A DNA stretch of 64,000 bases, from positions 281,190 to 345,189 of the forward strand of contig PADC01000011.1 of NCBI GenBank assembly GCA_002700385.1. Reading direction: 5' to 3'. The notes under the pieces are model-generated. The model had not been told where the DNA came from, ran no database searches, and was given only the letters and a program-made list of their open reading frames with translations. Source of the stretch: Cycloclasticus sp. (lineage in GTDB: Bacteria; Pseudomonadota; Gammaproteobacteria; Methylococcales; Cycloclasticaceae). Both the position numbers and the translations under genes were made by a program. Positions 1 through 64,000 of the stretch are shown piece after piece (the first letter of the stretch is position 1; each line of letters begins with the position of its first letter).

Positions 1-730
1 CTAATAACGACTCACGGCAACCATACAAGTTATCGAACTTACTTTTGGTAACTGAATCGTTCACGTTCATGGCTGGAAACAGTAATTCGCCCGCTTCTTG
101 CATTTGGTATAAGCGGTGCACACCCGTTGTTGTTTCTTCGGTCACACCTTTTACGTTAGCCGCCATATCTTGCCATCTTGTTGGCGCAACCGGTAAATTG
201 CGGCGTAGCACTTCAAGGATAGCCACCCACTCTTCATTATCATCTGCTTTTGCAGCAGGCACAGCACCGGCTTTTTCAAACTCAACCCCTTTGTGCAGCA
301 GTAAGGTTGCATCGCCACCATCATCAAGAATCATATTAGCTTCTTGACCTTCAGGCCAGGTCATCATTTGCTCTGTACACCACCAATACTCTTCAATGGT
401 TTCACCTTTCCAAGCAAACACGGGAATCCCCAGATCAGCTATTGCCGCGGCAGCATGATCTTGTGTCGAAAATATATTACAAGAACACCAACGCACTTCA
501 GCACCCAACGCCACCAGCGTTTTGATCAAAACGGCTGTTTGAATTGTCATGTGCAGGCTACCCGCCACACGCGCGCCAGCCAGCGGTTTACTATCGCCAA
601 ACTCTTCTTGCAAAGCCATTAAACCGGGCATTTCACTTTCTGCAATGGCAATTTCTTTATGGCCCCATTCTGCCAACGAGATATCGGCAACTTTATAGTC
701 TGTAAATTTTTCTGTTGAGACAGCACTCAT
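1..730 (-). CDS. ahcY: adenosylhomocysteinase, C-terminal part missing at window edge
   Basis: This enzyme hydrolyses S-adenosylhomocysteine to adenosine and homocysteine, clearing the product inhibitor of SAM-dependent methylation. Translating the minus strand from the ATG at 730 gives about 243 residues with the family's N-terminal sequence ([19 protein letters not shown], then [13 protein letters not shown] and [16 protein letters not shown]). The frame is still open at base 1, so the rest, including most of the NAD-binding domain, lies outside the window. An AGGAG sits five bases before the ATG. The gene follows metK by nine bases and must share its transcript, so the riboswitch at 2039-2108 should control both. 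Confidence 0.96.
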
Positions 731-739
731 TTTATTCTC

Positions 740-1912
740 CTAAATTGATAGCCCAGCTGCCGAGCGTAGCTCATCAGCCTTATCTGTTTTTTCCCACGTA
801 AAATGGGGTAACTCTCTACCAAAATGCCCATAGGCAGCTGATGGTTGGTAAATCGGTCGTTTTAAATCTAGCGCAGCAATTAAGCCTTTTGGCCGTAAGT
901 CAAAATGTTCGCTGATTAAAGCAGAAATTTTCTCATTATCGATAGCCCCTGTACCAAAGGTTTCTACCGAAATTGACGTGGGCTTTGCGACTCCAATTGC
1001 ATACGACACTTGTATTTCACAACGCTTTGCTAAGCCCGCTGCAACGACATTTTTAGCGACATATCGACACATATACGCTGCAGATCGATCCACTTTACTG
1101 GGATCTTTGCCTGAAAAAGCCCCCCCGCCATGACGGGCCATGCCCCCATAGGTATCGACAATAATTTTACGACCCGTTAAACCACAGTCGCCAACAGGGC
1201 CGCCAATGATAAATTGACCTGTCGGATTGATATGAATATTCTCAGACAAACAATTAGCAAACCAAGCTTCTGGTAAAACAGGTTTGATAATTTCCTCGAT
1301 CACTGCTTCACGCAAATCGGTCTGATTAATTTCTGGGGCATGTTGTGTCGATAGCACAACCGCCTCCACGCCTACTGGTTTATTATTCTCGTAACGCAAG
1401 GTCAGTTGGCTTTTTGCATCAGGACGTAACCAAGGCAAAATGCCGTGCTTTCGAACCTTTGCCTGACGCTGAACCAGCAAATGGGAATAAGTGATCGGCG
1501 CTGGCATCAACACCTCAGTTTCATCACAGGCATACCCAAACATCAAACCTTGATCGCCCGCACCTTGCTCATGGTCTTCACTTTCGTCGACACCCATAGC
1601 AATATCATGAGACTGCTTGCCAATCGCGTTTAGCACAGCACAACTTTGCCAATCAAAACCAATCTCTGGCTTATCATAACCAATCTCTTTCACCACATTC
1701 CGCACAAGTTCTTCAGTATCCACCCAGGCATTTGTTGTCACTTCACCAGCCAAAATCACCATGCCGGTTTTAACCATGGTTTCAACAGCGACACGTGATG
1801 CGGGGTCTTGCTCTAGCAAAACGTCTAACATTGCATCAGAGATTTGATCCGCGACTTTATCCGGGTGCCCCTCAGACACCGACTCGGATGTAAAAATATA
1901 ATTATTGCTCAT
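740..1912 (-). CDS. metK: S-adenosylmethionine synthase
   Basis: MetK makes SAM from methionine and ATP in the cytoplasm. The 390-residue protein is of normal length and has the family signatures: [10 protein letters not shown] near residue 15, [12 protein letters not shown] near 117, and the glycine-rich phosphate loop [16 protein letters not shown] near 262. It is the first gene of a metK-ahcY operon and is preceded by a leader of about 125 nt that begins with an SAH riboswitch. Pairing SAM synthesis with SAH removal under one SAH sensor makes sense: high SAH would raise both. Nothing in the coding sequence is unusual. Confidence 0.98.
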
Positions 1913-1980
1913 AGTAAACCCGCCTCGTTACTTTAAAATTAGGCAACTAAAAGTTGAGCTGTTTTTGCTGATTTAGCAGA

Positions 1981-1999
1981 CAGTAACCCATCGTTACTG
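1981..1999 (-). promoter_or_regulatory. hairpin in metK leader downstream of riboswitch
   Basis: CAGTAAC and GTTACTG form a seven-pair stem with a five-base loop, 40 nt after the riboswitch and about 70 nt before metK. No U-run follows, so it is not a standard terminator. It may be part of the expression platform, but no alternative pairing with the aptamer was established. Confidence 0.4.
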
Positions 2000-2038
2000 G
2001 CCGGCAGCACTCATTATTTTCAGTTTCCTGTTAATAAT

Positions 2039-2108
2039 GAACGCCGTTATTTATTGAACCTTGAATAAGCCTAGCAGGGGAGACCTGTCGCAACGTTCCT
2101 TATTCAAG
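2039..2108 (-). promoter_or_regulatory. SAH riboswitch in the metK-ahcY leader
   Basis: Read on the minus strand, the leader matches the SAH riboswitch aptamer. Helix P1 is CTTGAATAAG (2108-2099) with CTTATTCAAG (2069-2060), ten perfect pairs. Next come GAACGTTGCGAC (2098-2087), a short hairpin with arms CAGG and CCTG, the conserved-type CTAGGCTT, and after P1 the element AACGGCGTTC (2048-2039). Its CGTTC can pair with GAACG to form the expected pseudoknot. The order matches the known consensus (GAGCGCTGCAAC, CCAGGCTC, AACGGCGCTC). The known class switches expression on when SAH binds. No classic terminator follows, so control of translation or another mechanism is possible. Confidence 0.88.
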
Positions 2109-2115
2109 TTTGACC

Positions 2116-2143
2116 ATTGTAGTCAGTGCTTCAAAAAAATCAA
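2116..2143 (-). promoter_or_regulatory. sigma-70 type promoter of metK-ahcY
   Basis: On the minus strand a -35 TTGATT (2143-2138) and a -10 TACAAT (2121-2116) are 16 bases apart. The predicted start, about seven bases below the -10, falls at 2109-2110, exactly where riboswitch helix P1 begins. Two independent predictions that meet at the same base support each other. Confidence 0.7.
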
Positions 2144-2181
2144 GCGCTTAGCAAAGGTGCGGTATCCTTCTTTCAGTAGCG

Positions 2182-2904
2182 TTAGTAAAACTTTGGAAAA
2201 AGTCTTTTTGTTCGCCGTTGATAATCAATATAGTGTTGACCTAACTGCTTGGCCAGGCTTTTCTCTTCAAAATAAATCCCTATCAGCACGTAAATCGACA
2301 TACCTGTGGAAAAGACCAAGTGACCCACTGTCATCGTAGGTATCGCCCAAAAGGCAATTAATAACCCTGTCATCATGGGGTGCCGGATCCAGCGATAAAC
2401 CAAAATTTCGGTAAAAACAACCGGGGTATATGTTTTTTGACAAAAGTACAACCAAGACTGCCTTAAACCAAATAAATCAAAATGATTTGTTAAGAATGTT
2501 GCCATAAGAACCAGCACCCAGCCTACAACGAACAGCCCCCATAAAACCTTTACTATCATAGGGCTTTCAACTTGCCAAACAAGTCCTGCCATCGGCTGCC
2601 AGCAATACATTAAGATGGCCAGAACAATGGCCGACACCAAGCAATAGGTGCTTCGTTCAACGTGGTGCGGCACCACCGAGGCAATCATATCTTTAAACCA
2701 GCTTCGCGCCATTACGCTGTGCTGAATTCCCCATAGCAACATCAAACTTATATTGACCAAGAGGGCATTTTCAGAATAAACATCAACTTCCGATGAAATA
2801 GAGATAGGGACAAACACATCACCGACAAAGCCCATAAAATAAACAAATACGACAAAAAACGCAATGTAGCAAAATGCCCCATAAAGCATGGTGAATAATC
2901 GCAT
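2182..2904 (-). CDS. MddA-like methanethiol S-methyltransferase (NnrU/ICMT superfamily)
   Basis: This is a 240-residue membrane protein with about five hydrophobic segments. It carries the signatures I know from methanethiol S-methyltransferase, which makes dimethyl sulfide from methanethiol with SAM: IQHSVMARSWFK near residue 60, ERSTYCL, LTNHFDLFGLRQSWLY near 140, IRHPMMTGLLIAFWAIPTMT near 170 and a C-terminal EEKSLAKQLG. The RHP and EE motifs are the ICMT-fold SAM-binding elements. It is a single gene between metK and frmA, facing away from frmA. The superfamily assignment is firm. Methanethiol as substrate is inferred from resemblance only. Confidence 0.75.
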   Translation of the reverse strand: MRLFTMLYGAFCYIAFFVVFVYFMGFVGDVFVPISISSEVDVYSENALLVNISLMLLWGIQHSVMARSWFKDMIASVVPHHVERSTYCLVSAIVLAILMYCWQPMAGLVWQVESPMIVKVLWGLFVVGWVLVLMATFLTNHFDLFGLRQSWLYFCQKTYTPVVFTEILVYRWIRHPMMTGLLIAFWAIPTMTVGHLVFSTGMSIYVLIGIYFEEKSLAKQLGQHYIDYQRRTKRLFPKFY

Positions 2905-2992
2905 ACCCCCTCCTCAGTTTACTCTTATTATTTTCTTTACAAGGCGACATTACAGAGGCCATTATAAAATTTCAAGCAGGGTGATTAAATAA

Positions 2993-4219
<1,227 letters not shown>

Positions 4220-4248
4220 ACGTTTTCAGCTCAAACCCGTTATTTATT

Positions 4249-4806
4249 ATGAATCATCTATTAAAACAAACTATTCAACGTATCGATCAAGCAAATGCAG
4301 ATGACCCACATGATGGTGTTGAATTACTGTATTCAAAACGCATGCTCGATACCCTGCAAACATTCGACCCTAATGCGTCGGACCCATTGACCTTAGCCTG
4401 CTATGCGCAACACGTATGTCGCTGGAAACTCAACCGCAAAGACTTCCCCACCGGGTTACAAGGCTATTTGAAATGGCGCTCTGATTTAGCAAAACTGCAC
4501 GCTAAGATTCTGGCCGACGCCATGCAAGCCTCTGGCTATGACGAAAAAACCATTGAACGTGCCAGCAATATTATTCAAAAGAAGAAATTAAAAACAGACC
4601 CCGAGGCACAAACACTTGAAGATGTTTCCTGTCTGGTTTTCCTTACTTACTACTTTGAGCCCTTTGCCGGCAAGCACACCGAAGATAAAATTATTGATAT
4701 TGTGCAAAAAACCTGGGGCAAAATGTCCGAAAAAGGTCACCAAACCGCCTTATCACTAAACCTAGCCCCTCACCTACAAAAACTGGTTACCAAAGCGCTG
4801 GCATAA
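4249..4806 (+). CDS. DUF4202 family protein
   Basis: The 185-residue soluble protein of unknown function is recognised as DUF4202 from its start, from the HVCRWKLNRKDFPTG block near residue 50, and from the LEDVSCLVFLTYYFEPF block near 125. The HVCRW and DVSC histidine/aspartate positions recall HD-like metal-binding helices, but that is only an impression. It starts 29 bases after frmA, and its stop overlaps the next start by one base (TAATG), so it is probably cotranscribed and translationally coupled to the lipoprotein gene. Confidence 0.75.
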   Translation: MNHLLKQTIQRIDQANADDPHDGVELLYSKRMLDTLQTFDPNASDPLTLACYAQHVCRWKLNRKDFPTGLQGYLKWRSDLAKLHAKILADAMQASGYDEKTIERASNIIQKKKLKTDPEAQTLEDVSCLVFLTYYFEPFAGKHTEDKIIDIVQKTWGKMSEKGHQTALSLNLAPHLQKLVTKALA

Positions 4807-5417
4807 TGCTATACGCCCAACCCATCTCCTTGCTTTTAATTTTAGCTTTACTTGCTTCTGGGTGCGCACCCATGGCTAAAACAGACAATATCGAGCCCAC
4901 CACTGCCTTCAACGTCTGTTATTCATATGGATGCAAGAAAACGCAATCCGTCAGTTTAAGCGAAGAGCAGTGGCACCTCATCAACCAAGCTTTCAAGCCG
5001 TTAGCCACAACACCTTCTGAAGAACGACACCGGCTCTCGATGGCCATTGCCCAAATGGAAAAAATTGTCGGCGCAATCACCCAAACAGAAAATGATTTAC
5101 CCGGCACCTTTGCAGCGCTGTTTAAAAAGCTCGATGACCAAATGGACTGCGTTGATGAAGCAACCAATACCACCTTATACATAAAACTCTTCCGCGAACG
5201 GGGGTTAATACACTTCCATCAAGAGGGGCCTCGTATCAATCGCGGCTTTTTCTTTAACGGCTGGCCGCATACCTCTGCCGTCATCGAAGAAATTAGCACA
5301 AAAAAACGGTTTGCCGTTGACTCCTGGTTTCATAAAAATGGTGTTCGGCCAGAAATAATTCCAGTCCAGTTGTGGTATTCTGGTTGGCACCCAGACCCTA
5401 AACCTATTAATAATTAA
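4806..5417 (+). CDS. predicted lipoprotein of unknown function
   Basis: The 203-residue protein begins with a lipoprotein signal: a hydrophobic stretch (ISLLLILALLASGC) ending in the lipobox LASGC with Cys20 as the predicted lipidated residue. The mature part has several cysteines (CYSYGC near 38-43, and MDCVDEATN near 115). The C-terminal half, RGFFFNGWPHTSAVIEE and FAVDSWFHKNG, looks like a compact enzyme-like domain, but I do not recognise the family. It overlaps the DUF4202 gene by one base. Confidence 0.7.
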   Translation: MLYAQPISLLLILALLASGCAPMAKTDNIEPTTAFNVCYSYGCKKTQSVSLSEEQWHLINQAFKPLATTPSEERHRLSMAIAQMEKIVGAITQTENDLPGTFAALFKKLDDQMDCVDEATNTTLYIKLFRERGLIHFHQEGPRINRGFFFNGWPHTSAVIEEISTKKRFAVDSWFHKNGVRPEIIPVQLWYSGWHPDPKPINN

Positions 5418-5436
5418 AGATGATGGAGAACTTGCT

Positions 5437-6348
5437 ATGAACCGACTAATTAAACTATCAATCTCACTAGTCGTTTTACTTTTCAACAACCTTGCATTTG
5501 CTGGCGATTCCTCGAACCAAGGCTTTGACAACATCACGCTGAAAACTACCCATGTGCGCGGTAATATTTATATGCTGGAAGGCGTCGGCGGATTTGCTGG
5601 CGGCAATATCGGTGTTTCCGCAGGTACTGATGGCGTGTTATTAGTCGACGATCAAATGAGCCCCATGTCTGAAAAAATAAATGCGGCCATACAAGATATT
5701 AACGCTGGCCAATTACGATTCATTCTTAATACACATTGGCATGGCGACCATACCGGAGGAAACGAACACTTTTCTAAACAAGCCACAATCATTTCACACG
5801 CTAATGTAAGACACCGCATGATGACAGACCAAGAAAATTTCTTTGGCAAATCACCTGCCAGACCCAAAGAAGCTTGGCCAATTATTACCTTTAATGACGC
5901 AGTCAATATCCACTTTAATGACGAAGACATCCAATTCATCCATTACGCCAATGGCCATACCGATGGCGATGGTGTGATTTATTTCCCTAAAAGCAATGTT
6001 GCTCACTTGGGTGACCATTTTTTTAATGGCGTGTTCCCTTTTGTTGATTTAACAACCGGCGGGAATGCATTCAAACTGACGGAGAACATAAAAACCATTA
6101 TCGACAGCTTGCCAGAAGATGCGCTTATTATCCCAGGTCATGGTGAGCTATCTGACATACCGGGGCTTAAGACCTATTATAAAATGCTAACTACTTCCAC
6201 TTCTTTAGTAAAAAACATGGCGGCTAAAGGCAAAACGCTGGAAGAAATTCAACAAGCCGGCTTACCAGAAGAATGGGCCTCCTGGGGTGGTGGCTTTATT
6301 AATGAGGCAAATTGGATCCAATCTATTTACCATAGCCTGCCAAAGTAA
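5437..6348 (+). CDS. exported metallo-beta-lactamase-fold hydrolase
   Basis: The 303-residue protein has an N-terminal signal peptide ending near AFAGDSS (residue 22) and so is probably periplasmic. The zinc ligands of the fold are all visible: [10 protein letters not shown] near residue 100, NGHTDGD near 180, HLGDHFFNG near 195, and IPGHGELSD near 240. The substrate cannot be deduced; this general subgroup includes glyoxalase II-like, quinoprotein-associated and sulfur-pathway hydrolases. It lies between the lipoprotein gene and msrB on one probable transcript. Confidence 0.85.
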
Positions 6349-6355
6349 AAACAAC

Positions 6356-6745
6356 ATGATCAAAAAAACGGACCAGGAATGGCAGTCCATATTAACACCT
6401 GAAGAATTCCGAATTTGTCGCCAACAAGGCACTGAACCGGCTTTCTCTGGTGTTTATGCTGACTGTAAAACAGAAGGGGTTTACCGGTGTAAATGTTGTG
6501 GCGCGGCTTTATTTGAATCGGCCAGTAAGTACGATTCCGGTAGTGGCTGGCCTAGTTTTTGGCAGCCTATAACAGCGGATGACATAAAAGAGAATAAAGA
6601 CACCAGCCACGGTATGATTCGCGTTGAAGTCGTTTGTTCTCATTGCGATTGCCATTTAGGCCATGTGTTTGAAGATGGCCCGCAACCAACTGGCTTACGT
6701 TATTGCATTAACTCTGCCTCATTAACTCTAGAACCAAAGGAATAA
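6356..6745 (+). CDS. msrB: peptide-methionine (R)-S-oxide reductase
   Basis: MsrB reduces methionine-R-sulfoxide in proteins. Two CxxC zinc pairs (CKCC near residue 45, CSHC near 92), the [11 protein letters not shown] motif and the catalytic cysteine in RYCINSASL near 120 identify it. The frame extends upstream to 6287, but that part overlaps the preceding gene and has no family similarity. The ATG at 6356 gives the standard start [18 protein letters not shown] and a normal 129-residue length. It is followed by the aminopeptidase gene after one base. Confidence 0.95.
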
Positions 6746-6746
6746 T

Positions 6747-8033
6747 ATGTCGTGCGCCCAGCAACACGCACAAGCTCTGCTAGATTACATTGATGCCAGC
6801 CCAAGCCCATGGCATGCGGTACAAACAACCCGAGATGCACTATTAAATAAAGGCTTTAAGGAACTAAAGGAAAATGAGGCCTGGTCATTAAAAACGGACG
6901 AGCGCTACTTTGTTAAACGCGATGATTCATCCATTATTGCCTTCACCGTTGGCTCAAAAAGCCTTATTAAGCATGGTTTTCGACTTATTGGCGCACATAC
7001 TGACTCCCCCGGTCTCAGAGTAAAACCAAAGCCAAATCACCAACAAAATCATATCCATCGCCTTGGCGTGGAGGTTTATGGCAGCCCGATACTTGCAACC
7101 TTTACCGATCGCGATTTAGGCCTGGCGGGTCGTGTACACTTTAAACAAAATGGTCAATTAGCCTCCACATTAGTACACCTCAACAAACCCTTCCTTCGTC
7201 TACCGAATCTGGCTATTCATATGAATCCGAACGTCAATACGGATGGACTGAAGCTTAACAGGCAAACAGAATTACCGTTGCTGCTCTCTATTTCCGACGA
7301 GCCCATCAATATGGTTGATTTACTGGCCAATGAGTTGAGCTTGAATGCTGATGATATTTCAGCATGGGAGCTGCATGCCTGTGACACGCAAGCAGGCACA
7401 CTATACGGCCTTAACAACGAATTTTATGCCAACAGTCAGCTTGATAATCTCGCCTCATGCCACGCTGGCTTATCCGCTTTATTATCTGATAAGTCACTGA
7501 AGGCAGGACAGTTTAATGTATGTGCTTTTTTTGATCATGAAGAAATTGGCAGTCATAGTCATAAAGGTGCTGATGGTAGCTTTTTACCCGATACGCTGGA
7601 GCGTATCGCCGGCTCATTAAAACTGTCAGATGAAGACTATAAACGTGCTTTATCGAATAGCTTTATGATCAGCGCCGACATGGCTCATGCTTATCAGCCA
7701 AATTTCCCCAGTGCTTACGAACCAGATCACAAAGTACTGGTTAATCACGGCCCCGTGATTAAAATTAACGCCAATATTCGTTATGCATCAAACAGTGCTT
7801 CACAAGCTCACTTTATGAAACTTTGCGAGCAATCTGGCGTACCTTTCCAGCAATATTCACACCGGACTGATCTTGGTTGCGGCAGCACTATTGGCCCCAT
7901 AACATCCGCTCAATTAGGCATTAAAACGGTTGATGTTGGCTGCCCGATGTGGGCCATGCACAGCATACGTGAAAGCGCTGGTGTTCAGGATCACCACTAT
8001 ATAACCCAAGTCTTCACTCAATTTTTCAGCTAA
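6747..8033 (+). CDS. apeB: M18 family aminopeptidase
   Basis: This cytoplasmic zinc aminopeptidase of the aspartyl aminopeptidase family has 428 residues, the normal length. Diagnostic motifs are IGAHTDSPGLRVKP near residue 90 (metal ligand His and Asp), FDHEEIGSHSHKGADG near 265 (catalytic glutamates), ISADMAHAYQPN near 310, and the C-terminal CPMWAMHSIRESAGVQD. It starts one base after msrB, which suggests translational coupling. Nothing is unusual in the sequence. Confidence 0.93.
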   Translation: MSCAQQHAQALLDYIDASPSPWHAVQTTRDALLNKGFKELKENEAWSLKTDERYFVKRDDSSIIAFTVGSKSLIKHGFRLIGAHTDSPGLRVKPKPNHQQNHIHRLGVEVYGSPILATFTDRDLGLAGRVHFKQNGQLASTLVHLNKPFLRLPNLAIHMNPNVNTDGLKLNRQTELPLLLSISDEPINMVDLLANELSLNADDISAWELHACDTQAGTLYGLNNEFYANSQLDNLASCHAGLSALLSDKSLKAGQFNVCAFFDHEEIGSHSHKGADGSFLPDTLERIAGSLKLSDEDYKRALSNSFMISADMAHAYQPNFPSAYEPDHKVLVNHGPVIKINANIRYASNSASQAHFMKLCEQSGVPFQQYSHRTDLGCGSTIGPITSAQLGIKTVDVGCPMWAMHSIRESAGVQDHHYITQVFTQFFS

Positions 8034-8041
8034 CCCGCGTT

Positions 8042-8890
8042 ATGAGATTTAAATTTACTTTTCTTATTTTTATTGTTGCCGCCATTGCTGTATTTTTTAT
8101 GCGGCAAGAGAACTTTGTTCCTCGAACAGCGTTAGATATTTACCATCACTATATTGATGCAACAGAAGCCGATGCTATTCCTGGTTTAACGCCTGAAGCT
8201 GCAAGCGAAATTCAAAAACAGGTGGTGTATGCTTTATCAGAAAACTGGGGGGGTATCGCAGGCTATAAAGCGGCTATAACAAACCCAGCCGTGCAACAAA
8301 AAATGGGGATCGAACAGCCCTTATTAGGCATCTTTTTAAATAAAATGCTACTCAGCAGCCCTGCTGTCATCAACATAAATTCTGCCACCCACCCCTTTGC
8401 GGAAGCTGATTTATTAGTCCGCGTTAAAAGCGCCGCGATAAACGATGCTAAAACCGATCAGGAAATTTTGGCTTCTATCGACCATGTTATCCCGTTTATA
8501 GAAATCCCTGACCGACTTTTTTCAACCGAAAAACCGTTAACTGCCGACATGTTAACCGCCATTAATACAGGCGCACGTTATGGGGTAATGGGAGAAGCTA
8601 TCCCAATGGAGCATATTGGCAATCTTAACCATTGCCAAGTCGGCATTGTGTATGACGATCGGAGCCATCTCAAAACGGGGACCTGCTCTTCTTTAATGGG
8701 CAGCCCCGTTAACGTTATTCGCTGGCTTCGTGATCGCTTACTCGCCCTAAATTATCCTTTAAAGCCAGGGGCCTATTTATCGCTTGGCAACTTAACCTCA
8801 CCCATCCCGATTAAAAAAGGGCGTTTAACCGCCCTTTATACAGGGCTTGGCGATCAACCACACACGATGGTTTCTGTAACATTTCAATAG
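8042..8890 (+). CDS. membrane-anchored or exported 2-keto-4-pentenoate hydratase homologue
   Basis: Residues 30-282 match the FAH-superfamily hydratases of meta-cleavage pathways: KAAITNPAVQQKMGIEQPLLG (aligning with the loop after the active-site lysine), FAEADLLVRV with the metal-binding acidic pair, and IPFIEIPDRLF. Cytoplasmic hydratases start directly with this domain. Here residues 1-20 are a strongly hydrophobic segment (FTFLIFIVAAIAVFFM) after MRFK, i.e. a signal or anchor. The protein is therefore predicted to sit outside the cytoplasm, which is odd for this family. It is the last gene of the frmA-side run, and its true role is uncertain. Confidence 0.75.
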   Translation: MRFKFTFLIFIVAAIAVFFMRQENFVPRTALDIYHHYIDATEADAIPGLTPEAASEIQKQVVYALSENWGGIAGYKAAITNPAVQQKMGIEQPLLGIFLNKMLLSSPAVININSATHPFAEADLLVRVKSAAINDAKTDQEILASIDHVIPFIEIPDRLFSTEKPLTADMLTAINTGARYGVMGEAIPMEHIGNLNHCQVGIVYDDRSHLKTGTCSSLMGSPVNVIRWLRDRLLALNYPLKPGAYLSLGNLTSPIPIKKGRLTALYTGLGDQPHTMVSVTFQ

Positions 8891-8915
8891 GCTCCAAAGA
8901 ATCCTTTTGGAGCCT
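8889..8915. repeat. inverted repeat between convergent genes
   Basis: AGGCTCCAAA and TTTGGAGCCT form a ten-pair stem with a seven-base loop, starting within the stop codon of the hydratase homologue and lying before the end of the cytochrome gene. No clear T-run follows on either strand, so it is at best a weak bidirectional terminator. Confidence 0.5.
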
Positions 8916-8923
8916 GATAAAGA

Positions 8924-9484
8924 TTAGTCTATGCGCTGACCTAACATTCTTTTTAAGGTGCCGTCTTTATCCATAAAATGATGTTTCAATGCGCCAGCGA
9001 CATGTAACAAGAAAGCTGCGAACATCAACTTACCCGCAATCTCATGTGTTTCATGCGCAGCACCTGCAATAGGGCCATTGATAGGTATCATTCTTCCTGG
9101 CTCATCAGGGTTTGGGGTAGCGGCTAAAAGCTCCAAACCAAAAATGGCCAACCCGTAACCACCTAAGCCAGACATTAGCATGCCAGAAATGGGCATTACA
9201 ACGGTTGTAATAATCAGTATCCAATGAACAATTTTGGCCAGTGCATGTTCCCACGATTTATAATTGCTGGCTGCTTCTGGCCAACCTTGTTTTACGCGCC
9301 AAATCACACGTGCCATGATGACAACAAAAATAATCATACCAACTGACTTATGAATGGGGTATAAAGCATAGACTTCATAATCGGTCATGTACACGCCAAC
9401 TGTAACCAGCATGATCATTGAAATGCCAACAATCCAATGGAGTGCAACCGTTACGCACGATAATTTTGACTTTGTATCACTCAT
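8924..9484 (-). CDS. cytochrome b561
   Basis: This is a 186-residue CybB-type diheme inner-membrane cytochrome with four hydrophobic helices. Haem-ligand histidines are visible in VALHWIVGISM near residue 15, YPIHKSVGM near 45, and HEIAGKLMFAAFLLHVAGALKHH (154-175). The family passes electrons between quinones and periplasmic acceptors. The gene diverges from the LigB-type dioxygenase gene, and a 16-base palindrome lies between them. An SD-like GGAG precedes the ATG. Confidence 0.9.
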   Translation of the reverse strand: MSDTKSKLSCVTVALHWIVGISMIMLVTVGVYMTDYEVYALYPIHKSVGMIIFVVIMARVIWRVKQGWPEAASNYKSWEHALAKIVHWILIITTVVMPISGMLMSGLGGYGLAIFGLELLAATPNPDEPGRMIPINGPIAGAAHETHEIAGKLMFAAFLLHVAGALKHHFMDKDGTLKRMLGQRID

Positions 9485-9518
9485 TTTTCTCCTCCAGTTT
9501 TTTCCTTACTTAAGCATT

Positions 9519-9534
9519 ATATGATATATCATAT
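9519..9534. promoter_or_regulatory. palindrome in the cytochrome b561 / LigB divergent promoter region
   Basis: ATATGATATATCATAT is a perfect 16-base palindrome, 35 bases before the cytochrome start and 33 before the dioxygenase start. Its position between two divergent genes suits an operator, but no regulator is known. The TGAT and ATCA half-sites are two bases apart, not the four of an FNR site. Confidence 0.35.
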
Positions 9535-9566
9535 CCATAACCATTTAAAACACTTATTTTTAGCTT

Positions 9567-10376
9567 ATGCCCACTCACTTATTCCCCACTATTTACATTC
9601 CTCACGGTGGTGGCCCCTGTTTTTTTATGGAATGGACACGCGGCCCCGCAGACACATGGGACAGGATGAAACATTGGCTGCAAAATTTACACAAATCCCT
9701 ACCAAGCAAGCCTAGCGCCATTGTTATTATTTCTGCGCATTGGGAAGAAAATGTTATTAAAATTAATTCTCAACCCAGTCCACAGCTTTATTTTGATTAT
9801 TATGGCTTTCCTCCCCATACATACGAGCTAACCTACCCTGCGCCAGGGTCACCCGAACTTGCAAAACAAATACAATCTCTATTGACCAGCGCCGACATTA
9901 AATCTGAACTTGACCCCGATCACGGCTATGACCACGGCACATTTGTGCCCTTAAAAGTAATGTTTCCTGATGCAGATATTCCTGTTGTTCAAGTTTCTTT
10001 ACAGTGTCAACTAGACCCTGCTTTCCATATTCAAGTTGGCGCCGCACTTAAATCGCTAAGAGAACAAAATATTCTGATCCTTGGAAGCGGTATGAGCTTT
10101 CATAATATGGAAATCTTAAGGCACGGCCAAGATATCAATAATCATTCAAAAACCTTTGATCATTGGTTAACTCGCACTTGCTCATCCCTACCCCTCGAAC
10201 GCAACAAAAATCTTGCACAATGGTCACATGCCCCCTCGGGAAAACATTCTCATCCAAGAGAAGAGCACCTTCTACCCTTAATGGTGGTTGCTGGAAGTGC
10301 CGGGGAGGACCAGGGGAAAAAAATATTCGGCGACAATGTTATGGGCGCCGATGTTTCGGCCTATCAATTTGGTTAA
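9567..10376 (+). CDS. class III extradiol ring-cleavage dioxygenase (LigB/DODA family)
   Basis: The 269-residue protein belongs to the 4,5-DOPA-dioxygenase-like (YgiD) branch of LigB-type extradiol dioxygenases. Metal-binding histidines are seen in IYIPHGGGPCFF near residue 14, ISAHWEEN near 54, and DHGTFVPL near 118, with MSFHNM near 175. These enzymes open catechol-type rings with O2 and a single metal ion. The exact substrate is unknown; YgiD-type proteins are widespread and not always catabolic. The gene stands alone between the cytochrome b561 gene and a terminator. Confidence 0.85.
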   Translation: MPTHLFPTIYIPHGGGPCFFMEWTRGPADTWDRMKHWLQNLHKSLPSKPSAIVIISAHWEENVIKINSQPSPQLYFDYYGFPPHTYELTYPAPGSPELAKQIQSLLTSADIKSELDPDHGYDHGTFVPLKVMFPDADIPVVQVSLQCQLDPAFHIQVGAALKSLREQNILILGSGMSFHNMEILRHGQDINNHSKTFDHWLTRTCSSLPLERNKNLAQWSHAPSGKHSHPREEHLLPLMVVAGSAGEDQGKKIFGDNVMGADVSAYQFG

Positions 10377-10460
10377 TTCAAATCATTCCTTAACAAGAGC
10401 CTTTATGGCAACTCTTTTGAGAACCCGATTGGGCCATTAAAGAACCACACTAGAAAGGTC

Positions 10461-10484
10461 AAAAAAAGGGCGGTTAAACCGCCC
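10461..10484 (-). terminator. Rho-independent terminator of the 10.5-kb dehydrogenase operon
   Basis: The arms GGGCGG and CCGCCC with a five-base AT loop (10468-10484) are followed on the minus strand by seven T. It lies 18 bases after the stop of the first SDR gene. On the plus strand CTTGTTT follows, so it may also end the LigB-type gene. Confidence 0.85.
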
Positions 10485-10501
10485 CTTGTTTATTGTCGAA
10501 C

Positions 10502-11320
10502 TTACCAAGCTGTCCAGCCACCATCATGCGCGATAACTTGACCCGTCATAAATGAAGCCGCATCACTGGCTAAATATACTAATAAACCAGCCAGCTCTTC
10601 AGGGTCACCTGTTCTATTCATTGGTGTTAATTCATGCAATTTTGCTATCATCGCATTCATATCTGTCTCCGACAGTGGCAGTGCCTCACGACCGAGTTGC
10701 GTGCCTAAATGCCAGCCTGGCGCTATTGCATTACAGCGAATGCCATCTTTCCCATATTCCACAGCAATTTGCTTAGTCAATGTGGCGACTGCACCTTTAG
10801 AGACAGAATAATTTGCAGCCACCGCAGACAAATCATTTGATACACCGCCAAGACCCGCCACAGATGAAATATTAATAATGGAACCACTTTTCTGTGTCAT
10901 CATTTGTGGGAGCACAGCGTTAGTGCAGAGAAAAACACCTCGCGTATTAACGGCGTTAACACGGTCCCAATCATCTACTGACATGTCATGTATTCTATCC
11001 GCAGGGCTCGCAATGCCCGCATTGTTCACTAAAATATCCAACCTGTCATACGCATTAAGCGTGATTTCGCTCATTGCCTTAACTGATTCAGGGTCACTCA
11101 CATCAACAGCTACTGATGTTGCTTGACCACCCATACGACGTATTTCTTCCGCGGTTTCTTCTGCCGCAAATAAGTTAATATCTGCTGACACAACCGTGGC
11201 ACCGGCCACGCCTAACGCACGCGCGAATACATTCCCTAAACCCGATCCCGAGCCTGTAACAACTGCAACCTGTCCATCTAATCGAAACAAATCCAGCGAG
11301 AATTTAGATCCCTGATTCAT
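10502..11320 (-). CDS. SDR family NAD(P)-dependent oxidoreductase
   Basis: This is a 272-residue classical short-chain dehydrogenase. The nucleotide motif TGSGSGLG is near residue 22, NNAG near 99, and the catalytic Ser and YSVSK (Tyr and Lys) near 152 and 169. The C-terminal MTGQVIAHDGGW is typical. The start overlaps the stop of the next SDR gene by four bases (ATGA), so the two are coupled. They sit downstream of a ring-hydroxylating dioxygenase pair. A dihydrodiol or alcohol dehydrogenase role is plausible, but the substrate cannot be read from sequence. Confidence 0.88.
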   Translation of the reverse strand: MNQGSKFSLDLFRLDGQVAVVTGSGSGLGNVFARALGVAGATVVSADINLFAAEETAEEIRRMGGQATSVAVDVSDPESVKAMSEITLNAYDRLDILVNNAGIASPADRIHDMSVDDWDRVNAVNTRGVFLCTNAVLPQMMTQKSGSIINISSVAGLGGVSNDLSAVAANYSVSKGAVATLTKQIAVEYGKDGIRCNAIAPGWHLGTQLGREALPLSETDMNAMIAKLHELTPMNRTGDPEELAGLLVYLASDAASFMTGQVIAHDGGWTAW

Positions 11321-12075
11321 TGCGCTGTATACCCGCCATCGATTGGAATAATCGTACCGGTAATAAACCTTGATTCTTCGCTCGAAAGGAAAGCAACTAA
11401 GTTTGCAATCTCTTCAGGCTCTGCACCACGGCCTAGCGGTGTCATGCTCGATGCCGCCTCAATAAACTCGGGGCCAATTCTCTGAACCATATCCGTTAGT
11501 ACAAGCCCAGGACAAATGGCATTAGCGCGAATATTATGCGGTGCATAGGTAACTGCCCATGAACGCGTTAACGAGATAACGGCCCCTTTTGAAGCACAGT
11601 AAGAATGTAAGCCACCCGGTGTGCCGATAAGCCCACCTATTGATGAGGTCGTCGTAATAGAACCACCTTTACCGCCGGCGATCATACTTTTAAGTGCGTA
11701 TTTGGCTGCCAAAAAAACACCCCGTGTATTAATAGACTGTACTTTTTCCCAAGCATCAACATCTAGCTCGTCGGTATTACCGTCACCGTCTTCAAAACCG
11801 GCATTATTAAAAAGAATAGAAACTGAACCAAAAGCGGCTTCAGCAGCAGCGGTCATTTTTTTTACTAATGCCTCGTCTGAAACGTCACAATATTCTGCAA
11901 TCGCACGACCACCTTGTTGCTTAATAAGCTCCAGCGTTTCTGCATTCCCTTCTTTATTAATATCAGCTAAACAAACACTGGCACCTTCTGAGGCTAAACG
12001 AATTGCTGTTGCGCGGCCCATTCCAGATGACGAACCAGTCACTATGGCATTATGCCCTTCCATTCTTGCGGTCAT
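11317..12075 (-). CDS. SDR family oxidoreductase
   Basis: This 252-residue classical short-chain dehydrogenase has TGSSSGMG near residue 14, NNAG near 90, STTSSIGG (Ser) near 140, YCASK near 156, and the C-terminal FITGTIIPIDGGYTAQ. AAGGAG lies before its ATG. It follows the Rieske beta subunit gene by 28 bases and overlaps the next dehydrogenase by four, so alpha, beta, SDR and SDR form one operon. Two adjacent but clearly different dehydrogenases suggest two successive oxidation steps after ring or side-chain hydroxylation. This is inference. Confidence 0.88.
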   Translation of the reverse strand: MTARMEGHNAIVTGSSSGMGRATAIRLASEGASVCLADINKEGNAETLELIKQQGGRAIAEYCDVSDEALVKKMTAAAEAAFGSVSILFNNAGFEDGDGNTDELDVDAWEKVQSINTRGVFLAAKYALKSMIAGGKGGSITTTSSIGGLIGTPGGLHSYCASKGAVISLTRSWAVTYAPHNIRANAICPGLVLTDMVQRIGPEFIEAASSMTPLGRGAEPEEIANLVAFLSSEESRFITGTIIPIDGGYTAQ

Positions 12076-12103
12076 TATTTCTCCTTACTATAAATTTTTA
12101 TGA

Positions 12104-12646
12104 TTAGAAAAACATATTTAGATTTTTGTCGACAATCACCCGTTCTGGTAAAAACACTGTTCTTGCAACGATCTTCAGTCCATCATTTGTATCTTGAATC
12201 AAATCTTTCCGCAGACCCGTATGACTAACATGGTCTTTATCTCGCCTTGAGCGCAATAAAGTAAATTTACTTCGCACGTCGTAAACACTCGCATCATCAG
12301 TACAAAACGATTCTATGTTCGTTATTGTGCGAATATGGTGTGTCGCGGGGTCATTTAGCCAAACCATGCCCGTATCTTCACGAGCCGCCCGCTGCTTTAA
12401 TTTTTCGAAGCTTTCATCGTAAATCATCGTTTCACGAATAGAGCTTTTCCCTGGTCTGTTACGCCGATAAGTATTCATCGGAATAGGCATTTTATAAACA
12501 ATACTTTCATCCAGCATAGCCAACCAATCGTCGTAGCGTTCTTCGTCCAAAGTACGCGCTTCAGCCGCCAAAAACCGCTCAATTCGATAAGCTGTTTCCA
12601 TATTTGTATCTTTACCTACTGCTGCTATTTTTTGTTTCTTAGCCAT
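12104..12646 (-). CDS. aromatic-ring-hydroxylating dioxygenase beta subunit
   Basis: This is the small structural subunit of a Rieske non-haem iron oxygenase (SnoaL-like fold), 180 residues. Family features are the start ETAYRIERFLAAEARTLDEERYDDWLAMLDESIVYKMP near residue 16, the WLNDPATHHIRTITNIES block near 95, and the C-terminal RTVFLPERVIVDKNLNMFF. The frame is open up to 12784, but the ATG at 12646 has AAGGAG seven bases before it and the expected length. It overlaps the end of its alpha subunit gene by eight bases, the usual alpha-beta coupling. Confidence 0.93.
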   Translation of the reverse strand: MAKKQKIAAVGKDTNMETAYRIERFLAAEARTLDEERYDDWLAMLDESIVYKMPIPMNTYRRNRPGKSSIRETMIYDESFEKLKQRAAREDTGMVWLNDPATHHIRTITNIESFCTDDASVYDVRSKFTLLRSRRDKDHVSHTGLRKDLIQDTNDGLKIVARTVFLPERVIVDKNLNMFF

Positions 12647-13994
12647 TGGCAGACTCCTTCTGAGCTGATTGCTCTGGCAAAATATCACTAACTGATTCAG
12701 CCAACATCGTTCTTTGCCACTGGGTATAAAACTCTCTCTGGCACAGTTCATTAACGATACCGGGGGAAGCATCTCCAGGGCCATCCCAATCCATTGTTCT
12801 TCCTTGTGCCATACCCAACCAACCTTTCATTTGCCGTGTTGCGTAACCATTCGGCGAATGCGTTATTGCTTCGGTAAAGTCACCATCATCACCTTCTAAA
12901 ATACCCGCCGAACCAAACGTTTGGCCAACGTGTTTAACAATAATATCTTTGACCTCATCAGGTGTATTCTTATCCGCCATAGAGTAGGTCGCTACTTCAA
13001 AAGAACCCGGCCCTTTGGGATGAATAACGCGAAGTAAGTTTAGGCCTTGAATAATTTGTAGGTTTGGAAAAACACCCATATGCGTTTCTGAGCCTAATAA
13101 CTGAGTGCCGCGAACATCACCTAAACGTTCAACAACACTCGGCCTAACTTGCTCAAGATATTCAATACACGGTCCTGGGTTATCATATAGCGCATATCCC
13201 GACTGCCCATCGAGTGTTGATAAAACAGTATGTGGTGGTATGGCCACCTGCATTTGTCCCGAGTCATCAAATCCGGTGTTGTCTTTACCAATCCCGAGTA
13301 CTGATTCTCCTCGCCCTTGACCAATCGTACCCACCACTCGCATCGCACCTGCGTGCGCCCAAGCAACGTGGTAACCATCACCAATTGCATTTTCAACGGG
13401 TAATTTCCAGTTTCCTCGTATCTCTACTCGAAATGGCGTACCAATCAGCTCCATCCCCTCGGGGGACGCATCCAAAACAACATCTAGGTAATATTTCATG
13501 TCACCTAAATATTCTTCGAGATCGGGGCCTTCTTCTGCAAAGGTGCCAAAAATCATACCCTTATAATTTTGCACACGAGCAACAGGTACCAGGCCCAATT
13601 TACTGCGATCTAAATTGTCGTAGATGGCTTCTTCGAGTGGAACGGCCGCAAGTTCGCCCATATTGTCATACGCCCAACCATGGTATGAACAGGTAAAGGC
13701 TTTGGTTTTACCCCACTCCGCATGACATACTTTATTACCTCGGTGGCTACAGGCATTCAAAAACGCCCTGACTTCGCCATCTTCACCGCGCACCACAATA
13801 ACGTCATCTTCACCCATATAGGTACGTAGAAAATCACCGGCTTCGGGAATTTGACTGTCATGTCCCAAAAAAAGCCAACAACGATTAAAAATCTGTTTTA
13901 GCTCGTCTTGATAGATCTCTGGTTCCCAAAAAATACTGCGCGATTGCAGCGCTGCTTCATTATCTATTAATTTATTATAATCAAACTTACTAAT
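12639..13994 (-). CDS. aromatic-ring-hydroxylating dioxygenase alpha subunit, apparent ATT start
   Basis: This 451-residue Rieske oxygenase large subunit has Rieske ligands in CSHRGNKVC and CSYHGW (near residues 82-105) and mononuclear iron ligands in DGYHVAWAH near 208. The first ATG, GTG or TTG in frame (TTG 13868) lies inside the conserved NRCWLFLGHDSQ block and would remove 42 residues. Reading upstream gives ISKFDYNKLIDNEAALQ and then FWEPEIYQDELKQIF, parallel to the start MTSKIDYHQLIQ of the alpha subunit at 25861. A stop lies two codons further up. The only start fitting the GGAGG at 14006-14002 is ATT at 13994-13992, seven bases downstream. Confidence 0.88.
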   Translation of the reverse strand: MSKFDYNKLIDNEAALQSRSIFWEPEIYQDELKQIFNRCWLFLGHDSQIPEAGDFLRTYMGEDDVIVVRGEDGEVRAFLNACSHRGNKVCHAEWGKTKAFTCSYHGWAYDNMGELAAVPLEEAIYDNLDRSKLGLVPVARVQNYKGMIFGTFAEEGPDLEEYLGDMKYYLDVVLDASPEGMELIGTPFRVEIRGNWKLPVENAIGDGYHVAWAHAGAMRVVGTIGQGRGESVLGIGKDNTGFDDSGQMQVAIPPHTVLSTLDGQSGYALYDNPGPCIEYLEQVRPSVVERLGDVRGTQLLGSETHMGVFPNLQIIQGLNLLRVIHPKGPGSFEVATYSMADKNTPDEVKDIIVKHVGQTFGSAGILEGDDGDFTEAITHSPNGYATRQMKGWLGMAQGRTMDWDGPGDASPGIVNELCQREFYTQWQRTMLAESVSDILPEQSAQKESANG

Positions 13995-14001
13995 CTCTTA
14001 T

Positions 14002-14006
14002 CCTCC
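14002..14006 (-). promoter_or_regulatory. Shine-Dalgarno site that points to the ATT start
   Basis: GGAGG on the minus strand is followed by seven bases and then ATT AGT AAG. The spacing is ideal, and no ATG, GTG or TTG is available in that frame near it. This is the main evidence for the ATT initiation codon of the Rieske alpha gene. Confidence 0.7.
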
Positions 14007-14045
14007 ATGAGCGCCCCACTGTGCTTAAGCGCCCTATGTTTGGTA

Positions 14046-14705
14046 TTAACCGATTTGCTCTTTACCCGCATCCATATCAGACATCACTGCTGCTGCAGCT
14101 TGCCACGATGGCTTATCCCGCAAACGAGCCAACCAAGCTAAAATATTGGGGTAGGGTGTTAAGTCAAGACCCAGAAGAAATGACAGAGAGGTAATCGCGC
14201 CACTAGCGATGTCTGCAATGGAATAATCACCGCAGATATATTCCTTCCCTGCGAGTTGATTATTCAAAATGCTTAACGTGCCTAAGAAGGCTTCTTTTGT
14301 ACTCGCAACCGTTGCCTCATCAGGTTCCGGTGCTGTCATAGCAAAAAAGAAATTGAGAAGCGCAGGTGCAAATGATGCGCCTTCCCACGCCACCCATTGT
14401 TGGACCTTAGCGCGTTCTTTTGAGTCTGTTGGCAATAAACCGGAAGATGGATTAGCATCAGCAAGGTACTGAAGAATAGCTCCAGACTCCCAAAGAATGA
14501 ACCCATTATCATCAATTGTTGGCGTTACACCGTTTGGATTTATTTGTCGGTAAGCTGCATCAGCAGGTCGACAATCCGCCATGCGATCTAGCGCGTTAAC
14601 TTCGTAATCTATACCCATTTCTTCCAAAGCAATAACGGCTTTGCAACCGTTGCGAGAACCACCAAACGGGTCGCCTTCTGCTTGAATATGATAAAGCTTG
14701 ATCAT
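14046..14705 (-). CDS. glutathione S-transferase family protein
   Basis: The 219-residue cytosolic GST has a thioredoxin-like N-terminal domain (residues 1-85: LYHIQAEGDPFGGSRNGCKAVIALEEMG, then INPNGVTPTIDDNGFILWESGAILQYLAD, where the NPNGVTPTI cis-proline and ESGAI glutathione contacts are visible) and an all-helical C-terminal domain (GDYSIADIASGA near 165 is the N-capping box). GSTs are common in aromatic catabolic operons, where they open epoxides or isomerise ring-cleavage products. It lies between two Rieske oxygenase gene groups, all on the minus strand. The substrate is unknown. Confidence 0.88.
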   Translation of the reverse strand: MIKLYHIQAEGDPFGGSRNGCKAVIALEEMGIDYEVNALDRMADCRPADAAYRQINPNGVTPTIDDNGFILWESGAILQYLADANPSSGLLPTDSKERAKVQQWVAWEGASFAPALLNFFFAMTAPEPDEATVASTKEAFLGTLSILNNQLAGKEYICGDYSIADIASGAITSLSFLLGLDLTPYPNILAWLARLRDKPSWQAAAAVMSDMDAGKEQIG

Positions 14706-14733
14706 TTTCTATTTCCTTATCTAAATTATTAAA

Positions 14734-15513
14734 TTAAATAGCCGTTAGGCCGCCATCGATACAAAAGTTTTGGCCAGTAGCAAAGCGGGATTCATCCGAT
14801 GCTAAATAGGTTGCACAATAAGCAATGTCTTCTGGTTGACCTAAAACATCCATCAGTTGTAATTTCATGATGTCATCAATCATTTTCTTTAAAACCTCTT
14901 TATCGGGGAAAACTGCAAATGCTGGCGTTTCAATCAGCCCGGGGGATATGCTATTAACGCGAATTTTGGCGGGCGCAAACTCTGCTGCCAACGTTCTTGT
15001 CATAGCAATCACACCGCCTTTAGTCATTGAATGCGCAAACTGATGAATATGGCCGGCAAACGTCGAGCCGATGACCCCCGCCGCGGACGCTGTATTAATG
15101 ACTGAACCGCCGCCGCGTCGCTTCATCACTGGAAAAGCATGTTTAATGGCGTAATACACTAAATCAAGTTCATTTCGTACCAGCCAGTGCCAGTCTTCTG
15201 TTGAGAATTCATCGATCTTGCCATAGCGTACGGCCGAGGCATTGTTGTATAAAATATCGAAGTCGCCGTAAGTTTCTACCGCGAAATCAATCCAATTTTT
15301 GACTTCGTCCTCATCACCCAAGTCAACAATGCGGCTGACCATTTCACCGCCTGCATCCACAACCCGACGCACCGTTTCCTCGTGCTCACCTTCTTTAACG
15401 TCACAACCGACTATTTTCGCGCCTTGCGCGGCAAACATCTCTGCCGCTGCACGGCCTTGCCCGCCAGCGGTACCCGTAATTAAAGCCACCTTCCCCGCTA
15501 GACGACCACTCAT
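14734..15513 (-). CDS. SDR family protein with His in place of the catalytic Tyr
   Basis: This 259-residue short-chain dehydrogenase-fold protein has TGTAGGQG near residue 14, NNAS near 91, a Ser in NTASAAGV near 142, and a family-type C-terminus FATGQNFCIDGG. The active-site motif usually reads YxxxK, but here it is HSMTK (near 161), so the catalytic tyrosine is a histidine. The catalytic lysine and NAD-binding parts remain. It may still act through another residue, have an altered reaction, or be inactive. It overlaps the following small gene by four bases and belongs to the amber-interrupted Rieske gene group. Confidence 0.82.
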   Translation of the reverse strand: MSGRLAGKVALITGTAGGQGRAAAEMFAAQGAKIVGCDVKEGEHEETVRRVVDAGGEMVSRIVDLGDEDEVKNWIDFAVETYGDFDILYNNASAVRYGKIDEFSTEDWHWLVRNELDLVYYAIKHAFPVMKRRGGGSVINTASAAGVIGSTFAGHIHQFAHSMTKGGVIAMTRTLAAEFAPAKIRVNSISPGLIETPAFAVFPDKEVLKKMIDDIMKLQLMDVLGQPEDIAYCATYLASDESRFATGQNFCIDGGLTAI

Positions 15514-15860
15514 AAAATAACCCTATCGCTAAAGCCCGACTTTTTGATCATCCTGAGTGAGTCAATACCCGTTCCTAAAACGGGAGCTTTCCATTTGTAC
15601 ACGGCATTATCAACTTCACACATGGCAAGAGCGGCTCTCGATAGCTTGAGATCATCTCCCACTAAATCAGCCAATTGAAATTGATTTAAGTAGTCAATAA
15701 TAGCGGGGAGCTTTGGTAACATTGCATAATGGAAAGCGTTAATCTCTTCCATCGTGCTGTTCATCCGTTTAACCAATCTTTCCTCCGTGGTAGGAAGTGC
15801 CCATAGATTAATTTCAACCTCAATATCACTGATATCTGGACGTGCTATAGCCTGACTCAT
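15510..15860 (-). CDS. small protein of unknown function next to a Rieske alpha gene
   Basis: This is a 116-residue soluble, mostly helical protein without signal or membrane segment. It reads DIEVEINLWALPTTEERLVKRM near residue 12, then a helical middle with HYAMLPKLPAIIDYLNQF, and ends in YKWKAPVLGTGIDSLRMIKKSG. Its start overlaps the stop of the Rieske alpha gene, and its stop overlaps the start of the SDR gene, each by four bases, so it is a real operon member. It occupies the place of a beta subunit but shows none of the SnoaL-like beta subunit motifs. I do not recognise the family. Confidence 0.6.
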   Translation of the reverse strand: MSQAIARPDISDIEVEINLWALPTTEERLVKRMNSTMEEINAFHYAMLPKLPAIIDYLNQFQLADLVGDDLKLSRAALAMCEVDNAVYKWKAPVLGTGIDSLRMIKKSGFSDRVIL

Positions 15861-17083
15861 TTCGATTCTCCTGTTCCTTTCACTGCACTCATTAAACGGT
15901 GGTAGAAAGCGCGTATAGCGATCTCCTGTTTATTGATCTGAATCTCTTTAATAACGCCTGCATTAAAATTCATTTGGATTCCTTCCGCTGTATATAGGTC
16001 TTCAGTCAACACATCTCTAATCTGAATTCGGCCTTGTTCAGAGTTAAATAATTGACCAAAGTCTTCCAGTTCACCTGTATGGAAAAAATCTACTTCCCAT
16101 AGGCATTCGCTTGGCGAAATAGGAAGCGTTCTTTGAACTAAAATTTGCCCTTTTTGGATAAATAAGACGACGTTAGGAAATAGCAAATAAGCATCAAAAA
16201 TCCATAATGGGTGGTCACTGAGAACACCCTCTCCATCCTTTGCAGTAAATTCATTTTCAGATTTTGTATATAAAGACGTAGCACCATGCTTTGCTGACAA
16301 CAAAGCCACATCCGTTTGTACCCCTGTCATTTCTTCTGGGCGATACGCACAAACCCTTGCTGGCACACCAATGCTTTCAGGGTATGCGTCAGCCGGAGCG
16401 TAGGAACCTGGAATAGCACCCGCAATGGTATTGCGGTGCGTCTGATCAACATGATAGCCTTCAATTTGCGCGTCCACTAACAACTTCCAGTTAGCATTAA
16501 ATTTAGCCCGCCAGCCATAACTCCATGTCCAATCTTTGTTACCTAAGTATTTATCATAAGAATCATTAAGCGGCTTTAGATACTCTTTCAATGAAACACT
16601 AGGCTCTGGATCTAAATTAATAAAAATGAACCCGCCCCATACATCAACAGACACTTTCTTAAGACCGAGTTTACTTTTATCAAAGTCACCAAAAAGCTCT
16701 TCACCTGGCACATCGGCCAACTGCCCTTCTGAATCAAAGACCCAGCCATGAAAATCACAGGTCATAAACTTTGCTCGGCCACAAGGCTACGTCAAAATAT
16801 GTGCTCCACGATGCGTACATGCGTTATAAAAAGCATTGACCTGCCCCTGTTTATCTCTCGTGACGATAATGGATATTTCTAACGCATCAATAAAAAAAGT
16901 AATATAGTCGCCATGCTCGGCAACGTCACTTTCTCGGCCTGCCATCAGCCAAGTTTTCTTGAATATCTGCTCTTTTTCCTGCTCAAAAAAGGCTTGCGAT
17001 GAATAGTGATCAGACGGTATTGCTTCCGTACCAAGTTCATGCGAGCCGAGGGGAGGTATAGCCATAACACTTTCGTTTCCCAT
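15857..17083 (-). pseudogene. Rieske oxygenase alpha subunit interrupted by one in-frame amber codon
   Basis: The frame 17083-15857 encodes a complete oxygenase large subunit of about 408 codons except for one TAG at 16789-16787. Before it are 98 codons ending in the first Rieske pair CTHRGAHILT; after it, in the same frame, come PCGRAKF and the second pair CDFHGWVFD, then iron ligands EGYHVDQTH and a normal C-terminus. CAG to TAG (Gln) is the simplest origin. No other damage is visible, so the change is recent, a sequencing error, or read through. A GGAG precedes the ATG at 17083. As read, the peptide would lack half the cluster and all the catalytic domain. Confidence 0.88.
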
Positions 17084-17466
17084 TCTCTTTTCTCCAAAGT
17101 TTTTAACTCATCCCATAGATTAAGCTTATATTGTTAGCACCAAATTCTAACGAACGTTAATTAGTACATCACAATGTTTAAAACCTGTCCATAAGAATTT
17201 GCTTATGTTGTGACCCATGTGGTATCTGAAAAAATTCCGTCTTCAACTTATTACTTTATTGATATTTTTATCAGTATATGAAAGAAATATATTACCCAAT
17301 AAACTCAAAGTTAAGCCTTATAAGCCATCCTTATATGAATGAAAAAATTCACAGCTAAACCGCTGAGTGTTACGCTAGGCATGAAATAAATAAGTAAAAT
17401 AAGACATTGTCAAAGCGATATCACATGTGTTACGCTAGGCATGAAATAAATAAGCTAGGAAGAATA
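17084..17466. other. AT-rich divergent intergenic region with a repeated 28-mer
   Basis: These 383 bases separate the minus-strand Rieske group from the plus-strand azoR group and must hold both promoters. The part near 17100-17340 shows no ORF with coding character. The azoR-proximal part carries two exact 28-base direct repeats, listed separately. I see no near-consensus promoter I would defend. Confidence 0.5.
17367..17454 (+). repeat. pair of exact 28-base direct repeats upstream of azoR
   Basis: The same 28 bases, beginning GTGTTACGCTAGGCATG and ending AAATAAATAAG, occur at 17367-17394 and 17427-17454, exactly 60 bases apart. The 32 bases between them are not repeated. The second copy ends 12 bases before the azoR ATG. 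Identity, regular spacing and position suggest a duplicated operator or a local duplication. Confidence 0.8.
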
Positions 17467-18090
17467 ATGAACAAACTACTTTATATCCAAGCATCACCAC
17501 GTAATGAGCGTTCAAACTCTACTGATGTGGCAAATACCTATATCAAGACATTTAAAGCCGCTGCAGAAACGAATTCTGTCTCCACATTGAATGTTTGGGA
17601 CATGAACTTACCTGAATTTGATGGCGATCGCCTGAATGCCAAATACAGTTTTTTACATGGCCAAAACCCTAGTGATGCTGAAGCTGCTGCTTGGCAAGAA
17701 ATTGTTTTTATAGCCGAACAATTTAAAGCCGCTGACCGCTATTTATTTAGCGTCCCCATGTGGAATTTTTCAATTCCCTACAAACTAAAACACTTTATTG
17801 ATGTCATTACTCAGCCAGGACTGACCTTCAGTTTCTCACCGGAAACTGGCTTTCAGGGATTAGTCACCGGCAAACCGGTTACTGCTATTTACTCACGTGG
17901 TGGTGAATACAATAACGATGAAGCAAAAGGCATGGACTTCCAAAAACCTTATCTCGAAATGGCACTTGGCTTTATTGGTTTTAGCGACATAAACAGCATA
18001 TTAATAGAACCCACCTTTGCCGACCCAGATAGCGTGAGCCATGCGATTAGCACGGCAAAAGACCTCGCCACTACGCTTGCAAACAAATAA
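17467..18090 (+). CDS. azoR: FMN-dependent NADH-azoreductase
   Basis: This is a flavodoxin-fold quinone/azo reductase of 207 residues. Recognised from KLLYIQASPRNERSNST at the start (FMN phosphate loop), VPMWNFSIPYKLKHFIDVITQPGLTFSF near residue 95, and YSRGGEY near 140. It transfers two electrons from NADH to quinones, which would help detoxify quinones formed during PAH oxidation. The frame opens upstream at 17407, but that part consists of the repeat region. The ATG at 17467 gives the family start with AGGA nine bases before. Its stop overlaps the next start by one base. Confidence 0.92.
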   Translation: MNKLLYIQASPRNERSNSTDVANTYIKTFKAAAETNSVSTLNVWDMNLPEFDGDRLNAKYSFLHGQNPSDAEAAAWQEIVFIAEQFKAADRYLFSVPMWNFSIPYKLKHFIDVITQPGLTFSFSPETGFQGLVTGKPVTAIYSRGGEYNNDEAKGMDFQKPYLEMALGFIGFSDINSILIEPTFADPDSVSHAISTAKDLATTLANK

Positions 18091-18878
18091 TGGACTTACA
18101 ATTAAAAGATAAAACGGCCTTTGTATCTGGCTCTAGCCAAGGCATTGGTTTCGCTATCGCCAACTCCCTTGCTGCAGAAGGATCGCACGTTATTATTAAC
18201 GGTCGAAGCAATGCTAAATTAATCCGTGCTAAAGATAAAATTCTCAATGAGCACCCACAAGCCAATATCAGCCTTTTTTGTGGCGATTTATCCGATCCAC
18301 AGACAACCAGCAAACTCATTAGCCAGCAGCCGAATGTTGATATATTAGTCAATGCGCTTGGTATTTTTGAGCCTAAAGAGTTTTTAGATATTCCTGACGA
18401 AGACTGGGAGCGATTTTTTAATGTCAACGTGCTGAGTGGCGTTCGATTATCACGCGCTTATTTACCTCAATTACAAGAAAAAAACTGGGGTCGTATTATT
18501 TTTATCAGCAGCGAAAGTGCCCTTCAAATCCCACAAGAAATGATTCACTACGGCACTACAAAAACAGCTCAACTCGCTGTATCACGCGGCCTTGCAGAAA
18601 TATGTGCTGGAACGGGTATTACCGTCAATGCTGTGCTGCCGGGGCCAACACGTTCTGAGGGTGTTATTGAATTTATAGATCAAATAAGTGATGGGCAAGA
18701 TTTCGAGGCATTTGAAAAAGAGTTCTTTCAATCCATACGCCCGTCATCTCTTATTAAACGATTTGCTGATACACAAGAAGTAGCCAATATGGTGACCTAT
18801 TTGTGCAGCCCCTTAGCATCGGCCACTACCGGGGCTGCAATACGAGTAGATGGCGGCGTGGTGAAATCCTGCGTTTGA
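18090..18878 (+). CDS. SDR family oxidoreductase
   Basis: This 262-residue short-chain dehydrogenase has a slightly variant nucleotide loop SGSSQGIG near residue 13, NALG near 88, FISSESA near 138, and the catalytic YGTTK near 154. The C-terminus ATTGAAIRVDGGVVKS is standard. The start is coupled to azoR through TAATG. With the azoreductase and the prenyltransferase downstream it forms a plus-strand group that may deal with quinone or polyol intermediates. The actual substrate is unknown. Confidence 0.87.
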   Translation: MDLQLKDKTAFVSGSSQGIGFAIANSLAAEGSHVIINGRSNAKLIRAKDKILNEHPQANISLFCGDLSDPQTTSKLISQQPNVDILVNALGIFEPKEFLDIPDEDWERFFNVNVLSGVRLSRAYLPQLQEKNWGRIIFISSESALQIPQEMIHYGTTKTAQLAVSRGLAEICAGTGITVNAVLPGPTRSEGVIEFIDQISDGQDFEAFEKEFFQSIRPSSLIKRFADTQEVANMVTYLCSPLASATTGAAIRVDGGVVKSCV

Positions 18879-18964
18879 TGCCAATAAGCGTTCTGATCTT
18901 TTTCAACTCCCACTAGATAACTGGCTCGGTTATTTCGCTTACGCTACGTAACGACACATCTAAT

Positions 18965-19852
18965 ATGAATATAACGGCTATTACCCAATCGATGAGACTG
19001 CCATTTCTCATTTTGACCTTTGTTTGTGTATTTTTAGGCAGCTGTATTGCCAAACTCAACCAACAAGACATTAATCCATTGTTTTTAGTGTTCGCCTTAG
19101 TCGGTGCTTTATTCGCTCATATCAGCGTTAACACCCTTAATGAATATTTTGACTTCAAAAGCGGTCTAGATCTCATCACTAAAAAAACACCTTTCTCAGG
19201 TGGTAGCGGTGCTTTACCTCGGCACCCCGAGGCCACACACGCTGTCTTTATTATCGGTATCGTGTCGCTAGCATTAACCGTCTTGATTGGTTGCTTTTTT
19301 CTTTGGCAATACGGCATACGCTTTTTACCTATATGTATCACCGGGCTTGTCTTAATAGTAGCCTACACACAATGGATCAACAGATGGCCACTGACCTGCC
19401 TCATTGCGCCTGGTCTAGGATTTGGAATTCTTATGGTCGTCGGCACTCAGTTTGTCTTAGAAGGGGAATACTTGCCACGAACTTTCTTTATTGCGGTTAT
19501 TCCCTTTCTACTGGTCAATAACCTTTTGCTGCTCAATCAATACCCCGATATTCAAGCTGATGCTAAAGTAGGTCGGAACCACTTCCCCATTGCCTATGGC
19601 ATTAATCGAAGTAACTTTATCTATGCATTCTTTACCCTCGCAACCATTTTCATCATCCCTTTTTATATTTTTATTGGCTATTTACCCACCTTAAGTTGGA
19701 TAGCACTCATTCCAATGCCACTGGCCATTTTCTCTTTATATGGTGCTGTAACACACAAGGAGGCCATTGGCTCTTTTCCGCAGTATCTCGGCGCCAATGT
19801 AGCGGTGACTGTATTAACCCCGCTATTACTCGGTATATCAATTTTATTCTAA
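18965..19852 (+). CDS. UbiA/MenA-type prenyltransferase family protein
   Basis: This integral membrane protein of 295 residues with about eight or nine helices carries both prenyl-diphosphate binding motifs of the UbiA superfamily: NEYFDFKSGLD near residue 60, followed by the MenA-like TPFSGGSGALPR, and YPDIQADAKVGR near 195. The layout resembles 1,4-dihydroxy-2-naphthoate prenyltransferases more than UbiA. In a PAH degrader a naphthoate-type acceptor is a tempting idea but unproven. It starts 86 bases after the SDR gene; a short palindrome TTACG-CTA-CGTAA lies at 18939-18951. Confidence 0.83.
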   Translation: MNITAITQSMRLPFLILTFVCVFLGSCIAKLNQQDINPLFLVFALVGALFAHISVNTLNEYFDFKSGLDLITKKTPFSGGSGALPRHPEATHAVFIIGIVSLALTVLIGCFFLWQYGIRFLPICITGLVLIVAYTQWINRWPLTCLIAPGLGFGILMVVGTQFVLEGEYLPRTFFIAVIPFLLVNNLLLLNQYPDIQADAKVGRNHFPIAYGINRSNFIYAFFTLATIFIIPFYIFIGYLPTLSWIALIPMPLAIFSLYGAVTHKEAIGSFPQYLGANVAVTVLTPLLLGISILF

Positions 19853-19894
19853 ATAACTATGGTAGCTTTAAGCCGCCGCCCTCTTAATGTGCGC

Positions 19895-19928
19895 TAATGT
19901 AAAATAAAAAATAATGTAAAATAAAAAA
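19895..19928 (+). repeat. tandem duplication of 17 bases
   Basis: TAATGTAAAATAAAAAA occurs twice in direct succession, 30 bases before the frameshifted gene. It looks like a replication-slippage product in AT-rich spacer DNA. Confidence 0.75.
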
Positions 19929-19958
19929 TGTAGGTTCGTCTAAAACGGAGAACAAAAT

Positions 19959-20476
19959 ATGAATTGGGAAGCAATCAGTGCCATCAGTGATACCATCGCC
20001 TCTATAGCCGTTGTTGTATCCATTGGCTTTTTGGCATATCAAGTAAAATCAAACACGCGATTACTTAAATCTGCCGCTCGGCAAAGTATCGTCGATGAAT
20101 TTAAGAGTAGCAACCGCATGATGACAGCCGATGCAGAGCACTTTGCTAATGGCATGAGCGACTACCCTGACCTTCAATTGCCTCCCTCAGTAAGTACTCG
20201 GGTATCATGACCGACACGCTTTTGTCCTTTCAATCTTGTCTCGCTCTTCGGCAAGCAGGTACTTTAGACAACCGCATCTATGACGCATACTTAACGTTTA
20301 CGGCAAGTCTATTGGTGACAACGGGTGGTCAGGCATATTGGCAACACTTTAGGAACACTTTTATTCCAGAGATGGTGGAGGAACTTGATAAAAAAATTGC
20401 TAAAGGTGATTTGGGCAACATTCAACAAATACCTCAGTTTAATGTCAATTGGAATAAGCAAAATAATCCTCAATAA
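19959..20476 (+). pseudogene. small membrane-anchored hypothetical gene split by a frameshift
   Basis: Frame one reads MNWEAISAISDTIASIAVVV (an N-terminal membrane helix) and continues to QLPPS, then breaks off at 20210. A second frame continues from about 20188 as KYSGIMTDTLLSFQSCLALRQAG and on to 20476, giving about 172 residues in total. The layout (one N-terminal helix, then a helical domain with a central W and H such as YWQHFRN) matches a widespread family of unknown function that I know only by its general appearance. Adding one base near 20187-20190 restores one continuous protein, so this is a frameshifted gene or a sequence error. Confidence 0.65.
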
Positions 20477-20600
20477 GAAAAATAGGCATTTAAAGATAAT
20501 TCAATATTAAAGTTCATAGTGCAGCTTTACTGATTTTTCTTGCAGGCGAATTAAAAAAATGGTACGTTTTAATTCTTTACCACCTTTGCGGAGCATAAAA

Positions 20601-21257
20601 ATGACCATTAAAGTAATTGGTGTTGGATTTGGCCGCACAGGCACGCTTTCACTGAAAGCCGCGCTTGAAAAATTGGGTTATGCTGACTGTTACCATATGT
20701 TTGAACTGTTTAGCCGTGCGGGCCATGCTAAAACCTGGCAAGGAATTGCGGATGGTCAGCAGCCAAACTGGCCCGAGCTTTTTGACGGTTATCAGTCCCT
20801 TGTTGATTGGCCAACTGCTTTTTATTGGCGTGAACATATAACGTTCTACCCTGACGCTAAAGTGATTCTTACCGTACGTGACCCAAACGCTTGGTATAAC
20901 AGCATAAGCAAAACTATATTTACCGCTATTGAAAACGCGTTCCTAGAAGACGCTACAATACCTCAAGTACCTGACGACGCGCCTCCATTTGCAGCCGACC
21001 AGATTATCGTCGCAAAAACATTAATTGCCGATAGAATTTTTCAAGGGCGATTACGCGATAGGGATTTTTGTATTTCTCAATATCATCAACATATTAAAGA
21101 CGTTAAAGACACCGTTCCTGCTGAAAACTTACTCGTCTTTGAAGTGAAAGACGGCTGGGGGCCCCTGTGCCAATTTCTAGGTGCCGACACCCCTAACGAA
21201 CCTTTCCCACGTGCCAATACGCAAGAAGAGTTTTCCAAAAAAATGCACGACTCTTAA
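20601..21257 (+). CDS. sulfotransferase family protein
   Basis: The 218-residue protein has the P-loop for the phosphosulfate donor at the very start (KVIGVGFGRTGTLSLKAALEKLG), the family's YHMFE segment, DWPTAFYWREH near residue 72, and the second donor-binding motif VILTVRDPNAWYNSI near 90. It belongs to the small bacterial Sulfotransfer_4-like group, whose acceptors are mostly unknown. The frame extends up to 20559, but the ATG at 20601 has a GGAG spaced eight bases before and starts the conserved domain directly. Sulfation of a hydroxylated intermediate is possible but not shown. Confidence 0.85.
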   Translation: MTIKVIGVGFGRTGTLSLKAALEKLGYADCYHMFELFSRAGHAKTWQGIADGQQPNWPELFDGYQSLVDWPTAFYWREHITFYPDAKVILTVRDPNAWYNSISKTIFTAIENAFLEDATIPQVPDDAPPFAADQIIVAKTLIADRIFQGRLRDRDFCISQYHQHIKDVKDTVPAENLLVFEVKDGWGPLCQFLGADTPNEPFPRANTQEEFSKKMHDS

Positions 21258-21289
21258 CGTTAAGCACTGTCATTATAAGGGTAGGGGAA

Positions 21290-21352
21290 ATGACTATAGA
21301 AAAACCAAACCATGATTATGCTCACCGTGTAACACTTGGAGCAATACCTTAA
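21290..21352 (+). CDS. possible 20-residue leader or remnant ORF
   Basis: An ATG at 21290 follows AGGGG closely and opens a 20-codon frame, MTIEKPNHDYAHRVTLGAIP, that ends at 21352, 40 bases before the membrane protein. The SD is real-looking, but there is no recognisable leader-peptide logic. It may be an upstream ORF, the remains of a lost gene, or chance. Confidence 0.25.
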   Translation: MTIEKPNHDYAHRVTLGAIP

Positions 21353-21392
21353 TCAGAATAGACAAATACTCATTACAAACGAAGGGCGTTTT

Positions 21393-21902
21393 ATGCACTC
21401 AGCTGGTCTAATGTACACCATCGCTCAAATCGCCGTTGCTCTGGCAGGTTTTAGCGCTATTATCGTTGCGTTAAACCAAAAACCAGTTCGTGAATGGGAT
21501 TTAGCAGATCAAGTTAATATCCGGTTATTAATACAACTCTCCATTGCGGTTATCTTCTTTTCACTCCTTCCCTCCCTGCTCTCAATATTCTTGAAAAGGA
21601 ATGATATTTGGCTGTGTAGCCTTTGGGCTTATGGCCTTATTCACTTCTTAGATGCCGGTTTCTTTTTGTACTTTAAATCGAAACATGCGCCCAACATATT
21701 TCGTATAGCCGCATCGTGTGGTGTTACCCTTGCGCTAGTGCAAATGGCCATTGCCGGGTTAGGCAACGATGTTGCTAGAGAATCGGTGTACGTCTTTACA
21801 CTTATTTGGCACATCGGCATTATTTTTATGGCCTTTATTCTTTTGCTATATCAAGTACGCGACGTTGAGGATGAAACAAATAATAAAGGAGAGCCTAAAT
21901 GA
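21393..21902 (+). CDS. small integral membrane protein of unknown function
   Basis: This 169-residue protein has four or five predicted membrane helices: [21 protein letters not shown] near residue 7, [21 protein letters not shown] near 47, a mid-protein [18 protein letters not shown], and [22 protein letters not shown] near the end. It ends in a charged tail, [18 protein letters not shown] start at 21336 is possible, but the ATG at 21393 has AAGGG at good distance. The stop overlaps the pterin dehydratase start. I do not recognise the family. Confidence 0.65.
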
Positions 21903-22189
21903 CAATATCACTCGCCACACAGCGCGAAACCAATGCTTTTCTCGATGAGCTTAGTCAATGGTCGATTGAAAATGGCAAGCTACACCGTGAATTTATCTTT
22001 AACGATTTCGTTGACGCTTTTGGGTTTATGACCAAAGCGGCGATATTAGCCGAAAAAACCAACCACCACCCTGAGTGGTTTAATGTATATAAAAAAGTAG
22101 TGGTGGATTTAACCACCCACGAAGCGGGTGGCATTACCGAGCGCGATTTTACGTTGGCCAAACAGATGGAACGTATCGCGACTAGCTAG
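21899..22189 (+). CDS. phhB: pterin-4a-carbinolamine dehydratase
   Basis: The 96-residue protein regenerates tetrahydropterin after aromatic amino acid hydroxylation. The signature residues are the [16 protein letters not shown] block near residue 53 (tandem histidines), [13 protein letters not shown] before it, and [19 protein letters not shown] after it. It overlaps the membrane protein by four bases. Its last eight bases overlap the end of the convergent acyl-CoA synthetase gene. No phenylalanine hydroxylase gene is present here. Confidence 0.92.
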
Positions 22190-23762
22190 CGGGCAGCTCC
22201 CAAGGCACTGATAAACGGCCATCTTTAAACATGGCTTGAATGTCCTTTTTAAGCATTTTACCCGTTAAACCTTTGGGGATTTCATCTACTAAAACGATAT
22301 GCTTCGGCACTTCAAATTTAGCCATGCTTTTTTTACAAAAGGCGATCATTTCAGCATAATCAAAAGCATCGGCCTCTTTTACAATAATGACCGCTACAAC
22401 CGCTTCATCCCACTCTGGGTGTGGCACACCAACAACGGCAACTTCCACGACATTTGCATGCTCATCCAATACGTTTTCCACCATGCTAGGAAACACATTT
22501 GCAGCACCGGTGATGATCAGATTATTTTTTCTATCCGTCAAATATAAAAAACCTTCTTCATCGAGATAACCTAAATCGTTGGTACATAGCCAACCATCTT
22601 TTAGTGTCTCATTGGTTTGTTTTTCTAACCCTAAATAGCCTTGCATCAAGCAATCGGATCTTAGCCATATTTCCCCTGATGTATCAGGTGGGCAGACATT
22701 ATTTTTTTCATCACGTATTTCTACATCAAAATGTAATGCAGGACGGCCACAGGAACGAAGCAAATGTTCCTCTCCAGCCAAGCCCCTTCTCGTATCGTCT
22801 GGTGACATCACACATGTCCAGCCACCGGTAACTTCTGTGATCCCATAAAGTTGTGACATATCACAGCCAAAAGTCTCTGCGGCTTTACGTATAAGTTGTG
22901 GCGTGCTGGGAGATGAACCATACGTTATTAAGCGTAATGAAGGTAACTTGATGTTGTTTTCCTCCATTAAGTGAATAAGACGGCGCATCATAATAGGCAC
23001 CATAATGGTTACAGTGACCTTGTGTTTGTTAATGTGCTCAAAGTATTCATTAGGCTCGAAATCGCCTTCTGGCAACACTGCGGTCATACCATTGACGGTA
23101 TTCATCGTAATCAATACAAAGGTTATCCAAGCTGAAGACGTAGGCGCATACCAGACATCATTCGGTGTCAAACCGACGTTGATGATTGTATTCATCATCG
23201 CTTCTCGCAGACCAAAATGCGAGAGCAGCACGCCTTTTGGCGACCCCGTTGTTCCCGATGTATAACTAATAGCTGCCAGATCATCTTGGTTTAATTCGGG
23301 CAAAGCAACATCTGTATCACTGTTTGCCAACAACTCTTCATAGTCATACGGGAGGTTATGTTCGCCCCCATAGCCAATTAAGATGACGCCTTCGGAAGCC
23401 AGTTTTTCAGGTAAATCACCCATCAAATCAACACAATTCGCCTGCACCATCACCACCTTCGCAGAAGAATCGTTGATGACATACAGCATCTCATTTGGAG
23501 AAAAACGCCAGTTAATACCGACGCGAGGCAAGCCTAATTTAAGACACGCATGAAACGCTTCATACACTTCAATATGCTCATGTGACACGATGCCAACCAC
23601 ATCACCTTTACCAATACCCTTATTTTGCAACGCTTTTGCAAAGAGGTTTGCTCGTTGATTCAACGTCGCCCAATCGATTGACCGGTCACCCTCATAAAAT
23701 GCAATTCTTTTAGGCATTGCCTTTGCTGCACGCAGCAAAAAATCTCTCACTAGTGCTGTCAT
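22182..23762 (-). CDS. acyl- or aryl-CoA synthetase (AMP-forming)
   Basis: This is a 526-residue ANL superfamily ligase. Visible motifs are [20 protein letters not shown] near residue 168 (phosphate loop), [12 protein letters not shown] near 305, [30 protein letters not shown] near 395-425 (hinge and A8), and the catalytic lysine in [11 protein letters not shown] near 505. It activates a carboxylic acid with CoA; chain length and ring preference cannot be told. It is the last gene of a minus-strand group with DUF35, thiolase-fold and Rieske oxygenase genes, so its substrate is probably an aromatic or alicyclic acid of that pathway. Confidence 0.88.
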
Positions 23763-24188
23763 CTAACTGTCTCCATCCTCCAGTTGAAAATATAGTAGCT
23801 CATTATTTTTATCAATTTTATGAAATCCTGTTACCACTGTTGAGCCAACCTTGTAAATCTGTCCTTCCTTTAGTTTTAATTGCCCCATCAAACGGGGACC
23901 CTCTTTGAGTTCAACCAATGCGACTATGTAAGGAACTTGATCATTAAACGCTGGATGAAAACTCCGATGATAAACGACATAAGTATAAATTTCACCCGAT
24001 CCATCCGCCTCAACCCATGTCAAATCATCACAACCACAATGATCGCAAACAAGTTGCGCAGGCGGCAGATGAGTTGAGCAATTTGAACACTGTTGGATCA
24101 TGATCTTATGCTGTTGCATGCCTTCATAAAAGGGTTTTGCCACCTCTTTTATCTCTGGCCAAACCACACTCTGTTCAGCAAATTTCAT
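23763..24188 (-). CDS. DUF35 Zn-ribbon / OB-fold protein
   Basis: The 141-residue protein begins with about 30 residues including GMQQHKIMIQ, followed by a rubredoxin-like zinc ribbon CSNC...CDHC (residues 34-53), then an OB-fold domain (GEIYTYVVYHRSFHPAFNDQVPYIVALVELKEGPRLMGQL). Members pair with thiolase-fold proteins or acyl-CoA hydratases. In steroid side-chain breakdown the Ltp2 aldolase needs the DUF35 domain of ChsH2. Here the gene overlaps the thiolase-fold gene by four bases, so they most likely form one complex. Biochemical role is inferred. Confidence 0.85.
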   Translation of the reverse strand: MKFAEQSVVWPEIKEVAKPFYEGMQQHKIMIQQCSNCSTHLPPAQLVCDHCGCDDLTWVEADGSGEIYTYVVYHRSFHPAFNDQVPYIVALVELKEGPRLMGQLKLKEGQIYKVGSTVVTGFHKIDKNNELLYFQLEDGDS

Positions 24189-25369
24189 TGAACCCTCTCC
24201 TGCTGCCCCATAATCAATGCTGCATGAAACTGCATTCTACCGCCATAGCCTGTCACCAACATATGGTCGAGCTTACTGACTTGGCGAGCACCGGCCTGGT
24301 TTCTAAGTTGCATCACCGCTTCTGACACCGGGGTTGCGCCTTGGAGATAATAGCCCGAGAGGTGTCCCCCTCCCGTATTAACCGGCAGTTTACCTCCTGG
24401 CGATGTTTCACCCGAGCGGACAAATTCGCCCGCTTGACCAGCACCACATAAACCGTATAGCTCTAAATTAATGAGCGTTGAAATACTGAAGGCATCATAA
24501 AACTGGCATGCGTCTATATCGCTCGCGTTGATGCCTGCCATTTTATAAGCGATTTCACCGGCCTGTTTTGCTCCTGTCTCTATTTCTGGTTGGTGACCAC
24601 GACGGTTAATATTACCCGCATGCCCCTGCCCCATACCATAAATATAAGCCGGCGGTTGAGGACTCTCCTTCGCTTGTTCAACCCCCGTAACAACAACCGC
24701 AATACCGCCGTTCACCGGATAAGCACAATCCAACATTCTCAACGGTTCAATTAAAAAAGGGGCTTCGCGGTATTGCTCTATGGTGAGTGGCTTTCGCAGT
24801 TTTGCCAAGTCATTCAGCTCTGCCCAACGTCGGTTGGAAATAGCCACTGCTCCTAAATCGTCGGTGGTTCGGTCATAAACCGCTAAATAACGCTGTGCCG
24901 CCATTGCATAGGCAGCAATTGGCGTGTAAAAACCATTGGCTATTTCTATTCCCAAGTGCCCCATCATGGGCATCGCAACGGCAAACGCCTCACCCGCAGA
25001 CGTGTCTCCCTGCAAAGGCGTATCAGCAAAAACGCACACCACTTTTGTCGCCATGCCGGTCTGAATAGCCATTGTCGCCTGCTGGATGGTTTGCACCATC
25101 GAACTGCCTTCTGCTTCTACAACATTTAATAGACTCAGATTGCTTAGGCCAGCATAGTCCTGCATTTCCATCGGGAAATCGGCTAATTCGGCTAACGGAC
25201 TTTTGTTTAATAACAGCCCGTCTATGTCTGAGTGTTCAAGACCCGCATCTTTTATCGCTAAACCGATAGCATCCACTGCCAATTGCCACGAGGGCTTATG
25301 GTAATCTCGAGTAAACTCGGTCATACCAAGCCCGGTTATAGCCGAAAGCGCCGCTTGTCTTTCCATCAT
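24185..25369 (-). CDS. thiolase-fold protein lacking thiolase cysteines (Ltp2-like aldolase candidate)
   Basis: This 394-residue thiolase superfamily protein is related to SCP-x/Ltp2 proteins. The usual nucleophilic Cys position reads VEAEGSSMVQTI (near residue 88), with no Cys. The usual C-terminal CxGGG motif reads VTGYGGRMQFHA (near 376), with Tyr in place of Cys. The GGHLSGYYLQGATP block carries the His near 339, and FYDAFSISTL is near 290. Loss of both cysteines and a Tyr at the second site are the features of Ltp2 retro-aldolases, which cut beta-hydroxyacyl-CoA side chains together with a DUF35 partner. The adjacent coupled DUF35 gene supports this role. Confidence 0.78.
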   Translation of the reverse strand: MMERQAALSAITGLGMTEFTRDYHKPSWQLAVDAIGLAIKDAGLEHSDIDGLLLNKSPLAELADFPMEMQDYAGLSNLSLLNVVEAEGSSMVQTIQQATMAIQTGMATKVVCVFADTPLQGDTSAGEAFAVAMPMMGHLGIEIANGFYTPIAAYAMAAQRYLAVYDRTTDDLGAVAISNRRWAELNDLAKLRKPLTIEQYREAPFLIEPLRMLDCAYPVNGGIAVVVTGVEQAKESPQPPAYIYGMGQGHAGNINRRGHQPEIETGAKQAGEIAYKMAGINASDIDACQFYDAFSISTLINLELYGLCGAGQAGEFVRSGETSPGGKLPVNTGGGHLSGYYLQGATPVSEAVMQLRNQAGARQVSKLDHMLVTGYGGRMQFHAALIMGQQERVQ

Positions 25370-25861
25370 CTAGAGTAAAAAGGATAAGGTCGGTATTGGT
25401 TCTGTGCCATTAACCAAGACTATCTTTTTCATGTGAATCTGGAAGCTGTCACCACGTCGGCTAACCAGATACGTAACACGGCCTGACCAAATTCTAAAAT
25501 CACGCACCGACTGTATAGAAAATTCAGGAAGAAAGAAGTTGGCTTCAATCTGATAACGCCCTTCAGCCTGTTCAGAATATTCAAAGTTAGAAATAACCCG
25601 TCGCATTCCCGATACCGGTAATTGGCTATAACGGTAACCCGTTTTTAACTGACGAATTCTTGTGGCCAGGCGAGTGCGGTTATCATATAAAATTGAAACT
25701 TTTTGTGCAGGGTCATCATCTTCTTTTGCCGGCACCCAGTACACAGCATCATCTGCCCATAAATCTTCCCATTCCTGGTACTTTGACTCATCGGCTAATT
25801 TAGCTTCATGCACAATAAAATGTTCAAGCTCGTGCGCTACATCATGTGATACCTGTCCCAT
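25370..25861 (-). CDS. aromatic-ring-hydroxylating dioxygenase beta subunit
   Basis: This is the small subunit of a Rieske oxygenase, 163 residues. Seen are the N-terminal HELEHFIVHEAKLADESKYQEWEDLWADDAVYWVP, the SGMRRVISNFEY core, and IRQLKTGYRYSQLP. It lies directly after the alpha gene (one-base overlap) and directly before the thiolase-fold gene, in the usual alpha-beta order. It is diverged from the other beta subunits in this window, so the substrate should differ from that of PhnA1A2. Confidence 0.92.
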   Translation of the reverse strand: MGQVSHDVAHELEHFIVHEAKLADESKYQEWEDLWADDAVYWVPAKEDDDPAQKVSILYDNRTRLATRIRQLKTGYRYSQLPVSGMRRVISNFEYSEQAEGRYQIEANFFLPEFSIQSVRDFRIWSGRVTYLVSRRGDSFQIHMKKIVLVNGTEPIPTLSFLL

Positions 25862-27102
25862 TAGCCTTCCCCCGACATAACTTTACGGTAATGATGCCAA
25901 AAACCCCGATTTGAAGTTTCATCGGTCATGTGTGAGCTAATCACGCCATCTGCATCGGTTGTTTCCCTGTTCAAACCTCGACTTAAATCACACCATGGGT
26001 CACCTGATAACAAGGCTTTTTGCGCCCTTTCTGCAATACTCGCATCATCCGCTAATAAGAAAGCTGCCGGGCCTAACGCACCTTCACTTTGCCTGAGTAA
26101 CTTAAAATCCAATTCAGGTGCGCCATCTAAAAACATGGGGGTACTCCACTGTACCGCTGAGTTTGTATCGGTTGGTTGGAAAATAACGATATTCATTTCG
26201 CCTAAAAACAAGTTTGGGAAAATGCAGGCATGTGGCGGCCCATCAAACAATATTTTTTCAGCTTTTTCTGCGCCATACGCTTCATGCATACTATCGACAT
26301 AGGATTTTACTTTTTCAGGCGTCGACCCTAACCAATCGAGAGTTTTTGCATAACCCTCCGAAAAATCAATTTCCGTATGGCCATTACCCCAATCTTTAAT
26401 GACACCTTGAATACTCTCTTCTGTGCCAACAAATTCGCCATATTGGGAGTCAATCGCCATGACAAATGATTGGTGGACGTAATTGACATGGTACCCATCG
26501 GTATCATTTTCAGGCAGCATTTTCCAGTTTGCATCAAAACGTTGGCGCACCCAACCACCTTTCAAATCAATTTTTCCAGTCGGCGACATCTCACAAGATC
26601 GGTCTATTAGTGACTTTGCATTACCCAAATGCTCATCAAGGCTAATGACAGGCTCTTTGAAAGATGCAAAAACAAACCCTCGATAACTATCACTCGTTAA
26701 TGTTTGCAGCCTTAATTCATCCAGTGGTTTATCAAACCCCCCTGGGTACGCAACATCCATTAATTCCCCATCTAGATTGAACACCCAGCCATGATAAGGG
26801 CAGGTAAAATTACGTTTATTACCTTCCGTCTCATTGCATAACATATTGCCTCGGTGAGTGCAGCGATTTGAATGAACGTTAACTAAGCCGTTCTTGTCTC
26901 GCACCATAATGACCGATGACCGGCCGACTTCTCTAACAAGGTAATCCCCAACCTCTTTTATTTCGCTCTCGTGCCCGATGTAAACCCAGCCGTTTTGAAA
27001 TATTTTTTCAATTTCATCAGCATACACTTCATCAGAGGTATAAATAGAGCCGTGTATTTTGTCTTTCTGAATAAGCTGATGATAATCAATCTTGCTCGTC
27101 AT
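25861..27102 (-). CDS. aromatic-ring-hydroxylating dioxygenase alpha subunit
   Basis: This is a 413-residue Rieske oxygenase large subunit. The Rieske cluster ligands are CTHRGNMLC and CPYHGW (near residues 81-104), and the catalytic iron ligands are in NDTDGYHVNYVH near 202-213. The FPNLFLGEMNIV segment near 310 is typical of the catalytic domain. AAGGAG precedes the ATG. It heads the operon alpha, beta, thiolase-fold, DUF35, CoA synthetase. No ferredoxin or reductase gene lies nearby, so electrons must come from elsewhere, perhaps the pair at 53340-54773. Confidence 0.93.
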   Translation of the reverse strand: MTSKIDYHQLIQKDKIHGSIYTSDEVYADEIEKIFQNGWVYIGHESEIKEVGDYLVREVGRSSVIMVRDKNGLVNVHSNRCTHRGNMLCNETEGNKRNFTCPYHGWVFNLDGELMDVAYPGGFDKPLDELRLQTLTSDSYRGFVFASFKEPVISLDEHLGNAKSLIDRSCEMSPTGKIDLKGGWVRQRFDANWKMLPENDTDGYHVNYVHQSFVMAIDSQYGEFVGTEESIQGVIKDWGNGHTEIDFSEGYAKTLDWLGSTPEKVKSYVDSMHEAYGAEKAEKILFDGPPHACIFPNLFLGEMNIVIFQPTDTNSAVQWSTPMFLDGAPELDFKLLRQSEGALGPAAFLLADDASIAERAQKALLSGDPWCDLSRGLNRETTDADGVISSHMTDETSNRGFWHHYRKVMSGEG

Positions 27103-27148
27103 TTTTTCTCCTTAACTTTTTTAAATGAGCCTATCTGTTGTTAGTTAT

Positions 27149-27161
27149 AATATCAATGATA
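27149..27161. promoter_or_regulatory. small palindrome before the Rieske oxygenase operon
   Basis: ATATC-AAT-GATAT lies 47 bases before the alpha subunit start. It is a possible operator, but it is short and AT-rich, so chance is a real alternative. Confidence 0.25.
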
Positions 27162-27178
27162 TAGCTCAAATTATTGCC

Positions 27179-27643
27179 TTAAATCCAACGCCTCACCCTG
27201 GAGCAAAAAAAACTGTATTCATGCTCGAACAAATTTAACAAAACCCTTTCCTCAGGCTTAATCTGGAATTGGTTCATATAAACCACATATAAAATTAAAC
27301 CACTCACACTGTATATTGACCCCAGCCAAATCAGCCAGGCTAACAAGATAATCAAATTAGCCATGTACATGGGGTTTCTTGTATAACGGTAAACCCCTGT
27401 TGTAACGAGTTTTGTGGCCTTATCAGGTGAAATAGGATTTATGGTCGTTTTAGCCGTCATAAAAAGCCGTAAGGCCGCAAGATCAATCAGCACAGCTAGA
27501 CCCACCAAGGCCCCACAAATAAACGCTTTATAAGATATTTCGTAACGTAATAAGGCCTGCTCATTCGCTACCCCCCACATAACGGCTGCTGCCATTATCG
27601 CAACCACGGGCGGGGGGACTTTCCCCTCGAGGCTTTGCACCAT
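27179..27643 (-). CDS. isoprenylcysteine carboxyl methyltransferase family protein
   Basis: This is a 154-residue membrane protein with four helices and the ICMT-fold SAM motifs: VTTGVYRYTRNPMYMANLIILLAW near residue 85 (RNPMY) and the C-terminal EERVLLNLFEHEYSFFCSRVRRWI. The frame begins at a TTG inside the alkB-like gene (27667). The ATG at 27643 gives the typical start MVQSLEGKVPPPVVA of this family and avoids the overlap. It follows the AlkB-like gene by seven bases and may be cotranscribed. Methyl acceptor unknown. Confidence 0.8.
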   Translation of the reverse strand: MVQSLEGKVPPPVVAIMAAAVMWGVANEQALLRYEISYKAFICGALVGLAVLIDLAALRLFMTAKTTINPISPDKATKLVTTGVYRYTRNPMYMANLIILLAWLIWLGSIYSVSGLILYVVYMNQFQIKPEERVLLNLFEHEYSFFCSRVRRWI

Positions 27644-27650
27644 CCAAGTA

Positions 27651-28856
27651 TTATTTAATGTCTGCAATCACGGCTCTTTCAACAAACCTTTCTGGTAAAG
27701 TGCCTGGCAATGCATAGGGCACAATATCTGCCGTGTCGTAAAATTCTTCAATAATCGGGTGCATTATTTTTCGCCATAAAGGGGGAACTAAGGTAACGAA
27801 TAAAATATTTAAATAACCCAAAGGCAAGCGAGGCGCTTTATCCATCACTCTTAATACTTGGTATGGGCGCCCAACATTGGCATGGTGATCAGAATGGCGA
27901 TCGATTTGGCACATGAAAAAACTACTGATAATCATACTGTCATCCCAAGCATGCTCAGGACGAATTTTTTCATAACTACCATCCGGGTTTTGTTTACGCA
28001 TTAGGCCATAGTGCTCTGCAAAATCAGCCGTCGCTAGCAACATTCTTGGAAAGATATATTGCATAATAAATAACGGCAAACTTATCCACCCAAACAGATA
28101 AACCAACAAAGAGAACCAGGCAACTTGGGCTACCGTAATTTTGATCATTTTATTATCAAGATTGAGCCAACTCAGCCCTTTTTTTGCTAGCCGTTTAGCC
28201 TCCACTTGCCAAGCGCATATTGACTTCCTAATCGTACTACGCAAAGCAAAGCGCCAAAAATTCTCGCCATACGGCGCTGTTGCATGATCTTCAGGCGTAG
28301 CAACCGTTAAATGATGATGAAAATTATGATACACATAAAAATCAGCCATACTGATTGGCGTCAACAAGGCTTGGCCCATAAACCGGTCGAATGCATTGCC
28401 GTGATGACAGAGTTCATGACCAGGAGTCGCGCCAAAACCTGTCACTAACCCTAATGAAATGGCCAAACCAATAATTTCCAGTGGGTTTAAGGGCTGATAA
28501 CTCACACCTAATGCAGTAAACATATCCATTGGCGTGTTGGTTAACAGCGAATATGCGAAAAGAGTTATTAAAAATTGTACCGGGATATAAAGCCAAAGCA
28601 TGAAACGATAAAACAGACTTTGCTCTAACTCTTGTTCCATTTCAGCGGGTGCATTCACTGGATCATCTCCCACTATCGGGTCAAGAATCATACAAATAAC
28701 AAAGGCCACAACGGTCAACCAATACCAATACCCGCCACCTAAAAAGTGAGCAATGACCGGTGTTGTGGCAAACAATAGGATGGGTATTGTTGTATAACGG
28801 GTAACAATACTCACCTTTCTCTTAATATTTTCTGGGGCATTTACTGTTGGTAACAT
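27651..28856 (-). CDS. AlkB-like membrane diiron monooxygenase
   Basis: This 401-residue integral membrane fatty acid desaturase/hydroxylase superfamily protein has all three histidine boxes of alkane or xylene monooxygenases: GHELCHHGN near residue 168, YHNFHHHLTVATPEDHATA near 200, and DRHSDHHANVGRPYQVLR near 325. These enzymes hydroxylate terminal methyl groups of alkanes or alkylbenzenes using rubredoxin or a ferredoxin-reductase partner; none is adjacent here. Its divergence from the meta-cleavage hydrolase gene and nearness to Rieske oxygenase genes suggests attack on a methyl or alkyl side chain. The exact substrate is open. Confidence 0.87.
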   Translation of the reverse strand: MLPTVNAPENIKRKVSIVTRYTTIPILLFATTPVIAHFLGGGYWYWLTVVAFVICMILDPIVGDDPVNAPAEMEQELEQSLFYRFMLWLYIPVQFLITLFAYSLLTNTPMDMFTALGVSYQPLNPLEIIGLAISLGLVTGFGATPGHELCHHGNAFDRFMGQALLTPISMADFYVYHNFHHHLTVATPEDHATAPYGENFWRFALRSTIRKSICAWQVEAKRLAKKGLSWLNLDNKMIKITVAQVAWFSLLVYLFGWISLPLFIMQYIFPRMLLATADFAEHYGLMRKQNPDGSYEKIRPEHAWDDSMIISSFFMCQIDRHSDHHANVGRPYQVLRVMDKAPRLPLGYLNILFVTLVPPLWRKIMHPIIEEFYDTADIVPYALPGTLPERFVERAVIADIK

Positions 28857-28897
28857 TGTTTTTCCTTCACTTGATAAGTCACAAAAGATACATTTAT

Positions 28898-28915
28898 TAT
28901 AAATAGTTATTTATA
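28898..28915. promoter_or_regulatory. 18-base palindrome in the alkB-like / hydrolase divergent region
   Basis: TATAAATA-GT-TATTTATA has perfect eight-base arms. It lies 42 bases before the alkB-like start, in the 180-base space shared with the hydrolase gene. It could be an operator for both genes, or just a feature of an AT-rich promoter. Confidence 0.35.
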
Positions 28916-29036
28916 ACTGCTGATAGTTAGATTTTGTCCTTTATTGACAATAATCATTTTTTCTAATATTGAGAGTATTCATATCAATAAAAGTTGCTTA
29001 ATATCGTTAAATTAATCACCAAAGCTAACCAGCACT

Positions 29037-29885
29037 ATGCAAACATCGACTATTCAAACCGGTTCTTTTCAAACCTTTTTAAATGAAGCCGGCACCGCCC
29101 ACGGTACCAGCATTCTATTGCTGCACGGCTCCGGCCCAGGCGCTAATGCCATGTCTAACTGGCAATTTGCACTGCCTTTTTTAGCCGACACCTATCATTG
29201 CTTAGCCCCTGATATCGCGGGTTTTGGCTTAAGTCAACATAATGCACCGCCCAGTTCAACACGCGAATGGATTGACATCTGGGTACAACAACAAATAGAT
29301 TTATTAGATGCCAAAGGCATTGAGCAAGCACATATTGTGGGCAATTCCATGGGCGGCGGCGTTACATTACACCTCCTGAATCGACACCCTGATCGCTTTA
29401 AAAAGGCTGTCTTGATGGGGCCGGTAGGCGCACCTTTTGAGCCTACAGTTGGCCTCACCAAGGGCTGGGAATTCTATAAAGACCCATCACAAGAGGCTTT
29501 GGAATATCTCATCACTAAGTTCCTTTATGACCCGAGTTTACTGGGTGATGATATTGCGAACATTGCGGCACAGCGCTTCAATAACGTCATGAAAGATGAG
29601 ATACGCGTTCAGTTTGAAGCCATGTTCAGTGGCGGAACGAAAATGGGCATTGATGCTTTTGTTTTATCAGATGACGAGTTAAATAATATTCCACATCATA
29701 TGCTGGTTACTCATGCCCGCGAGGACTTTTTTATTCCCCTCAACAATGCCTATCACCTGATTGAAAGAATTCCAAATGCGCAATTACACGTATTCGATCA
29801 TTGCGGCCATTGGATTCAAATTGAAAAGAAAAAAGCCTTTAATAACCTGACCAAACTGTTCTTCGACGGCTTTTTAGACGATTAA
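29037..29885 (+). CDS. meta-cleavage product hydrolase (alpha/beta fold)
   Basis: This 282-residue carbon-carbon bond hydrolase belongs to the BphD/TodF/CumD type. The oxyanion segment is LLLHGSGPGANAMSNW near residue 27, the nucleophile is in VGNSMGGGV near 104, the acid in THAREDFFIP near 228, and the base in DHCGHWIQIE near 258. The HGSGPGA signature is characteristic of this subfamily, which splits dienoic ring-cleavage products. It is transcribed away from the AlkB-like gene and ends at a strong bidirectional terminator. It needs an extradiol enzyme; PhnC and the LigB-type enzyme are the ones in this window. Confidence 0.9.
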   Translation: MQTSTIQTGSFQTFLNEAGTAHGTSILLLHGSGPGANAMSNWQFALPFLADTYHCLAPDIAGFGLSQHNAPPSSTREWIDIWVQQQIDLLDAKGIEQAHIVGNSMGGGVTLHLLNRHPDRFKKAVLMGPVGAPFEPTVGLTKGWEFYKDPSQEALEYLITKFLYDPSLLGDDIANIAAQRFNNVMKDEIRVQFEAMFSGGTKMGIDAFVLSDDELNNIPHHMLVTHAREDFFIPLNNAYHLIERIPNAQLHVFDHCGHWIQIEKKKAFNNLTKLFFDGFLDD

Positions 29886-29933
29886 ACCCCACACGCCCTA
29901 AGCATTTTTCTTCTTAACACACTAACACATATA

Positions 29934-29960
29934 AAAAGGGGCCTTTATAAGGCCCCTTTT
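29934..29960. terminator. bidirectional Rho-independent terminator
   Basis: AAAAGGGGCCTT and AAGGCCCCTTTT make a perfect 12-pair stem with a three-base loop. The symmetric A and T ends serve the hydrolase gene on the plus strand, and any read-through from the RND gene on the minus strand. Confidence 0.88.
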
Positions 29961-29974
29961 CCTTTACTATTTCA

Positions 29975-30022
29975 AGATCGGCGGCTCACGTCACCAGTCA
30001 GGGTTCACTGAGCCGCCGATCT
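29975..30022. repeat. 14-base inverted repeat with 20-base loop
   Basis: AGATCGGCGGCTCA (29975-29988) and TGAGCCGCCGATCT (30009-30022) are perfectly complementary. It lies between the terminator at 29960 and the end of the RND gene (30052). It has no T-run, so it is unlikely to be a second terminator. It could stabilise the 3' end of the RND mRNA or be a repeat-family member. Confidence 0.7.
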
Positions 30023-30051
30023 CTATAGCCCATTAATTCACAAGGCCATGT

Positions 30052-32418
30052 TTATTCGGCTTTCACTTCTTCCTTCTGCTCATTGGACGGGTATAAAAAG
30101 CTGGCCAAGGCCGGAATTAATAAAACCGCACCAATCATGTTTACGAAAAACATATACGCTAACAAAATGCCCATATCTGCCTGAAATTTCAGGTCGGAGA
30201 AATACCAGGTAGCAACGCCCAACGTCATGGTGACCGAAGTAAAAGCCACACCGGTACCCACTTCTTTTAGCGATTCGTAATACGATTGTTGTAAAGACTC
30301 TCCCGCAGACTTGTGCGCCACCATCCGGGCAAAGAGGTAAATTCCATAGTCGACACCAACACCAACTCCCATTGCTAATACGGGCAGTGTCGACACTTTT
30401 AACCCTATCCCCAAATAAACCATCACCACATTTGCCAAGTAGGCAACCAAGGCCAGCGGCACAACGATACAAATCGTCGCTCTTATCGACATAAAGGTTA
30501 AAAAGCAAAAAGTACCCACCGCAGCAAATAAAATAAGTTCTATTTTGGTTTGCGCTTTGGCCACTATTTCATTTGTTGCCGCCATAATGCCCGCGTTACC
30601 CATGGCGGGGACAAATTCAACTTGCGTGTTCTTATTTTGGTCATTAAAGCCTTTAACCGCTTGCATCACTCGATCTAACGTTTCAGTCCGATGATCTGTT
30701 AAATAAATGGTCACTGGCATTATCGTGCAATCGTTGGAAAACAAGGCTTGAGACATTTCCACACGATAAATATTGGCTGATATCATTTTTTCATTTCGGG
30801 GAATCCCCAAAAATTTTGGATTTGCTTCGTAATTACCAATATTTCTTTCACGAATCACTTGAGAAAGCGCCTTAACAGATTGGACGCCTTCAACATTCTC
30901 CATTTGCCAAACAAAATCATCAATCGTTTGCATAACGCCAAAGTTAACACACGCGCCTTTTTCATCCGCTCTGGCCAAAATCACCAGCTCATCCAAGCCG
31001 ACGGAAAATTTAGATTGAATCGCATTAGCATCTTGGTTGTATTGAGCATCTGGCCAGAATTCAGGCGCCCCTGCTTCAACATCACCCACAATCAATTGAT
31101 CTTGTACTGATAACGTGTAAGCGCCCAAACCAAAGGCAAGAATTAATACAATGGCCGCATTTTTTTTCTCTGTTAACTTTGAGATTGTTTTCCAAAAAGC
31201 ATGATCAGCACCTTTAATACCATCTTCAGCTCTTTTAACTTCTTTTTCATTCAAATTAATGTAGGACAATAAAATAGGCAGCATGATTTTATTTGTAAGA
31301 AGCATCACCGCCACCCCAATACTGGCAATAATCCCAAGTTCTCTAATAATGGGAATGTCAATCAAGACAATAACACCAAAACCGACCGCATCCGAAACCA
31401 ACGCTGTTGCTCCCGGTATAAAGAGTTTATAAAAAGCACCCCGTGCTGCATCAGTTGGGCTTTCACCATTCACAACGCCTATTCGCCAAACATTGGTCAT
31501 TTGTATGGCGTGACTTACCCCAATCGCAAGAATTAAAAAGGGAACCAGTATGGACATAGGGTCAACACCATAACCAATTATTTTAACGATGCCTAACTGC
31601 CAACCCACTGAAATCAATGCTGTCGCGATAACCGCCAACGACAGTTTTATCGAACCTGCAAAAAAGTGCAGCAAGATAAACGTAATGATTAATGTAATGA
31701 CAAAAAAGCCTATAACTCCCTCTGCTCCATCAATCACATTGCCGATAAATGGTGCAAAACCGATAATGTGGATCTTGATCTCATCTGATCCGTAGGTCTC
31801 CCTGATTTTACTCAGCCTGCCCGCAAATTCCTCATAATCAATTTTTTGGTTTGTTATAGGGTCAATTTCTATCAAGTCCGCTATGATCAATGCGCCCGAT
31901 AAATCTTTAGCAACCGTTTTGCCAATTTCTGACGACTTGTATAAGTTACTTTTAACTTCCTCAATACGCTCGGGTGTGGCTATAAAATCTGCCGCAACGA
32001 TTCTCGAGCCTGTAAACCCTTCCTCACTCACGGCAACATAATTAACATTCGGTGTGAACAGTGACGTGACCGTCCTTGCATCAACACCGTCCATAACAAG
32101 AACCTCTGAGGTAATCTTTTCCAAGGTGGTTAAAAACTTTGCTGTAAACATATCTTCATTTTTGTTTTCAACAAAGATCGTGATACGGTTAGCCCCACCA
32201 AATTCATTACGGTATTTGGTAAATGTTTGCATATACGGGTGAGATAAAGGAATGGCTTTATCAAACCCAGGTGAAAGCTTTTGATTAAGCCCTTGATACC
32301 CCAAAAAGACGGTTATTAAAAGGCCGATGACTAAAAATAACAAACGATGCTTTAATAAAGCATCTGCCATAAAATCTGAAATCTTATGGACCAAATCTGA
32401 TTCGTGCTTCATGCTCAT
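30052..32418 (-). CDS. RND superfamily transporter (MMPL-like)
   Basis: This is a 788-residue inner-membrane protein with the two-halves architecture of RND/MMPL proteins: helix 1 near residue 28, a large periplasmic loop to about 220, helices 220-400 with GVDPMSILVPFLILAIGVSHAIQM, a second loop 430-610, and helices 620-775 with GVGVGVDYGIYLFARM. It is shorter than AcrB-type drug pumps. It lies directly downstream of a YCF48-like gene and near DUF1329 and DUF1302 genes. That neighbourhood recurs in bacteria growing on steroids, terpenes and aromatics and is thought to move hydrophobic compounds through the envelope. Direction and cargo are unproven. Confidence 0.85.
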   Translation of the reverse strand: MSMKHESDLVHKISDFMADALLKHRLLFLVIGLLITVFLGYQGLNQKLSPGFDKAIPLSHPYMQTFTKYRNEFGGANRITIFVENKNEDMFTAKFLTTLEKITSEVLVMDGVDARTVTSLFTPNVNYVAVSEEGFTGSRIVAADFIATPERIEEVKSNLYKSSEIGKTVAKDLSGALIIADLIEIDPITNQKIDYEEFAGRLSKIRETYGSDEIKIHIIGFAPFIGNVIDGAEGVIGFFVITLIITFILLHFFAGSIKLSLAVIATALISVGWQLGIVKIIGYGVDPMSILVPFLILAIGVSHAIQMTNVWRIGVVNGESPTDAARGAFYKLFIPGATALVSDAVGFGVIVLIDIPIIRELGIIASIGVAVMLLTNKIMLPILLSYINLNEKEVKRAEDGIKGADHAFWKTISKLTEKKNAAIVLILAFGLGAYTLSVQDQLIVGDVEAGAPEFWPDAQYNQDANAIQSKFSVGLDELVILARADEKGACVNFGVMQTIDDFVWQMENVEGVQSVKALSQVIRERNIGNYEANPKFLGIPRNEKMISANIYRVEMSQALFSNDCTIMPVTIYLTDHRTETLDRVMQAVKGFNDQNKNTQVEFVPAMGNAGIMAATNEIVAKAQTKIELILFAAVGTFCFLTFMSIRATICIVVPLALVAYLANVVMVYLGIGLKVSTLPVLAMGVGVGVDYGIYLFARMVAHKSAGESLQQSYYESLKEVGTGVAFTSVTMTLGVATWYFSDLKFQADMGILLAYMFFVNMIGAVLLIPALASFLYPSNEQKEEVKAE

Positions 32419-32428
32419 GGTTACAACC

Positions 32429-33379
32429 CTACTTCTGAATTAAGTCACTGAGTGACATCTCTGTAACACCACCTGTCATTGATGACAAATAGACCTTATT
32501 ATTTTGCACCGTCACCGCCGTATAATCTGCACGACTCTGGCTTTGTATGGTATTCGTTAATGTGCCTTCGTGATTTACAACCAAAATAATACCGCCACGA
32601 CCAACAACTAACGCCCCTCCAGTGGATTCTATTGAGGCCGACTCCAGCAGGAACTGATCGGTACCTGTTTCAACTTTTACCCACGCTAAGGTGCTTGAGT
32701 TAAGCAGATAGAGATTCCCACTCATGCCAAAAACCAAAAAATTATTACCTACCTTGTTGACGCCGAAAAAAGAGCCCTCATAAGGTGAACTGATCGCATT
32801 CCACTCTGTTTGCCCACTTTTTTTTGTAAAAATCCCGCCTCTTTCGCCTACCACTAAAAACGTATTATCAATTTTTGATATGGCAAACAGGTGATTTTGA
32901 TACCATTCCTCTACCGATAAAATCGTAAGACGCCAATTTTCTCCAGCATCTTCCGTCACCCATAATTCTCCGTCAGTCCCCAATACATAACCCTTGTTGG
33001 CCGTTATAAAATTAACAGACATATAGAAGCGTTCGTCATCGGGATTATATCGATTGATTTCCCAGCTATTTCCACCGTCACTGGTTTTTAAAATGGTCGA
33101 CTCGTGCCCTACAATCCAACCCTCTTTTTTTGAAGAAAATGTAATCCCCGTCAAGGTAACATCTACGGGAGATTGAACCTGATACCAGCTTTCACCTTTG
33201 TCATCAGATTTTAAAATGATGCCTCTTTCTCCAACAGCCAAAACACTTTCATCAGCGGTCACCAAATCTAAAAAAACAGCCTTTTTCGCTAATGGTAGTT
33301 CTAAAGCAGGGCGCGGTGACATTTCTGCAAAAGCAAGGTTGCTGAATAATAAAGTCAAACAAAATATAAATTTATACAT
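32429..33379 (-). CDS. exported YCF48-like (BNR repeat) beta-propeller protein
   Basis: This 316-residue protein has a signal peptide (FIFCLTLLFSNLAFA, cleaved near residue 18). Repeated propeller units with WYQV, GWIVG, TSDGGNSWE and VTEDAGENWRL Asp-box-type turns are spaced about 45 residues apart; VGERGGIFT and VGRGGIILV are later repeats. Similar to photosystem II assembly factor YCF48-like proteins, which in non-phototrophs have unknown roles. It sits 10 bases upstream of the RND gene and is likely its periplasmic partner. Confidence 0.82.
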   Translation of the reverse strand: MYKFIFCLTLLFSNLAFAEMSPRPALELPLAKKAVFLDLVTADESVLAVGERGIILKSDDKGESWYQVQSPVDVTLTGITFSSKKEGWIVGHESTILKTSDGGNSWEINRYNPDDERFYMSVNFITANKGYVLGTDGELWVTEDAGENWRLTILSVEEWYQNHLFAISKIDNTFLVVGERGGIFTKKSGQTEWNAISSPYEGSFFGVNKVGNNFLVFGMSGNLYLLNSSTLAWVKVETGTDQFLLESASIESTGGALVVGRGGIILVVNHEGTLTNTIQSQSRADYTAVTVQNNKVYLSSMTGGVTEMSLSDLIQK

Positions 33380-33402
33380 AACTAGACTTTTCCCACTGTT
33401 TT

Positions 33403-33434
33403 AAAAAAACCGAGGCCAGTCATCTAGCCTCGGT
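33403..33434 (-). terminator. Rho-independent terminator after the DUF1329 gene
   Basis: Arms ACCGAGG and CCTCGGT with a 12-base loop are followed by a run of seven T on the minus strand. It separates the DUF1302-DUF1329 transcript from the YCF48-RND transcript, or attenuates between them. Confidence 0.85.
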
Positions 33435-33456
33435 CTAAGCTTATGTAGACGTAAAT

Positions 33457-34920
33457 CTATCTACGCCCAAATTTTCGTAGGCCTTGCGGTGTAAAGATAT
33501 CAAGGTTAAAACTTATATCCGCTTCTTTTGAGGCCACTTTTTGTCCACCAAAGCCCATCCTCTCACCTGCTTGATACGGCCAGTAAGGGAACGTTGTATA
33601 TCGGCCATTGATAAGATCAACCTGCATATCACCAAGAGGCAATGAAACATTTGCGCCGGGGATAAACGCATTGTATTGCTGACCAACACGCCATAAACGG
33701 TCTTTTGCATCATAGGCTTCGAAAGCAACGCCTAACCAGGTGTCCTCATCAAAATATGCTGTGTGGCGTTTGTATAAATGGCGCTGACCTTCTTTGAGCG
33801 TTGTATCGATGACCCAAACGCGATGCAGTTCGTAGCGAACAACCTCTGAATTAATGTGTTCTTCTCCAAAAATCTCATCAAATGGGAGGTCTTTATTACC
33901 TAATTTGTAGTTGTTATAGGGCACATAAAGCTCTTTCCTCACCGGTTTAGAGAAATCAAAACGCGTATGCTTACCGCCAAAATAGTGCATCCAGCGACTT
34001 GCTACCGTTCGCTGCCCGTCTGAGGCAAAAGAAGGACTGTCATGAAAGCCAATTTCAGGGGCTTTACGTACGCGCCGCTGCCCTGGAACATATAAATACG
34101 TTTGGAAATCAAAATCTTGCGTATAGTTACAACCGCCAAAAACCAAGCCTGATGAACGCGGTGGCTCTTCAACTTGCCACGAGTCGCAAAGCATTGCCAC
34201 ACCATCACGGTTATACCATTGAACACTCCTAATTTTTGAGTCTGCTGGGAACCAATACGGCGAAATGGTACGCTGCCTGATAATCACATCAGTACGATTG
34301 CCATTTGAATCCGTTAACGCACCGTTGATCATTCGATCATTTGCAATACCCTTAAAGGCAAAGAAGTGGTTATAGGCCGCTTCCGCGCCTGTTTTTGGAA
34401 TGGGGAAAGGAATTCCACCACCTGGGATATCATTCTTTAAACAGACCTTTGACTCCGTTGCGTACTCATCACACAGGGCTACATTTTTTGCCTGAGACAA
34501 TGTCGCATCGTAAACCCATTTATCGTAGGCACCCGTGCGATGCGTTGGATAAATATGCATTTTAAAGCTTTCAGGGTATTGCTTGAATAGTGCAATTTGC
34601 CCCGGCGTTAGCTTTTCAGCATGCTCGGTATAATTTTGAGCCGTAATAGTAAACAAGGGTTTATCATCTGCAAAAGGGTCTACCAGACTATCCACTGTTC
34701 CACCGGGCAGTGTCGCCATCGGTTCGCTGTTCCACTCTGGAATCGTACCTTCTGCATTTCCTGCCCTTATGGCACCCATGGGGGTGAGTTCCGTACCATT
34801 TATACCCAATTTAGCTTCTTCTTCGGCCGTTAATTGAGCTAAAGCACTACCCGATATTAACGCTGCTGATAAAGCCAAACCCATTATACTTTTCTTATTT
34901 GATGTTAAAAATTTCATCAT
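33457..34920 (-). CDS. exported DUF1329 family protein
   Basis: The 487-residue protein has a signal peptide (residues 1-28, ending in ALAQL). The long DUF1329 domain begins at LTAEEEAKLGINGTELTPMGAIRAGNAEGTIPEW, and the mature protein resembles the LolA/LolB-like outer-membrane lipoprotein-binding fold. Its 5' neighbour is a DUF1302 gene, the standard partner. The pair is often induced by hydrophobic substrates. It might bind lipophilic molecules in the periplasm; this is inference. An alternative ATG three bases downstream (34917) has better SD spacing. Confidence 0.87.
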   Translation of the reverse strand: MMKFLTSNKKSIMGLALSAALISGSALAQLTAEEEAKLGINGTELTPMGAIRAGNAEGTIPEWNSEPMATLPGGTVDSLVDPFADDKPLFTITAQNYTEHAEKLTPGQIALFKQYPESFKMHIYPTHRTGAYDKWVYDATLSQAKNVALCDEYATESKVCLKNDIPGGGIPFPIPKTGAEAAYNHFFAFKGIANDRMINGALTDSNGNRTDVIIRQRTISPYWFPADSKIRSVQWYNRDGVAMLCDSWQVEEPPRSSGLVFGGCNYTQDFDFQTYLYVPGQRRVRKAPEIGFHDSPSFASDGQRTVASRWMHYFGGKHTRFDFSKPVRKELYVPYNNYKLGNKDLPFDEIFGEEHINSEVVRYELHRVWVIDTTLKEGQRHLYKRHTAYFDEDTWLGVAFEAYDAKDRLWRVGQQYNAFIPGANVSLPLGDMQVDLINGRYTTFPYWPYQAGERMGFGGQKVASKEADISFNLDIFTPQGLRKFGRR

Positions 34921-34963
34921 TTCTCCTTAAACACTGTCAATTTATTCTAATAATGATTAACTA

Positions 34964-36652
34964 TTAGAATGAGTAGCTGATATTTGCCTGAACAAAGTCA
35001 CGATCCGTGCGGCCATTCAAACGACTTCCGGCTTGGTTAACCATCGCCTCTGCGCCATCAAACATGGTCCAGCTAACGCCACCCGTCCACTTACCACCGC
35101 CATAACCAAAATCGACACCCAGTGTTAATGCTTTTCGGTCATCAACAAATAAAGGAACAATCTCGTTAGACACACCTTCCACGTCGTACTTAAACGCCAC
35201 GAAAGGTGAAACTGATGCCACATTGAATAAGGCCGCCTCGTAAGTTAGGGACTGCTTGATTTGGAAGCCCCAGAAATGTTCGGTAACCTGAGGGTTAAAG
35301 ACCGTTCTAAACGGGCCAATCAACGCTTCATTCTTTTCAGGCAAACCATCAACCCAGCCATAAGCGACTTCTGCTAAGGTGCTGTTCGCATCGGCACCCA
35401 TAAAGCCAACACCCCAAATGCGCTGAAAGGTCATTTGTAACTGGTGTCTGTCAACTTCTTCATAACCTTGAATCTCATCACCTTGGACACAAGTTCCACA
35501 ATTCACCGCAAAAAATGGTCCTGCTCCCAGGCCATTTAAAACAGGCCCCGTCATCTGAATAGGCGCATCTTTTCTCAAATGATATTCACCTGCAACAACC
35601 CAACCTTCAATATTGGTATTAAATGAAATACCAAAACGCTCAATATTTTCTACGTATTCAAGAAAGAAGGTGCCCGTATTGTAATACGTTGAAATCATGG
35701 GCGTATGATCGTGAAGGTTTTGGTAATAAATGGCAATTTCCCCACCATTAAACAAGTTTGGGAAAAATTTTCTAATGGCAAAACCATATTGGCCGCCATC
35801 TGGGTGTTTGTCGCCTACTCTCACCAAAGAACCGCCGACAAGTCCGCAATCATCAAGGCCGTCAGGTGCAATACAGGCACCGGAAGGAGCACCAAATGGA
35901 AGCGTTGCTGCTCCAGATGCAATACCACCAACAACGCCATCCCCATCTGTATCATAACCACCGCCTGCACCAACCGCATCGAGTGTTGTCCAAAATGAAC
36001 CTGCAGGGTCTAATTGAATTTGATCAAACTCGAAGAGATAAAAGGATTCAACTGTCCATTCGTCGCCTATATTCCAAGAAATATAGGCCGCATTCGTGCC
36101 AAGAAATGCATCTTTGAGCGCACGACCCGGCTGCCTAAGTTTATTTAAGTCAACCGTATTGATGTCATTAATTGAGCCTTGAATAAAGGTATTCTCACCC
36201 CAGCTGATCACTTGCTTACCAATTCGAATGTTGACTTGATCGTTATCACCAAAATAGCCATAAAACATCAAGTCTGTAAGCGTAAAATCTCGTGCTAGCT
36301 TGTCATGCGCTTTATCAGCAAGATCCTCGTTGTCGTAAACATGGTCATAAAAATAGTTACCCCGCGCCAACATACCAAAGTCACCATATTCCATACTTAA
36401 CGTACTAGAACCACGGATAGCATTGCTAAAAACATCACCTGCGTCTTCAAAAATCCTGTTTCCGTGAGCGCCTTGTTTATCATGATCCGCATCTTCTGTA
36501 CGAGCGGCGATAGCATAGGTAATATCGGTATCAAAAGCCCCTCTAAGTTCACCCTGCTTAAAGCTGAATGCTTGTGCTGTCCCGACCTGGGACAATAATA
36601 GTGCCGAGCTGAGTGCAACACCCACACTCGATTTTTTAATCGATTTCTTCAT
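34964..36652 (-). CDS. outer-membrane DUF1302 family protein
   Basis: The 562-residue exported protein has a signal peptide ending near AQAFSF (residue 30) and alternating beta strands ending in the C-terminal outer-membrane motif ANISYSF. The sequence has FDTDITYAIAART near residue 40 and RIGKQVISWGENTFIQGSINDIN near 140, the hallmark of DUF1302. It is predicted to be a beta-barrel for passage of hydrophobic compounds, paired with DUF1329. A palindrome with FNR-like half-sites lies about 100 bases upstream. Confidence 0.87.
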   Translation of the reverse strand: MKKSIKKSSVGVALSSALLLSQVGTAQAFSFKQGELRGAFDTDITYAIAARTEDADHDKQGAHGNRIFEDAGDVFSNAIRGSSTLSMEYGDFGMLARGNYFYDHVYDNEDLADKAHDKLARDFTLTDLMFYGYFGDNDQVNIRIGKQVISWGENTFIQGSINDINTVDLNKLRQPGRALKDAFLGTNAAYISWNIGDEWTVESFYLFEFDQIQLDPAGSFWTTLDAVGAGGGYDTDGDGVVGGIASGAATLPFGAPSGACIAPDGLDDCGLVGGSLVRVGDKHPDGGQYGFAIRKFFPNLFNGGEIAIYYQNLHDHTPMISTYYNTGTFFLEYVENIERFGISFNTNIEGWVVAGEYHLRKDAPIQMTGPVLNGLGAGPFFAVNCGTCVQGDEIQGYEEVDRHQLQMTFQRIWGVGFMGADANSTLAEVAYGWVDGLPEKNEALIGPFRTVFNPQVTEHFWGFQIKQSLTYEAALFNVASVSPFVAFKYDVEGVSNEIVPLFVDDRKALTLGVDFGYGGGKWTGGVSWTMFDGAEAMVNQAGSRLNGRTDRDFVQANISYSF

Positions 36653-36751
36653 GAAACTCCCCCTTGTAATATTTTAACGACACCTTTTTACACCGGTGTT
36701 GCACAAAACATACACCTAACTAACGCAGGTTCGATATAAATTTCAGCAGAA

Positions 36752-36771
36752 AAAATGATTTAAATCATTTT
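36752..36771. promoter_or_regulatory. 20-base palindrome with TGAT-N4-ATCA half-sites
   Basis: AAAATGATTTAAATCATTTT is a perfect 20-base palindrome, 100 bases before the DUF1302 start and 38 bases after the glmS stop. Its core TGAT-TTAA-ATCA has the geometry of an FNR/Anr-family site. Being AT-rich with flanking T, it could equally act as a weak terminator of glmS. Confidence 0.4.
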
Positions 36772-36809
36772 AATATCAGCGAAGCTGCTTATTCCAATAG
36801 AGTATAATT

Positions 36810-38639
36810 TTATTCGACGGTTACAGATTTAGCCAAATTACGGGGTTGGTCAACATCCGTCCCCTTTAACAAGGCGACATGATAAGCCAATAGCTGCAGA
36901 GGAACGGTGTAGATAATCGGTGCAATTATTTCACTAATTTCAGAAACCCGGATAATTTCTAACCCTTCAGTCTCTTCAAACGTTGCATGCACATCTGCAA
37001 AAACAAATAGCTCGCCACCGCGCGCTTGAACCTCTTGAAGGTTCGATTTTAATTTCTCTAATAAATCATTATTTGGCGCTACTGCTACAACGGGCATTTG
37101 ATCATCGACTAATGCTAGTGGCCCATGCTTTAACTCACCCGCTGGGTAGGCTTCTGCATGAATGTAGGAAATTTCTTTTAGCTTTAAAGCCCCCTCCATA
37201 GCCACTGGATACTGCTCACCCCGACCTAAAAATAGCGCATTATGTTTATCGTTAAATTTTTTTGAAAACTCAATAATTTCAGGTTCCAATCGAAGCACTT
37301 CGGCTACTTTTTCAGGCAATACTTCCAACTGCCTCACAATCTCGATATGTGTTTTTTCATCAATGGCATGGTATTTACCAAGACTTACTACGAGTAATAA
37401 AAGAGCCGTCAGTTGGGTGGTAAATGCTTTTGTTGAAGCAACCCCTATTTCTGGCCCAGCTTTTGTCATTAACGACCATTCAGACTCTCGAACCAGTGAA
37501 CTTTCAGGGACATTGCAAATGGCTAGCGTATGCGCATAGCCAAGCTCCGATGATGCCTGTAGTGCCGCTAAGGTATCGGCCGTCTCTCCTGATTGAGAGA
37601 TGGTCACAAACAACGTGTTACTTTTAACAATATGTGGCCGGTATCTAAATTCACTCGCCACTTCAATATGACAGGGTAGCCCGGCAACGGATTCGAACCA
37701 ATACTTTGCAACAAGCCCCGCATGAAAACTGGTTCCACACGCGACGATTTGAACTTCCTGAATGCTTTTGAAGGCTTCTTCAGCTGCTTCACCAAAGCAA
37801 CTCGTTAATATTCGACCATTTTCGATACGGCCTTCAAGCGTATGTTTAAGAACTGCAGCCTGTTCAAAAATTTCTTTTTGCATGTAGTGGTCGTATTCTC
37901 CTAGTCCTACCGTATCTGCCTGCAATGTTGTTTGATTGATTTTTCGTTCAACTGGCTGACCTGACTCATTGTAGATCGTCACACTATCATGCGTCATATC
38001 CGCTACATCCCCATCTTCCAGATAGATAAAATGTTCTGCTTCCCCCAGCAACGCAAATACATCTGAGGCAATAAAGTGCTCATTATTCCCGATGCCTATC
38101 ACCAGAGGGCTGCCTTTTCTAACAGCAACCATGTGGTTATTATTACCTTTCTCAAGAACACCAAGGGCATACGCTCCTTGCAATGACTCAACTGTTTTTT
38201 GAACCGACGTCAGGAGATCTTTACTTTTTTTGTATTCATCATCAATGGCATGAACGATAACTTCTGTGTCTGTTTCTGAATCAAACTCGTGCCCAAGTTC
38301 TAGCTGCTTTTTTCTCAGTGATTCAAAATTCTCAATAATGCCGTTATGAACCAAGGTAATTTCATTACATCTATGGGGATGCGCATTCTTTTCAGACGGA
38401 ACACCGTGTGTCGCCCAGCGAGTATGGGCAACGCCACATTGCCCCGATAGTGGCTGCGCTCGTATGAGCTCGTCGAGGTTTTTGACCTTACCCTGCGTAC
38501 GCCGCCTTTCAAATCCATGATCAGCCGCCACAACAGCAATGCCAGCCGAATCATAGCCGCGGTATTCAAGCCGTTGTAACCCTTTAATAAGGACACCGGT
38601 AATGTCTCGTTGTGATACGGCCCCTACTATTCCACACAT
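36810..38639 (-). CDS. glmS: glutamine-fructose-6-phosphate aminotransferase
   Basis: GlmS makes glucosamine-6-phosphate, the first step of UDP-GlcNAc synthesis. Starting at 38639 the protein reads MCGIVGAVSQRD with the N-terminal nucleophile Cys and has 609 residues, the normal length. The ORF extends 13 codons further up without family similarity. Motifs include HTRWATHG near residue 75, two SIS domains with CGTSFHAGL near 300 and SQSGETADT near 348, and the C-terminal KSVTVE. It starts 12 bases after glmU, so glmU-glmS is an operon. Confidence 0.97.
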   Translation of the reverse strand: MCGIVGAVSQRDITGVLIKGLQRLEYRGYDSAGIAVVAADHGFERRRTQGKVKNLDELIRAQPLSGQCGVAHTRWATHGVPSEKNAHPHRCNEITLVHNGIIENFESLRKKQLELGHEFDSETDTEVIVHAIDDEYKKSKDLLTSVQKTVESLQGAYALGVLEKGNNNHMVAVRKGSPLVIGIGNNEHFIASDVFALLGEAEHFIYLEDGDVADMTHDSVTIYNESGQPVERKINQTTLQADTVGLGEYDHYMQKEIFEQAAVLKHTLEGRIENGRILTSCFGEAAEEAFKSIQEVQIVACGTSFHAGLVAKYWFESVAGLPCHIEVASEFRYRPHIVKSNTLFVTISQSGETADTLAALQASSELGYAHTLAICNVPESSLVRESEWSLMTKAGPEIGVASTKAFTTQLTALLLLVVSLGKYHAIDEKTHIEIVRQLEVLPEKVAEVLRLEPEIIEFSKKFNDKHNALFLGRGEQYPVAMEGALKLKEISYIHAEAYPAGELKHGPLALVDDQMPVVAVAPNNDLLEKLKSNLQEVQARGGELFVFADVHATFEETEGLEIIRVSEISEIIAPIIYTVPLQLLAYHVALLKGTDVDQPRNLAKSVTVE

Positions 38640-38650
38640 ATAAATCCCTT

Positions 38651-40009
38651 TTAACTTTTCGTCGGCTTCTTCCAGCAATTTAATGTTACTTGTTTAGCTC
38701 GGCTCACGGTCAATGCTTCTGCCGGCGCATCTTTTGACAGTGTTGTACCCGCACCCAAGGTTGCACCCTCGCCCACACTTACTGGCGCTACCAGCTGTGT
38801 TCCTGAGCCTATAAAAGCCCCGTCTTTAATCTCGGTTCGGTGTTTATTAACGCCGTCATAATTACACGTAATGGTGCCCGCACCCACATTAACACCTTTT
38901 CCTATTTGCGCATCACCTATATAGCTGAGGTGGTTAATTTTTGAACCTTCACCAATCGCTGTGTTTTTAACTTCAACAAAATTACCAATGTGGACATCCT
39001 CTGCCAAGTCAGCCCCGGGTCGAATCCTAGCAAACGGTCCTATCGTGCAATTTTTGCCAATAACACAATTTTCTAACACTGAATTTGCTTTAATCACAAC
39101 ACCCTCACCAATCGTTGCATTTTCAATGACACAATTTGGGCCTATATGCACATGACCACCTAAACTAACATGACCGAGAAATACCGTGTTAACATCAATA
39201 AAAACATCATGGCCCGTTATCGCCAATTTCCCGCGGATATCAATCCTTTTGCTATCAGCCAGCGTAACACCCTCGTTCATCAGTGTCTCTGCCTGTTGAA
39301 GTTGATAATGCCGTTCTAGTACACAGAGCTGACTTTTCGAATTTACACCCTGCACTTCAAATTCATCTTCTGCTTGTATCGTGTTAATACTTACGCCTTC
39401 GCTAACAGCCGTTTCAATAATATCTGTTAGATAATATTCCGTTTGCGCATTATCATTCCTTAGCATCTTTACCCAGGAGACCAGCTGGTCTCCTTTGACA
39501 GCCATAATGCCAGTATTAACCTCTTTAATTAACAACTCAGAGCCAGAAGCATCTTTCTGCTCGACAATTTTGCTGACTTTATTATCCACCCTAACTATTC
39601 GCCCGTAGCCTGTTGGGTCATTAAGCTTAACGGTTAACAGTGACAGGGCTCTGTCGCTAACACTCTCAACCATTTTGCCCAACGTTTTGGATTGAATTAA
39701 AGGCACATCACCATATAAGATTAAAACAACGTCATCCGACATGATATGGTCAACTGTTTGCAGAACGGCATGACCGGTTCCAAGTTGTTCAGCTTGTTCT
39801 ACCCAGTTAATGTCAAGATGAGAATGCTGCTGCTTTACTTGTTCACCATCATGCCCATACACCACAACCACATCACTATTAAAAGGCTGAACAGATTCAA
39901 TAACATGCTGCAGCATGGCTTTTCCTGCAATCTCATGTAACACCTTGGCCTTATTTGATTTCATCCGCGTGCCTTTTCCCGCGGCAAGAATGATTGTCTT
40001 GATCGTCAT
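38651..40009 (-). CDS. glmU: bifunctional UDP-GlcNAc pyrophosphorylase / glucosamine-1-P acetyltransferase
   Basis: GlmU makes UDP-GlcNAc for peptidoglycan and lipopolysaccharide. The N-terminal domain (1-230) has ILAAGKGTRMKSNKAKVLH; the left-handed helix domain (250-450) carries hexapeptide repeats and RIRPGADL, ending with the acetyltransferase residues HLSYIGDAQIG and GAGTITCNYDG. The length of 452 is normal. It starts downstream of the ATP operon terminator, so it has its own promoter in the 40010-40050 region, or it depends on read-through. Confidence 0.97.
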   Translation of the reverse strand: MTIKTIILAAGKGTRMKSNKAKVLHEIAGKAMLQHVIESVQPFNSDVVVVYGHDGEQVKQQHSHLDINWVEQAEQLGTGHAVLQTVDHIMSDDVVLILYGDVPLIQSKTLGKMVESVSDRALSLLTVKLNDPTGYGRIVRVDNKVSKIVEQKDASGSELLIKEVNTGIMAVKGDQLVSWVKMLRNDNAQTEYYLTDIIETAVSEGVSINTIQAEDEFEVQGVNSKSQLCVLERHYQLQQAETLMNEGVTLADSKRIDIRGKLAITGHDVFIDVNTVFLGHVSLGGHVHIGPNCVIENATIGEGVVIKANSVLENCVIGKNCTIGPFARIRPGADLAEDVHIGNFVEVKNTAIGEGSKINHLSYIGDAQIGKGVNVGAGTITCNYDGVNKHRTEIKDGAFIGSGTQLVAPVSVGEGATLGAGTTLSKDAPAEALTVSRAKQVTLNCWKKPTKS

Positions 40010-40049
40010 TGGAAATACTTTTTTGATAATTGCATAGTTTAACAGGTAT

Positions 40050-40075
40050 AAAAAAACCCGCCTAATGACGGGTTT
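40050..40075 (-). terminator. Rho-independent terminator of the ATP synthase operon
   Basis: Arms AAACCCG and CGGGTTT with an eight-base loop are followed on the minus strand by a seven-base T-run. It lies 66 bases after the atpC stop and 40 bases before the glmU start. Confidence 0.85.
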
Positions 40076-40140
40076 GCTTTATTTGATCAGCCACATCTAC
40101 ACTAAAAATAATGATGAACCAACCTCAATTCTGCTGCACA

Positions 40141-40557
40141 TTAACGTGTCTTTCTTAGGCGGCTTATGGCCTGTAATTGTGCGGCTGCTTCAGCTAACTC
40201 AGCTTGCGCTTTCGCAAAATCTATATCCGATGTTTTGTCAGCTAGCGCATCTTCGGCCTGTTTTTTAGCTGCTAATGCTTTTGCTTCATCAAGGTCATCG
40301 GCCCTAATAGCCGTATCTGCAAGCACTGTAACAAGGTGGGGCTGAACTTCAAGTATGCCACCAGAAATAAAGAAGTCTAATTCTTCCTTTCCGGTATTCA
40401 CACGTACCTCACCCGGTTTTAGGCGCGTTACTAGTGGTGCATGTCGCGGTGCAATGCCAAGCTCACCAAGCTCACCGGGAGCGAATACCATTTCAGCCAG
40501 CCCTCCGTATATTGATGCTTCGGCACTTACAATGTCTACATGGATTGTCATGCTCAT
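40141..40557 (-). CDS. atpC: ATP synthase epsilon subunit
   Basis: This is the epsilon subunit of the F1 part, 138 residues. The N-terminal beta domain has [45 protein letters not shown], followed by a two-helix C-terminal domain with [12 protein letters not shown]. It couples rotation and inhibits F1. It is the last gene of atpIBEFHAGDC, and a terminator follows. Confidence 0.97.
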
Positions 40558-40572
40558 TTTAGACCCTTTAGA

Positions 40573-41964
<1,392 letters not shown>

Positions 41965-42055
41965 TCAATAGTCTTAATTTAAAATTTTCTTTTAATACCC
42001 TATCGGTATTGTAATTTTTAGAACCCATGGTTTTATTCATAGGCTCAACCTGAAT

Positions 42056-42919
42056 TTATACGGCTGCTGCTCCTGCAACAATTTCAGATAACTCTTGCGT
42101 AATAGCCGCTTGTCTAGCTTTGTTATAGACAAGCTGAAGTTCATCGATCAACGTGCCCGCATTATCTGATGCGCTCTTCATAGCAACCATCCGCGCAGCT
42201 TGTTCACAAGCATTATTTTCTAATACGCCTTGATACACGAGTGATTCAATATAACGGTTCAATAATTGATCAAGGACCTCTTTTGCATCGGGCTCATATA
42301 TATAATCCCAATGATGAGTTAATTGATCATCCAATTCTTCGGTATAAACCGGTAATAATTGTGTTATTTCCGGTGACTGCGTCATCGTATTAACGTAATC
42401 GTTATGTGCTATATAGAAGCGATCAATTTTCCCTTCGTCATATTCATTCAACATCGTTTTGACGACACCAATAATGTCCTCAATAGAGGGTGTTTCACCT
42501 AAATGGGTTACAGAGCTGAGTACTTCGCCACCTAATCGGCTTAAAAAGCCTTCGCCTTTTGAACCAATCGATGCCATGGCAACATCTATACCTTGCTCAT
42601 CCCATTCTTTTAGTTGGCTAACAAACTTGCGGAATAAATTTGAGTTTAATCCACCACACAAACCCCGATCGCTGCTGATAAGAATAACGCCCACTCGCTT
42701 ACACTCTCTATCCAGCAGATAAGTGTGCTTATACTCTGTTCTAGCCTGAGCCAGGTGTCGAATAACCTGGCCCATTTTCTTTGCATAAGGGCGTGCCGCT
42801 AAAACACGCTCTTGTGTTTTGCGCATCTTACTTGCAGCAACCATCTCCATCGCACGTGTTATTTTTTGTGTACTTTGAACACTTGCAATTTTGGTCTTAA
42901 TTTCTTTTCCAACTGCCAT
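42056..42919 (-). CDS. atpG: ATP synthase gamma subunit
   Basis: This is the central rotor shaft, 287 residues. The N-terminal [32 protein letters not shown] and the C-terminal helix [39 protein letters not shown] are conserved in the family. [12 protein letters not shown] near residue 80 is the middle-domain signature. It starts 11 bases after atpA. Confidence 0.98.
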
Positions 42920-42930
42920 AACAGTTCCCT

Positions 42931-44472
42931 TTAAAAGGTTTGTGTTTTTTTGAACGCTTCTATCGACGTTCTTAATTCGTTAATGATATCGTCGTTGTAG
43001 TTCCCTTCATCACCTATTGCAGATATTAATTCAGACTTTTCTCTTTCTATGTAGCTATGTAAGGCTGATTCAAAGTCAAGCACTTTATCTACATCAACAT
43101 CATCAATGAACCCCTCGTTTGCAGCAAATAAAGAGATAGACATTTGAGGTACACTTAAAGGTGCATACTGATTTTGTTTCATCAATTCTGTTACCCGTAC
43201 GCCGCGATCAATTTGTGCTTTAGTTGCTGCATCTAAATCTGAAGCAAATTGCGCAAAAGCTGCCAATTCACGATATTGAGCGAGATCCAAACGTGTACCA
43301 CCGCCTAACTTTTTAACCGATTTCGTTTGTGCTGCACCGCCGACTCGAGATACTGATAAGCCTGCGTTCACAGCTGGGCGAATGCCCGCGTTAAATAAAT
43401 CAGTTTCTAAGAAAATCTGACCATCTGTAATAGAGATAACGTTGGTAGGAACAAATGCTGAAACGTCACCGGCTTGTGTTTCAATAATCGGTAACGCCGT
43501 TAAAGAGCCTGTTTTTCCTTTTACTTTACCATCTGTCAGTCTTTCTACTTCTTCTGCATTAATTCTAGCTGCACGCTCAAGTAACCTGGAATGAAGATAA
43601 AATACATCACCCGGATATGCTTCACGACCTGGTGGGCGACGAAGAAGTAGCGAAATTTGGCGATACGCCCACGCTTGCTTCGTTAAATCATCGTAAATAA
43701 TCAGCGCATCTTCGCCTTTATCACGGAAATACTCACCCATTGCGCAACCGGCATACGGCGCAATGAACTGCAGTGCAGGAGAATCTGCCGCTCCAGCGTT
43801 AACCACCACCGTATGGTCCATCGCACCATGTTCTTCTAATTTTCTTACGACGTTTGCTATAGAGGATTGCTTTTGACCAACAGCTACATAGATACATTTA
43901 ATACCTGTGCCCTTTTGATTAATAATCGCATCAATCGCAATGGCTGTTTTTCCAGTTTGTCTGTCACCAATGATGAGCTCGCGTTGGCCACGACCCAATG
44001 GAATCATTGCATCAATTGATTTCAAACCTGTTTGTACTGGTTCGTCCACTGATTGGCGCGCAATCACCCCAGGGGCAATACGTTCAACAGGAGAGGTTGA
44101 CTCTGCATCAATTGCACCTTTGCCATCGATTGGTGCCCCTAATGCATCCACTACTCGGCCTAACAAGGCTTCGCCCGTTGGCACCTCTAAAATACGACCG
44201 GTACATTTAACGCTATCGCCCTCAGTAATGTGTGTATATGACCCCATGATCACCACACCAACAGAGTCCCTTTCTAAATTAAGCGCCATGCCGTATGTTC
44301 CACCTGGGAACTCTAGCATTTCACCTTGCATAACATCTGACAAGCCATGTACACGGGCAATGCCATCAGTTAGTGACACGACGGTGCCCTCTGTTTTAGC
44401 TTCTACGTCTGTATCGAAATTTTCGATTTTTTTCTTGATTAGATCACTTATCTCGGATGGATTTAATTGCAT
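42931..44472 (-). CDS. atpA: ATP synthase alpha subunit
   Basis: This is the non-catalytic nucleotide-binding F1 subunit, 513 residues. The P-loop [15 protein letters not shown] is near residue 169, and [47 protein letters not shown] near 260 is diagnostic. Position and spacing are those of the standard operon (14 bases after atpH). Confidence 0.98.
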
Positions 44473-44486
44473 CGTTTTTACCTTTG

Positions 44487-45020
44487 CTATTTTAACTTAT
44501 TAGCCATTTGTTTAATCTGGCTATTTAAAGAGCCGTCAATTACTTTATCACCGGCACGGATAATCATGCCGCCAATTAAACTTGAATCCTCTTCAACGTT
44601 TATCGTTACTTTTTTGCCGAATGAATCTGATAAAGATGCGCTTAATTTAGCCTTATCTTCTTCAGTCATGGGAAAGGCTGATATTACTTTTACACCAAGC
44701 TCTCCGCACTTTTCAGCTTTTTTTATTTCGTACTGATCGGCAATTTCAGAGCTTAATGACAGGCGGTTATTTTTAACCAATAGTTTTACGAAATTGAGTC
44801 CTCGAGAATCCATTTGACCCTCACAAATACCCGTCATGGCACTCTCTAGATCATTTTTAGATAATTTTGGGTTATCTATTAGATTCTTGACTTGTTCGTC
44901 GCTCATGACTAGATTTAAAAAACCTAACATTTTTGACCACTGGTCAAGCTCACCTTTTTCATCAGCCATTAAGAACACAGCTTCAGCATAAGGTCTCGCA
45001 AGCGCTGCTATCTCAGCCAT
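44487..45020 (-). CDS. atpH: ATP synthase delta subunit
   Basis: This is the stator subunit linking F1 to the b dimer, 177 residues. Recognised from [32 protein letters not shown] and the C-terminal [39 protein letters not shown]-like sequence. It overlaps the atpF stop by one base. Confidence 0.97.
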
Positions 45021-45499
45021 TAAACCGCACCTAATTTACCACTGATATCGTCAATAATAGCTTGGTGCTTGGACGCATCAATTTCGCTTTTAATAATTTT
45101 CTCTGCTGCTGATACGGCCAATACAGACACTTGCTGGCGAAGCGCTTCACGTGCACTAGCAATTTCTTGCTCAATCTCAGCTTCTGCACCTTTTTTTACC
45201 TTCAAAGCCTCTTCAACCGCTTTGCTTTTCGCCTCTTCAACCATCTCCCCAGCACGTACATTCGCCAAGTTAATAATATCGGATGCTTCAGCACGCGCTT
45301 CTTGCAACACTTCTTTAGCACGTTGTTCCGCTAATTCATGTTCCTTTTTTCCACGCTCGCCTGCTGCTAGACCTTCAGCAATTTTGCTTTTTCGTTCTTC
45401 CATAGCTGCCATTAGTGGCGGCCATACAAACTTCATGCAGAACCAAACAAACATAAAAAATGCTATTGTTTGGCCTATTAGGGTTGCATTAATATTCAT
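45020..45499 (-). CDS. atpF: ATP synthase b subunit
   Basis: This is the peripheral stalk, 159 residues. One N-terminal membrane helix (LIGQTIAFFMFVWFCMKFVWPPL) is followed by a long charged helix up to the end, as in all b subunits. It is the Fo/F1 connector, 37 bases downstream of atpE. Confidence 0.97.
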   Translation of the reverse strand: MNINATLIGQTIAFFMFVWFCMKFVWPPLMAAMEERKSKIAEGLAAGERGKKEHELAEQRAKEVLQEARAEASDIINLANVRAGEMVEEAKSKAVEEALKVKKGAEAEIEQEIASAREALRQQVSVLAVSAAEKIIKSEIDASKHQAIIDDISGKLGAV

Positions 45500-45536
45500 T
45501 GTTAAATCTTAAGGTTAGGGTTAATCTTCGTTTAAT

Positions 45537-45782
<246 letters not shown>

Positions 45783-45811
45783 CTATTGAGTTTACTAAAA
45801 TTAATAAAAAA

Positions 45812-46666
<855 letters not shown>

Positions 46667-47029
46667 TTAATCTTTCACTTTAAAGCCACCAACTAAGAAG
46701 CCTAATTGGCCCGCAATCAGCCCGACCACTACATAAATTGGGCTTAACTTCAATAACATAAATCCCACAACAAAAAGCGCAACAGCAATAACTAATCGCT
46801 CTATCACGCCCAAATAAATATAAAAACTTCCTCGATGGCTCCCTCGCCGCAGTTTTTTTAAGCCTTGATGCGTCCTAAAACTCATCAATAATGACATCAT
46901 GACTGATATCAAGCCACCATACACACTCGCCTTTACAACCTGCGGATCAGGAAACAAATGATACACTGCTAAAGCGGCGATTAAAACCAGTAAAACCTGA
47001 TAAACAACTATGGTCGCTTGAGCTCTCAT
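46667..47029 (-). CDS. atpI: ATP synthase subunit I
   Basis: This is a 120-residue membrane protein with four helices, thought to help assemble the c ring or import magnesium. The frame opens up to 47077, but the ATG at 47029 (MRAQATIVVYQVLLVLIAALAVYHLF) is the right start, because the operon's -10 element lies at 47065-47060, inside the longer frame. It is the first gene of the nine-gene atp operon. Confidence 0.9.
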   Translation of the reverse strand: MRAQATIVVYQVLLVLIAALAVYHLFPDPQVVKASVYGGLISVMMSLLMSFRTHQGLKKLRRGSHRGSFYIYLGVIERLVIAVALFVVGFMLLKLSPIYVVVGLIAGQLGFLVGGFKVKD

Positions 47030-47059
47030 TACACAACTTTCCCGCCCATTCAACAAATA

Positions 47060-47088
47060 ATTATAAGTTTGCTGCAACGCACAGTCAA
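47060..47088 (-). promoter_or_regulatory. near-consensus sigma-70 promoter of the atp operon
   Basis: TTGACT (47088-47083), a 17-base spacer and TATAAT (47065-47060) match the consensus almost perfectly. The start would fall near 47053, about 25 bases before the atpI ATG. The -35 touches the parB stop, so parAB and atp genes are transcribed separately or with read-through. Confidence 0.85.
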
Positions 47089-47090
47089 GC

Positions 47091-47939
47091 CTATTTAATG
47101 TGCGTTAACACGCCTTCTAATTCATCTAATGATGAAAATTGTATCGTGATCTTTCCCTTACCTTTCGAGGAACAACTGATTTTTACCGTGGCGCCTAATT
47201 TTTCAGAAATATTTTGCTGCAGTCTTTCCACATCCGGGTCTTTCTTCAGCGGCACACTCTTTTTGCCGCCGTCTTTCAAGACCTGCTTCACCATTGCTTC
47301 AGTGGCCCGCACGGACAGCCCACGTGAGACTATTTTTGTTGCAACAGAGAGTTGCTGAGGGCCATCCAGTGACAGCAAAGCCCGCCCATGACCCATCTCT
47401 ATTAATCCATCTCGAAGATATTCTTTGACTTCTTGCGTTAGCTCGAGCAAACGCAAGAGATTACTCACCGCTGCTCTTGATCGACCCACTGCATCGGCAG
47501 CTTGTTGGTGCGTCATGTCAAACTCATCGATCAAACGTTGCAACGCCTCTGATTCATCTAAAGTATTTAAATCTTCTCGCTGAATATTTTCTATTAAGGA
47601 GATGGCAACAGCCGAACGATCGTCCACATTCTTTATGATCACATCGACTTCTTGAAACCCTGCCAATTGGGCCGCTCTCCAACGGCGTTCACCCGCTAGG
47701 ATTTCGTATTTATTTGCCCCAATCGGGCGCACAATAATGGGCTGAATAATGCCTTGCGCACTGATGGAATCAGCTAATTCTTGCAGTTGCACTGGGTCAA
47801 ATTCACTCCTGGGTTGATACTTACCGCGCTGCAAAAAATCGATGGGCAAAGCGTTTGTTTTTTTTACATCGCGATCTTCTGCTGTTTGACTTAACAAGGC
47901 ATCTAATCCTCGACCTAAACCCCTTTTCTTCGTAGCCAT
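47091..47939 (-). CDS. parB: chromosome partitioning protein ParB
   Basis: ParB binds parS sites and is a CTP-dependent DNA clamp. The 282-residue protein has the start MATKKRGLGRGLDALLS, the CTP-binding GERRWRAAQLAG near residue 82, the ENIQREDLN motif near 115, a helix-turn-helix THQQAADAVGRSRAAVSNLLRL near 137, and a C-terminal dimer domain. It follows parA after three bases. Confidence 0.97.
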   Translation of the reverse strand: MATKKRGLGRGLDALLSQTAEDRDVKKTNALPIDFLQRGKYQPRSEFDPVQLQELADSISAQGIIQPIIVRPIGANKYEILAGERRWRAAQLAGFQEVDVIIKNVDDRSAVAISLIENIQREDLNTLDESEALQRLIDEFDMTHQQAADAVGRSRAAVSNLLRLLELTQEVKEYLRDGLIEMGHGRALLSLDGPQQLSVATKIVSRGLSVRATEAMVKQVLKDGGKKSVPLKKDPDVERLQQNISEKLGATVKISCSSKGKGKITIQFSSLDELEGVLTHIK

Positions 47940-47942
47940 TCT

Positions 47943-48713
47943 TTAATCCTGATAGTGTTTTTCATCTAGCTCATTCGCCAAGTCCATGTAAGCCTGTGCG
48001 CCGCGAGAACTTTTGTCGTACAGAATAGCCGGCAAACCAAAACTAGGGGCCTCGGCCAGCCTTATATTTCTCGGTATAACCGTTTCAAACAATCTATCAG
48101 AAAAGTGTATTGTCAACTGGTCACTCACCTCTCGTGTCAACCGACTACGCCCATCAAACATTGTTCTCAACAACCCTTCTAGTGCCAAATTTTCATTTAC
48201 GGTGTCTTGTATCTGCTTCAATGTGTTCATCAAAGAAGACAAGCCTTCTAGTGCAAAATATTCACACTGCATTGGGACCAATACGCTGTCAGCAGCAACC
48301 AAGGCATTGAGGGTAAGCATGTTCATCGAAGGTGGGCAGTCGATAAAAACATAATCATAGTCTGCCGACATTTGATTAATAGCCCTTTTCAAACGGCTAT
48401 CCCGATTTTCCGCCTCTAATAGATGAACTTCTGCTCCCGCAAGATCCATATTGGCTGGCAAAACATGGTGTTTAATATTCTCTGGGTTAACAATTGCTTC
48501 AAATGGACTGCATTCATCAAGCAAGACATCATAACAAGACAATCTGACATCTTGCTTATTGACGCCGCTACCCATTGTTGCATTACCCTGAGGGTCCATA
48601 TCAATCAACAAAACTCGACGACCTAACTCTACGGTTGAAGCAGCTAAATTAATGCTGGTTGTTGTTTTACCGACGCCGCCTTTTTGATTAGCAACTGCTA
48701 TGATTCTTGCCAC
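47943..48713 (-). CDS. parA: chromosome partitioning ATPase ParA
   Basis: This 256-residue deviant Walker ATPase moves chromosome origins together with ParB. KGGVGKTTTSINLAAS at residues 11-26 is the signature, DMDPQGNATMGSG near 39 the second, and FIDCPPSMNMLTLNAL near 124 the third. It lies 30 bases after rsmG. Confidence 0.97.
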   Translation of the reverse strand: MARIIAVANQKGGVGKTTTSINLAASTVELGRRVLLIDMDPQGNATMGSGVNKQDVRLSCYDVLLDECSPFEAIVNPENIKHHVLPANMDLAGAEVHLLEAENRDSRLKRAINQMSADYDYVFIDCPPSMNMLTLNALVAADSVLVPMQCEYFALEGLSSLMNTLKQIQDTVNENLALEGLLRTMFDGRSRLTREVSDQLTIHFSDRLFETVIPRNIRLAEAPSFGLPAILYDKSSRGAQAYMDLANELDEKHYQD

Positions 48714-48743
48714 TCATGCCACCCTTGTTCGTCTTATTAAGCC

Positions 48744-49382
48744 CTATACGGCTGTATAAATTACCAGATTTCTTGTTGCCTCAAGCTCAGGTATTTCCAG
48801 AGACACTACGCTATCAAACTGAAAACCCGGGCTATCGATTATCTCTGTTTGTTTCGATTTCATTGCCAGGAGTTGCCCACCGCTTGTCAACAGATGGCGT
48901 GTCTTTAATAATAAATCTGACATGCCAGTCAATGCCCGAGCCGTTACCGTATCAAATTTTTGCTCTGGCAGACACTCTTCAATTCGGCTGTGAATCGGCA
49001 ACACGTTCTCTAACACCAATTCAATACAAACCTGTTGAATAAAGCGGGTTTTTTTAGAATTACTGTCAAGTAAACTGAATTGCATATCATCTCTTGCAAT
49101 CGCCAAGGGGATGCCGGGTAAACCCGCACCTGTACCCACATCGATACAACGCGCGCCCTGCAAAAAAGGAAGCACCGCCAAACTATCCAAAATGTGTAAA
49201 CGCACCATTTCTTCAGGCTCATTTATAGCCGATAAATTATACACGCGATTCCACTTGACCAACATTTGGAGAAAGCCCATCAGTTTCCCCACACAGGCTT
49301 GCGGTAATTCAATGCCCATTTCTATAAGGCCGCGCTCTAATTGGGTTCTGTGTAATTCGTTAAACATTGAGCCGTTAAGCAC
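48744..49382 (-). CDS. rsmG: 16S rRNA (guanine527-N7)-methyltransferase
   Basis: RsmG methylates G527 of 16S rRNA. The 212-residue protein contains the SAM motif [17 protein letters not shown] near residue 77 and [22 protein letters not shown]. The GTG at 49382 is inside the last codons of mnmG, overlapping by eight bases. The ATG at 49367, five codons later, is another possible start. mnmG-rsmG-parA-parB is the classic gammaproteobacterial order. Confidence 0.95.
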
Positions 49383-51249
49383 TTTTCTTCTTCAAATAGA
49401 CTAACAACAATGAAATAGCGGCCGGCGTGACACCTTGAATCCGCCCTGCTTGACCTAACGTTTGCGGCTTATGCCGATCTAATTTTTCGATGACCTCAGA
49501 AGATAAGCCAGGCACTTGTTGATAGCTCAACTCGGAGGACAAGCTGAAGGCCTCATAGCGTAACGTTCGTGCAATGTCGGTTTGCTGACGATCGATATAG
49601 CCAGCATATTTCGCTTGTATTTCCACTTGATCGCGAACTGAGCGGTCGGAAACTGTACTCTCCAGCTCTGGTAAATCGGCAATATTCTCGTACTTGACTT
49701 CCGGTCGGCGCAATAAGTCCAACAAGTTGGCCTCTCGCTGCAACGGCGTTTTTAGAAACCCATTGGCTTTTTTCGATGCCAGCGTATTCGGTTGTATCCA
49801 TGTGCTCTTTAAACGTGATTGTTCAAGCGCGATCAATTCAGCTTTTGTACTAAATTTTTGCCATTGCTCTGTTCCGACAAGCCCCATCTTATAACCTATC
49901 TCCGTTAGCCTCAGGTCTGCATTATCCTCTCTAAGCAATAAACGGTATTCTGCTCGACTGGTAAACATCCGATAAGGCTCTAGCGTGCCATTAGTCACCA
50001 AATCATCAATCATCACACCAATATACGCTTCATCTCGGCGCGGACACCATGGCTCCAACTCCCTCGACTGGCGCGCAGCATTCAAACCCGCAATCAGCCC
50101 TTGAGCTGCCGCTTCTTCATACCCTGTTGTTCCATTAATTTGCCCCGCAAAAAATAAGCCCGGCATATGCTTGGTCTCCAAAGATAACTTTAAATCTCTA
50201 GGATCAAAGAAATCATATTCAATTGCATAACCCGGGCGCACAATATGCGCCTCCTCAAACCCCTTAATGCTCTTTATAAAAGCATATTGAATATCAAAGG
50301 GTAAGCTGGTTGAAATGCCATTCGGGTAAACTTCTGTGGTCGTTAAGCCTTCCGGCTCAACAAAAATCTGATGCGAATCCTTATCTGCAAATCGCATCAC
50401 TTTATCTTCGATTGACGGGCAATAACGTGGTCCAACACCCTCAATAACCCCCGTATACATTGGCGAACGATCTAGGCCTGACCGAATAATATCGTGGCCT
50501 TGTTCGTTAGTTCTGGTGATATAGCAAGAAACTTGCCTCGGGTGATCTTCTGGCGAACCCATGAAAGAAAAAGCGGGTAATGGCGTATCACCGGGCTGTT
50601 CTTGCATCACGCTAAAATTAATACTCCGTCCGTCAATCCTCGGCGGCGTACCGGTTTTCAAGCGATCAACGTTAAACGGCAGCGCACGTAACCGTCTTGA
50701 TAGCGCATTAGATGGCGCATCCCCTGCACGCCCTCCTTCATAATTCTCTAGGCCGATATGAATTTTGCCACCTAAAAATGTGCCAACCGTTAACACAACC
50801 GTAGGCGCAGTAAACTTAAGGCCCATTTGTGTGACCACGCCGCTAACACAGTCATCTTCAACAATAAGATCCGAGACAGTCTGCTGAAACAGGCTTAAAT
50901 TTTGTTGATTTTCTAACGTTTCTCTAATGACCTGCTTGTACAACAGGCGATCTGCCTGTGCACGTGTCGCTCTTACTGCAGGGCCTTTGCTCGAATTCAG
51001 TATGCGAAACTGTATTCCCGATTTATCAATGGCTTTGGCCATGATACCGCCAAGCGCATCCACCTCTTTAACTAAGTGGCCCTTACCAATACCCCCTATA
51101 GCGGGATTACAGCTCATTTGCCCCAATGTTTCTATGTTTTGCGTTAATAACAGGGTCTTAACACCTGTTCGAGCAGCTGCTAAAGCGGCTTCTGTTCCCG
51201 CGTGTCCACCGCCAACAACGATAACGTCAAATTTATTTGGATGTTGCAT
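49375..51249 (-). CDS. mnmG: tRNA uridine-5-carboxymethylaminomethyl modification enzyme
   Basis: MnmG (GidA), with MnmE, makes the cmnm5 group on the wobble uridine of several tRNAs. The 624-residue protein begins [22 protein letters not shown] (FAD site), has [21 protein letters not shown] near residue 48, and the C-terminal [12 protein letters not shown]. It is usually close to the chromosomal origin. Confidence 0.97.
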
Positions 51250-51384
51250 AACTTTAACTTTTAAATATAAGCCGTTATTTTAGCATTATTCAATACATTT
51301 ATCTGTCGCACCCAAAACACCTTATTCATCTATTTGCTAGAATAGCTGTATCAACCTATTAACTGTCGATATTTTGCGCCTGCC

Positions 51385-52296
51385 ATGAACACACCCATTC
51401 AAACATTTTTAGAACACGCAAACGCTATTATTCTGGGTAAAGAAAAAACAATTAAATTAGCTTTAGCCTGTATTTTATCGAAAGGGCACCTTTTAGTAGA
51501 GGATGTTCCTGGCGTGGGCAAAACCACCTTGGCGCATTGTTTTGCCCGCTTATTGGGATTAGATTTTCAACGTATTCAATTTACCAGTGATTTATTACCG
51601 GCCGATATCGTTGGCTCTACTATTTTTGATCGAAATAATGGCCTGTTTGAGTTTCACCCTGGTCCGATCTTTACCCGCTTCGTCTTAGCTGATGAAATCA
51701 ACCGAGCCACGCCTAAAACTCAAAGCGCCTTATTAGAGGCCATGGAAGAACGTCAGGTCACGATAGAAAAAAAAACCTACCCGATGAGTCATCCCTTCAT
51801 TGTGATGGCCACCCAAAACCCCGGCTACCAGATTGGCACTTTTCCCCTGCCAGAATCTCAACTCGATCGATTTTTAATGCGCCTATCCATCGGTTACCCA
51901 GATGCGAACGCCGAAAAACTGCTTTTGAGTGGTGCAGATATTCGTTCACAACTCGAATCCCTTAACACGGCCATTGATGTAGACCAGCTCAACTCGATTC
52001 AACAGCAGGTTTCAAAAGCGCATGTCTCTGAACCGCTAATCGGTTACGTACAAGCCTTATTGGAATGCTCACGCACCTCACCTTTATTCTCCCAAGGCCT
52101 ATCACCCAGGGCTGGCATTGCCTTAATTCAAGCGTCTAAAGCATGGGCTGTCATAGATAACCGTGACAGCGTTTACCCCGAAGACATTCAAGCCGTCTTT
52201 GCCGCCGTTACCGAGCATAGACTCACTTTACACAACAATCAGGCGCCAACAGAACGGGCCTCATCCATATTGCTGTCGGAAGTGGCTATACCCTGA
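51385..52296 (+). CDS. MoxR family AAA+ ATPase
   Basis: This is a 303-residue MoxR/RavA-type chaperone ATPase. Walker A is VEDVPGVGKTTLAHCFA near residue 38, Walker B FVLADEINRATPKTQSALLEAMEERQVT near 107, and sensor 1 VMATQNP near 140. MoxR proteins usually sit with DUF58 and VWA genes, but here the gene is followed by a GNAT gene with a one-base overlap, and no VWA gene is present. The target complex is unknown. Confidence 0.9.
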   Translation: MNTPIQTFLEHANAIILGKEKTIKLALACILSKGHLLVEDVPGVGKTTLAHCFARLLGLDFQRIQFTSDLLPADIVGSTIFDRNNGLFEFHPGPIFTRFVLADEINRATPKTQSALLEAMEERQVTIEKKTYPMSHPFIVMATQNPGYQIGTFPLPESQLDRFLMRLSIGYPDANAEKLLLSGADIRSQLESLNTAIDVDQLNSIQQQVSKAHVSEPLIGYVQALLECSRTSPLFSQGLSPRAGIALIQASKAWAVIDNRDSVYPEDIQAVFAAVTEHRLTLHNNQAPTERASSILLSEVAIP

Positions 52297-52733
52297 TGCT
52301 AGAGATAACGGTAAAAACAGGCCCCTGGAGTGAACTGCAGGAGTATTGCAAAACGGTACGGTTATCTGTCTTTGTTGAAGAGCAGTTAGTGCCAAGCACA
52401 CTTGAGTTAGACGGTACAGATAATAACCACCACCATGTTGTTATTTTTAATGATAGCAACAAGCCCATCGCCACCGCACGATTGGCTAAAAATGGCAAAC
52501 TGGGAAGAATGTCGGTGCTAAAACAATACCGACAACAAGGGTTAGGCACTGAACTGCTGAATCAACTGACTAAACTGGCTGGCTCACTCGACCTGGAGGT
52601 GTTATTTTGCCATGCACAAATCAGTGCGAGTGATTTTTATATAAAAAATGGCTTCCAAAAAACAGGGAAGCCATTTGAAGAAGCCGGCATTTCTCATATT
52701 AAAATGAGAAAAAACGTAGTGCTTAGTCTTTAA
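52296..52733 (+). CDS. GNAT family N-acetyltransferase
   Basis: The 145-residue protein has the GNAT acetyl-CoA loop: MSVLKQYRQQGLGTELLNQL (near residue 77) and the late NGFQKTGKPFEEAGISHIKMR. The N-terminal CKTVRLSVFVEEQLVPSTLELDG shows the ElaA/PhnO-like subgroup. The start is coupled to moxR (TGATG). The last four bases overlap the convergent isomerase gene. Confidence 0.88.
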   Translation: MLEITVKTGPWSELQEYCKTVRLSVFVEEQLVPSTLELDGTDNNHHHVVIFNDSNKPIATARLAKNGKLGRMSVLKQYRQQGLGTELLNQLTKLAGSLDLEVLFCHAQISASDFYIKNGFQKTGKPFEEAGISHIKMRKNVVLSL

Positions 52734-53326
52734 GATTTACGTTGTTGTAGATACTCTTCAATAAAAGCAAAGCGGTCATTACCCCACCAAGCCTCATCAT
52801 CCAACATCATTATAGGGGCACCAAATACACCATTCTGATGAGCTTCCACACACGCTTTACGGAACCTTGTTCTGCCTTCATTTGACTGAACGTATTCAAT
52901 AAAAGCACCTGCATCCCAACCCATTTCCTCCGCGACACTTGATAATTCAGTCATATCGGTTGGATCGCAGCCTTCGCCCCAAATTTTTGCATAGGCGGCG
53001 TCAACATAGGCTTCTGCCTGACCCTTATCGTTAGCATAAAGCACTCCTACGTTCCAAGGTTCCACCTCCAAACTCTTAGGAAAGGCAAAAGGCACATCAT
53101 AATGTGCAGCCCAGCGCTTTAAGTCGGCCAGCATAATTTTAATTTTAGCTGGCACATCCCTATTCGACGGGCCATAGTTACCAGCTGCTATTTTTGCCTG
53201 TGGAATATCCATCGGCAAATAGTTCACCGATAAACCGTACTTTCTGGCTAATTCTGGTAACTGTGTATGAGCCAAATAACTGAATGGACTCATCATGTCA
53301 AAGTAAAAATCTATGGAGTCTTGCAC
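52730..53326 (-). CDS. phnD: 2-hydroxychromene-2-carboxylate isomerase
   Basis: This 198-residue thioredoxin-fold (DsbA-family, kappa GST-like) isomerase of naphthalene-type pathways converts 2-hydroxychromene-2-carboxylate to the trans-o-hydroxybenzylidenepyruvate. The catalytic serine sits in FYFDMMSPFSYLAHTQLP near residue 12, and VFGAPIMMLDDEAWWGNDRF near 165 is the family's substrate loop. It follows the Rieske ferredoxin gene by 13 bases. Naming as phnD follows the naphthalene nahD analogue and is from memory. Confidence 0.88.
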   Translation of the reverse strand: MQDSIDFYFDMMSPFSYLAHTQLPELARKYGLSVNYLPMDIPQAKIAAGNYGPSNRDVPAKIKIMLADLKRWAAHYDVPFAFPKSLEVEPWNVGVLYANDKGQAEAYVDAAYAKIWGEGCDPTDMTELSSVAEEMGWDAGAFIEYVQSNEGRTRFRKACVEAHQNGVFGAPIMMLDDEAWWGNDRFAFIEEYLQQRKS

Positions 53327-53339
53327 CTTAAGCCCCTAC

Positions 53340-53654
53340 TTACTCGGCAGCGGGAATACAAACATTTCCGTCTTCTATGGTGACCGGATAGGTCTTAACG
53401 GGAATTTGGCATGGAAATGATGTTGGCTCACCTGTCTTAATGGAAAACGCACCACCATGGAAAGGACACTCAACCTCGTCACCATCCTGATATCCGTCTG
53501 TCAACATGGCCATACCATGCGTACATAGATTGTCGGTCACATAGTACTCACCCTCAAAAACATAGACAGCTAAAGCGGGAAAACCATCTGGCGTTACCGC
53601 AACAGGTGCCTCGTCTTTAACTTCGTCTGTTTTACATAATATTATCTTACTCAT
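53340..53654 (-). CDS. phnA3: Rieske-type [2Fe-2S] ferredoxin
   Basis: The 104-residue ferredoxin shuttles electrons to Rieske oxygenases. The cluster ligands are CTHG (near residue 44) and CPFHGG (near 63). The short length and absence of a signal place it in the cytoplasm. It lies between the reductase gene and the isomerase gene, so the three form a minus-strand group. It is the only ferredoxin in the window and may serve several oxygenases. Confidence 0.9.
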   Translation of the reverse strand: MSKIILCKTDEVKDEAPVAVTPDGFPALAVYVFEGEYYVTDNLCTHGMAMLTDGYQDGDEVECPFHGGAFSIKTGEPTSFPCQIPVKTYPVTIEDGNVCIPAAE

Positions 53655-53750
53655 AATTTTGCTCTTTTATAAATGTTAAAAATAATGCTCTTAGCCTCGG
53701 GGGCTATCATACTCAATAATGATAGAAAACCGTAGACCGATTATCTGATA

Positions 53751-54773
53751 TTAATAAAAACGGTCATAGTGAATTTGATCGAAAGGAACTTTATACTCCA
53801 TCATTAGCATCCGCGTTAGGGCGTCTGTCATAGGAGGCGGGCCACAGAAATAAAATTCATGCTCGGGTAATTTATCACCCAACGTTTTTCCCAACAACTC
53901 ATGAATAAAGCCAACATCTCCAGTCCAACCCTCTGCTTCGGCGGCATCAACATCGGATACTGCATTGAAATTCTTTACTCGAGCTTTTAAATCGGCATCT
54001 GCCTCGATCAATGCAGGCGGGCAAATGTCTTTTGGCGTACGCCCCCCGTAGAACAAGTAAATGTTTCTATTGCTCAATCTAGGATCTTTTGCAGCGGCTT
54101 TAATAATTGACATTTCAGGGGATAAACCTGAACCACCACCAACACAAACAATGTCTCTTGGAATTTCTGGTTTTAAATAAGCTAAACCGTATGGCCCATC
54201 AATCACTATTTCTGCACCCACCTCATAGTCTTCAAATAAGGTCGTGGTCGCACTACCGCCAGGCATTTTTTTAATAATAAAACGCCATTCGCCTTCTTCA
54301 TTGGGTAGATTACACATCGAATAACCACGTGATCCCGTGATACCCGGAAAATCTAATAATGCAAATTGCCCTGCCAGGAAATGGGCCGGGTGTTCCGTTT
54401 TAAAACAGAACTCTGCCATATCATCCGTCAGTTTATTTATTTCAAATAATACTGCTTTAGATTTGATTGGCTTATGAACAGGCGCTGCCTCAGGGTTTAA
54501 ACGTACTTTTATTTCGCAATCTTCCGTAGGGATACATTGGCAACTTAATTTCCGCCCTTTTTTAATATCGCGAGGCGATAGCCCTGGTGCATCTTCCCAA
54601 ATGTTGTCTACATTACCCTCTAGCACTTCCACTTTACAGGCACCACAACCGCCCGAGTTACACTCATAGGGCATTCCAAGACCTGCACGTAGCGCCGCGC
54701 GCAAAATAGTATCCCCTTCTTCACATTCAAACTCAAATTCCTGATCACTGATTTTTACGTTAAAACTCGTCAT
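53751..54773 (-). CDS. phnA4: ferredoxin reductase of ring-hydroxylating oxygenases
   Basis: This 340-residue flavoprotein has an N-terminal plant-type [2Fe-2S] domain (CNSGGCGACKVEVLEG near residue 39, then CQC), an FAD domain with RGYSMCNLP near 170, and an NAD domain ending FYFCGPPPMTDALTRMLM near 315. It passes electrons from NADH to the Rieske ferredoxin. The architecture matches NahAa-type reductases. It is separated from the ferredoxin gene by 96 bases. Confidence 0.9.
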   Translation of the reverse strand: MTSFNVKISDQEFEFECEEGDTILRAALRAGLGMPYECNSGGCGACKVEVLEGNVDNIWEDAPGLSPRDIKKGRKLSCQCIPTEDCEIKVRLNPEAAPVHKPIKSKAVLFEINKLTDDMAEFCFKTEHPAHFLAGQFALLDFPGITGSRGYSMCNLPNEEGEWRFIIKKMPGGSATTTLFEDYEVGAEIVIDGPYGLAYLKPEIPRDIVCVGGGSGLSPEMSIIKAAAKDPRLSNRNIYLFYGGRTPKDICPPALIEADADLKARVKNFNAVSDVDAAEAEGWTGDVGFIHELLGKTLGDKLPEHEFYFCGPPPMTDALTRMLMMEYKVPFDQIHYDRFY

Positions 54774-54877
54774 GCGGCTCCTCTTACTTCAAATATATTA
54801 ATTTGTATTAAAAGGTTATTATATTACCTTCAAACAAACAAGTTGTGTTTAAAGTCAACTTTAAGGCGAGAAATTCA

Positions 54878-55564
54878 ATGAGCACACCCTTTTATAGTCA
54901 ACAAACGTTCGATTTTTTACAACAACTCTCTGAGAACAATAACAGAGCCTGGTTCAACGAACGAAAATCACAGTATGAAGAATTTGTGCGTCTCCCTTCA
55001 CTTGATTTTATTGACGCCATGGAACCCAATATTAAAAACCTGTCCAGTCGCTTTACTGCTGTTGCAAAAAAAACAGGTGGGTCGTTAATGCGCGTTTACC
55101 GAGATGCTCGCTTCAGTAATGATAAAACGCCCTATAAAACAAATATTGGTATTCAATTTAGGCATCTCGCTGGAAAAGACGTCCATGCGCCGGGGTTCTA
55201 TCTACACATCTCCCCCAATGACTGTTTTGTGGGCGCTGGAATTTGGCGACCCGACGGCAAATCGCTGAATCAAATTAGAGAAATGATCAGTGACAGTCCA
55301 AATGCGTGGAAAAGCATCACTCACCATAAAACGTTCCGACGCTATTACAAATTTACAGGGGATTCGCTAAAAACCTACCCAAGAGGCTACGCTAAAGACC
55401 ACCCTATGATTCAGGACTTAAAGCGCAAAGACTTTATTGCCATCCACCCCCTGAGCCATGATCAGATTTTATCGCCAAACCTTGTGAAAACCATTCATCA
55501 CCGTTTCAATGTAGCCAGTGAGCTGATGGATTACCTGTGCAACGCGCTTGAATTGCCTTATTAA
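54878..55564 (+). CDS. DUF2461 family protein
   Basis: This is a 228-residue protein of the conserved TIGR02453 type. Motifs are ENNNRAWFNERKSQYEEFVR near residue 15, FTAVAKKTGGSLMRVYRDARFSNDKTPYKTNIGIQFRH near 60, and APGFYLHISPNDCFVGAGIWRPDGK near 105. Function unknown. The frame opens at 54845, but the ATG at 54878 follows AAGGCGAG and starts the conserved part. It is transcribed divergently from the reductase gene. Confidence 0.87.
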   Translation: MSTPFYSQQTFDFLQQLSENNNRAWFNERKSQYEEFVRLPSLDFIDAMEPNIKNLSSRFTAVAKKTGGSLMRVYRDARFSNDKTPYKTNIGIQFRHLAGKDVHAPGFYLHISPNDCFVGAGIWRPDGKSLNQIREMISDSPNAWKSITHHKTFRRYYKFTGDSLKTYPRGYAKDHPMIQDLKRKDFIAIHPLSHDQILSPNLVKTIHHRFNVASELMDYLCNALELPY

Positions 55565-55566
55565 AT

Positions 55567-56766
55567 TTATAAACCTAATTTTTCAGCAACAAAATCCGCA
55601 TCCTTATCACCTCGACCAGAAAGATTAACCAGAATACTTTTTGTTGACTCCATGGTTTTGGCTTTTTTCATGGCATACGCCACTGCATGTGCACTTTCTA
55701 ATGCCGGGATGATACCCTCTACTCTCGACAACGTCATAAAAGCATCGAGACAGTCTTCATCATCGATCGCAACGTATTCAGCTCGCCCTAAGTCTTTTAA
55801 CAAGCAATGCTGAGGACCAACACCTGGGTAATCTAATCCTGACGCAATGGAATAGACCGGTAAGGGCTCACCAGACTCATCTTGCAAGTTATAACACTCA
55901 AAACCATGTAAAGCGCCTTTAACGCCCTGACTCATCGTAGCCGCGTGGTCTTTTGTGTCTAAACCCCGACCAGCTGGCTCGACACCCACAATGCTTACCG
56001 CTTCATCATCTAAAAACGCTGAAAACAAACCAATGGCATTTGAGCCACCGCCAACACAAGCAGTGATCACATCAGGTAAAGCCCCTTGTTCCTCAAGAAA
56101 CTGTGCTCGCGCTTCTTTGCCCACAATACTTTGAAAGTCCCTGACCATCATGGGGAAGGGGTGAGGCCCGACGACTGAGCCAATCGCATAAATAAAATTT
56201 ACCGGGTCTTTTAAATATTCCTCAAAAGCACTGTCTACAGCGTCTTTTAGAGTCCGCGTTCCACGACTTACGGGTACCAAAGTACAACCCAGGATTTTCA
56301 TTTTTGTCACATTTGGGTGTTCTTTTTCTATGTCCACCTCACCCATATGAATTTCACAATCGATACCCACCAAGGCACAAGCCGTTGCCAACGCAACGCC
56401 ATGCTGGCCCGCCCCAGTTTCTGCAATGACCTTGCTTTTACCCATGTGCTTTGCCAACAGTGCCTCACCAAGACAATGGTTAATCTTATGCGCACCCGTG
56501 TGATTTAAATCCTCTCTTTTTAGAAAGATTTTTGCCCCACCTAACGTCTCTGTTAGTCGCTTTGCATAAAAAATAGGACTGGGACGTCCCACGTAATGAA
56601 CATACAAATCATTTAGTTCGTTTTGAAAAGCCTCGGTTCTCGAAATCTCCTGATAAGCCGCTTTAATCTCATTCATGATAACGACCAAGTCAGGCGGGAT
56701 AATCTGTCCGCCGTATTCTCCAAAATAACCATGTTCATCTGGCATGGGGATCCCATTATACTTCAC
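55567..56766 (-). CDS. trpB: tryptophan synthase beta chain, without an adjacent trpA
   Basis: The 399-residue PLP enzyme makes tryptophan from indole and serine. The PLP lysine is in [11 protein letters not shown] near residue 84 (most TrpB read KINN), the catalytic glutamate in AETGAGQHG near 107, and the phosphate-binding loop in [10 protein letters not shown] near 232. The start [12 protein letters not shown] differs from the usual GYFGPYGGRFVP of trpBA-coupled proteins. No trpA is present on either side. Tryptophan synthesis is the likely role, but a distinct indole-scavenging or other PLP reaction is conceivable. Confidence 0.87.
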
Positions 56767-56864
56767 GCGCTTCTCCTCTTTTTTTAAGCTTTTCTCAATA
56801 AGCTACTGTATTACCGACGACTCAAGATGGCAAGACACCCCTTTACGCTGTTTGTTTACAAAAT

Positions 56865-56878
56865 TTGATTTGGATCAT
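56865..56878 (+). promoter_or_regulatory. FNR/Anr-type site upstream of the truncated haemoglobin
   Basis: TTGAT-TTGG-ATCAT matches the FNR/Anr consensus TTGAT-N4-ATCAA at nine of ten positions. It is 58 bases before the haemoglobin ATG, close to the usual -41.5 activation distance, given a start near 56913. No FNR gene is in the window. Confidence 0.7.
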
Positions 56879-56935
56879 GGTCGACATTTCATCATAATGC
56901 GACAGTAATTGTTAAAAAACATCATAGGAAAAAGA

Positions 56936-57340
56936 ATGACTGAAGCAACCCAGAAAACCGAGCAGCAAACGACCATGTATCACTGGATTGGTGGAGAAGA
57001 GGGGGTTCGCAAACTGGTTAACCGGTTCTACGATATTATGGACTCTGACGATGAAGCAAAAGTCATTAGAGCCATGCATAAAGAGGATTTATCTGATATT
57101 CGACAAGGTTTATTTGAATACCTATCCGGCTGGCTAGGCGGCCCACCCTTGTTTGTCGCCAAACACGGCAGCCCCTGCATCACTAAACAGCACCAGCCCT
57201 ATAAAATTGATCAAAAAGCCTCTGATGCCTGGATGCATTGCATGAAGAAAGCCATGCGGGACGTTGGAATTGACGCTAAGTATCGTGACATGTTGACCCC
57301 AGCTTTCCAGCGTATTTGCGATACCTTATTGAATCACTAA
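56936..57340 (+). CDS. group II truncated haemoglobin
   Basis: This 134-residue globin belongs to the truncated haemoglobin group II. Diagnostic stretches are YHWIGGEEGVRKLVNRFYDIMDSD near residue 16, the FEYLSGWLGGPPLFVAKHGSP loop near 61 (the W and G residues of group II), and the C-terminal AWMHCMKKAMRDVG. It binds O2 or NO and may protect from nitrosative stress or store oxygen for oxygenases. The ATG at 56936 is preceded by AGGA; the frame also opens at 56909. An FNR-type box lies upstream. Confidence 0.9.
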   Translation: MTEATQKTEQQTTMYHWIGGEEGVRKLVNRFYDIMDSDDEAKVIRAMHKEDLSDIRQGLFEYLSGWLGGPPLFVAKHGSPCITKQHQPYKIDQKASDAWMHCMKKAMRDVGIDAKYRDMLTPAFQRICDTLLNH

Positions 57341-57362
57341 CGTTACAAAAGATAAAACATAC

Positions 57363-57394
57363 AAAAAGGGCGCACTATGCAGTGCGCCCTTTTT
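57363..57394. terminator. bidirectional Rho-independent terminator
   Basis: AAAAAGGGCGCACT and AGTGCGCCCTTTTT make a perfect 14-pair stem with a four-base loop. It ends both the truncated haemoglobin gene (plus) and the phn operon (minus). Confidence 0.92.
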
Positions 57395-57412
57395 AACTCA
57401 AGCGAACGACAC

Positions 57413-58309
57413 TTAAATATCGATGTTCATTCCATAGCCTGTTGCTTCAGGCTTATGACCAAAGATATCTCCCGTGTAGTGCTCTTGGTCTCTCATTGCT
57501 TCACGTGCACCGTGACCCAATTCCAGCAACCAGCCTGATGGTGTCGCAAAGTAGAATGTATACGCTTGGTCATTTGAATGCTTACCAAGCTGCATTGCCA
57601 CATCAATCCCTTCTCTACGTGCTGTATCATGAGCAATACCTAAATCATCTAACTCTGTGTACTCAAGCATCAAATGATTAATACGCTTTTCCATTGGGCC
57701 CAAACCAAATGCCAATGAGTGCTGGCGATCATTACAATGCATAAATACAGGTTTTGCAATCATGCCGTTTGGCAACTTGAATTTATATTCAACAGAACCA
57801 ACAAGGCCTAAGGTCGAATAAAAATTATAGGTCGCCTCGTCGTCCATAGAGCGGATAATAAAATGTCCGATACCTTGATCACCGGTCAAGAACTTCCCGT
57901 ACATTGGGCGTCCAGGGTGAAAGGGCTTCATGACATCCATTTGCGGGCTATAAAAAATTTCTGTTGGATTGCCAGATGGGTCTTCCAGCTTAAGCAAACC
58001 AAGCACAAAACGTTCTTCACACTCTTCTTCAGACGCCACACGGAAATCAATGCCGTTATCTTTTAAATGCTGTTGCATGGCTTTAAATTCTTCAAAGCCT
58101 TTGACACGCCAGCCGGCATAAGCCAAATCATCTTCATCAGATTGATGGATCACAAAACGGTGATGCTGATTATCCATTCTTAAATAAAAACGGTCATCTC
58201 GATCACCTTCTTCAATTTCCAGCCCTACACATTGAGTCGCGTATTCTCTCCAGGCGTCCAAATCTGTGACGTTAAAACCCATGTAACCCAACTCTGTTAC
58301 TTTGACCAT
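57413..58309 (-). CDS. phnC: extradiol dioxygenase (2,3-dihydroxybiphenyl / 1,2-dihydroxynaphthalene type)
   Basis: This 298-residue vicinal-oxygen-chelate dioxygenase has two repeated modules. The iron ligands are in IGHFIIRSMDD (near residue 146), a His in RQHSLAFGLGPMEKRINHLML near 209, and the glutamate in WLLELGHGA near 266. It opens dihydroxylated aromatic rings with O2. It lies at the end of the phn operon, 44 bases after phnA2, before a strong terminator. Confidence 0.92.
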   Translation of the reverse strand: MVKVTELGYMGFNVTDLDAWREYATQCVGLEIEEGDRDDRFYLRMDNQHHRFVIHQSDEDDLAYAGWRVKGFEEFKAMQQHLKDNGIDFRVASEEECEERFVLGLLKLEDPSGNPTEIFYSPQMDVMKPFHPGRPMYGKFLTGDQGIGHFIIRSMDDEATYNFYSTLGLVGSVEYKFKLPNGMIAKPVFMHCNDRQHSLAFGLGPMEKRINHLMLEYTELDDLGIAHDTARREGIDVAMQLGKHSNDQAYTFYFATPSGWLLELGHGAREAMRDQEHYTGDIFGHKPEATGYGMNIDI

Positions 58310-58353
58310 TACTTAAATCCTCTTTTTAATATAAAAAATTAACACTTAATTTA

Positions 58354-58887
58354 TCAGAAAAATATATACAAGTTCTTATCTTCCGTTACTCTAGCATCCA
58401 GAGTAATTTTTCGACTTACCAGTTGAAAACCGTCACCCACTTTGCGTAGAACATCTCTTCGGCACCCTACATGTTCAGAATGCTCCAATTGAGAACGATT
58501 CCTCACAATAACAAAATTACTTAAAACTACAAGCTCCTCCGCATGATCTGTGTGAAATGCCTGTACATTAGTAATTAAATAACGAACAGATGAAGGTGGG
58601 TTCTCCATCCATACCGCTCCTGTGCCTAACCGACCAACACGTTGTTTAAGCTCATCGTAATTATCGTTGAAAATCGCCATATCATTGGGCGAAGGCTCTA
58701 ACCGTTTGTCCTTTACGTAACGGCGCTCAACAACAGGCATCCAATAATGCACATCTTTCGCTACGCACGTTTCCAGCCACTGGCTAAATTCTCTATCTTG
58801 TAATAACGTCGCTTCATGAAAATAATGCTGAGAAACATCATAATGCAATTGCATCGACACACGTTCTTTTGCTTCCAAATTATGCAT
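58354..58887 (-). CDS. phnA2: PAH ring-hydroxylating dioxygenase beta subunit
   Basis: The 177-residue small subunit carries the family features: LHYDVSQHYFHEATLLQDREFSQWLETCVAKDVHYWMPVVERRY near residue 14, NPPSSVRYLITNVQAF near 99, and the C-terminal SRKITLDARVTEDKNLYIFF, which closely parallels the beta subunit at 12104. The frame is open up to 59139, overlapping the alpha subunit, but the ATG at 58887 is four bases after the alpha stop and gives the right length. Confidence 0.92.
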   Translation of the reverse strand: MHNLEAKERVSMQLHYDVSQHYFHEATLLQDREFSQWLETCVAKDVHYWMPVVERRYVKDKRLEPSPNDMAIFNDNYDELKQRVGRLGTGAVWMENPPSSVRYLITNVQAFHTDHAEELVVLSNFVIVRNRSQLEHSEHVGCRRDVLRKVGDGFQLVSRKITLDARVTEDKNLYIFF

Positions 58888-58891
58888 GTGA

Positions 58892-60268
58892 TTACTCCCC
58901 AACATTCGCTTTAGCGGCCAGCCGTTTTGCCCAGTAATCTTTATTAGGAAAACAGTCATCCCATTGGTCATCTTTCGCACGAATCGCTTCCCAGCTGTCT
59001 GCTGACATAATTTCTTGGTAAAAACGATAAAATCCACGATACGATGTTTCACCAATAAAGCTTGAACCGACAATACCCGGATAATCAGGGTGTGGCCCTT
59101 CATAACCAACGGCCATGCGCGAATCCATGTTATTCGCACGAGTATGCCTCCCTTGGTTATTTCTAGTAGAGTTCACCATATTGTCGCCATCATCACTCTC
59201 TAAAGTACCGGCTGTGCCAAAGCTTCTAGCGGCCTGCTTAACAACTTCTCTCTTGGTCTCGTCATCCATGTCTTTATGTACAATCACCCAGGACCACACT
59301 TCTATCTCATGAGGGCCTCTCGGGTGCCAGACTTTAAAAATATTCGTTCCATACAAGAAAGAACAGTTTGGGAATGTCGTGCAATTCCAATGCCCGTCAT
59401 ATAGCTTAGCCCTTGGTTGACCCAATTTTTCAGCGACGCTAGGCAGTGTATCTTGTAAAAATTTTAGATACCCATCTCGTTTTTCATGAATACCCACAGC
59501 GGCATGATCAATCACACCGAAACCGTGACCGTGCCGCGTCGTGATTTGTATGCCTAACTCATCAAAGGGCATATTCGCGCGATTACCGGCCAAACCACCC
59601 AGTTCTCCACCCAACATTTCAAGTGCTGAGGCGTGCGTCCAACCCACATGATAAGCGTCACCAACAAAATTCTCAGCCGGCACTTTCCAGTTACACTTAA
59701 GAATTGACTTCATCGGCGGACCCACTAGTTCAACACCGCTGCCAGCGCCCACCATCCAAGTGTCTAAATACCAACCCCAGTCTCCTAAAAAGTCAACAAG
59801 GGATGGTGCTGTTTCATCAAAGCAACCAAATACAAAACCACGGTAACTGTCCACCCGAATTGATGGCAGGCTGAGCGACGCCATATCTATTTCATCGTGA
59901 TAACACTTTTCTTTCAACGGCACATCAACCAAAGAACCATCGGTGCTATAAACCCAGCCATGGTAATTACACACAAATGACTTTGTATTACCGCTATCTG
60001 CAGTACAGACACTATTGCCTCGATGCGTACAGGAATTTATAAATGCTTTTAGTGACCCATCTGTATGCCTGACAACAATAACTGAATCTTCGCCCATCTT
60101 AGTCGTAAAAAAGTCACCTGGTTTTTCCAACTGACTTTCATGCGCCAAAAACAGCCAACAACGGCCAAAAATTCGCTCCAGTTCTAGATCATAAATATCT
60201 TGATCCCAAAAAACCTGTTTAGACTGTGTGGAATTTTCAATATCCACCAGTTTATCCATATCAATCAT
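58892..60268 (-). CDS. phnA1: PAH ring-hydroxylating dioxygenase alpha subunit
   Basis: This is a 458-residue Rieske oxygenase large subunit. Cluster ligands are CTHRGNSVC and CNYHGW (near residues 83-106), iron ligands in GDAYHVGWTH near 208-217, with the catalytic-domain KVPAENFVGDAYHVGW. The C-terminal part is longer than in the neighbours. The AGAGG before ATG 60268 supports the start. It is recognised as the Cycloclasticus PhnA1 type, known to dihydroxylate naphthalene, phenanthrene and biphenyl. Exact substrate range in this strain is not determined. Confidence 0.9.
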   Translation of the reverse strand: MIDMDKLVDIENSTQSKQVFWDQDIYDLELERIFGRCWLFLAHESQLEKPGDFFTTKMGEDSVIVVRHTDGSLKAFINSCTHRGNSVCTADSGNTKSFVCNYHGWVYSTDGSLVDVPLKEKCYHDEIDMASLSLPSIRVDSYRGFVFGCFDETAPSLVDFLGDWGWYLDTWMVGAGSGVELVGPPMKSILKCNWKVPAENFVGDAYHVGWTHASALEMLGGELGGLAGNRANMPFDELGIQITTRHGHGFGVIDHAAVGIHEKRDGYLKFLQDTLPSVAEKLGQPRAKLYDGHWNCTTFPNCSFLYGTNIFKVWHPRGPHEIEVWSWVIVHKDMDDETKREVVKQAARSFGTAGTLESDDGDNMVNSTRNNQGRHTRANNMDSRMAVGYEGPHPDYPGIVGSSFIGETSYRGFYRFYQEIMSADSWEAIRAKDDQWDDCFPNKDYWAKRLAAKANVGE

Positions 60269-60297
60269 CTCTCACCTCTTTAAACTTTAATATTTTT

Positions 60298-61548
60298 TTA
60301 TCTCGCCATGATTTGTCGATAGCCTTTCCAAAACCCTCGCACCGCATTTTCATCCATACCCATAGGCGACACCTCATCTCGTACATCATTGCCACCCATT
60401 TCTATCAACGAATTTTCACGTTCATCACGGTGCACACCTTGTTGTACAATCTCCACCGCTTCACCATCTTCCATTGAAATAAAGCCCCCGGGACCGACCA
60501 AGTTAATATTACGTAACCGATGCCTTGTCATTTCCTCGTCATCATCTTCATAACCAAAATAAGTCCACACCAACTCTGTTTCATCAACTGATTTTGGCAG
60601 CACTTGACGCGTCGCCAAGGTGTTTTGTATTTGTTGCAAGACAACGGACGGAAATAACGATTGAATGCTGAGCGCAACGTCATCCTCTCTTTCCGGCAAA
60701 AAGTCCAAGACACGCGTGTCTTGCAACTGATGAGTTCCGCTCATCTCTCTGTTTGCCTCACCTTGGTACTGTGAATAATCTACATCGCCTGTCGGCATTG
60801 AAACATTAAAATAATTATGCCGGCCCACATTATCCGTTATCCCAATACTTTTTTGACCCTGACGATAAATGCCAAAGGTGGGGTAAAACAAATGCAATAA
60901 ACCTCCATGGTAACTGTCTCTGCTATTTTCAGAATAAGCTTTCCAATTACCCTTCATAAATTGGCGTGCGTAGCCAATCACCTTTACCGGTTTATGCATG
61001 ATACGATTGATGTTGGCGCACATCTTTTCACCTAAAAAGGCCGCAAGATCAGGCGCCTTTTCATCAAAGCTAGCAAACACCATGTGCGCAATTTGCTGTA
61101 CTCGTAATGGGCGCAGCCCATGCTGCTGCATATCAAAATCTTCGCCATAACCGCCGTGGCCTTTCATTCCACGTCGGAAAGGAACCCCCTTAAGGTTGCC
61201 TTTGGCATCATAGGCCCACTGATGATAAACACAGGTAAACACCCCGTCATCAACGTGCCCATGTCGCTCTCGGCAAACCAAAGCACCTTTATGGGCACAT
61301 CGATTGACCCAGGCATTTAATTGCCCGTCTTCGTCTCGCGCTAAAACAACCGGTGTATCACCAACGAAAGTAGATTTATAGTCACCCGCTTTTGGCACTT
61401 CAACATCCAGGCCGATATAGCACCATACCGGCCCACGATAGAGGTTTTCTTGCTCTAGCTTGTAAATGCCCTCATCCAAATAAACAGAATAGGGCGCATG
61501 ATTACCGTCAACATCAATTTTATTAAGCTCTGCCTGTGATTCCATCAT
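60298..61548 (-). CDS. salicylate-hydroxylase-like Rieske oxygenase alpha subunit
   Basis: This 416-residue Rieske oxygenase alpha subunit differs from PhnA1. The Rieske pairs are CAHKGALVC and CVYHQW (near residues 83-107), and the iron ligands are in RDSYHGGLLH near 210. The stretch LKGVPFRRGMKGHGG and the later LVWTYFGYEDDDEEMTRHRLRNINLVGPGGFIS are close to NagG-type salicylate 5-hydroxylase alpha subunits. GAGAGG spaces well to the ATG at 61548 rather than the TTG at 61554. Its beta subunit is not adjacent; the partial gene at 63534 is the candidate. Hydroxylation of salicylate-like intermediates is inferred. Confidence 0.87.
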   Translation of the reverse strand: MMESQAELNKIDVDGNHAPYSVYLDEGIYKLEQENLYRGPVWCYIGLDVEVPKAGDYKSTFVGDTPVVLARDEDGQLNAWVNRCAHKGALVCRERHGHVDDGVFTCVYHQWAYDAKGNLKGVPFRRGMKGHGGYGEDFDMQQHGLRPLRVQQIAHMVFASFDEKAPDLAAFLGEKMCANINRIMHKPVKVIGYARQFMKGNWKAYSENSRDSYHGGLLHLFYPTFGIYRQGQKSIGITDNVGRHNYFNVSMPTGDVDYSQYQGEANREMSGTHQLQDTRVLDFLPEREDDVALSIQSLFPSVVLQQIQNTLATRQVLPKSVDETELVWTYFGYEDDDEEMTRHRLRNINLVGPGGFISMEDGEAVEIVQQGVHRDERENSLIEMGGNDVRDEVSPMGMDENAVRGFWKGYRQIMAR

Positions 61549-61568
61549 TACCAACCTCTCTTTATTTT

Positions 61569-62543
61569 TTATTTAAAAAACCCTTTTTCAGCGGCTAAAT
61601 GCCCTGTTAATTTGATCGCTTCTAACATCATCGTATGGTCGGCTTTGCCTGTCCCCACGAGATCATAGGCTGTTCCATGCGCAACTGACATATGCAAATA
61701 AGGAGGCCCCATAATCAATGCGCAATTGCCAGAAAACCCCCAAGTCTTGATGGCGATATGCCCTTGGTCATGAAACATGGCCAACACCACATCGTATTTA
61801 TTCTCTATGCATTGACGAAAAACTGAATCCGGTGGAACAGGGCCCTCTACATTTATCCCTAACTGCTGCGCCGCTTTTACACCAGGCCGTATTTCTTCAT
61901 CTTCCTCTTTTCCGCTGGCATGGGGGTTTAACCCAGCTACTGCAATTCTTGGCTTGCTGATCCCCCAACTTATTAGCGCGTCATTCAATTGGCCAATCGC
62001 CTTGGTGACCAAGTCAGCAGAAATCAAATCACAAACATCTCGAAGCGGCAAATGATCTGTTAAATGCATAACTCTTAAGGGCCCGCTAATGAGGAACAAG
62101 TAGCTGTGCCCTGGCTCCATATTAATCACCCTGTCTAGCACGCCGGCCTTCTTCATTGATACAGAGCTAATGGGGGCCATCACTGTTGCATCAACATCAC
62201 CAGCAAGGGCCATTGCGTCCATTTCATCTAGCCAGTCTGCACTAGCCTGTCCACATGAGGCATTATCCGTACCCATTTCGAAACCATTAATATCAAATTT
62301 GCCCGAATCAAAAATATCCATGACCGTCGGATCATCGCTGATTTCATTCACAGATGAAATTTTATTCACTGTCAGCGTCAGCCCACAGAATTTAGCCGCT
62401 TGCACCATAACTTCTGCACTGCCCACGAGAACGGGGCGGCAATAGTCGTGCAACTCGCCTGTAGCCCACGATTTTGCAAGCACTTCCGGACCGATGCCTG
62501 CTGGATCACCGATCATTGTTGCCACAATTGGTCTTGTATTCAT
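61569..62543 (-). CDS. PdxA-family dehydrogenase in the PAH operon
   Basis: The 324-residue protein belongs to the 4-hydroxythreonine-4-phosphate dehydrogenase (PdxA) superfamily. GDPAGIGPEVLAKSW near residue 12, LTDHLPLRDVC near 164, AVAGLNPHASGKEEDEE near 204 and FHDQGHIAIKTWGF near 250 are the metal and NAD elements. PdxA makes vitamin B6, but this gene starts the phn operon. TphB, the terephthalate dihydrodiol dehydrogenase, is a PdxA relative, so a cis-dihydrodiol dehydrogenase or decarboxylating role is reasonable. The operon otherwise lacks one. Confidence 0.82.
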   Translation of the reverse strand: MNTRPIVATMIGDPAGIGPEVLAKSWATGELHDYCRPVLVGSAEVMVQAAKFCGLTLTVNKISSVNEISDDPTVMDIFDSGKFDINGFEMGTDNASCGQASADWLDEMDAMALAGDVDATVMAPISSVSMKKAGVLDRVINMEPGHSYLFLISGPLRVMHLTDHLPLRDVCDLISADLVTKAIGQLNDALISWGISKPRIAVAGLNPHASGKEEDEEIRPGVKAAQQLGINVEGPVPPDSVFRQCIENKYDVVLAMFHDQGHIAIKTWGFSGNCALIMGPPYLHMSVAHGTAYDLVGTGKADHTMMLEAIKLTGHLAAEKGFFK

Positions 62544-62676
62544 TATAAAAATATCTCCCCTCTGAGATTAATTGACTTATATTTTTACTATATGTCTTAT
62601 TAAAAAATAAAATAATTTCAAATATTAGCATAACATTATTTTTAAATCATTTTTACTATTTTATGAGCCACATCAC

Positions 62677-62705
62677 TTGACATTAAATCAACCCTTTCAT
62701 ATTGG
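62677..62705 (+). promoter_or_regulatory. possible promoter of the interrupted small gene
   Basis: TTGACA (62677-62682) is a perfect -35, followed after 17 bases by TATTGG, a weak -10. The position, 98 bases before the ATG at 62803, is plausible. It is a weak call, since only three -10 bases match. Confidence 0.3.
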
Positions 62706-62802
62706 TAATAAAAACATAATAAGCTGTTGCTATCAGGCTCCCTACTGAGCTAATCTCTATATGCAAGCACAATTAAGTGCAAACAAACCTTAGGAGTTTT
62801 TT

Positions 62803-63396
62803 ATGTCTGAACCTATCCCTTTTAGCTCGCTGTTAGGTCTGCGCCGCTACGCTTCACTACGTTCCGCTGCGCGGCACAGACCTAACGGCAATCGCGGATT
62901 AACATCCGCCTAGTTAAGCTGCGCTACCGCGCAACCTAACAAGGCGCATGAAGCGGAAGAACCTTGAAGGAACAACCTAGCCCTGCTACAGTCATTCCTT
63001 CAAGAACCTACCGCTTATCCGCGATTGCCGTTAGATATTAAAGGCGTCGTTGGCGCTGTACGCTGGCGTGAATGCGTTCGTGGCATGGGTGCCGCAACGC
63101 CACCGATTATTGTTGAACGCATCGGAGATATCTCTGATGATAGAGCCGATAGGCTGATGGCTCACGCTGAAGCCGCTGGCCTGAGTGTGTATGGTATTAG
63201 CCAACTCAGTTACCAACGCGCTTCCCAAGACCCTACGGTGGTATATCCACTCGACGGCTATTATGTCCACAGCATGAGAGGGTCTGTTGTTTGTACCATC
63301 AATCGAGTGGCTGTATTACTGGATAACAAAGCAAACACCGATATTCAAGCACTTATTTCTAAAATGATGTTAGTGGATAACCGTCCAAAGTCTTAA
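62803..63396 (+). pseudogene. small unidentified gene split by a folded insertion
   Basis: An ATG with TTAGGAG and six T before it starts MSEPIPFSSLL. The frame then enters an insertion and meets TAG at 62911. Deleting 62837-63034 joins the halves exactly in frame as MSEPIPFSSLLDIKGVVGAVRWREC and continues to 63396, giving about 131 residues. The restored protein has DIKGVVGAVRW near residue 12 and SMRGSVVCTINRVAVLLDN near 95, resembling in outline a Roadblock/LC7-like small domain, though I cannot assign a family. A strong terminator follows. Confidence 0.8.
62837..63034. mobile_element. 198-bp palindromic MITE- or cassette-like insertion
   Basis: The sequence is almost all hairpins. GTTAGGTCTG (62832-62841) pairs with CAGACCTAAC (62877-62886). 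CTAACGGCAATCGCGGAT (62882-62899) pairs over 117 bases with its perfect complement at 63017-63034. Inside are GTTAAGCTGCGC/GCGCAACCTAAC (62913-62940) and CTTGAAGGAA/TTCCTTCAAG (62963-63004). GTTAG flanks both ends (62832-62836 and 63030-63034), as a target duplication would. No ORF of note is inside. It could be a MITE, a REP-like element, or a gene-less integron cassette, since ACCTAAC and GTTAGAT resemble attC core boxes. Confidence 0.72.
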
Positions 63397-63421
63397 TAAA
63401 AAAAACAACATTAACCTTCCT

Positions 63422-63453
63422 AAAAACCTCTTTAATTTAAAGAGGTTTTTTTT
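63422..63453 (+). terminator. Rho-independent terminator after the interrupted gene
   Basis: AAAAACCTCTTTAA and TTAAAGAGGTTTTT form a 14-pair stem around one base, followed by TTT. It lies 26 bases after the stop at 63396, so transcription of the interrupted gene ends here, and the following beta subunit gene needs its own promoter. Confidence 0.9.
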
Positions 63454-63533
63454 GACCATAATCATTTTCTTATATACTTAACTCCGTATACTCGATAATG
63501 CAATTAATTCCAAATAATCAATGAGGAGGACTC

Positions 63534-64000
63534 ATGGCAAATAATGCTTTAACCCTTGAATTAAAAGGGGAAGTAGAAGATCTACTGAACGCTTACGTTC
63601 AATGTATTGACGATGATAACCTGGAAAGCTGGCCAGACTTTTTTACTGAAGAATGCTTATATCAAGTCATTCCCAGGGAAAATCACGAAGTCGGCTTACC
63701 AACCGCCGTCATGTGGTGTGATAGCCGGGGCATGTTACAAGACCGCATTACCGCTCTCCGTCACGCAAACATCTATCAAGTCCAATGGTATCGTCACATT
63801 ATCAGCAATCCCGTCATCACAACAGAAGACGGTGATACATTTAATGTCCAATCCAATTACGCTGTCTTTAAAACCTGCAATGATGGTGAAAGCACGGTCT
63901 ACAACATTGGTCGTTATGTCGACGTGATTGTCCGTGATAATGGTGTTTTAAAGTTTAAAGAAAGAACGGCCATTTATGACACCCATCGTATTACCACCTT
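63534..64000 (+). CDS. ring-hydroxylating dioxygenase beta subunit, cut by the right edge
   Basis: This is the small subunit of a Rieske oxygenase, about 155 residues visible. The N-terminal LNAYVQCIDDDNLESWPDFFTEECLYQVIPRENHE near residue 17, LRHANIYQVQWYRHIISNPVI near 78 and IGRYVDVIVRDNGVLKFKERTAIYDT (about 123-148) fit NagH-type and other salicylate hydroxylase beta subunits. AGGAGG lies six bases before the ATG. It is on the plus strand, opposite to the alpha subunit at 60298, whose partner it probably is, unless its own alpha gene follows outside the window. Confidence 0.9.
   Translation, partial: MANNALTLELKGEVEDLLNAYVQCIDDDNLESWPDFFTEECLYQVIPRENHEVGLPTAVMWCDSRGMLQDRITALRHANIYQVQWYRHIISNPVITTEDGDTFNVQSNYAVFKTCNDGESTVYNIGRYVDVIVRDNGVLKFKERTAIYDTHRITT

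Follow-up and report, generated by a model that had tools for sequence, protein, structure and literature searches.

An AmeABCD-type trans-envelope gene module beside oxygenase genes in Cycloclasticus, with a conserved internal terminator and a palindrome common to oxygenase promoters

Described relatives and composition of the locus

The AmeABCD proteins of Castellaniella defragrans 65Phen were proposed to form a channel from the outer to the inner membrane. When ameABCD was deleted, growth suffered on hydrocarbon monoterpenes but not on their oxygenated forms, and the mutant tolerated less limonene and accumulated more Nile Red (PMC6394551). Growth of P. putida on Tween 20 requires PP_0765/PP_0766 with PP_2018/PP_2019, which are predicted to interact and have been interpreted as a system for substrate transport (PMC10866462). 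A ‘Nanopod’ cluster of the anaerobic benzene degrader Ca. Anaerobenzenivorax ORM2a combines porin-like, DUF1329, YCF48 and MMPL genes, its first half being represented by 106 and 158 spectra versus 65 and 60 (PMC13101534). The phenanthrene degrader Delftia sp. Cs1-4 possesses the DUF1302-DUF1329 pair DelCs14_1756/1757, the proteins of which occur in nanopods, which are surface structures in their own right assembled with NpdA (PMC3110197). For Delftia, deletion of a DUF1329 gene reportedly impairs growth on phenanthrene, as cited in PMC13101534.

The window, i.e., the whole stretch of 64,000 nucleotides of DNA from the marine oil degrader Cycloclasticus that was analysed, contains the following features:

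36755-36768, no strand: palindrome ATGATTTAAATCAT, CRP/FNR-type operator candidate; conserved and common to oxygenase genes
34964-36652, minus strand: DUF1302 outer-membrane barrel gene (AmeA-like), 562 aa; PF06980, 394 bits (cut-off 23.2), E 1.6e-117; barrel model, pLDDT 79
33457-34920, minus strand: DUF1329 periplasmic LolA-fold protein gene (AmeB-like), 487 aa; PF07044, 343 bits (cut-off 23.1), E 2.4e-102; LolA-fold model, pLDDT 88, Foldseek E 3e-16 to LolA3
33403-33434, minus strand: intrinsic terminator/attenuator between the half-operons; stem with T7, conservation and covariation
32429-33379, minus strand: YCF48/BNR propeller gene (AmeC-like), 316 aa; PF14870, 74.4 bits (cut-off 27), E 1.2e-20; matches to Ycf48 structures
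30052-32418, minus strand: MMPL/HAE3-like RND transporter gene (AmeD-like), 788 aa; PF03176, 97.2 bits (cut-off 20.5), E 1.2e-27; TIGR00921 below cut-off; TM10 D690-Y691
27651-28856: membrane desaturase/hydroxylase-type gene, neighbour of the module
25370-27102: Rieske dioxygenase alpha/beta pair, neighbour of the module

The succession of barrel, periplasmic lipid-binding-like, propeller and MMPL-type RND genes, as well as the adjoining oxygenase genes, had been recognized in a sequence-only reading with exact coordinates, and the Pfam matches were significant. The order DUF1302, DUF1329, COG4447/YCF48 and HAE3-like RND on one strand is that of an AmeABCD-type module. Judged by the published description, the gene set is not new and matches AmeABCD of C. 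defragrans in families, order and size (605/451/316/787 aa in AmeABCD, 562/487/316/788 aa in Cycloclasticus). AmeABCD also lies within a hydrocarbon-degradation island, and its RND protein is affiliated to HAE3, to which that of Cycloclasticus is related (PMC6394551). The earlier view that no transport mechanism is known for this gene group is thus not supported, given the deletion phenotype and the channel proposed there. In contrast to the monoterpene (plant-oil compound) context of AmeABCD, the Cycloclasticus module has a PAH context; its proteins were placed in a branch with other PAH degraders, and it features an internal terminator and an operator candidate, neither of which is described in the accessible part of PMC6394551. 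The P. putida set likewise comprises DUF1302 and DUF1329 proteins, together with a transporter and a periplasmic protein related to them in phenotype, but is split over two loci at the position of the Cycloclasticus terminator (PMC10866462). In ORM2a, two extra genes separate the halves, unlike in Cycloclasticus (PMC13101534).

Signal-peptide-like N-termini were read from the sequence on the three exported proteins. The RND protein scored 123.6 bits (E 6.9e-36) against TIGR00921 (HAE3), below the curated cut-off of 351.9 bits, and so is related to the HAE3 subfamily while standing outside its curated membership. Its relatives of solved structure include the RND-family lipid transporters MmpL3 and HpnN, which move hydrophobic cargo and share the TM10 Asp-Tyr motif; D690-Y691 was invariant among 21 aligned proteins. 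The TM4 Asp of HpnN/MmpL3, to which sequence similarity is low, is replaced by Ser302-His303-Gln306 in 21/21 aligned proteins, leaving TM4 without an acidic proton-relay residue; the relay may be a variant that employs His. Since the named loci were partly retrieved via the TM4/TM10 motif, its presence in those loci adds no support.

Distribution and descent of the module

The gene-neighbourhood analysis, in which a lack of co-occurrence would have spoken against the gene group, revealed that the four families co-occur and cluster: all four were present in 40 of 276 gammaproteobacterial genomes, and in 36 of these 40 they formed one cluster. The same gene order was found in several phyla, indicating that the module is not PAH-specific. 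It was also common in Alteromonas, Rheinheimera and Opitutia, which are not known as PAH degraders.

Within near-complete Cycloclasticus genomes, an orthologue was present in all six genomes with ring-hydroxylating dioxygenases and in none of the four without; the dioxygenase-free genomes lacking this form of the module were 98-100% complete. The orthologue was absent from five less complete dioxygenase-bearing genomes. Several Cycloclasticus genomes carry the module elsewhere (loci L041, L044 and L045), and no plasmid copy above 43% identity was found. At another locus (L049), the 1011-aa protein following DUF1302-DUF1329 was taken by size for an AcrB-type pump, but is a PAS/histidine kinase, standing after a phosphonate-binding-type protein; locus L050 was assigned to the same variant by matching ORF size.

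Outside the genus, the nearest relatives of all four proteins were found in Rugosibacter and Immundisolibacter, for both of which PAH degradation was reported (PMC7530279, PMC9535955). No oxygenases were detected among the neighbouring genes scanned there. The four protein sequences co-diverge (Mantel r 0.84-0.92 vs ≤0.21 in permutations), and the RND protein fell among RND proteins of such modules in a tree that did not include C. defragrans AmeD. In Thauera terpenica (locus L168), only YCF48 and RND genes were seen, and this is not established as an ame locus.

The internal terminator and the palindrome

The terminator at 33403-33434, which had been proposed to divide the genes into two half-operons, proved to be real. 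It consists of a 10-bp stem (CCGAGGCTAG/CTGGCCTCGG), an ATGA loop and seven T (33433-33403), and a hairpin is kept at this position in seven of eight orthologues. In the alignment of these seven, 97.1% of the cells pair, four pairs are altered on both sides, and the covariation score was reached by none of 500 shuffles. The automatic promoter/terminator scan did not call it, probably because the stem runs into the T run; manual inspection and the covariation analysis were used instead. A terminator was also present in the same DUF1329/YCF48 gap in 23 of 53 loci of other taxa, and in the other two intergenic gaps in none of the 53. The internal terminator is thus a trait of the module family.

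The palindrome is located 103 bases upstream of the DUF1302 start. Its description as FNR-like before the first gene holds as far as the site is real and conserved in the genus, but the FNR consensus TTGAT-N4-ATCAA is not matched: the site reads ATGAT-TTAA-ATCAT, keeping the core TGA-N6-TCA with both outer bases off. Allowing two mismatches, the consensus occurs 83 times in the window, so that the label alone means little. The exact palindrome core is rare, with three sites in the 2.5-Mb genome, and a TGA-N6-TCA site lies upstream of seven of eight orthologues. By pattern search, the only means used for the genome-wide motif work, five of six exact sites in the own genome were found 56-140 bases upstream of the module, of three genes for dioxygenases and of one for an AmoC-type monooxygenase. 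Across eight genomes, 10 of 46 sites precede dioxygenases, as compared to 0.16 expected, and the site also moves with the module to other genomic places (L044 and L045). The palindrome is therefore a conserved site common to module and oxygenase promoters, above chance, and a candidate CRP/FNR-type operator.

A probable orthologue of DPR-2 is encoded approximately 29 kb from the palindrome. Scored for the palindrome, the promoters known as DPR-2 targets in P1 (those of the ferredoxin reductase, rhd3 and rhd2 operons, matched by gene type and length) reached best scores of 5.0, 4.2 (or 5.7) and -6.6, compared with 21.2 upstream of the module, and ChIP-seq in P1 yielded only three DPR-2 promoters (PMC8547461). 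Because of these low scores and the short promoter list, binding of DPR-2 to the palindrome is not claimed.

Possible function of the module

The module is most likely a proton-driven mover of hydrophobic compounds between the inner and the outer membrane. The RND protein would draw on the proton gradient (TM10 Asp690-Tyr691) and lift hydrophobic molecules from the inner membrane, the cleft of the LolA-fold DUF1329 protein would ferry them across the periplasm, and the DUF1302 barrel would take them or pass them on at the outer membrane, with the YCF48 propeller as the putative scaffold of the complex. The terminator would cut propeller and RND output relative to the barrel/carrier half, and the shared operator candidate would link the Cycloclasticus module to hydrocarbon oxidation. 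Regarding direction, export or tolerance is favoured. The ameABCD phenotype indicates export/tolerance at least as much as uptake (PMC6394551). We attach about even confidence to this reading as a whole, in which the main job of the AmeABCD-type module is probably to prevent a build-up of PAHs and their oxidised intermediates within the inner membrane (export or partition control). In its favour are the match to AmeABCD and the deletion phenotype described there, the clustering and co-divergence of the four families, the LolA fold of DUF1329, the RND relatives MmpL3 and HpnN, the co-distribution with dioxygenases, the nearest relatives in Rugosibacter and Immundisolibacter, and the palindrome before oxygenase genes.

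Several observations were counted against this reading. A transposon screen for PAH-growth genes in Cycloclasticus P1 listed 22 genes, none named as these four (PMC8547461), and the module occurs widely in bacteria without known PAH metabolism. The lack of oxygenases among the scanned neighbours in Rugosibacter and Immundisolibacter and the five less complete dioxygenase-bearing genomes without an orthologue were counted likewise.

Uptake, in which PAHs would enter by the barrel, cross the periplasm on the DUF1329 protein and be handed by the RND protein to the inner membrane, where the dioxygenases act, appears doubtful. Outward movement of cargo is the rule for bacterial RND proteins of this branch, and PAHs are able to cross membranes by diffusion, both of which speak against uptake, as do the higher dye accumulation and lower tolerance described for the ameABCD deletion (PMC6394551). 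However, the need of P. putida for its homologues on Tween 20, and their interpretation as a system for substrate transport, agree better with uptake than with export (PMC10866462), and the phenanthrene growth defect reported for the Delftia deletion, as cited in PMC13101534, points the same way. The operator common to oxygenases and the co-distribution with dioxygenases suit substrate supply equally well, and the barrel model bears a loose likeness to substrate-specific porins.

A reading in which the module delivers one of the cell's own products (a lipid, a lipoprotein or something wax-like) to the outer membrane, and PAH degraders need it for membrane repair or surface hydrophobicity, is unlikely. 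This reading would be consistent with the spread of the module outside PAH degraders, the LolA fold of DUF1329 and the relationship to MmpL3 and HpnN, but not readily with the lack of this module form in dioxygenase-free Cycloclasticus genomes of 98-100% completeness, the operator common to module and oxygenases, or the published phenotypes of homologues, which concern growth on particular substrates or tolerance of them (PMC6394551, PMC10866462). Mere chance proximity to oxygenases, in which the four genes would be functionally unconnected with the PAH metabolism of Cycloclasticus, is highly improbable: the module does stand elsewhere in several genomes (L041, L044 and L045) and lacks scanned oxygenase neighbours in Rugosibacter and Immundisolibacter, but the operator accompanies it to other places (L044 and L045), it is co-lost with the dioxygenases, and its branch is common to PAH degraders.

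Beyond the favoured export or tolerance function, we tentatively suggest as possible a PAH-specialised AmeABCD lineage that was transferred among PAH degraders belonging to different orders (Cycloclasticus, Immundisolibacter and Rugosibacter), came under the CRP/FNR-type switch of the dioxygenases in Cycloclasticus, and would provide a route through the envelope dedicated to PAHs or to the first products of their oxidation.

It is a long-standing question how strongly hydrophobic pollutants get through the envelope of Gram-negative bacteria, or are prevented from clogging it, and the names DUF1302 and DUF1329 still mean ‘unknown function’. Added here are the relatives among PAH degraders, the co-distribution with dioxygenases, the palindrome before oxygenase genes and the terminator as a family trait. 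The comparative data thereby lead to a defined hypothesis: one module with a conserved internal terminator, an oxygenase-shared operator and a natural absence in dioxygenase-free relatives. The PAH-degrader branch and the operator common to oxygenases make a role in the envelope transport of oil compounds directly testable.

Organization and co-occurrence of the module

Among the matches listed, the RND gene of the window has its closest named relatives in Cycloclasticus. The module genes of the window were assigned by Pfam-type family matches, and the glmS-like gene was named from its sequence, without a domain scan:

30052-32418, minus strand, MMPL-type RND gene
32429-33379, minus strand, YCF48 gene
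33403-33434, internal terminator
33457-34920, minus strand, DUF1329 gene
34964-36652, minus strand, DUF1302 gene
36755-36768, palindrome, a CRP/FNR-type operator candidate
36810-38678, glmS-like gene, upstream of the module

From DUF1302 through DUF1329 and YCF48 to RND, the intergenic gaps measure 43, 77, and 10 bases. Past the module, a domain search identified an alpha/beta hydrolase, a membrane desaturase/hydroxylase-type gene, and a Rieske dioxygenase pair. Between the RND and hydrolase genes (29886-30051), only a strong two-way terminator is present, and a Rieske oxygenase-like gene lies at this place in three related genomes (L040, L046, and L047; Pfam-confirmed in L040). Further dioxygenase genes were found at 12639-16765 and 53751-62543, together with an extradiol dioxygenase of 298 aa and a ferredoxin reductase of 340 aa. 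These lengths are those of rcd and ferR in the laboratory strain P1, and the window therefore looks syntenic with the PAH cluster of that strain. The genome itself (2.52 Mb, 13 contigs) encodes one DUF1302 gene, four long DUF1329 genes, and, besides that of the window, one RND gene of module type (29% identity). The latter belongs to a second, divergent system at the end of contig C6 (L037 13090-19329), which also codes for a DUF1329 protein, a PQQ-dehydrogenase-type protein, and a protein of 651 aa that matched no Pfam family.

All four families occurred together in 40 of 276 gammaproteobacterial genomes (completeness ≥90%), forming a single cluster in 36 of these; DUF1302-DUF1329-YCF48-RND was the prevailing order. 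Pairwise Fisher tests of co-occurrence gave 1e-31 or lower, related genomes not being independent, at thresholds of 1e-20 (DUF1329), 1e-40 (RND), and 1e-8 (YCF48), with DUF1302 cut by hand near 1e-20. Among the matches listed, this exact order on a matched strand was detected in 51 of 80 named loci, including Alteromonadales, Betaproteobacteria, Desulfuromonadia, Acidobacteriota, and Verrucomicrobiota. Across 54 modules, the identity matrices for the four proteins correlated with one another (r 0.84-0.92, compared to at most 0.21 in permutations), partly owing to common species history.

Relationship to PAH degraders

The RND tree placed the window inside a group (SH-aLRT 100) of at least three genera, those named among the matches listed being only Cycloclasticus, the betaproteobacterium Rugosibacter, and Immundisolibacter. 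Taken separately, each of the four proteins also has its nearest relatives outside the genus in Rugosibacter and Immundisolibacter (among the matches listed). Both have been reported in PAH degradation (PMC7530279, PMC9535955), and oxygenase gene exchange was inferred among such bacteria (PMC9535955).

Within Cycloclasticus, all six dioxygenase-bearing genomes of at least 90% completeness carry the orthologue (identity ≥81%). The four genomes lacking a ring-hydroxylating alpha subunit (completeness ≥98%) have none; two of them are without such an RND gene and two encode one of 41-42% identity. An exact test on these ten genomes, calculated by hand and ignoring relatedness, gave 1/210. The fit is imperfect, because five less complete (58-87%) dioxygenase-bearing genomes are missing the orthologue. 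Cycloclasticus was already known to comprise clades specialised on aromatics as well as clades specialised on short-chain alkanes (PMC12510462).

Shared palindrome and internal terminator

A TGA-N6-TCA site precedes the DUF1302 gene in seven of eight orthologues, lying 103 bases before its start in the window. The exact sequence ATGAYTTANRTCA occurs six times in the genome: one copy is intragenic, and the other five lie 56-140 bases ahead of the module, an AmoC-type monooxygenase gene, and three genes for dioxygenase alpha subunits. The AmoC/AmoA-type hydrocarbon monooxygenase genes (L188 4998-8452; C3:278997-282451) have their perfect copy 140 bases upstream. Of 46 sites in eight dioxygenase-bearing genomes, 10 stand before dioxygenase genes, compared to 0.16 expected, several being the same gene in different species (about five independent cases); in dioxygenase-free genomes, five of six examined sites are intragenic. 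Sites also adjoin, among others, genes for a COX1-type oxidase, a bacterial globin, and a nitroreductase, a set that would be in keeping with a CRP/FNR regulator responding to oxygen or redox state. Between palindrome and DUF1302 start (~36685-36720), an inverted repeat, ACACY...RGTGT, varies between species in a matched manner, possibly representing a second operator or a leader structure.

One FNR-type regulator gene was located amid dioxygenase genes, approximately 29 kb from the palindrome and module:

L037 5592-6332 (C6:346591-347331), FNR-type regulator gene

Its product, with 238 aa from Met9, equals DPR-2 of strain P1 in length and is probably its orthologue. Four cysteines (CX2CX5C plus a central Cys), accompanied by the recognition helix ETVSR, are of iron-sulfur type and suggest that it may also sense oxygen. 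DPR-2 was described as a c-di-GMP receptor binding three PAH promoters (PMC8547461). Since promoter scoring found no good palindrome sites in the counterparts of these promoters, DPR-2 was not assigned as the palindrome's regulator.

The DUF1329/YCF48 hairpin is kept in seven of eight orthologues, with compensating changes. Among the matches listed, 23 of 53 named modules have a terminator-like hairpin in this gap; none was found in the two other gaps of these modules or in shuffled gaps. This excess is favoured by gap length, the other gaps being shorter (medians of 20 and 5 versus 74 bases). P. putida has the module divided between two loci, with the break at this same gap (PMC10866462), and in the benzene degrader ORM2a, 106 and 158 spectra were obtained for the first two proteins versus 65 and 60 for the last two (PMC13101534). 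Together with the conserved hairpin, these reports suggest two halves of one system with unequal output. The sequence-only observation of four envelope genes, a terminator, and a palindrome beside oxygenases was right, and it stands on firmer ground than its author could tell.

Protein folds and direction of transport

Structure models were based on alignments of window and genome sequences only. The DUF1329 model (pLDDT 88) matched the LolA fold (LolA3 9tp6, E 3e-16) and DUF1329 structure 4z48 (E 1e-12). For DUF1302, the model (pLDDT 79) shows a porin-like barrel, whose matches to AlgE and specific porins are weak and generic (TM-scores of 0.35-0.47 over the query). The YCF48 protein matched Ycf48 structures, and the RND profile matched MmpL3, MmpL5, and HpnN; TIGR00921 (HAE3) was hit with E 7e-36, under the curated cut-off. 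Asp690-Tyr691 of TM10 is kept throughout the RND alignment, and TM4 features Ser302-His303-Gln306, where related pumps have Asp. Invariance of TM4 is read from this alignment, because the pattern of the named-genome scan contained the motif and the scan is no evidence for it.

Members of the MmpL/HpnN branch of RND proteins extract hydrophobic molecules from the inner membrane, acyl chains are carried across the periplasm by LolA-fold proteins, and an outer-membrane barrel can accept or pass such cargo; the module proteins would act in the same succession, from RND lift via carrier to barrel. In the related AmeABCD system of Castellaniella defragrans, ameABCD deletion caused poor growth on hydrocarbon monoterpenes, but growth on oxygenated monoterpenes stayed normal; it also lowered limonene tolerance and raised the Nile Red load (PMC6394551). 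The proposal of a new path for PAHs between the outer and inner membranes was overstated, since this module class is published and widespread; absent from the literature consulted are the PAH-degrader branch, the within-genus co-distribution with dioxygenases, the operator that the module shares with oxygenase genes, and the internal terminator as a trait of the whole family. Given the family roles and the deletion phenotype, import by the same module seems rather unlikely, and transport of native lipids slightly less likely still. On both lines of evidence, the preferred function of the module, at about even chances, is to move PAHs or their first intermediates outward or to control their partition.
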